Source of the DNA: a virus
Length of the DNA stretch: 23,482 nucleotides
Reading direction: 5' to 3' (one strand)
IMG/VR virus record: IMGVR_UViG_3300008120_000327
Span: 1 to 23,482 of that record
This document shows, one piece after another, positions 1 to 23,482 of this stretch; position 1 is the first letter of the stretch, and every line of letters starts with the position of its first letter. The translations under genes were made by a program, and so were the position numbers. The notes beneath the pieces are model-generated. The model worked only from the letters and a program-made list of their open reading frames with translations, was not told the DNA's origin and made no database searches.

Positions 1-1
1 C

Positions 2-394
2 CACCCGTCACTCTTTCGGTGGTTACACCAGGGGCATCATCGCTCGCGCTATCCTACCCCGTGGACTTCGTTTGCCTTTGACCCACTAGAGGCGATCGTT
101 CAGTCTCTCTTCCTAGTCGGCATTGTCTTTGTCCTTCCCTTGCATTTCATTACGTTAATTGCGGCACTAACCACGATGACGATCTGGGCAGTGTTAAATC
201 ATCTTGGGATTGATCGCTTGCCCTCCTCGTTTCCCCATCATTGGTTAGGTCGGTGGTTTATTGGCCCGGCTCATCATTCAATTCATCATGGCAAGTACAC
301 CGTACATTACGGACTATATTTCACGTTCTGGGACAAACTCCTCGGAACTCAAGACCCCAATTTTGACATACTCGCCGTCCTTAAGGAGCGGTGA
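2..394 (+). CDS. Sterol desaturase / fatty acid hydroxylase family protein, C-terminal part (5' end outside window)
   Basis: The frame is open from base 2, so this is the 3' part of a longer gene; about 130 residues are visible. Two histidine clusters typical of the membrane di-iron fatty acid hydroxylase superfamily are present: HQGHH near residue 10 and HHSIHH near residue 87, both HxxHH-type. Hydrophobic segments lie between them (around residues 37-63). Members of this family hydroxylate or desaturate lipids or carotenoids in membranes; the substrate cannot be told here. The last codons (…DILAVLKER, stop at 392-394) come from the IS200/IS605-type end that starts at about 363, so the native C-terminus has been replaced. 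GC content is visibly higher than in the phage genes downstream, and a HIP1-like GCGATCG site lies at about 92. I take this as the host chromosome flank. Confidence 0.8.
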   Translation, partial: HPSLFRWLHQGHHRSRYPTPWTSFAFDPLEAIVQSLFLVGIVFVLPLHFITLIAALTTMTIWAVLNHLGIDRLPSSFPHHWLGRWFIGPAHHSIHHGKYTVHYGLYFTFWDKLLGTQDPNFDILAVLKER

Positions 395-496
395 TTCTTG
401 ACGCTTGTACTTATGGAGTTGACCAGAAAATTAAGAATCAATCAAAAGCCGTTTTAGAAGGACGGGGCTTGTATCCCATTATTTTGTCAAGGAGTT
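363..496 (-). mobile_element. IS200/IS605 (TnpB-type) end remnant, left copy
   Basis: Bases 363-406 match 15618-15661 at 40 of 44 positions and form an imperfect hairpin around CCTTAAGG. On the minus strand this block reads …RQESPLL, the usual end of a TnpB protein running into the element's right-end hairpin. A second hairpin follows at about 452-469 (AAAGCC…GGCTTG). The block ends in TTGTCAAGGAGTT, which is also the end of the right copy at 15770-15782. No transposase gene remains, so it is a short derivative of about 130 bp. It overwrites the 3' end of the host desaturase gene and sits exactly at the host/phage junction. Confidence 0.6.
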
Positions 497-506
497 ACGC
501 TCAAAA
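494..506 (+). promoter_or_regulatory. Recurrent intergenic motif GTTACGCTCAAAA (copy 1)
   Basis: The same 13 bases occur at 9314-9326, and each copy begins 39-40 bases before the ATG of the next phage gene (534 and 9353). A looser version (TCGCTCAAAA) lies at 12765-12774, before 12811. The position suggests a promoter or activator element for phage transcription units. No convincing -35/-10 pair is associated with it, so the role is inferred. Confidence 0.35.
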
Positions 507-533
507 AACAGATAAAGTTATTTATTAAAAAAA

Positions 534-1022
534 ATGTCAAGTTTAGCCCCACATTTAAATCCACAGCATTTTTACGGAAGATTAATTTTCTTAAAACTTC
601 CTACTAATGAAGTTTACAGGTTCCAAAATTTTCAAGTTGCACCTTATAGTTTTGAAGGTTCAGATTATATTTATTTACCTTTTGTTTTGACAACTTTTGT
701 TGAAGATTTAGAAATTTCCTCAACTTCTATGTCGTTAAAATTAGCAAATACTGAAGCTTTAAGGGCTATATTAAAGGAAAAAGAATTGAGAGGGAGTTTA
801 ATGAAAGTATATACTGTGTTTCCAGAGGACGAAGACGCTATTTACGAAACGCAAAACACTAGAATTTCCTCGTATGTTTTACAAAAGGGAGCAGTAGTTT
901 TTACTTGTCGCTCTCCAGTAGATGCTGTTTTTAATCAAATTCCTTCTAAAGTGTTTGAACCTGACATATTCCCAGAGTTACCTTATGTGAATAGTGTTAA
1001 AACTAATTATAGACCGTTATGA
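534..1022 (+). CDS. gpL-like minor tail (tail tip) protein
   Basis: This 162-residue protein resembles the N-terminal domain of the lambda gpL family: a strand-rich start (HFYGRLIFLKL), a central 'Y.FEGSDYIYLPF' stretch, a 'LKLAN' segment matching the family's 'LTVSN', and an 'SPVDAVFNQIPSKVF' region matching the 'STPTDA…P' part. Lambda gpL is longer and has a C-terminal Cys-rich iron-sulfur domain; that domain is absent here. gpL-type proteins form the ring at the tail tip below the tube. The gene is first in a run of overlapping tail genes: its TGA overlaps the next ATG as ATGA at 1019-1022, which suggests translational coupling. The next gene is gpK-like, the order seen in lambda, which supports the call. 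There is only a weak ribosome binding site; the leader is A-rich. Confidence 0.6.
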   Translation: MSSLAPHLNPQHFYGRLIFLKLPTNEVYRFQNFQVAPYSFEGSDYIYLPFVLTTFVEDLEISSTSMSLKLANTEALRAILKEKELRGSLMKVYTVFPEDEDAIYETQNTRISSYVLQKGAVVFTCRSPVDAVFNQIPSKVFEPDIFPELPYVNSVKTNYRPL

Positions 1023-1477
1023 TAATTACAACAGAGATAGAACCATCGATTTTTGATTTTAAGGATATTCCTTATCTTTGGGGCGGTAAATCCCCTAAAG
1101 AAGGATTAGATTGTTTTGGGTTAGTGAATTATGTCTATTATAAACATAAAGGAAAAAAATTTTTAGGCTTTGATTGGGTATATAAAAAATACAATGCTGA
1201 TTCTGAACTCCCAAATTACGAATTGGAAAGAATAAGTGTTGATTTATTAGGGGAGGGAAAACAAACAAACGAACCCTTAGATATGCTTCTTATAAACTGG
1301 TATGGAAAATACGGATTAGGAATAATTGTACCCCATTTAAACGTTAATTATGTGGTATATACGGGTAGCGGTGGTAGTTCTAGAAGTACATTTAAACCTT
1401 TAAAGAAGATGAACCCGCTCATTGTTAAAACTTGGAATATTTGGGAAAAAACAGAAAAGGTGGGTGTAGAATGTTAA
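1019..1477 (+). CDS. gpK-like tail assembly protein, NlpC/P60 cysteine peptidase fold
   Basis: This 152-residue protein begins with an NlpC/P60-type motif: 'PYLWGGKSPKEGLDCFGLV', with the catalytic cysteine at Cys32 and the typical 'YxWGG' approach. A plausible catalytic histidine is His106 in 'GLGIIVPHLNV'. Family members are phage tail-tip peptidases or peptidoglycan hydrolases that act in tail assembly or cell-wall penetration. Lambda gpK also has an N-terminal JAB domain; here only the NlpC/P60 part exists. The gene starts inside the stop of the gpL-like gene (ATGA) and its own stop overlaps the next start (ATGTTAA, 1471-1477), so it sits in a coupled L-K-J order. The active cysteine is clear; the histidine and third residue are less certain because the C-terminal half is divergent. 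Confidence 0.72.
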   Translation: MIITTEIEPSIFDFKDIPYLWGGKSPKEGLDCFGLVNYVYYKHKGKKFLGFDWVYKKYNADSELPNYELERISVDLLGEGKQTNEPLDMLLINWYGKYGLGIIVPHLNVNYVVYTGSGGSSRSTFKPLKKMNPLIVKTWNIWEKTEKVGVEC

Positions 1478-3063
1478 AAACTCCTGAGCAAAACTTTCAA
1501 GACTTTTTCTTTCAGGTTTGCCTAAAAGAGGATAGAAGATTAGCTGATGTTCCCTTAACTGAAAGTACGGATAATTTTGTTATACAAAATGGAAAATTAG
1601 AAGGAGGAATTGGTCTAGGAATCGTTGGGGGAATTGTAGGTTTTGCTTTAGGTGGTGTACCTGCTATTTTGACAGGAATTACAATGGGATTTGCACTTGG
1701 TTCTTCTTTGTTTGGTGGTAATAGTGGAAAAAAACCTAAAAAACCTAAAGCTCCTACTTTTTCTTTTGACGGAATGTCTGGTGATAGTATTGCAACTCAA
1801 GGAACAGCAATTCCTATTATTTATACTTCTATTTTAAAAAATCCTTTAGGAGGCGTAAGAACTGGTGGTAAGTTAATTGCTTGTAGAGTTGAAAACAGGG
1901 GGGATTCAGGAAATTTATATGCAGTTGTGGCTTTGAGTTTAGGGGAAATAGGGTACATTGATGATTCTAAATTGTTAATAGATAATCAAACTATTGACAG
2001 ATATTATGAAGAAGATTTAGATTTTCAATACTTGTCAGGAACTCCTACTTTTTACAATAATCAAGGTCAAAACAGTTTAACAACAGACTTTAACTTTTTT
2101 GGTCAATGTATTTCCCCAAATTCCTATAATCTTTTGGGAACTTCAAAAAGAGCGCAAGCTAAAAACTCAGTTTTAGCTTCTACAAGGTCAATCAATGGTA
2201 GTTGGGGAGTAACAAATTGTTACATATCGTCTAGTGGTAGTTTTGGACAAACCTTTACTAAAAATGCTGGTTCTAATGATATTACCGTAGCTGATTCCTT
2301 TGCCGTTACAAACGAAATCCCCGGGGAAGGAGGCGGCACTATTTCATGGCAAGTTTTTGATTATGCTCCTAAGATAGTAGGTTATGGTACAAGAGGAAGT
2401 AATAACATTACTTTTGGGATTAGAACTGAATCTGTTTTTAATCCTCAAACTGAAATTACTACATATCCCCTATCTATTATTGCCAATGGTAGCATCATAA
2501 ACTCTAGTGTTTGGACTATCAATGATACTTTTCAAGTTGAGTTAGGTTTTTCAGGTGCTAATAAAGTCATAAGATATAAAAAGAATAATGAATTAATTTT
2601 AGCTGTTTCGGGTGTAAATTGGAGTGGTATACCAGCCAAAGTTGTTATCCAAGGTATGAACACAAGTGTTAGGGTTAACTCGGTGTCCAGCGTAGCTTTT
2701 CCCTCTGGTGAATTTGGAGTAGGGGTGGTTGCATCAGATACAGAGACCGCAACATTAGTCGTTTATGAGGACGAAAAAGATTCGATTGAAAATTGGAGTC
2801 GGTTTACCCCTGCGGAAATTTATGAGGTTAACAATGGTGGAATAAACAATCGTTTTAGAGTGATTAAAAAACGAGATTCAGACAGGACTATAATCATTAA
2901 ACCGCCTGTAACTATTACGGAGGATGATGACATATTTGCTATATGGGAAGCTTTTTATGAAACAAGTAAAAAGGTAAACAAAATAGTGATTAACTTTGAA
3001 GGGGTCTTATTTTCCAGACGTAAGCCGGTCGAAGATGAAACAGAAAAAACAGGTAAAAAGTAG
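1471..3063 (+). CDS. gpJ-like tail tip/hub protein, N-terminal part, with lectin-like insert
   Basis: I use the ATG at 1471, with AAAGG upstream at 1456-1460; the frame is also open upstream from a TTG at 1432. The product has 530 residues. Residues ~36-75 are a Gly-rich hydrophobic stretch (GIVGGIVGFALGG, then a second helix), as found in gpI/gpJ-type hub proteins, followed by 'GDSIATQGTAIPIIY', the equivalent of the 'S.YG..IP.vyG' region of J-like proteins. Residues ~210-410 look like a beta-sandwich of the concanavalin/laminin-G kind ('TFGIRTESVF', 'DTFQVELGFSG', 'IRYKKNNELIL'), a likely carbohydrate-binding insert. The protein ends in a charged tail (EDETEKTGKK). Together with the next gene (617 residues) it totals 1147 residues, close to lambda gpJ, so the two appear to be a split hub. 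TGA at 3072-3074 just before the next ATG rules out a simple -1 readthrough. Confidence 0.6.
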   Translation: MLKTPEQNFQDFFFQVCLKEDRRLADVPLTESTDNFVIQNGKLEGGIGLGIVGGIVGFALGGVPAILTGITMGFALGSSLFGGNSGKKPKKPKAPTFSFDGMSGDSIATQGTAIPIIYTSILKNPLGGVRTGGKLIACRVENRGDSGNLYAVVALSLGEIGYIDDSKLLIDNQTIDRYYEEDLDFQYLSGTPTFYNNQGQNSLTTDFNFFGQCISPNSYNLLGTSKRAQAKNSVLASTRSINGSWGVTNCYISSSGSFGQTFTKNAGSNDITVADSFAVTNEIPGEGGGTISWQVFDYAPKIVGYGTRGSNNITFGIRTESVFNPQTEITTYPLSIIANGSIINSSVWTINDTFQVELGFSGANKVIRYKKNNELILAVSGVNWSGIPAKVVIQGMNTSVRVNSVSSVAFPSGEFGVGVVASDTETATLVVYEDEKDSIENWSRFTPAEIYEVNNGGINNRFRVIKKRDSDRTIIIKPPVTITEDDDIFAIWEAFYETSKKVNKIVINFEGVLFSRRKPVEDETEKTGKK

Positions 3064-3074
3064 AGGATAAATGA

Positions 3075-4928
3075 ATGGGCGGTAAAAATCACGCAGATTT
3101 AGAAAATTTTCAAGATATTTATCCTTATGGGGTATGTTTTGATGTTTTTATACAACCCTTGACAGATATTGATGGCGACCCTATTCCTTATTCTGAAAAC
3201 AATTGGGTTTTTCTAAAACGGATATTTATTCGTGAAAAATCTGAAAACGCTAAACAATTTAGAATAGAAATAGAAAATCTTAAATATGGTCGGTATTATG
3301 TCAAATTAAAACCTTTCTCAACGGCTCCTAATTCTACTTCAGATACTCTGAAATTAGATTGTAGTGGTGAAGATACTGTTTCTTCTACTTCAGCCAATAT
3401 TAACGGAAATATTGTGCGTTTAAAAGGGGAATTTTCAGGACAACCAACTAATAAAATGATGAAAGATTCTATAAATTTTGATGAGTTCAAAAGAATAGTC
3501 TCATCTGAAAGTGGCGCACCACTTAGAATAACTACTATATCAGAAGTTGTAAATCCTGATACTATCTCAAAGCCTAGTAACTATGCTGGTGTGGCTGTTG
3601 TTGGAGTTAGAGTGAAAGCTTCTGACAGAGTTTCAACAGCACCCGAAATGTCTTTTTTTATTAGTGAAGGAAGAAAAATTAGAAACTTATTACATTATGG
3701 GGTACAACAAGCAACTACTACTCAAAGCACCATTATTGACACAACTATTGATTATTCTACAATCAACGAAATAGTGAATGGGACAACTAAAGTTAGAAAT
3801 CTAGACACTAAATTGGAAGGTACAGTGACAAGTATATCTAATAATAGACCTGTTACGACTATCTCCTTTAGCCCTAAAGACCGTTTTATTATCTATAATT
3901 ATGAGGCATCTAATTATTTTCCAGATATTTATGTTGATTGGTTAATTAACCCAGAAGGTGGGTTAGGGGCAGTTATTGATGGCGATAATGATATTGATTA
4001 TGATTCGATTGTTAAAGCCCGTAGATTCGTTAAAGAAAATGAATTTTATTGGGATGGCGTTTTATCGGAGGTGGAAAATTTTTCAGCTAAAGTAACAAAA
4101 GATGCTAGTCTTTCTCTTTTATATCCTTTTAGTCCAAATGGTTTATTTGGACTTACTACCGAAGATGAAGATAGATTACCAATCGCAGTTTTCAATGCTT
4201 CTAACATTTTAAAAGATTCGTTTGAAGAAAGTGTATTACCGTGGCAAGAATCACAAATTAATCAAGTTGTTGTGGTTTTTACAGATGGTACTGATAATCA
4301 AAAACCTTTAACGGCAGTAGTAGCTCGAACTGATGCGTTAGTAGCTAAACAAGTTAAATTAAATTCTATCACAATTGAGGCTCCTAGTATTTCTAATCCT
4401 GAACAAGCCAAAAAGGTAGCTGGTGTAACCCTTAACTCAAAGAGATACCAAGATAAAATAGTCAAGTTTAAGACTGCTACTCAAGGACTTTTTTTAGCTC
4501 CAGGTGAAGCAATTCTAGTTCAGCATACGGCTACCGAATATGATTATGACATTTCTGGATATGTTACAGAAGTTGGAGGTTATGATATAACAACTCAAAC
4601 CCAAAGAATTTTGCTATCTAGACAACCCTCTAATTTAATTACATCTGACTATAAAGCTACCATTCAACTTCAGGAAACCAATACGGTACTAGAGAACTTA
4701 ACTTTTACATTAGTTCTGGAGAATGGTTTTTACTATTTGGACATTGAAAATTTACCTTCACCCATTTCCTTGTATGACCCTGTAGTTATTGGTAGAGCCG
4801 TTATTGAAGATAAAGTTTACAGGATTCAAAATCTTGCAATCTCTGAAAATGGTGAAATATCTATAAGTGCTGTTTTATGGTCTAACAAATTATTTGATTT
4901 TTCTGACATCGACTTCCAATTTCAATAA
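3075..4928 (+). CDS. gpJ-like tail tip/hub protein, second part
   Basis: This 617-residue protein starts at the second ATG of ATGAATG with AGAGG at 3062-3066 as a ribosome binding site. Residues ~18-85 look like a fibronectin III/Ig-type domain ('VCFDVFIQPLTDIDGDPI…YYVKLKPF'). Further on, 'YVDWLINPEGGLGAVI' and 'FYWDGVLSEVENF' correspond to the central part of gpJ-like tip attachment proteins, where the motif is followed by residues describing how the tip is built. The rest is beta-rich (for example 'APGEAILVQHTATEYDYDISGYV'), consistent with tail-hub domains. Such proteins form the distal tip and, through their ends, contact the host receptor. The stop overlaps the next start as TAATG at 4926-4930. 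Receptor specificity cannot be inferred. Confidence 0.62.
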   Translation: MGGKNHADLENFQDIYPYGVCFDVFIQPLTDIDGDPIPYSENNWVFLKRIFIREKSENAKQFRIEIENLKYGRYYVKLKPFSTAPNSTSDTLKLDCSGEDTVSSTSANINGNIVRLKGEFSGQPTNKMMKDSINFDEFKRIVSSESGAPLRITTISEVVNPDTISKPSNYAGVAVVGVRVKASDRVSTAPEMSFFISEGRKIRNLLHYGVQQATTTQSTIIDTTIDYSTINEIVNGTTKVRNLDTKLEGTVTSISNNRPVTTISFSPKDRFIIYNYEASNYFPDIYVDWLINPEGGLGAVIDGDNDIDYDSIVKARRFVKENEFYWDGVLSEVENFSAKVTKDASLSLLYPFSPNGLFGLTTEDEDRLPIAVFNASNILKDSFEESVLPWQESQINQVVVVFTDGTDNQKPLTAVVARTDALVAKQVKLNSITIEAPSISNPEQAKKVAGVTLNSKRYQDKIVKFKTATQGLFLAPGEAILVQHTATEYDYDISGYVTEVGGYDITTQTQRILLSRQPSNLITSDYKATIQLQETNTVLENLTFTLVLENGFYYLDIENLPSPISLYDPVVIGRAVIEDKVYRIQNLAISENGEISISAVLWSNKLFDFSDIDFQFQ

Positions 4929-5353
4929 TGATATATCCTGATTTGGTTCCAGATTTCATGAGGGAGCTAGAGCTTCCTACTTATGCTTCATCTATTACTG
5001 AGTTTCCAGATGGAGCAGAAATTCGCTTATCTTTGACCAATAATGGTACAGGTACTAAAATTAAATTAGAGTATGTTAATCGTACTGCTGAGGATGTTTT
5101 AGAAATTGTTGGCTTTTATAATGGTGCCAAAGGTACTTTTAAAGGGTTTTTGGTTCCTATTTCGGTCTGGAGACATCCTTTATCACTTAAAAATGCTTTA
5201 GAATCTCTTACAAAGGGGGTTATTTGGAGATTTGCTGACAAAATAGAAATAACTACAGTTAAACAAAACGTTTATAATTTTACTGTGAATTTAATTACTA
5301 CCAGTACGATTCTAGTTCCGTCTCCTAATCCTTATCCTGACGAAATTTTATGA
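4928..5353 (+). CDS. gpM-like minor tail protein
   Basis: This 141-residue protein matches the shape of lambda gpM: a central 'VLEIVGFYNGAKGTFKGF' (lambda: 'VLESFLEEHGGWKSF'), then a proline/tryptophan segment ('VPISVWRHP', lambda 'PPYEWRQ') and a final beta hairpin ('VYNFTVNLI', lambda 'RVEFSAEFEQ'). gpM is a tail-tip ring protein. The gene overlaps both neighbours (TAATG upstream, ATGA downstream at 5350-5353). In lambda gpM precedes gpL; here it follows the J-like genes, so the module has been shuffled. The next gene carries a second copy of the same domain, so one of the two may be a diverged paralogue. Confidence 0.5.
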   Translation: MIYPDLVPDFMRELELPTYASSITEFPDGAEIRLSLTNNGTGTKIKLEYVNRTAEDVLEIVGFYNGAKGTFKGFLVPISVWRHPLSLKNALESLTKGVIWRFADKIEITTVKQNVYNFTVNLITTSTILVPSPNPYPDEIL

Positions 5354-6654
5354 GTTTTCCTAATTTTAAGCCTACAAAAATTGAATACATTGAGTTATCT
5401 GATTTTGGTAGTATAATTACTGAAGACCAAGAAGGAATAGAACATCGAACAAATGCTTTTACTCAAGGTAGAAGTGCAAAAGTGTCAGCCAAATTTGAAG
5501 GTTTAAATAGCACACAAGTTTTAGAGTTTATAGACTTTTATAAAAATTTAAATGTTACTGGGCGGGGATTTGGCATTCCAGAATCTTTTAAGACAAATCA
5601 GTTTATTTTTTATGAAAGTGTTATTAAATCTTTTGGACAAGTCATTTTATATTTTGAAAAACGACCGATTATAGAAACTGAGACTTCTGATATTTATTCT
5701 GTAACTCTTTACATGATTGCTTCCATAGCAACTATATCAGCCCCTGAAAAGATTTATGTGACTTTACAAACAGAAGTTCTAATAAGTGCTAGTTCTTCGA
5801 CCTCATTTGTTCAATGGTCACAAATTTCAGGAAACCCCGTTACTTTTTCTAACCCTAACGATTTAGTTACTAACGTTATTTCTCAAGGGGGAGTTTTTAA
5901 TTCTACAGGTGGTAAAATATTTTTTAAAGTAGCTCTTTTAGATAATCCCGATGTATTTGCTACAATAGAAATTGTGCCTGCCCCTTCAAGTTTTGATGTT
6001 TTGAAAGGACTTAGTGCTTATTCATATTTTACTGAGTTTTCCTCTCTACAAAAAGTTTTAGCACCTTTAATTTATAATTTACCTTATTCTTTAACTGCCT
6101 CTTATAAAAAAAATTTAGATATTAACACTGTGTATTTTAGATGGAATCCCCCGTCTAAAACTTTTGGATTAGTTAACTATAAAATTGAAACTTATAACAA
6201 TGGGTGGATTAACTTAGGTTCTACGGTCTTAAATAAGTTTAATGTCCCTGCTAAAACCCCTTTTAGAATAATTTCTTGTTATACTTTAGATAACAATAAT
6301 TTTGAAATCCCTTCAGATTTATTTTATATTGACCCGCAGTTTCACTTAGAAAGTTACGGCTATGCTCCTAGTGAATTTGAAAATCTTAGAGTTTCTAGTG
6401 CTTTGTCTGAAACATTTTTAGATTTAAAAAATTCTACTATGTTAGCTTTTTCAACTGTACAAACAAATTGGTCTACGGCTTCTTCTGTTCTTGTAACTGA
6501 CCTCCCATTGCTATCCTCTAAATTAAATGCTTATCAACTAATCCCAAATAATTTTCTTAACCGTGAACGATTAAGTTCTTTTAACGCTCAATTAAATGTA
6601 GTAGAACAATTGTCTGTAACAGACTTAGATTTAGGCGGGGTAGTAATCGGTTAA
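5350..6654 (+). CDS. gpM-like domain fused to Ig/PKD-like domains, tail protein
   Basis: A 434-residue protein. Residues 1-~130 repeat the gpM-like pattern of the preceding gene ('QVLEFIDFYKNLNVTGRGFGIPES', final strand 'IYSVTLYMIAS'). Residues ~132-215 look like a PKD/Ig-like domain ('VQWSQISGNPVTFSNP', 'KIFFKVALLDNPDVFATIEI'). Residues ~245-330 could be a fibronectin-like module ('VYFRWNPPSK…YKIETYNNGW'). The C-terminus (from ~340) has no motif I recognise. The layout suggests a tip-ring protein that has acquired surface-exposed decoration domains, perhaps for carbohydrate binding. It overlaps the gpM-like gene and the fibre gene (TAATG at 6652-6656). Confidence 0.45.
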   Translation: MSFPNFKPTKIEYIELSDFGSIITEDQEGIEHRTNAFTQGRSAKVSAKFEGLNSTQVLEFIDFYKNLNVTGRGFGIPESFKTNQFIFYESVIKSFGQVILYFEKRPIIETETSDIYSVTLYMIASIATISAPEKIYVTLQTEVLISASSSTSFVQWSQISGNPVTFSNPNDLVTNVISQGGVFNSTGGKIFFKVALLDNPDVFATIEIVPAPSSFDVLKGLSAYSYFTEFSSLQKVLAPLIYNLPYSLTASYKKNLDINTVYFRWNPPSKTFGLVNYKIETYNNGWINLGSTVLNKFNVPAKTPFRIISCYTLDNNNFEIPSDLFYIDPQFHLESYGYAPSEFENLRVSSALSETFLDLKNSTMLAFSTVQTNWSTASSVLVTDLPLLSSKLNAYQLIPNNFLNRERLSSFNAQLNVVEQLSVTDLDLGGVVIG

Positions 6655-9035
6655 TGTTTAAACCTATAGGGCAAGTCACTCTTTTGATAACGGATGAGAA
6701 AACAGGACAATCACGTTCTATTACGGAATATAACACTTTTACACAAAGAGGTTATCAAACTGCTTTAAATTTCTCAAATGTGGCTGGTACTAACCTACTG
6801 GTATCACCTTTTAGTGAGGCAGAGAGATTATATATCTCTTCTTCTACAGAGACCCCAGATAGATATGTTACAACTGTCAGTGGTTTAATTGCACGCTGTG
6901 AGCCTCCGACTGGTGCTACAGAGGTGTCATGGGTAGAGGCTACTGAAGAATCACCCATGTACGGTGAATTACGAGGGCGGTTAGTTTATACAGGGGCTTC
7001 CAGAACTTTCCGTACTGTTGTGGTTGGTGATAATGCATCAGGTACGGTAGGTACTACCTATCTTTCAACTTCTGCTTACGCTTATGTTCGTTTTGAAAAT
7101 AACGTCACACAAGGTGCTTTTGAAAATATTGACATTTTTTACCGGGTCTATTTTGTTAATGAGGTTGGCTTAGGATTGCCTAAAGGTGGTGATTTAATAC
7201 GAAATATAGGTAGAGTTCTTTTTGGATTAGAAGCAAAGTTTATAGATACATCTATTACTCAAAGGAGTCCTCGTCAAACCCCTAGTTTAACTTTTTTACC
7301 AAACCCAAATAATTATAATTTTTGGGTGTCAGATACTAATACAAATATTTCGACATCACCTAATGTCCTCAGTAGTGGGCTATCTGTTAATAGAGACATT
7401 TCACGACTGTTATCGAATTTAGAGTTTAAATTGGGTGGTAATTCAGTAGGATTAGATGCTTTTACAGGTAGAGTTATAAACACATTAGCTGTTGGTGACT
7501 TGGATTTCACTGGATTAACGGCTGTTGCAATTCAATTAGTAAATCCCTCTCGCAATCCTATTCAAACTTCTTGGGCTAAAAGTAATAATGCCGTGTCTGC
7601 TTTTTATGATGCTACATGGTCAGCAAATGGTTCAGGAAAAATGATACCTTCAGGTTCATGGACTGGCTATTATCCTGATATGTATAGAATACGAATTGTA
7701 GATTCTGGAAATATTGGAGTGGCTACTTATCGTTTAGAACGTCAACGTTTTACACATTATAACGGTAATTCTTGGTTCCAAACACGAGATGTAATCCCCT
7801 TTTTAGGTTATGGGTATTCTAGGGTTCCTTTTACTCATTCTCACGGACATCAAAATCATCTTAACTACAAAGTTTTTAATGATAGAACATTAATACGTTG
7901 GGATTCTACAGGAGTCACAATGATTGACATTTTAAATGGAGTTTTCAAAAATTTTGATGTCAATAATGACACTACTGTTTCTAATGCTAATCTTCCTGTT
8001 ACCAATATTAAACAGTTAGAAATATTTAACGGAAAAATTTATGTGGCTTGTTCTGACACTGGATTGTGGGAAATTAACCCGGCAGGGGGTACTAATTCTA
8101 TTGTTAGACTGGTAACTACACCGGTTTATGCTGTGGCTTCTGCTTTTAATCAAACAGTCTTAGACCTATTTATTGTTACTAATAACGGAATTACAAATTT
8201 ATCCTCTAACTGGTCAACTTTTTTTAACCCCTCTAATGCTAATATTACATCTATGGGTTGGGCTAATGTTTTTGCCTTAGTAGGTTGTACTTCTTCTAAT
8301 AGACCAAATGCTGAATTTGTTATTCATTTGCGTAATGGTAGCAATTTTGCATTAGTTTGGTGGTCTAGGTCTATTGGGAATGGTAGTGCAAATTCTGTTA
8401 CGTTCAATACAACTGTCACAGGTGGTATTATACCTCAAGAAAAAGCTGTTCAAGTTTCTACTTTTGGAGATTTTTGGATTTTCCATGCTGTTAATACTTC
8501 TTCTTATCGTGCTAATTCTTTTGGTTCTCAGGCTACACAAAATAGTGATTATTCTCCAGAAGGGGGAACTAACAAGCGTATTGGGTTTTTTGACGAAAAT
8601 AATTTTTATTATGCCAGACAGGAGTTTAAAAATGGGGCGAATTTTTTTATTACTGTAAGAAATAATTCTGTTGTTGAGGTTGTAAGTGCTAATGATTTAA
8701 TCCAAAGGCTTCCTGATACCTCATTGTATTTAGGTAGAAATCTTTTTTTTGTTGGGGGAACTATTGGTGTTTGTTCTATAGAGTGGGAATCTTGGGGTTG
8801 GGATGGTTCTGCTTGGGTTAAAGACCATAGTGGCGTTAAAACAACCCACGCCAATTCTCAACCTATTCTTGATGGTTTATCAATTAATTTTCAAAATGGT
8901 CAAACTGGTGTTTCTTTTCAATCTCTGGACTTTTATACACTCCCTGTTTGTTATGGTGTTTTAGGAGATAATGCCCGTTATATAGAACACTATGTTACTT
9001 TTTCAGCTTCTGAAATTTCTCAAGCAAATCTTTAA
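6654..9035 (+). CDS. Large tail protein, probable receptor-binding/fibre protein
   Basis: With 793 residues this is the largest tail-tip gene after the two hub genes. The N-terminal ~200 residues are beta-rich and may anchor it to the tip. Residues ~430-560 look like beta-propeller blades ('IKQLEIFNGKIYVACSDTGLW', 'LDLFIVTNNGITNLSSNW', then a repeated WWSRS/NGS region). The C-terminus ('GLSINFQNGQTG', 'YIEHYVTFSASEI') is again beta-rich. Its position at the end of the tail-tip operon, its size and its low-complexity Asn/Ser/Thr/Gly composition fit a host-recognition protein. No catalytic motif is visible, so depolymerase activity is not supported. The gene begins inside the stop of the previous one and its stop overlaps the next start. 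Confidence 0.45.
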   Translation: MFKPIGQVTLLITDEKTGQSRSITEYNTFTQRGYQTALNFSNVAGTNLLVSPFSEAERLYISSSTETPDRYVTTVSGLIARCEPPTGATEVSWVEATEESPMYGELRGRLVYTGASRTFRTVVVGDNASGTVGTTYLSTSAYAYVRFENNVTQGAFENIDIFYRVYFVNEVGLGLPKGGDLIRNIGRVLFGLEAKFIDTSITQRSPRQTPSLTFLPNPNNYNFWVSDTNTNISTSPNVLSSGLSVNRDISRLLSNLEFKLGGNSVGLDAFTGRVINTLAVGDLDFTGLTAVAIQLVNPSRNPIQTSWAKSNNAVSAFYDATWSANGSGKMIPSGSWTGYYPDMYRIRIVDSGNIGVATYRLERQRFTHYNGNSWFQTRDVIPFLGYGYSRVPFTHSHGHQNHLNYKVFNDRTLIRWDSTGVTMIDILNGVFKNFDVNNDTTVSNANLPVTNIKQLEIFNGKIYVACSDTGLWEINPAGGTNSIVRLVTTPVYAVASAFNQTVLDLFIVTNNGITNLSSNWSTFFNPSNANITSMGWANVFALVGCTSSNRPNAEFVIHLRNGSNFALVWWSRSIGNGSANSVTFNTTVTGGIIPQEKAVQVSTFGDFWIFHAVNTSSYRANSFGSQATQNSDYSPEGGTNKRIGFFDENNFYYARQEFKNGANFFITVRNNSVVEVVSANDLIQRLPDTSLYLGRNLFFVGGTIGVCSIEWESWGWDGSAWVKDHSGVKTTHANSQPILDGLSINFQNGQTGVSFQSLDFYTLPVCYGVLGDNARYIEHYVTFSASEISQANL

Positions 9036-9310
9036 TGCCTATTTTAATCCCTGATTATCTAATCGTACCTTTTCCTTTAGCTTCTTCAGTATCAGGTTTT
9101 GAAGAAATTATTGGTGCTGACTTAAATTATCTTAAATTAAGCATCAATAAAGAATTAGTACCTCCAGAACGTATTTTGTTTAATGGAGCATCTCCACCTG
9201 TCGGGGGCTTCATTTCAATCAATCGAACTCTTGGCACAATTATTTTTCACGCTTCCGATGTAGGAAAATTTGTTTCTGGCACTTATCATTTCCGAAGACG
9301 ATTAAACTAA
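9035..9310 (+). CDS. Small tail-operon protein of unknown function
   Basis: A 91-residue product beginning in a TAATG overlap with the fibre-like gene, so it belongs to the same coupled operon. The sequence starts hydrophobic ('PILIPDYLIVPFPL') and ends in a basic stretch ('HFRRRLN'). There is no clear signal peptide, no membrane helix and no motif I recognise. The position behind the receptor-binding candidate suggests an accessory tail or fibre assembly protein. The 42-base gap that follows contains the second copy of the GTTACGCTCAAAA motif, so this gene probably ends the operon. Confidence 0.5.
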   Translation: MPILIPDYLIVPFPLASSVSGFEEIIGADLNYLKLSINKELVPPERILFNGASPPVGGFISINRTLGTIIFHASDVGKFVSGTYHFRRRLN

Positions 9311-9313
9311 GTA

Positions 9314-9326
9314 GTTACGCTCAAAA
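9314..9326 (+). promoter_or_regulatory. Recurrent intergenic motif GTTACGCTCAAAA (copy 2)
   Basis: Identical in 13 of 13 bases to 494-506. It lies in the short gap between two genes, 39 bases before the ATG at 9353. The repeat of both sequence and spacing argues for a shared regulatory element, perhaps a phage promoter. Confidence 0.35.
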
Positions 9327-9352
9327 TAAGGTTATTACAGCCATTTTTACTT

Positions 9353-9781
9353 ATGAGTTTAAATTTATCTGACTTAGGATTACAGGAAGTAGTTAGGGAG
9401 ATTGTGAACACATTAAATGCGGGGTATGTTCACATTGTTCGTCCTTCTAACATTGCCTCTAATCCTTTTAACGCACCTAATCTAAACCCACCCTTGTTGG
9501 TAAATAGTTATCCTATAATCTCTTTTGAAGATGGTACTTTTCATGAGAGACTTCAATTTAGTTCAAATTCTGGAGGAATTTTCAGGTTTAAGATGGCTAT
9601 ACCCCAAGCTGAAATTCTAATGGGTGACTATGCTTTTATTGATTGGTCGGAAAACACCAGAATTGTATCAGCAGTCGTTAAGAACGTTAAATACAATTTA
9701 TCTGCTTTATCTACCGTTGTGGTTAATGCTAATGAAGGGGTTCCGTATAGTTGGTCTGATGTTCAAACTTTGTTACCATAG
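9353..9781 (+). CDS. Probable head-tail adaptor or minor structural protein (142 residues)
   Basis: A 142-residue protein. The N-terminus is an amphipathic helix ('LGLQEVVREIVNTLNAGYVHIVRP'), followed by a strand-rich middle ('RLQFSSNSGGIFRFKMAIP', 'YAFIDWSENTRIVSAVVKNV'). I recognise no specific family. The reason for the call is context: it opens a small-gene block that ends with a probable tail terminator (10019) and tube protein (10492), and in siphophages connector genes sit just before these. It could equally be a minor tail protein. The gene has its own upstream motif at 9314 and is followed after 10 bases by the next ATG, which uses AGGA at 9780-9783. Confidence 0.35.
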   Translation: MSLNLSDLGLQEVVREIVNTLNAGYVHIVRPSNIASNPFNAPNLNPPLLVNSYPIISFEDGTFHERLQFSSNSGGIFRFKMAIPQAEILMGDYAFIDWSENTRIVSAVVKNVKYNLSALSTVVVNANEGVPYSWSDVQTLLP

Positions 9782-9791
9782 GAATAATTTT

Positions 9792-10019
9792 ATGCCCGTC
9801 AATCGTAACCATGCTGAATTTGCTAGATTTAAAAAAGACAAAAACATTTCTTTGTTTAATAAAGTTGACTTTCTTACTCAACAGTTTGAGAATGCTAAAG
9901 TTACCCAAGAAGAAAACGAAGTTAAGGTAATTATTAAAAAAGATATAACAGAAGAATTACTTAACCCTGAAGTAAGACCTTATGTTGACAAACTTTCTCA
10001 AGAGCTTCGGAGGGTTTAA
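9792..10019 (+). CDS. Small basic/helical protein in connector block
   Basis: I choose the ATG at 9792 (75 residues) because AGGA at 9780-9783 precedes it at a normal spacing; the longer frame opening at 9624 would overlap the previous gene by more than 150 bases. The product is charged and helical, with 'NHAEFARFKKDKN' near the start and 'KVIIKKDITEELLNPEVRPYVDKLSQEL' towards the end. The stop overlaps the next start (TAATG at 10017-10021). Small genes like this commonly sit among head-tail connector genes; no function can be assigned. Confidence 0.5.
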   Translation: MPVNRNHAEFARFKKDKNISLFNKVDFLTQQFENAKVTQEENEVKVIIKKDITEELLNPEVRPYVDKLSQELRRV

Positions 10020-10435
10020 TGTTAAGTGTATCTAAATTAGAATCAGCATTATTTACTCTCTTAACTGAATTTTTTGTAAATAATGACATTACTTTTTCAG
10101 TTAATTACCCAAAAACAAAGAATGAGTTATCAAATGGAAAAACGGTTATTACTTTTTCTGCTATATCTGATGACATTGAAGGTTCCATTATTTCTAGAGA
10201 TATTATTCATCCTTTAGTTTCTTTTTTAGTTTTTAATACTAATTATGCTAAAAACCGTCAAATTCAAGAATCTTTGATTGAATATTTGCAGTCTTTAAAT
10301 CCTTTTAACCTTATTATGCTAAATCAAGAGTCTAATCATAGCTACTTAGCTCGTCGCATTCCTCCTATATTTGATAAATCCCTTGAAATTTTTATTAGTG
10401 GCGTTGATTATCGATTCCATATCCGAAATGCCTGA
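10019..10435 (+). CDS. Probable tail terminator protein (gpU-like position)
   Basis: A 138-residue protein. Its N-terminal helix ('LESALFTLLTEFF'), strand-rich middle ('KTVITFSAISDD', 'HPLVSFLVFNTN') and helix ('RQIQESLIEYLQ') match the alpha/beta layout of tail terminators. These cap the tube and join it to the head. The main support is position, immediately before the probable tube gene, and size (lambda gpU is 131 residues). No diagnostic motif is seen. It is coupled to the upstream gene by a TAATG overlap; a 56-base gap separates it from the tube gene. Confidence 0.4.
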   Translation: MLSVSKLESALFTLLTEFFVNNDITFSVNYPKTKNELSNGKTVITFSAISDDIEGSIISRDIIHPLVSFLVFNTNYAKNRQIQESLIEYLQSLNPFNLIMLNQESNHSYLARRIPPIFDKSLEIFISGVDYRFHIRNA

Positions 10436-10491
10436 AAACGCTCATTACCATAAATAAGTCTGCTTGAAAAAAAAAAGGATAAATTAAAACA

Positions 10492-11130
10492 ATGGCAAAA
10501 CGTTCCGGCCCATCTCAAATTGAAATTGGTACTGGTAATGATAAAATCACTATCACCAATGACCAACAAATGAATGATGCCACGCTGAGGATTGAAAGGG
10601 ATGAGTTTACCCTTAAAGACCAAAGTTCCTCTAAACCAGTTGGCTATATTAAAACGGGTATTGAAGGTAAATTGGAAATCTCTATCGCAGACATTTCTGC
10701 TCAACAAATTGCTCTTCTTTTTGGTGTGCCTCTCCTATCTGACACTGATACGGTTAATACCGTTAACTACACTATGCGAAAAGTAGCAGTTACAGACCAA
10801 GCAGGCACTCTGATTACTGGTCAAAAAGTTGTATTAAAACCTTATCCCGTTCTTACTGACCCCGGTACTACTGCCCCCACTACTACCACTTATAACGGTA
10901 AGACTTATGGTTCTATAGCTTTAGCCGAAGATGCTTTTGATGCTGATGTAGCCGATTATAAAGCTTGGGTTAATAACTGGGTAACTTTTCCTAACGGTGC
11001 ATTGACTTCTATCAATGGTACTAACTTGGCTTTTGGATTACAAACTCAACAAGAACTCAGAGTAACTCTCACATCTTTACCTGATAGCTCTGGTGTTCGG
11101 ATTATTTTTGGCGACGAAACGGTAGTTTAA
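10492..11130 (+). CDS. Probable major tail tube protein
   Basis: A 212-residue protein with a beta-rich pattern typical of tube proteins: 'DATLRIERDEFTLKDQ', 'VGYIKTGIEGKLEISIADISAQQIALLFGV' and, at the end, 'FGLQTQQELRVTLTSLPDSSGVRIIFG'. Residues ~128-165 (TDPGTTAPTTTTYNG, then 'ALAEDAFDADVADYKAWV') are a Thr-rich loop and a helix that may decorate the tube. Codon choice is less AT-rich than in neighbours, as expected for a strongly expressed structural gene. AAAAGGA at 10475-10481 serves as ribosome binding site. A strong rho-independent terminator follows at 11142-11190, which also marks it as a high-output gene. The alternative is a major head decoration protein. Confidence 0.5.
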   Translation: MAKRSGPSQIEIGTGNDKITITNDQQMNDATLRIERDEFTLKDQSSSKPVGYIKTGIEGKLEISIADISAQQIALLFGVPLLSDTDTVNTVNYTMRKVAVTDQAGTLITGQKVVLKPYPVLTDPGTTAPTTTTYNGKTYGSIALAEDAFDADVADYKAWVNNWVTFPNGALTSINGTNLAFGLQTQQELRVTLTSLPDSSGVRIIFGDETVV

Positions 11131-11141
11131 TTCAAATCAAG

Positions 11142-11190
11142 AAAAAAAAAGCCTCTTTCCTATACATTTAGGGGAAAGAGGGATTTTTTT
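11142..11190. terminator. Bidirectional rho-independent terminator
   Basis: A perfect 9-bp stem, CCTCTTTCC (11152-11160) with GGAAAGAGG (11173-11181), is flanked by a run of A on the left (11142-11150) and a run of T on the right (11184-11191). It can end transcription of the tube gene on the plus strand and of the small gene at 11190-11474 on the minus strand. The stop codon of the latter is inside the T run. Confidence 0.85.
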
Positions 11191-11474
11191 TAGCACTCTT
11201 TAAAAGAAAAATCTAAATTTTTTAATTTTTTGATTTTCTTTTCAGCAGATTTAATGGCAGAAGCTTTTCGGTTTTCAAAATCTTTTTTTGCTTCTTCGTA
11301 GGTCAAAAAGACTGACTTACCAATTTTTAGGGTAACAATAGCTCCTTGTGGGTTTTTGACAAAAGCTCCATATTTCAGGTTTGAAAAATATGAATTTGTT
11401 CGATAAACTCCAGATGTTAGAGCGTATCTAGTGACGAAAACTTTTTGCGGTTCTGGTTGGTATGGATTAGTCAT
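11190..11474 (-). CDS. Small phage 'moron' protein of the YALTSG type (copy A)
   Basis: A 94-residue product with 'KVFVTRYALTSGVYRT' at residues ~11-26 and a basic coiled C-terminal helix ('EAKKDFENRKASAIKSAEKKIKKLKNLDFSF'). I recall small phage proteins of unknown function with the same plan: a KYALTxG start and a C-terminal 'KIxSLxKQIxKLxxLxF' helix. It is a paralogue of the gene at 11549-11836; the last ~35 codons are nearly the same at both protein and DNA level. The gene lies on the strand opposite to the structural genes, the usual layout for a moron. A terminator sits just upstream (11486-11514), so it may depend on readthrough from the promoter near 11885. Function unknown. Confidence 0.65.
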   Translation of the reverse strand: MTNPYQPEPQKVFVTRYALTSGVYRTNSYFSNLKYGAFVKNPQGAIVTLKIGKSVFLTYEEAKKDFENRKASAIKSAEKKIKKLKNLDFSFKEC

Positions 11475-11485
11475 GGGAAATTTGG

Positions 11486-11514
11486 CTAAAAACCCCGTCT
11501 GTTTTACGGGGGGG
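11486..11514 (-). terminator. Rho-independent terminator between the two small minus-strand genes
   Basis: Read on the minus strand: CCCCGT, a 7-base loop, ACGGGG, then TTTTT. The stem is 11493-11498 with 11506-11511. It follows the 11549-11836 gene and precedes the start of copy A at 11474. It would limit transcription into copy A. Confidence 0.65.
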
Positions 11515-11523
11515 TTAGTGAAA

Positions 11524-11546
11524 AACTCTTTGCGGTTCTGGTTGTG
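11524..11546 (-). pseudogene. Vestige of a third copy of the YALTSG-type gene start
   Basis: The stretch CTTTGCGGTTCTGGTTG repeats almost exactly the start of copy A (11445-11461), where it encodes the residues QPEPQK near the N-terminus. Here it lies directly behind the stop of copy B and is not translated. The simplest reading is that a tandem array lost most of one copy by recombination between repeats. Confidence 0.45.
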
Positions 11547-11548
11547 AT

Positions 11549-11836
11549 TTAGTCAATGCACTCTGTAAAAGAAAACTCTAAGGTTTTTAATTTTTTGATT
11601 TTCTTTTCAGCAGACTGAATGGCAGAAGCTTTTCGTTTTTCAAAATTTGCTTTTGCTTCTTCGACAGTAAAAAAGGCTGACTTTCCTAGAGTGTGCATAG
11701 TGTCCCGTCCAACCTGATCTTTTCCGCTTGCTAAACATCCACAATCTGAAATTTCGGCTTCAGTTAAATAAACCCCTGATGTTAGGGCGTATTCGGTGAC
11801 ATAGACTTTTAGCAGTTTTGGTTGTGGATTATTCAT
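11549..11836 (-). CDS. Small phage 'moron' protein of the YALTSG type (copy B)
   Basis: I choose the ATG at 11836, not the upstream opening at 11899, because a good promoter (11871-11899) overlaps the latter. The product has 95 residues: 'KLLKVYVTEYALTSGVYLTE' at the start, a Cys-containing middle ('ISDCGCLASG') missing from copy A, 'HTLGKSAFFTVEEAKANFEKR' and the basic coiled end 'KIKKLKTLEFSF'. It is 60-70% similar to copy A over the shared parts, so the two arose by duplication. It ends two codons later than copy A (…ECID). The promoter and the operator-like dyads suggest that this pair is controlled separately from the late genes, possibly expressed in the lysogen. No function is known to me. 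Confidence 0.65.
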   Translation of the reverse strand: MNNPQPKLLKVYVTEYALTSGVYLTEAEISDCGCLASGKDQVGRDTMHTLGKSAFFTVEEAKANFEKRKASAIQSAEKKIKKLKTLEFSFTECID

Positions 11837-11870
11837 TGTAAATTTTTTGGAGGGTTGATTAGCTGTTCCC

Positions 11871-11899
11871 AGTTTAACAGAATTTTTCCAAACTGTCAA
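11871..11899 (-). promoter_or_regulatory. Sigma70-type promoter for the minus-strand moron genes
   Basis: On the minus strand, TTGACA (11894-11899) is a perfect -35, followed by a 17-base spacer and TAAACT (11871-11876) preceded by TG at the extended -10 position (TGTTAAACT). The predicted start near 11864 leaves a leader of about 28 bases before the ATG at 11836. This is the best promoter match I found in the window. Confidence 0.65.
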
Positions 11900-11913
11900 C
11901 AGTTGATAACTGT
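11891..11913. promoter_or_regulatory. Operator-like dyads over the -35 box
   Basis: Three copies of AACTGT lie in alternating orientation: 11891-11896, 11899-11904 (inverted) and 11908-11913. They form the dyads AACTGT-CA-ACAGTT and CAGTT-GAT-AACTG. The first overlaps the -35 of the promoter at 11871-11899, which is what a repressor site would look like. No matching repressor gene is in the window. Confidence 0.5.
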
Positions 11914-12101
11914 ACTACTTAACCAAAATCAATAAAACTCAATCATATCAAGGGTTTTAACATTTTACACTTTAAAAAACACCATTTTAAAATCAATAAA
12001 ACTCAGTCATAGTATAGCTTAGACCTGTTTGTACTATGTAGTAGGGGGGATAACTTTATTTTTTTTATCCCTACCCTCTTTAATCATCGCATTTAAATAC
12101 T
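11911..12101 (+). repeat. Left arm of a ~190-bp inverted repeat
   Basis: This arm is almost the exact reverse complement of 12512-12703; by eye there are roughly 15 differences or small gaps over 191 bases. Inside it are two copies of a 23-base motif (AATCAATAAAACTC core) at 11925-11947 and 11989-12011, and a GGGATA…TATCCC dyad near 12050-12070. The outer end runs into the operator at 11891-11913. No protein is encoded. Confidence 0.9.
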
Positions 12102-12117
12102 AAAAAACATATACAAT

Positions 12118-12240
12118 CTAGAGTGAGCAGATTGAAGCATTTGGAAGCCTCAACGAGTCAAAACTGTTTTTTGCTTTGACAAGGTGGGGGTTTAGACTTT
12201 TTCGTTTATCAGCCTTTTCCCACACTTCAGAGCGGGTCAT
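12118..12240 (-). CDS. Possible 40-residue protein inside the foldback core
   Basis: From the ATG at 12240 the minus strand encodes 40 residues starting MTRSEVWEKADKRKS and continuing 'LNPHLVKAKNSFDSLR', ending at a TAG at 12118-12120. The composition is protein-like, basic and helix-forming, and a probable promoter lies about 200 bases upstream on the same strand. There is no clear ribosome binding site and I recognise no family. It may be real, the remnant of a larger gene, or chance. Confidence 0.25.
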   Translation of the reverse strand: MTRSEVWEKADKRKSLNPHLVKAKNSFDSLRLPNASICSL

Positions 12241-12361
12241 GATACTTTTACCATTAAACTAATTTGTAATGGTCTGAGGGGTAAAAATGGGTAAATGGGT
12301 GAATGTGGGCTAATTATATAAAATATATATTTAATTTTTGGTAGGCTGATTTGTGAATACC

Positions 12362-12381
12362 CTAGGATTAAAGTATCCTAG
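12362..12381. promoter_or_regulatory. Dyad CTAGGAT-6-ATCCTAG
   Basis: A perfect 7-bp inverted repeat with a 6-base centre, about 30-50 bases downstream of the predicted start of the minus-strand promoter at 12418-12447. It could be a repressor site or a hairpin in the leader RNA. Not followed by a T run, so not a terminator. Confidence 0.4.
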
Positions 12382-12417
12382 TATCCTATCCACCACTCTA
12401 TTTTTTGATATGTATAT

Positions 12418-12447
12418 AGCATAGCATAGGAATAAACAAAATGTCAA
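12418..12447 (-). promoter_or_regulatory. Probable sigma70-type promoter in the foldback core
   Basis: On the minus strand TTGACA (12442-12447) is a perfect -35; TATGCT (12418-12423) lies 18 bases further. The TATGCT box is duplicated (also at 12423-12428). It would transcribe towards the 40-codon reading frame and the left arm of the inverted repeat. Confidence 0.45.
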
Positions 12448-12511
12448 GAGGTAGTGGAAAAATATTTTTGGGGTAAAGGGGGTGGGAGGGAAGAAGGCAA
12501 AAAAGCATGAG

Positions 12512-12703
12512 AGTATTTAAATGCGATAATTAAAGAGGGTAGGGATAAAAAAAATAAAGTTATCCCCCCTACTACATAGTACAAACGGGTCTAAGCCATA
12601 CTATGACTGAGTTTTATTGATTTTAAAATGTTGTTTTTAAATTTCTAAAATGTTAAAACCCTTGATATGATTGAGTTTTATTGATTTTGAGCTAAGTAGT
12701 ACA
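12512..12703 (-). repeat. Right arm of a ~190-bp inverted repeat
   Basis: Reverse complement of 11911-12101 with few differences. It carries the matching two copies of the 23-base motif at 12602-12624 and 12666-12688. The similarity may extend a few bases outward (TTGAT next to TGTACTACTTA on both sides, with a 3-base gap in one). Confidence 0.9.
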
Positions 12704-12810
12704 ATCAATTTTGAGTATGTCAAAAAGTAGTTTAATTTAGAGATTTCTAAGTCCTTTGCTTTTTTCGCTCAAAATATGATTGACTTTCCACTTAAAGAAT
12801 TGATTTAATT
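12704..12810 (+). promoter_or_regulatory. Leader of the tail chaperone gene
   Basis: This stretch contains a looser copy of the recurrent intergenic motif (TCGCTCAAAA, 12765-12774) about 45 bases before the ATG at 12811, then TTGACT at 12780-12785. No good Shine-Dalgarno sequence precedes the ATG, and no clear -10 is at a proper distance. Confidence 0.3.
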
Positions 12811-13293
12811 ATGCCCGAAACTTTGCCTAAGACTTCTATAATTGCCCAATTTTTAGATGAAGGGGAACCATTAGGTACTTTAATGCTAGATGGGACGGAA
12901 TATAAAATCACAGCCCCTGAAGATTTATCTGAAGCCGAATATATTGAATATTTTCAAGCTAGAGCAGAAGCTATGGATGTTTTGCTTCTTGTTTACGGTG
13001 TTGAAAATGAAGATGGAGAACTAATACTTGAAAAAAGTGTAGGTGCTTCAGATTCAGTAAAAAAAGCGAAATTAGAAGCTTTAATGTATAAACCTGCCCG
13101 TCGAATGGTTGAAGCATTGTTAGGAGTACCGGCTGGGACATTTAAACGAAAAAGAAGTAAAACAGTGATGTCATTATACAATCATTGTCAACAACTTTTA
13201 GAAGAAAAACAAACTGTCGAGCCAGTCAACAAAAAACAAAGTGCTGAGGAAGATTTAGAAGTCCCTTTGGATGGGAGAATCGAGCAAGAGTAG
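12811..13293 (+). CDS. Tail assembly chaperone, gpG-like
   Basis: A 160-residue acidic protein: beta-rich start ('GTLMLDGTEYKITAPEDLSEAEYIEYF'), helical middle ('ARRMVEALLGVPAGTFKRKRS') and an acidic, Gln-rich end. Size, charge and the small overlapping gene behind it in the -1 frame fit the lambda G/GT arrangement. A heptamer CCCTTTG at 13263-13269 is in the right phase (C CCT TTG) only 24 bases before the stop, and the -1 frame is open from 13248 to 13604. Frameshifting would give a fusion of about 264 residues, close to lambda gpGT (279). These chaperones coat the tape-measure protein during tail building. In most siphophages the tape-measure gene comes next; here it does not. Confidence 0.6.
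   Translation: MPETLPKTSIIAQFLDEGEPLGTLMLDGTEYKITAPEDLSEAEYIEYFQARAEAMDVLLLVYGVENEDGELILEKSVGASDSVKKAKLEALMYKPARRMVEALLGVPAGTFKRKRSKTVMSLYNHCQQLLEEKQTVEPVNKKQSAEEDLEVPLDGRIEQE
13263..13269 (+). promoter_or_regulatory. Probable -1 ribosomal frameshift site CCCTTTG
   Basis: The heptamer follows the X XXY YYZ rule and is in phase with the 12811 reading frame (codons CCT, TTG). The -1 frame has its last upstream stop at 13245-13247, so only the segment 13248-13290 allows a shift, and this is a canonical site inside it. After the shift the frame reads G-W-E-N-R-A-R and continues to 13604. Confidence 0.6.
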
Positions 13294-13604
13294 TGAGATA
13301 TGTTAACACTCTTATCGATTGTCTACCAATATTCTATAGTTTTGGTATTTCTAGATTAGAACTTTTAAAAATGCGCCATTGGGAAGTTCTAGAAATCATA
13401 TCAGGACACTATAAACATCGTGCTAGGTTAGTGCTTGATTTGACCGATGCTGTAACTTTAGGGGCTGGATGGGGTGATGCCGAATCTAAAGAACAAATGC
13501 AACGTGATTTAGTGGGTAAAGCTGGATTCCCCCGTCGTAAAACGAAAGTACCTAAAAAGTTTACAGGAAAATCTTGGACTTCTGATTTGATGACCGCCAT
13601 TTAA
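13293..13604 (+). CDS. gpT-like part of the tail assembly chaperone (made mainly by -1 frameshift)
   Basis: The frame from 13293 has 103 codons if a GTG overlapping the upstream TAG (TAGTG) is used, but it is also open back to 13248. The sequence 'LLKMRHWEVLEIISGHYKHRARLVLDLTDAVTLGAGWGDAESKEQMQRDL' is a helix-rich, partly basic segment like the T part of G-T fusions. The absence of a separate ribosome binding site and the slippery heptamer upstream favour expression as a G-T fusion over independent initiation. The GTG overlap could still allow some coupled reinitiation. Confidence 0.55.
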   Translation: MRYVNTLIDCLPIFYSFGISRLELLKMRHWEVLEIISGHYKHRARLVLDLTDAVTLGAGWGDAESKEQMQRDLVGKAGFPRRKTKVPKKFTGKSWTSDLMTAI

Positions 13605-13620
13605 TGGGATACAAGTCCCA
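13603..13620 (+). repeat. Short hairpin shared with the left IS200/IS605 remnant
   Basis: TGGGA-TACAAG-TCCCA follows the stop of the T gene. The 13 bases AATGGGATACAAG (13603-13615) are the reverse complement of 468-480 in the left IS200/IS605 remnant. It may be a fragment of such an element or chance. Confidence 0.25.
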
Positions 13621-13661
13621 ACCTTGAAAACAAATAGCCAAATTAAGTATCTCAAAATGGA

Positions 13662-14204
13662 ATGTCTAAACTAATTAAATTAACTAATCCTGAAGAAGTT
13701 CCTGAGTTAATAAAAGAGGCTATTTGTTATTATAGGGGTTGTTATCCTCAATATTCAGATGCTGAAATAGCCAGACGAGTAAATAAAAATCTTGATTGCA
13801 TTAATATAGACGAAAAACTTGTTTTAGATGTTTTAGAATTAGAGCCAGACCGTCTTTTTAAACATAAATTTGGAGGAGCGGAATCTGTAAAATTGGGGAT
13901 ACTTTTAGGGGAACTAAAATTTTCAACTTTACACTCTAGAGTCAAATTTTTAACCGAGATAATGATAATGGGTAAAGAAGGATATGAAGAACAAAAAGCC
14001 ACTAACAGAGGTGATATTGTTACTTTGACAGCTAAAAACCTCAATGCCTCATTAGAAGCACATAAACAATTAGGAATGATTCTCGAAAAAGTTGATTCTC
14101 TGACAGAACGGGAAGAAGAAGTTTTTTTAGAAGTTGATGTTTACCCCCAATTTTTACCGACTACTAACCTTGCTTCTAATGATGAAGACGATGTTTTGAA
14201 CTGA
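13662..14204 (+). CDS. Unknown phage protein, candidate small terminase subunit
   Basis: A 180-residue protein. Residues ~30-45 ('PQYSDAEIARRVNKNLD') look like a helix-turn-helix of the kind found in small terminases. It is followed by a helical region and then an acidic C-terminus ('EREEEVFLEVDVYPQF', 'NDEDDVLN'). 'VTLTAKNLNASLEAHKQLGMILEKVD' resembles the oligomerisation helices of such proteins. Small terminases bind the packaging site and load TerL; the gene lies upstream of terL but is separated from it by phoH, mazG and an IS remnant. The call rests on fold impression and place in the module. It could also be a regulatory DNA-binding protein. Confidence 0.35.
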   Translation: MSKLIKLTNPEEVPELIKEAICYYRGCYPQYSDAEIARRVNKNLDCINIDEKLVLDVLELEPDRLFKHKFGGAESVKLGILLGELKFSTLHSRVKFLTEIMIMGKEGYEEQKATNRGDIVTLTAKNLNASLEAHKQLGMILEKVDSLTEREEEVFLEVDVYPQFLPTTNLASNDEDDVLN

Positions 14205-14253
14205 AAGTAACCACGCCCATTTCAAAAGTAATCCTTTATTTAAAACCTACCAA

Positions 14254-14892
14254 ATGGTCAACATTGCAAAAGGTCTTAAACCCAAGAACCACTCGCAAGC
14301 AAAATTCTTACAGTCCATTCGAGAAAATACCATTACGTTAGGAATTGGTGAAGCAGGGACAGGAAAAACGTTATTAGCCATGTATGCGGCTATTTTAGCT
14401 ATAAATAATCCTGACTCACCTATTGATTCTATTCTTTATGTCAGACCATTTGTTAATGAACCAGATGAACAAGATATTGGGGCTTTACCCGGTGAATACG
14501 AGGAAAAAATTGATTTTTTAGGACTTCCTCTTTGGACTAATTTATCTGAAATTTGTTCCCCTGATGAGCTTAGAAAGTTTAAAACCAGATTAGAAATTTC
14601 ACATATTGGAAAACTTAAAGGGGCATCATTATCTAACACATTTATTATTTTTGATGAAGCAGAAGATGCGACTCAAAGACTTTTTAATTGTGTAATCACG
14701 AGAATATCACACGGGTCAAAACTTGTTATTATTGGCGACCCATCCCAAAGTAGTCTTTATTGCGGAGGCTTTTTTCATGTTGCGGCACATAGATTATTTG
14801 ATACTCCAGATGTAGGGATTGTTTGGTTTCCTAAAGGTTCCTGTGTAAGACACCCTATAATTCCCCATGTATTAAGTGCTTTGGCATCTTAA
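14254..14892 (+). CDS. phoH: PhoH-like ATPase
   Basis: A 212-residue P-loop protein. Walker A is GEAGTGKT at residues 32-39, Walker B is 'IIFDEAEDAT' at 131-140 (family consensus FIILDEAQN.T), and the sensor motif GDPSQSS lies at 161-167. 'LYVRPFVN' (61-68) and 'GALPGEYEEKI' (76-86) match the VRP and 'lPGd..eK' elements of PhoH proteins. The family consists of ATPases linked to RNA metabolism and phosphate starvation and is widespread as an auxiliary gene in phages, especially those of cyanobacteria. The second Walker B position reads AED rather than AQN, a small deviation. The gene is on the plus strand and faces the mazG-like gene; the hairpin that follows serves the opposite strand. Confidence 0.88.
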   Translation: MVNIAKGLKPKNHSQAKFLQSIRENTITLGIGEAGTGKTLLAMYAAILAINNPDSPIDSILYVRPFVNEPDEQDIGALPGEYEEKIDFLGLPLWTNLSEICSPDELRKFKTRLEISHIGKLKGASLSNTFIIFDEAEDATQRLFNCVITRISHGSKLVIIGDPSQSSLYCGGFFHVAAHRLFDTPDVGIVWFPKGSCVRHPIIPHVLSALAS

Positions 14893-14894
14893 TC

Positions 14895-14925
14895 AAAAAA
14901 AAAGTTACCAACTTTTGTTGGCAAC
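14895..14925 (-). terminator. Rho-independent terminator of the MazG-like gene
   Basis: On the minus strand, GTTGCCAA-CAAAAG-TTGGTAAC is followed by nine T. The stem has one mismatch. It lies 30 bases past the stop of the MazG-like gene (14956) and just after the PhoH stop; on the plus strand no T run follows, so it acts on the minus strand. Confidence 0.75.
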
Positions 14926-14955
14926 AGTTCACCGAGCTTAATAAGTTGACAAACC

Positions 14956-15588
14956 TTAACGGAAATCACCGTCTCCCTGAATAGTACCCGCATTTTTGCG
15001 TTTTGTCAACTTATTAGTATTATCGTCCATGACAGTTTTCAAATCACTATTCAAGTCATAGGCTAGTTCGTCAATTATCAAGAACAGAAGGAATAGGTAG
15101 GATTCACAAAAAACCTGTAAAAGAGACAATTCTTGATAATTGGAGTCACCACGAACATATTTTTTGATAAGCCCTGCTAATGTTCCCGACGCAAAATTAA
15201 GAGCCATATAAGTCGTGAAAAAATCAGATTCTTCAAGACTTTTATTAGATTTCGACTCTAAATAATTTTGAGCATTAACTAGAAAAATTTTGACAGAGCG
15301 ATAACCGAGGTGAATACACAAACGAGTCACATAGTAAAGTATATCGCCTAGTTCTAAAAGCAACGTGGTTCGTTCTAAGTCTAAAACACTTTCTTCGACC
15401 TCTAGCGCACCGTCTTGGTGACCAATAAGCAAGGCAAAAGAGTCGTTAGCAAATTCGTTGATTTCACTAATCAAACCGAGAGTAACGTATTCCAGTGATT
15501 TTTCTGAAGGATATACGGCGGTAGTGCTTGTGAACTCCCAGTAAGAAGCTAGAGCATTTACAAATTCATCGGAAATGGATTGACGCAT
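14956..15588 (-). CDS. MazG-like nucleoside triphosphate pyrophosphohydrolase
   Basis: A 210-residue protein with the metal-binding signature of the all-alpha NTP pyrophosphohydrolases: 'GLISEINEFA' (E42-x-x-E45) and 'LLLELGDILYYV' (E79-x-x-D82). The C-terminal 'KLTKRKNAGTIQGDGDFR' matches the usual MazG-like ending (KL..RK..GTI.G.GD.R). These enzymes hydrolyse (d)NTPs or (p)ppGpp-like alarmones. Phage copies are thought to adjust host nucleotide pools during infection. A stretch of ~50 residues between the second motif and the C-terminus is longer than in short family members. The gene runs opposite to the rest of the module and has its own terminator, so it behaves like an independent cassette. 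Codon use is less AT-rich than that of the structural genes. Confidence 0.82.
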   Translation of the reverse strand: MRQSISDEFVNALASYWEFTSTTAVYPSEKSLEYVTLGLISEINEFANDSFALLIGHQDGALEVEESVLDLERTTLLLELGDILYYVTRLCIHLGYRSVKIFLVNAQNYLESKSNKSLEESDFFTTYMALNFASGTLAGLIKKYVRGDSNYQELSLLQVFCESYLFLLFLIIDELAYDLNSDLKTVMDDNTNKLTKRKNAGTIQGDGDFR

Positions 15589-15617
15589 ATCTTGTATTAG
15601 CTAAGATTAAATTATGC

Positions 15618-15783
15618 TTGACATACTCACCGTCCTAAAAGAGCGGTGATTCTTGACACTTCACTGACCGATGCAACCAAAGTAGTCTTACCCAGTCTCC
15701 ATGTCCGTTTAAAGTCTCCCAATGCCCTATGGCGACTATACACCAATTATAACTTAAAGCCGTCCTACTTGTCAAGGAGTTTT
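15618..15783 (-). mobile_element. IS200/IS605 (TnpB-type) end remnant, right copy
   Basis: The end hairpin (CACCGTCC…GAGCGGTG) at 15618-15657 matches the left remnant at 363-406. The minus strand encodes the end of a protein that looks like a TnpB C-terminus. The far end (TTGTCAAGGAGTT, 15770-15782) matches the left copy too. Both remnants are in the same orientation, so they are direct repeats 15.1 kb apart. Confidence 0.65.
15635..15783 (-). pseudogene. C-terminal fragment of a TnpB-family protein
   Basis: Reading the minus strand to the stop at 15635-15637 gives '…AIGHWETLNGHGDWVRLLW', then 'HRSVKCQESPLF'. The 'GHxETLNxxGD' stretch and a 'VKQESP'-type ending leading into the element's right-end hairpin are what I expect of TnpB proteins from IS200/IS605 elements. 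Only ~45 codons remain, with no zinc finger or RuvC motif, so this is a stump. In principle the 3' end of such elements also holds the omega RNA, but no functional nuclease is present here. Confidence 0.5.
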
Positions 15784-15870
15784 TGCAAATCTGTGTTGAA
15801 ACTACCGTTAAGGAAAGTTTCGCCCATTTTTTTTGATGAGAGTTTCGATAAACTTTGAATAGGGTTTTGG

Positions 15871-18726
15871 ATGTTAAAAAAGGATAAAACATTAAAGTTA
15901 TATTTGCACCCAGGTCAACAAACAGTGTTTGTTAGTCCTAAAAGATTTAAAGTATTAGTGAGTTCCCGAAGATACGGTAAATCGAGACTCATGATAACAA
16001 TGATTATTGATAAGGCACTAAATTATAAAGGGGCGTATGATAAAGCATCACCACCAGTAGTTTTATTAGGAATGCCATCTTTAAAACAAGCCAAACAAAT
16101 TCATTGGAATCCTTTAGTAAAATTATTAGAGGGGCATCCTGGAATAGAGAGGATTTATAAATCTGAATGTCGAATTTCATTTAAAGGAAACAAACCAGAT
16201 ATAATTTTAAGGGGTTTAAATGAGGACAATGGGGACAATTGTAGGGGGTTAAAAATTTATTTCGCAGGATTAGATGAAATGCAAGACGTTAAACCTATAG
16301 CATGGACGGAAGTTATTATGCCAGCATTAATTGATACAAAAGGGTCATGTGCTTTATTGACAGGTTGTGTGGCTCCTAACACCTTTGTCTTACCTAGACA
16401 AGGCATGACAGAAATTGTTGAATTTAATCAGGATAGTTGTGCAAAAGAGTATCAACCGCTAAAAGATGTTGAACTTTATGGACTCAATAATGAATTTCAT
16501 AAAGCAGATTCTTTTTTTAATAATGGATATACCGATACCAAAATCATCACATCTTCTTTTGGATTCACTTTAGAAGCTTCTTTAAACCATCCTATTTGGA
16601 CAAAAAATGGCTGGAAAAAAATGGAAGAACTGAAAGAGGGGGACACAGTGGCTATAGCACATGGTATGGACATTTGGGGTACTAAAGACCCTATAGATGG
16701 TTTCAAAATCAAAAGACAATATGTTCCTAAAACAAAAGGTTGGCTACAACCTAATCAAGGCATGACCAAAGATTTTGCTTATTTTCTTGGTCTATGGTTT
16801 TCTCAAGGAACCCACAAAAAACAAAATGGTAAGTATTACATTTCCGTAAAAACTACTACTCAACAAATGAGAGAGTTTCTAGAAAGTGGTAAGATTTTAG
16901 GGGCTATTTTTAAACAAGATGTAGGAAATGTTTGGTCGTATGTAGATAGCGATTTAGTAGAGTTACTAAAGCATATAGGGATGTCCACTGTGAGTCGGAG
17001 AAGAAGAACCTTACCATTATGGTTGTTTCAAGGGCGTAAATCTTGGGCTATCTCTTTTATTCAAGGGTATATGGACATTGCTGGTTCGATTGGTACTACA
17101 GGTAACAGAGTAGCAAAAATTATCCATTTCACTTGTAATAAAACATTAGCTCAACAATTTCAATTGTTACTTTCTAACTTAGGGGTAATTGCAAAAGTAT
17201 TTTTATTGCCACATGACCCAGAAATGGCTCAATTAGAACTAACTGGTTCACATTTTGATACTTATTGTCAATTAATTGGTTTTGGGTCTGATAACAAAAA
17301 AACAAGTAGCCTAGGAGTACAAAAGTTAAACCCTCCCGATGAACCGTTTAATTTTAATGACTATTTTTGGGACACTATAGAATCAATTAGTGACTCTGAA
17401 AATCAGACTTATGATTTTACAGTACCTAACACAAATTCTTTTTGGAGTAACGGGTTTATTAGTCATAATACACCTAAAGGTTATGGAACTTTTTTTCACA
17501 GTTTGTACGAAAATGGTGATAAATACAAAGATTGGGGTGCTTTCCATCGTACAATTTATGACAACCCCTTTATTCCTCGTGAAGAAATTGAACGTATAAA
17601 AGAATCTTTACCAGAAAAAGTATTTAGACAAGAATGTTTGGCTTCTTGGGAAAATTTTGATGGTCAAATTTTTTCTGCCTTATCTACTGACAATATTATT
17701 TCTGATGAGAATTTACCTACTTACTTTGAACAAGTATATTTAGGTGTTGACTGGGGAGATGTCAATCCTGCTTTAGTTGTGGTGGGTAAAATGGGTAACA
17801 CTTACTTTATTATTGATTTCTGGGAAAATCCTAACCCTAATACTGCCATTGAACAACGAGTACACAACGACAAAGCTCTTCAGTTTGTGAGTGAACACAA
17901 TGTGAGCCGTGCATTTGCTGACCCTTCACAACCCGGTCGAATTTTAACTATGAGAAAGTCTGGGATTCCTAAACTTATGGGGGGTTATAACCGTGTTAGT
18001 GAAGGTAATGGTATTGTAAACACTTTACTTTATCAAAAACGCTTAATGATAGCCGAATCTTGCAGAAGGGTTTATGAAGATATGGGAGCATATCATCGGG
18101 CATCCAAAGAAGGATTTATTAAAGAAGAAGTCGCTGAATCTCAACAAGACCATCTTTGTTTTGTGGCTGGCACACAGGTTTTAACAGAAACAGGATGGCA
18201 AAATATAGAAAGCCTGAAAGTTAAAGACAAAGTGTGGTCTTCTAATGGTTTAAAAAATATTACTTTCACTGGTTCCCGATTGGCAGAAACGATAGAAGTT
18301 AAAGATTACAATTCTTCTGCTATTGTGCGCTGTACTCCAGACCACCCCTTTTACACGAATAATGGTTTGATAAGTGCCGAGAACCTTAGTGTTATGAACC
18401 ATTTAAACCATCTTGACCAATCTCAATGGGAGTCACTTATTGGAATTTCTAATTTAACAGATACTCTATGGTCAAGTCCAGCCCTAGAATGTGTAGGTAA
18501 ATGCTCAATAAACCGAGTATATAACATAGAAGTCGAGGAGTCACACAATTACTTCATCAAAATTGGCTCAAACGCAGTCTTAGTCAGTAATTGCGATGCT
18601 TTAAGATATGTGTTAGCAACTTTAGAACACAAAAACATCGAAAACATTATCCCAGAGGGTTCTGTCATTACTACACCAGAAAAACCCGTTACAAAGTCTA
18701 ACTCTTTATTTGCTGGTTTAATTTAA
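15871..18726 (+). CDS. terL: Terminase large subunit with two inteins
   Basis: The precursor has 951 residues; removing the inteins (166-533 and 763-907) leaves a 438-residue terminase, a normal size. The ATPase has a Walker A-like SSRRYGKS (31-38), Walker B 'FAGLDEMQ' (131-138) and the 'TG/TPKGYG' coupling motif, which intein 1 interrupts. The RNase H-like nuclease has 'LGVDWGD' (624-630, Asp627 first metal ligand), 'AFADPS' and the final 'DHL/CDALRY' motif, which intein 2 interrupts. TerL cuts concatemeric DNA and pumps it through the portal. Neither intein breaks the frame, and active enzyme needs both splicing steps. No clear Shine-Dalgarno sequence exists (AGGG at 15861-15864 is weak). 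A terminator-like hairpin separates it from the portal gene. Confidence 0.92.
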   Translation: MLKKDKTLKLYLHPGQQTVFVSPKRFKVLVSSRRYGKSRLMITMIIDKALNYKGAYDKASPPVVLLGMPSLKQAKQIHWNPLVKLLEGHPGIERIYKSECRISFKGNKPDIILRGLNEDNGDNCRGLKIYFAGLDEMQDVKPIAWTEVIMPALIDTKGSCALLTGCVAPNTFVLPRQGMTEIVEFNQDSCAKEYQPLKDVELYGLNNEFHKADSFFNNGYTDTKIITSSFGFTLEASLNHPIWTKNGWKKMEELKEGDTVAIAHGMDIWGTKDPIDGFKIKRQYVPKTKGWLQPNQGMTKDFAYFLGLWFSQGTHKKQNGKYYISVKTTTQQMREFLESGKILGAIFKQDVGNVWSYVDSDLVELLKHIGMSTVSRRRRTLPLWLFQGRKSWAISFIQGYMDIAGSIGTTGNRVAKIIHFTCNKTLAQQFQLLLSNLGVIAKVFLLPHDPEMAQLELTGSHFDTYCQLIGFGSDNKKTSSLGVQKLNPPDEPFNFNDYFWDTIESISDSENQTYDFTVPNTNSFWSNGFISHNTPKGYGTFFHSLYENGDKYKDWGAFHRTIYDNPFIPREEIERIKESLPEKVFRQECLASWENFDGQIFSALSTDNIISDENLPTYFEQVYLGVDWGDVNPALVVVGKMGNTYFIIDFWENPNPNTAIEQRVHNDKALQFVSEHNVSRAFADPSQPGRILTMRKSGIPKLMGGYNRVSEGNGIVNTLLYQKRLMIAESCRRVYEDMGAYHRASKEGFIKEEVAESQQDHLCFVAGTQVLTETGWQNIESLKVKDKVWSSNGLKNITFTGSRLAETIEVKDYNSSAIVRCTPDHPFYTNNGLISAENLSVMNHLNHLDQSQWESLIGISNLTDTLWSSPALECVGKCSINRVYNIEVEESHNYFIKIGSNAVLVSNCDALRYVLATLEHKNIENIIPEGSVITTPEKPVTKSNSLFAGLI
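16366..17469 (+). other. Intein 1 (368 residues) with degenerate LAGLIDADG endonuclease
   Basis: It starts with Cys166 ('CVAPNTFVLPRQG', block A), has a block B 'ASLNHPIWT' with the conserved His, block F 'YDFTVPNTNSFWSNG' and ends in 'ISHN' (penultimate His, terminal Asn533), followed by Thr+1. Splicing residues are therefore intact. The homing endonuclease region shows both LAGLIDADG helices: 'FLGLWFSQG' (305-313) and 'IQGYMDIAG' (397-405). The acidic residue that binds the catalytic metal is Gln312 (CAA) in the first and Ala404 (GCT) in the second, so the endonuclease is expected to be inactive. The insertion lies between Gly and Thr of the ATPase coupling motif TG/TPKG. Confidence 0.9.
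18157..18591 (+). other. Intein 2 (145 residues), mini-intein without endonuclease
   Basis: It starts with Cys763 ('CFVAGTQVLTETGW', block A), has block B 'VRCTPDHPFYT' (T..H present), block F 'RVYNIEVEESHNYF' and ends 'NAVLVSN' with Asn907, followed by Cys+1. The size and spacing are those of a Hint-only mini-intein. The residue before the terminal Asn is Ser906, where most inteins have His. It is inserted into the nuclease motif DHL/CDALRY of TerL, inside the active site. Confidence 0.9.
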
Positions 18727-18737
18727 GCCTAAAATCG

Positions 18738-18765
18738 CCCAACACTCTAGTAGCGTTGGGTTTTT
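18738..18765 (+). terminator. Terminator-like hairpin between terL and the portal gene
   Basis: CCCAAC (18738-18743), 11-base loop, GTTGGG (18755-18760), then TTTTT. It ends two bases before the ATG of the portal gene at 18768. The stem is 6 bp with some extra pairing in the loop (ACT/AGT-like). It has the form of an intrinsic terminator and also covers the place of a ribosome binding site. Confidence 0.65.
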
Positions 18766-18767
18766 AA

Positions 18768-20675
18768 ATGGAATATCCAAAAAAAGTAGCATTTGAAATT
18801 TTAGAATCTGTCCATCCTGAAGTTGAACAAAATCAGGAACTTTTTAATATGACTGACGACTTGTTAGGCGGCGGGCAAAGATTAAAAGATAATTTAGAGA
18901 AATATTTAATTAAAAAACCTGATGAAGATGCTGAAATTTACAAATACCGTAAAAGACTCTTCACTTATGTTCCTATTTTAGGGCAATGTTTAGCTCAATT
19001 ATTGAATAGGATGACTGCCTCTAATCATACTATTAATGGTTTTTCAGAAAGCCCTAAACGCAAAGAATTTTGGTTTAAATTTAGAGAATCTATTAACGGT
19101 AATCATCAAAAAGAAAAAGCTTTTATTAAAGATGTTTTCTTTAAACTTTTAAAATATGGAAAAGTATACGCAGTAATAGAAAAAGATTATTCAGACATTT
19201 TACCGACTAATAAAAAAGAAGAAGAAGAATTAGGTTTAATGCCTTATATTGCGTTGTATGACCCTCGTTCTGTTACTCACTATCAAGAACTTGATGGAAA
19301 GCTAAAATGGATAAAAATTAGAGAATTAGAAACCAATTATAGCCCTGTAGGTGAAACGCAATATTTTCTGAAATGGACATTTATCGATGATACTTTTATT
19401 ACTAGCTATCGTTGCCCAATGATTCTTAGTAATACTGGAAAACTTGCACCCGATGTCCAATCGGAGTTTAATTCAAGTTCTTATATGATTCCTTTATTTA
19501 AACAAGTTGCTCATGAAAGAGGCACTATTCCCGTTGTAAATATTCAAATTCCTGAAAATCTTTGGGTCACTAAAGAAGCTATATTTTTAGTTTTGGAGCA
19601 TATTAGGGTTCATAATAATTTGACATATACCGCAAATGTTGCTGGTCAAATTCAAAGATTATTTACTCCTATGTCAGAATCCGCAGATAAAATGGTTGAC
19701 TTGGAAGAAGCCAGAGGTCAAACAGGAAACCATCGAGTATTAATTGGACAAGGATTTACTTTTAATGAAACTACTGGTACGGCTATTAATACCATTGCTG
19801 GCTATCTAGGAAAACTAGAAAGTAGAATTAAAGATTTAATTTTTTCTAATGGTATTTCTGCTGGTGATGATAGACCAATGCAAGAATCTGGCGTAGCTAA
19901 AAGTATGGACTTTATTAGTCAAGAACAAGCTCTTGCCGCTTACGGTGAACAATTATTGTTTTTTCTTGAAGAATGTTATAAATTAGTTGCTTTAACTCAG
20001 GGTTTTAGTAAAGAGGAAATTTCTCAAATTTCAGTTTCTGGTCTTAATGAATTTGTTTTAGATACTGTTGACACAAAAGTAAATAGAATTTCCCTTTTAG
20101 AGGCTTTAGACACTCCTATTTCCAATACTGCTATGCGCCTAGTGGTTGAAGACCTACAACGAGCTTTAACCCCTAACGCTTCAATTCTTGAACAAGAAAT
20201 TATTCATAACGAAACGTTACAAGACTTCTCAGCAGTCGACCATCCTGAACTTGGTTTAGAAGAACTTACGTCGTTAGTCTTAAACCAAATCGTTTCTGTT
20301 TCTACTGCTCAAAAATTATTAGGCTTTGACCCCTCTGTAGAATGGGACAGAATTAAAGAACAAATGCTTGAAATGCAAGCTATTCAAAACCCTGAAGGTA
20401 AAAACTCACCTACAACTGAAACTGAAGAAACTGAAGAAACTGAAGAAACTGAAGAAACTGTTGACCCCTTTGAAACTGTGGTAAATCTAGCTAATGCCTT
20501 AGCTACTCTTTCTAATAAAAAAACTGAAGATATTCTTGCTTCTGTTAATTTTAATGAAGATATTTCATCTGACGAAGCAAAACAAATAATTATGATATTA
20601 GCTAAAGAATTAGGTAAATTAATTGACGCTACACCAGAAGAAGTTTTAGAGGGGGTTGGTTATGAGGCGGAATAG
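18768..20675 (+). CDS. Portal-like protein
   Basis: A 635-residue protein directly after terL, the usual place of the portal. Features consistent with portal proteins include an N-terminal helix-rich part ('KYRKRLFTYVPILGQCLAQLLNRM', 61-84), a beta-rich wing ('LKYGKVYAVIEKDY', 'ALYDPRSVTHYQEL'), the long helical stem ('YLGKLESRIKDLIFSNGISAGDDRPMQESGVAKSMDF') and a C-terminal helical crown. The tail carries an acidic TEE repeat (about 550-565) from a 9-base microsatellite and then a region with acidic helices. Portals form the dodecameric ring through which TerL packages DNA. The start at 18768 has no Shine-Dalgarno sequence; a hairpin lies just upstream. The stop overlaps the next gene. Confidence 0.7.
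   Translation: MEYPKKVAFEILESVHPEVEQNQELFNMTDDLLGGGQRLKDNLEKYLIKKPDEDAEIYKYRKRLFTYVPILGQCLAQLLNRMTASNHTINGFSESPKRKEFWFKFRESINGNHQKEKAFIKDVFFKLLKYGKVYAVIEKDYSDILPTNKKEEEELGLMPYIALYDPRSVTHYQELDGKLKWIKIRELETNYSPVGETQYFLKWTFIDDTFITSYRCPMILSNTGKLAPDVQSEFNSSSYMIPLFKQVAHERGTIPVVNIQIPENLWVTKEAIFLVLEHIRVHNNLTYTANVAGQIQRLFTPMSESADKMVDLEEARGQTGNHRVLIGQGFTFNETTGTAINTIAGYLGKLESRIKDLIFSNGISAGDDRPMQESGVAKSMDFISQEQALAAYGEQLLFFLEECYKLVALTQGFSKEEISQISVSGLNEFVLDTVDTKVNRISLLEALDTPISNTAMRLVVEDLQRALTPNASILEQEIIHNETLQDFSAVDHPELGLEELTSLVLNQIVSVSTAQKLLGFDPSVEWDRIKEQMLEMQAIQNPEGKNSPTTETEETEETEETEETVDPFETVVNLANALATLSNKKTEDILASVNFNEDISSDEAKQIIMILAKELGKLIDATPEEVLEGVGYEAE
20414..20460 (+). repeat. Short tandem repeat ACTGAAGAA in the portal-like gene
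   Basis: The 9-base unit ACTGAAGAA is repeated four times, with a partial unit on each side, and encodes TEE repeats. It keeps the frame, since the unit is a multiple of three. Such a repeat can vary in copy number by slippage without breaking the gene. Confidence 0.85.
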
Positions 20676-23205
20676 AAAGGCTAAAGGCTTAAAAATAAAT
20701 ACCAAAGCCAAAATTAAAGGGTCAATTGCCTATCGCACAAAAGCTTTTGGTAAGTTTAACATATACAGAACATTTAAAGAATCTGATGTTAAACGAGATG
20801 CTAGTGGGAAATTTACATTTGAGGGAGCCGTAAGTAAAGCTTATGGTAAATTTAATCGTCAACAAATAAATGAAAAGATAGCTAATGATAAAAAATCTCA
20901 ACTTAAAAATCAAAATCAGGAGTCTAAATCTAATCTTATAAATCAGGATTCCAAAAGTGCAAAAAAAAATCAACCTAACTCAAAATTGATTCGCATATCT
21001 TTTGCTAAAAAAATTAAGCCTCTTTTAGAAAAAATTGAAGAAATAGTTACTCAAAAAAGTAAACCCTTAAGTTCCAAAGGTACAGCTTTACCTAAAGATT
21101 CTAGAGGTAAAATAAAACCAGCCGGTATTATGCTAAAATCGGGTGAGCGAAACTTTTCTGTTATGCTAAACAATCTTAAAGAATTTAGAGATGCTTTTGG
21201 AGAATTTTCAACAAAACAAATTTTATTGTCTTATAATATTAGTCTGCTTACTGCTGAAAATAGAAAAAAACTCTTAGATGAATATCGAAGATTTCTGAAT
21301 TTTAAGGCTCCTGAACTTTTTGCTGACGGTCAAGTTTACAATTCTTTAAAAGATATTAGAGCGGCTTTAATTAAACAAAACGACGTAGACGCATTAAACA
21401 AAGAATTTTTTGAAAGTAGGTTAGTTGCTTCTTTTTTAAGTTCTACGACTTCGGCAAAATTAAGCACTGTTCCAGAATATAAAGTTAATGAACTATTTAA
21501 AGATATTAAATCTATCTATGATTCTGCAAATTCAAAGCTAAAAAACTTTAGAGCCGCAAAAGAAGCTGGTACATATAAGGTCGAAAAAGTTGCTGACAAA
21601 GAGCAAATAGCACAGTTCCTAAAATCAGCTATAGACTCCATTAACATTCAAAAAGAAGAACTTATACGAAATGCTTTAATTGCTAACGAATCCGCAAAAG
21701 TACCCAAATCTGATAAAGAAATAATAAAAGAAATAGAAACAGAAACAAAACTATTAATTGAGTATGTTACAAAACTTGGTAGAAATGCTGAAGTCGTAGG
21801 TGATAGAACTATTCTTAGTAATAAACTCCAAATTAAGGATACGTTTTTAAGAAAATTACCAATTTTAGAATTAATGCAATTACGGGAACAATTACGTTTT
21901 GAAATTGCTAATGATGTTGATAAGGCAAAAATTCAACTTTTTCTTTTTAACTTGGAAAAAGATGATATTTATAAAGTCCCTATTACTAAAATTAAACAGG
22001 GGTATCAACTCCATCATGTAAACCAATTTGCATCTTTTGATGTTAATGGTAATCCTTATTTTGCCATTGAAAAAGCTTATGGTAGTAATAGTAAAGATTC
22101 ACTTAAAGCTATTTCCGAAGAAGATTTGTTAGGCTTAACCGTAAACTATGATGAAAATGGTAATATATCTTATTTTTCTAAAGATTATTTCTCGGAAAAA
22201 GGCGCAAAAATAAAAGGTTCTGTTTTTTTTAAAGATTTACCATTAAGTTATTATCGCAATAATTGGGAGTTAATTGTAGACAAAACCGACAACACTATCA
22301 TTGGGTTTAAAAATCCTGAATCTGGAGAAACTGTTTCTTGGGACAAAGCTATTTCTGAAATGAACCACTCGCCTAAGTTATATCTGGATTTACCCATTGC
22401 TTATCATGAGAAGTCTAGAGTAAACAGTTTATATGGTTTATTACACCCTGTCGAAAATTACACCATAAACCCTGATAATGAGATTCAAAAATCTCAACTA
22501 TCAAACCTTTCTGAATTAGCTTCTAAATTAAACGTCTCTAAAAAACTTCAGACAGAATTAGAAGAAGGACTCAAAACAGGAAAGTTAAAAGCTGGTAAAG
22601 GTCAAGTAGAGTCTGAAAAACATGATGAGGTTCGTGATAATTTATACTTGTATCGTCGTATTGAACTTTATGAACAAGTTGAAAAAGCAGTAATATCTCT
22701 ACTTGAAGAAATACCCTCAGAAAGAGAAAAAGCTATTATCTCTAATTCCGCTAAGTATAATTACTACAACAATGGAATCAGACCTTCCTATGTCAATAAT
22801 TTGAGTAAATTAGAAGAAAGATTAGCTTTTTTAACCCAGTCTGCGGCTTCAATAAATGATTTGTTACCTTCAGACCAAAATTCTTCCCAAAGTGAGGCTA
22901 TTAAAAATCTTCAAGAAAAAATAAAGAACACAAAAAACGTGATTAAAGAAATTGATAAGGTGACTAAATTCATTATCAATCAAGGACTTAACGCTGACTA
23001 TATTAGAAATCACACACCAAGCCAATTCTTTGACTCTGCTATAAAAAATCCTAGAATTTGGGGACTTCCTGCTAATGCTACCCCCAAAATGGTGATGAAT
23101 GCTATAATGAATGGACTTAATGGCTCGACTCTATCAGACAACTTCCCTAATTTAGACGACCAATTAAAACCTTTGCCTAAAGAACCAGATATTTCCGATG
23201 AATAA
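20662..23205 (+). CDS. Large Lys-rich phage head-module protein of unknown function
   Basis: I choose the ATG at 20662 with GAGGGGG at 20649-20655 as ribosome binding site; the frame could open at TTG 20656. The product has 847 residues. The N-terminus is very basic ('MRRNRKAKGLKINTKAKIKG'), followed by 'ESDVKRDASGKFT', which resembles the 'DE…R…G.F' signatures at the start of minor head or protease-type phage proteins. Long Lys/Glu/Gln-rich helical stretches follow, which look coiled-coil-like (for example around residues 130-270 and 660-780). A beta-rich island lies near residues 445-600 ('YQLHHVNQFASFDVNG', 'YDENGNISYFSKDY'). Position after the portal suggests a minor head, scaffold-related or internal virion protein. 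I find no MuF, protease or nuclease motif I trust. Confidence 0.5.
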   Translation: MRRNRKAKGLKINTKAKIKGSIAYRTKAFGKFNIYRTFKESDVKRDASGKFTFEGAVSKAYGKFNRQQINEKIANDKKSQLKNQNQESKSNLINQDSKSAKKNQPNSKLIRISFAKKIKPLLEKIEEIVTQKSKPLSSKGTALPKDSRGKIKPAGIMLKSGERNFSVMLNNLKEFRDAFGEFSTKQILLSYNISLLTAENRKKLLDEYRRFLNFKAPELFADGQVYNSLKDIRAALIKQNDVDALNKEFFESRLVASFLSSTTSAKLSTVPEYKVNELFKDIKSIYDSANSKLKNFRAAKEAGTYKVEKVADKEQIAQFLKSAIDSINIQKEELIRNALIANESAKVPKSDKEIIKEIETETKLLIEYVTKLGRNAEVVGDRTILSNKLQIKDTFLRKLPILELMQLREQLRFEIANDVDKAKIQLFLFNLEKDDIYKVPITKIKQGYQLHHVNQFASFDVNGNPYFAIEKAYGSNSKDSLKAISEEDLLGLTVNYDENGNISYFSKDYFSEKGAKIKGSVFFKDLPLSYYRNNWELIVDKTDNTIIGFKNPESGETVSWDKAISEMNHSPKLYLDLPIAYHEKSRVNSLYGLLHPVENYTINPDNEIQKSQLSNLSELASKLNVSKKLQTELEEGLKTGKLKAGKGQVESEKHDEVRDNLYLYRRIELYEQVEKAVISLLEEIPSEREKAIISNSAKYNYYNNGIRPSYVNNLSKLEERLAFLTQSAASINDLLPSDQNSSQSEAIKNLQEKIKNTKNVIKEIDKVTKFIINQGLNADYIRNHTPSQFFDSAIKNPRIWGLPANATPKMVMNAIMNGLNGSTLSDNFPNLDDQLKPLPKEPDISDE

Positions 23206-23482
23206 CAATATCGATTTAACCATCTACTCCCCTTATAATGCTTCACTAATGTTGGCTGTTAATAATCTTTCTGAAGATTTTTGGCTTAATGTGAATGAAT
23301 ACTCCGACAATCAAAATTATTCCTTTTTTGGGTATGCTTTTGGTGGTGGTTCTGCTAAACATATTCAAAATCCTGATAAGTGGATTTTGATTAAAGATAC
23401 TGATTTGCTCTCTATACGCCCTTCTGAAAATCCTAACGCCACTCCAGATTCTGTCTACGAATGGGATGTCTATAACGGCTTA
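23198..23482 (+). CDS. Start of a further phage gene (3' end outside window)
   Basis: From the ATG at 23198, overlapping the stop of the previous gene in another frame, 95 codons are open to the end of the window. The sequence begins MNNNIDLTIYSPYNA and contains 'DFWLNVNEYSDNQNYSFFGYAFGGG' and 'DKWILIKDTDLLSIRP'. The overlap with the preceding stop (GATGAATAA) and similar codon use support it as a real gene of the same operon. The product is unknown. Confidence 0.55.
   Translation, partial: MNNNIDLTIYSPYNASLMLAVNNLSEDFWLNVNEYSDNQNYSFFGYAFGGGSAKHIQNPDKWILIKDTDLLSIRPSENPNATPDSVYEWDVYNGL

Follow-up and report, generated by a model that had tools for sequence, protein, structure and literature searches.

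A viral large terminase with two putative inteins, one in the ATPase coupling motif and one in nuclease motif III

Introduction

The closest described system is that of Microcystis phage Mic1 (MN013189). In the sections drawn on here, its 2020 genome paper reports two inteins in the large terminase (TerL), with Cys/Asn ends and Thr/Cys extein residues, and its authors propose biosensor control of packaging; the same sections mention a homing endonuclease domain and make no mention of lost acids or of a survey of intein relatives (PMC7156551). Inteins in TerL are also known from mycobacteriophages, for which the consulted part of a survey gives seven sites (a–g), all in the ATPase domain; five inteins tested there spliced quickly in a reporter and two tested cut DNA (PMC5050341). 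One of these sites, TerL6-f, falls within the putative ATPase coupling (C) motif (PMC5050341, same part), as does intein 1 below, a likeness of site. In the delta-group crAss-like phage OBYQ01000140, the TerL is described, in the excerpted text, as three in-frame parts with two inteins between them; these are of the Hint-Hop type in a TAG-recoded gene, unlike those treated here (PMC7886860).

The subject of this report is the TerL gene in a 23,482-base stretch of viral DNA (the window), which is a close relative of Mic1. The Mic1 TerL (QDB71467.1) is the same gene with the same two inteins at the same sites; compared with the window, its extein is 93% identical over 96% of the length, its intein 1 is 97% identical and its intein 2 is 88% identical. 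The double-intein finding and the idea of packaging control are already published for Mic1. What is added here is an apparently dead endonuclease, a sister lineage with another pair of inteins and the recurrence of inteins at the nuclease motif.

The terminase gene and its joints

The gene and its parts are as follows, in window positions; here and below, a slash in a motif marks a border between extein and intein or, once the intein is removed, the joint.

15871..18726, + strand: TerL precursor gene, 951 aa with two inteins; one 951-codon frame, with Pfam, NCBIfam and PHROGs matches
15871..16365, + strand: N-extein, 165 aa; ATPase domain, in which the P-loop is VSSRRYGKS and Walker B is LDE (sequence and alignment)
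16366..17469, + strand: intein 1, 368 aa (aa 166-533); Cys1, HN end, Thr+1; in the ATPase coupling motif TG/TPKG (profiles and sequence)
16687..17349, + strand: LAGLIDADG endonuclease region of intein 1, apparently dead (drawn by eye)
17470..18156, + strand: middle extein, 229 aa; end of the ATPase, then the greater part of the RNase H-like nuclease domain (sequence and alignment)
18157..18591, + strand: intein 2, a mini-intein of 145 aa (aa 763-907); Cys1, Ser-Asn end, Cys+1; in nuclease motif III, DHL/CDALRY (profiles and sequence)
18592..18726, + strand: C-extein, 44 aa, and stop (sequence)
18768..20675, + strand: portal protein gene, adjoining TerL (phrog_145, 4e-32)

A sequence-only reading of the window had seen two Hint modules in a single 951-residue frame, and the profile searches bear this out. 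Pfam gives Intein_splicing (3e-16), PT-HINT (5e-9), Hint_2 (7e-7), LAGLIDADG_3 (5e-5) and Terminase_6N (1e-4) in that frame; NCBIfam gives the intein N-terminal and C-terminal splicing regions, with two matches apiece; and PHROGs assigns the frame to the terminase large subunit (4e-32). The splicing profile PF14890 has two matches within the 23,482 bases of the window, both inside TerL. By its motifs, the extein is a large terminase of the T4/P22 type: P-loop, Walker B, coupling motif and RNase H-like nuclease motifs follow in order, with the portal gene adjacent. Within this gene, the inteins are not distinguishable from the extein by base composition (GC 0.351 for the extein, 0.343 for intein 1 and 0.375 for intein 2).

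The borders that the sequence-only reading had drawn, at TG/TPKG in the coupling motif and at DHL/CDALRY in the final nuclease motif, proved exact, and the interval that it gave, 16366-18591, begins with the first residue of intein 1 and ends with the last residue of intein 2. Removal of aa 166-533 and 763-907 leaves precisely the 438 residues of extein that it had counted. It had further made a gap-free alignment of the joined extein to intein-free TerLs a check of its call, and the alignment with seven such proteins has no gap at either joint: TG/TPKG is placed against G/TPK or T/TPK, and DHL/CDALRY against the corresponding nuclease motif. An eighth TerL, L022, is not counted among the seven and matches too in a separate alignment. 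The solved terminases 5oe8 and 5oea likewise align with the joined extein across both joints, with no gap. Other intein-free TerLs came from the wider extein search (L044, 40% identical) and from a genome scan (L076, 41%). Although it has no intein, L044 reads DHVCDGNRY at the second joint, with a Cys in the +1 position.

Conservation in the close clade and a sister lineage

Eighteen close-clade TerLs were compared: those of the window, Mic1 and 16 viral contigs. The contigs were obtained with a query in which all of the search peptides lie in the extein, so the presence of inteins did not select them. Both inteins are in open frame in all 18 (L007 is cut at its 5' end), and the four joints, TG/CV, SHN/TP, HL/CF and VSN/CD, are invariant. 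Nei-Gojobori dN/dS over all pairs, with 95% ranges from a codon bootstrap, is 0.095 (0.057-0.144) for the extein, 0.154 (0.097-0.230) for intein 1 and 0.307 (0.183-0.481) for intein 2, although the pairs are related and these ranges are too narrow; ten representatives less than 99% identical give 0.091, 0.168 and 0.300, respectively. Both inteins are thus constrained, intein 2 clearly less so than the extein. No intein-free member of the close clade was found among the viral contigs, either with the extein-only query or with the wider extein alignment. Neither of these retrieved the 70%-identical TerLs described next, so their reach is limited, and intein-free alleles at such a distance could be missed too.

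A sister lineage (L159-L163, in which the TerL frame of L160 is the same as that of L159) has a coupling-motif intein and, in its P-loop (RRFGK/N...THN/SR), another intein that is 147 aa long. Nuclease motif III is empty (RDHFCDALRY) in all five contigs. Because they were retrieved by the wide intein-1 search, they are silent on how often the coupling motif is occupied. The joined exteins of the sister lineage and the window are 70% identical and the inteins 39%. Class 3 inteins are recognized in full by a W-C-T signature, and the P-loop mini-intein, which has no Cys1, has W, C and T at the class 3 positions (NHEW, RTKC and IPTHN). The Cys at F:4 is listed as a class 3 feature in the portion of the literature cited here (PMC4031507), and this intein may be described as class-3-like. 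The comparison of the two lineages suggests that intein 1 either predates their split or has moved between them, and that the Mic1 clade acquired intein 2 or the sister lineage lost it.

Splicing, retention and the question of control

We consider it probable (about 0.88) that the gene encodes a TerL precursor with two separately entered, self-removing inteins. The translation product would be a 951-aa precursor, and each intein in it would fold as a Hint domain and excise itself. The peptide bond upstream would be taken over by Cys1, the N-extein would pass to the +1 residue (Thr for intein 1 and Cys for intein 2), and the terminal Asn would cyclise, with the exteins joining to form a 438-aa motor-nuclease. 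Neither the coupling motif of the ATPase nor the active site of the nuclease would be continuous until both inteins had gone. Intein 1 would come from a TerL coupling-motif lineage, its homing endonuclease having most likely died before the split from the sister lineage, and intein 2 would be a mini-intein with relatives at nuclease motif III of other TerLs. Both would now be immobile and fixed in the clade, and they would be retained because imprecise deletion at these catalytic motifs would kill the enzyme, only precise loss being tolerated. The sequence, the joints, their conservation, the lost catalytic residues and the relatives are observed; from these we infer splicing, its speed and the reason for retention.

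It follows from the insertion sites that an active TerL would depend on two splicing events. Dependence is not the same as control. An alternative is that splicing is regulated, one or both inteins serving as a sensor or interlock under which TerL stays inactive until late in infection or until a cue such as redox state or temperature. The Mic1 authors put regulation forward in the part of their paper used here (PMC7156551), and it would suit both the placement of one intein in each of two catalytic centres and the persistence of the double state in all 18 close-clade sequences despite the dead endonuclease. However, intein 2 is the least constrained part of the gene, relatives with intein-free TerLs exist, and the sister lineage has a different pair; the quick splicing of five TerL inteins in the mycobacteriophage reporter (PMC5050341, in the part consulted) also counts against it. 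A packaging checkpoint, which the sequence-only reading had raised as well, is possible, and we regard regulated splicing as unlikely.

Intein 2 and nuclease motif III

Intein 2 has the Cys1, C-terminal Asn and +1 Cys of a class 1 intein, with VSN/C in all 18 sequences. Its block F contains a His, and Ser stands at the penultimate place, so that it ends in SN, not HN; inteins that have no penultimate His are described, in part of the literature, as able to splice. Together with intein 1, which is treated below, it appears to have what class 1 splicing needs. Among solved structures its best match is the bacterial intein-like (BIL) domain 2lwy (E 1e-8), a member by sequence of the Hint family, like intein 2 itself. 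Relatives also occur on plasmids, in seven records, four of which are annotated as polymorphic-toxin HINT proteins.

These matches raise the question of whether intein 2 cleaves, as a BIL domain does, and leaves a truncated terminase. The 2lwy and PT-HINT matches, the BIL-like or toxin-type Hint domains among its phage and plasmid relatives and the SN end all point that way. BIL domains are, however, described as having no +1 nucleophile in the relevant part of PMC4031507, whereas Cys+1 is present in intein 2 in 18 of 18 sequences. Loss of the C-extein would, in addition, take away part of nuclease motif III, and SN ends recur among the nuclease-motif TerL inteins (six of 11, window included). 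We therefore consider cleavage without splicing very improbable.

Nine of the 43 loci that the intein-2 search gave outside the close clade are TerLs with an insertion at, or a few residues from, nuclease motif III (L100-L104, L109 and L123-L125, of which L101 and L102 resemble L100, and L123 and L125 resemble L124). The other 34 concern other places or proteins, or are too short to tell; most relatives of intein 2 would thus lie outside TerL nuclease motif III. Pfam places L103 in GpA_ATPase, L100 and L104 in Terminase_3, L124 in Terminase_6N and L109 in Terminase_6C. The TerL of L104 has, besides the intein in its nuclease motif, one in the P-loop region (GGGK/A...THN/S, delimited by eye), which starts with Ala.

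Searches of named phages with two nuclease-motif inteins added five cases. Four are annotated as terminase large subunits: Acinetobacter phage Highwayman (L225), a Rhodobacteraceae phage (L226), Tetrasphaera phage TJE1 (L227) and BK063680, or vir335 (L228), whose host is given as Methanomassiliicoccales (archaea). The fifth (L229) is unannotated and was judged by motif alone. The same searches also matched non-terminase genes, such as methylases and helicases. This brings the distinct further TerLs with an intein at or near nuclease motif III to ten. L227 and L124 have exactly the joint of the window, DHx/CDA, from which the remaining cases depart in the motif or by one to a few residues. The intein of vir335 is a mini-intein of 132 aa, which lies in nuclease motif III and ends in VSN/C as in the window; the lengths of the nine others range from 270 to 327 aa. 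A literature search found no published description of a nuclease-motif intein group, except for the single Mic1 case.

In a tree of intein-2-like Hint parts, labelled by site, three label changes are needed, compared with 9.2 in shuffles (0 of 500 as low), the nuclease-motif set having been named after the flanks were seen. The nuclease-motif inteins do not form one branch in this tree, and an AU test does not reject a single clade for them (p 0.358). Identical Hint parts were entered once; six loci with no C-terminal end found by pattern were dropped (L127, L128, L129, L130, L137 and L140), near-copies or fragments were left out (L101, L102, L123, L125, L134 and L136), and the ends used for L116 and L118 look wrong.

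Intein 1 and the coupling-motif lineage

Intein 1 likewise has the Cys1, C-terminal Asn, +1 nucleophile and splicing blocks of class 1, with SHN/T in all 18 sequences. The penultimate His is present, and an Asn stands at the position of the block-F His; that His is found in eight of nine coupling-motif inteins outside the close clade in the same alignment. AlphaFold2 models of both inteins, from 13-row alignments, were too poor to use (mean pLDDT 37 for intein 1 and 40 for intein 2) and were set aside.

In LAGLIDADG endonucleases, the acid before the final G of each motif is catalytic. In all 18 close-clade sequences, the motifs of intein 1 are LGLW..QG and MDIAG, so that the catalytic positions are held by Q (codon 16804-16806 in the window) and A (codon 17080-17082), and neither motif has the acid that an active homing endonuclease has in each of the two. 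The seven other coupling-motif inteins aligned (L164-L169 and L212) have E and D at these positions; L173, a further coupling-motif case, is outside this alignment. The sequence-only reading had spoken of an endonuclease remnant, which was right and can be put more sharply: both catalytic acids are gone throughout the clade, and intein 1 looks dead as a homing element. In the sister lineage the coupling-motif intein is shorter (285-291 aa) and also has Q and A at the catalytic positions in the two sequences aligned (L159 and L161). On the simplest reading, the endonuclease was most likely dead already when the window and sister lineages parted, although each lineage may have lost both acids separately, or an already dead intein may have been transferred. 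That intein 1 is still mobile, homing by cutting intein-free alleles, is the least probable of the alternatives: the whole LAGLIDADG region is under constraint (dN/dS 0.155, the same as for the Hint part, with limits by eye) and both acids are kept in seven related inteins at the same site, but none of the 18 close-clade sequences retains either acid, and the extein searches, within their reach, met no intein-free allele near the clade.

The wider intein-1 search gave 152 loci, of which the best 80 were kept, 16 of them being the close clade and 64 others. A TerL profile was mapped onto 108 reading frames (the window, the 43 loci of the intein-2 search and these 64) and matched 27. Among the 27, nine have two insertions of more than 100 aa in one TerL: the window, L159-L163, L166, L168 and L212. 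Thirty-four inteins with both ends known (the window, three from the close clade and 30 of the 64 other loci) were placed in a tree, in which they group by insertion site: 14 at the coupling motif, 10 at the P-loop and 10 at a third site, with two label changes in all, the minimum possible. The 14 coupling-motif inteins all fall on one side of a branch with an SH-aLRT value of 97, in a quick tree made without bootstrap; L173 and L213 have long branches and eight rows are odd in composition. Since the rows group by site, intein 1 belongs to a site-specific TerL coupling-motif lineage. A plasmid search found no relative of intein 1.

The claim of the sequence-only reading that there were two invasions holds up on three counts: inteins 1 and 2 have no significant similarity to one another, their relatives differ, and the sister lineage has intein 1 with an empty intein-2 site. 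Its remark that inteins favour catalytic motifs is supported by other TerLs, in which inteins recur at the P-loop, at the coupling motif and at the nuclease motif.

Other features of the window

An inverted repeat of 178 nt, 96% complementary, has its arms at 11924-12101 and 12512-12689, and Mic1 has 13 matches of at least 145 nt to one of the arms, with both orientations represented. Window 534-11499 and 11549-12108 correspond to Mic1 34574-23605 and 23340-22774 on the opposite strand, and 12212-15604 and 15871-23482 to Mic1 89111-92501 and 1-7602 on the same strand. This arrangement appears to be an inversion, or a similar rearrangement, relative to Mic1, with a breakpoint at the inverted repeat. 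A direct repeat of 129 nt, 88% identical (11193-11321 and 11558-11686), lies just after the counterpart of the Mic1 tail tube gene. Two genes lie just upstream of TerL, as they do in Mic1:

14254-14889, + strand: PhoH-like gene (PF02562, 1e-40)
14956-15588, - strand: MazG-like gene

Searches of the 23,482 bases gave no tRNA, nor any Rfam family that reached its gathering score.

Implications

A wider picture can be drawn, although we hold it to be improbable. Nuclease motif III would be a recurrent target in bacterial and archaeal tailed viruses, served by related, often Ser-Asn-ending inteins. The Mic1 clade would have domesticated one such mini-intein, along with a coupling-motif intein long since dead, as a two-key interlock, and motor and nuclease would both stay off until splicing was complete.

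The nuclease-motif cases extend the sites of TerL inteins beyond the ATPase domain, to which the consulted part of the 2016 mycobacteriophage survey confines them (PMC5050341). At a single site, the coupling-motif lineage has both endonucleases that seem active and dead ones. TerLs with different intein pairs at three catalytic motifs, P-loop and coupling motif in L159-L163 and coupling and nuclease motifs in the Mic1 clade, would provide a natural comparison for the effects of such pairs on packaging.
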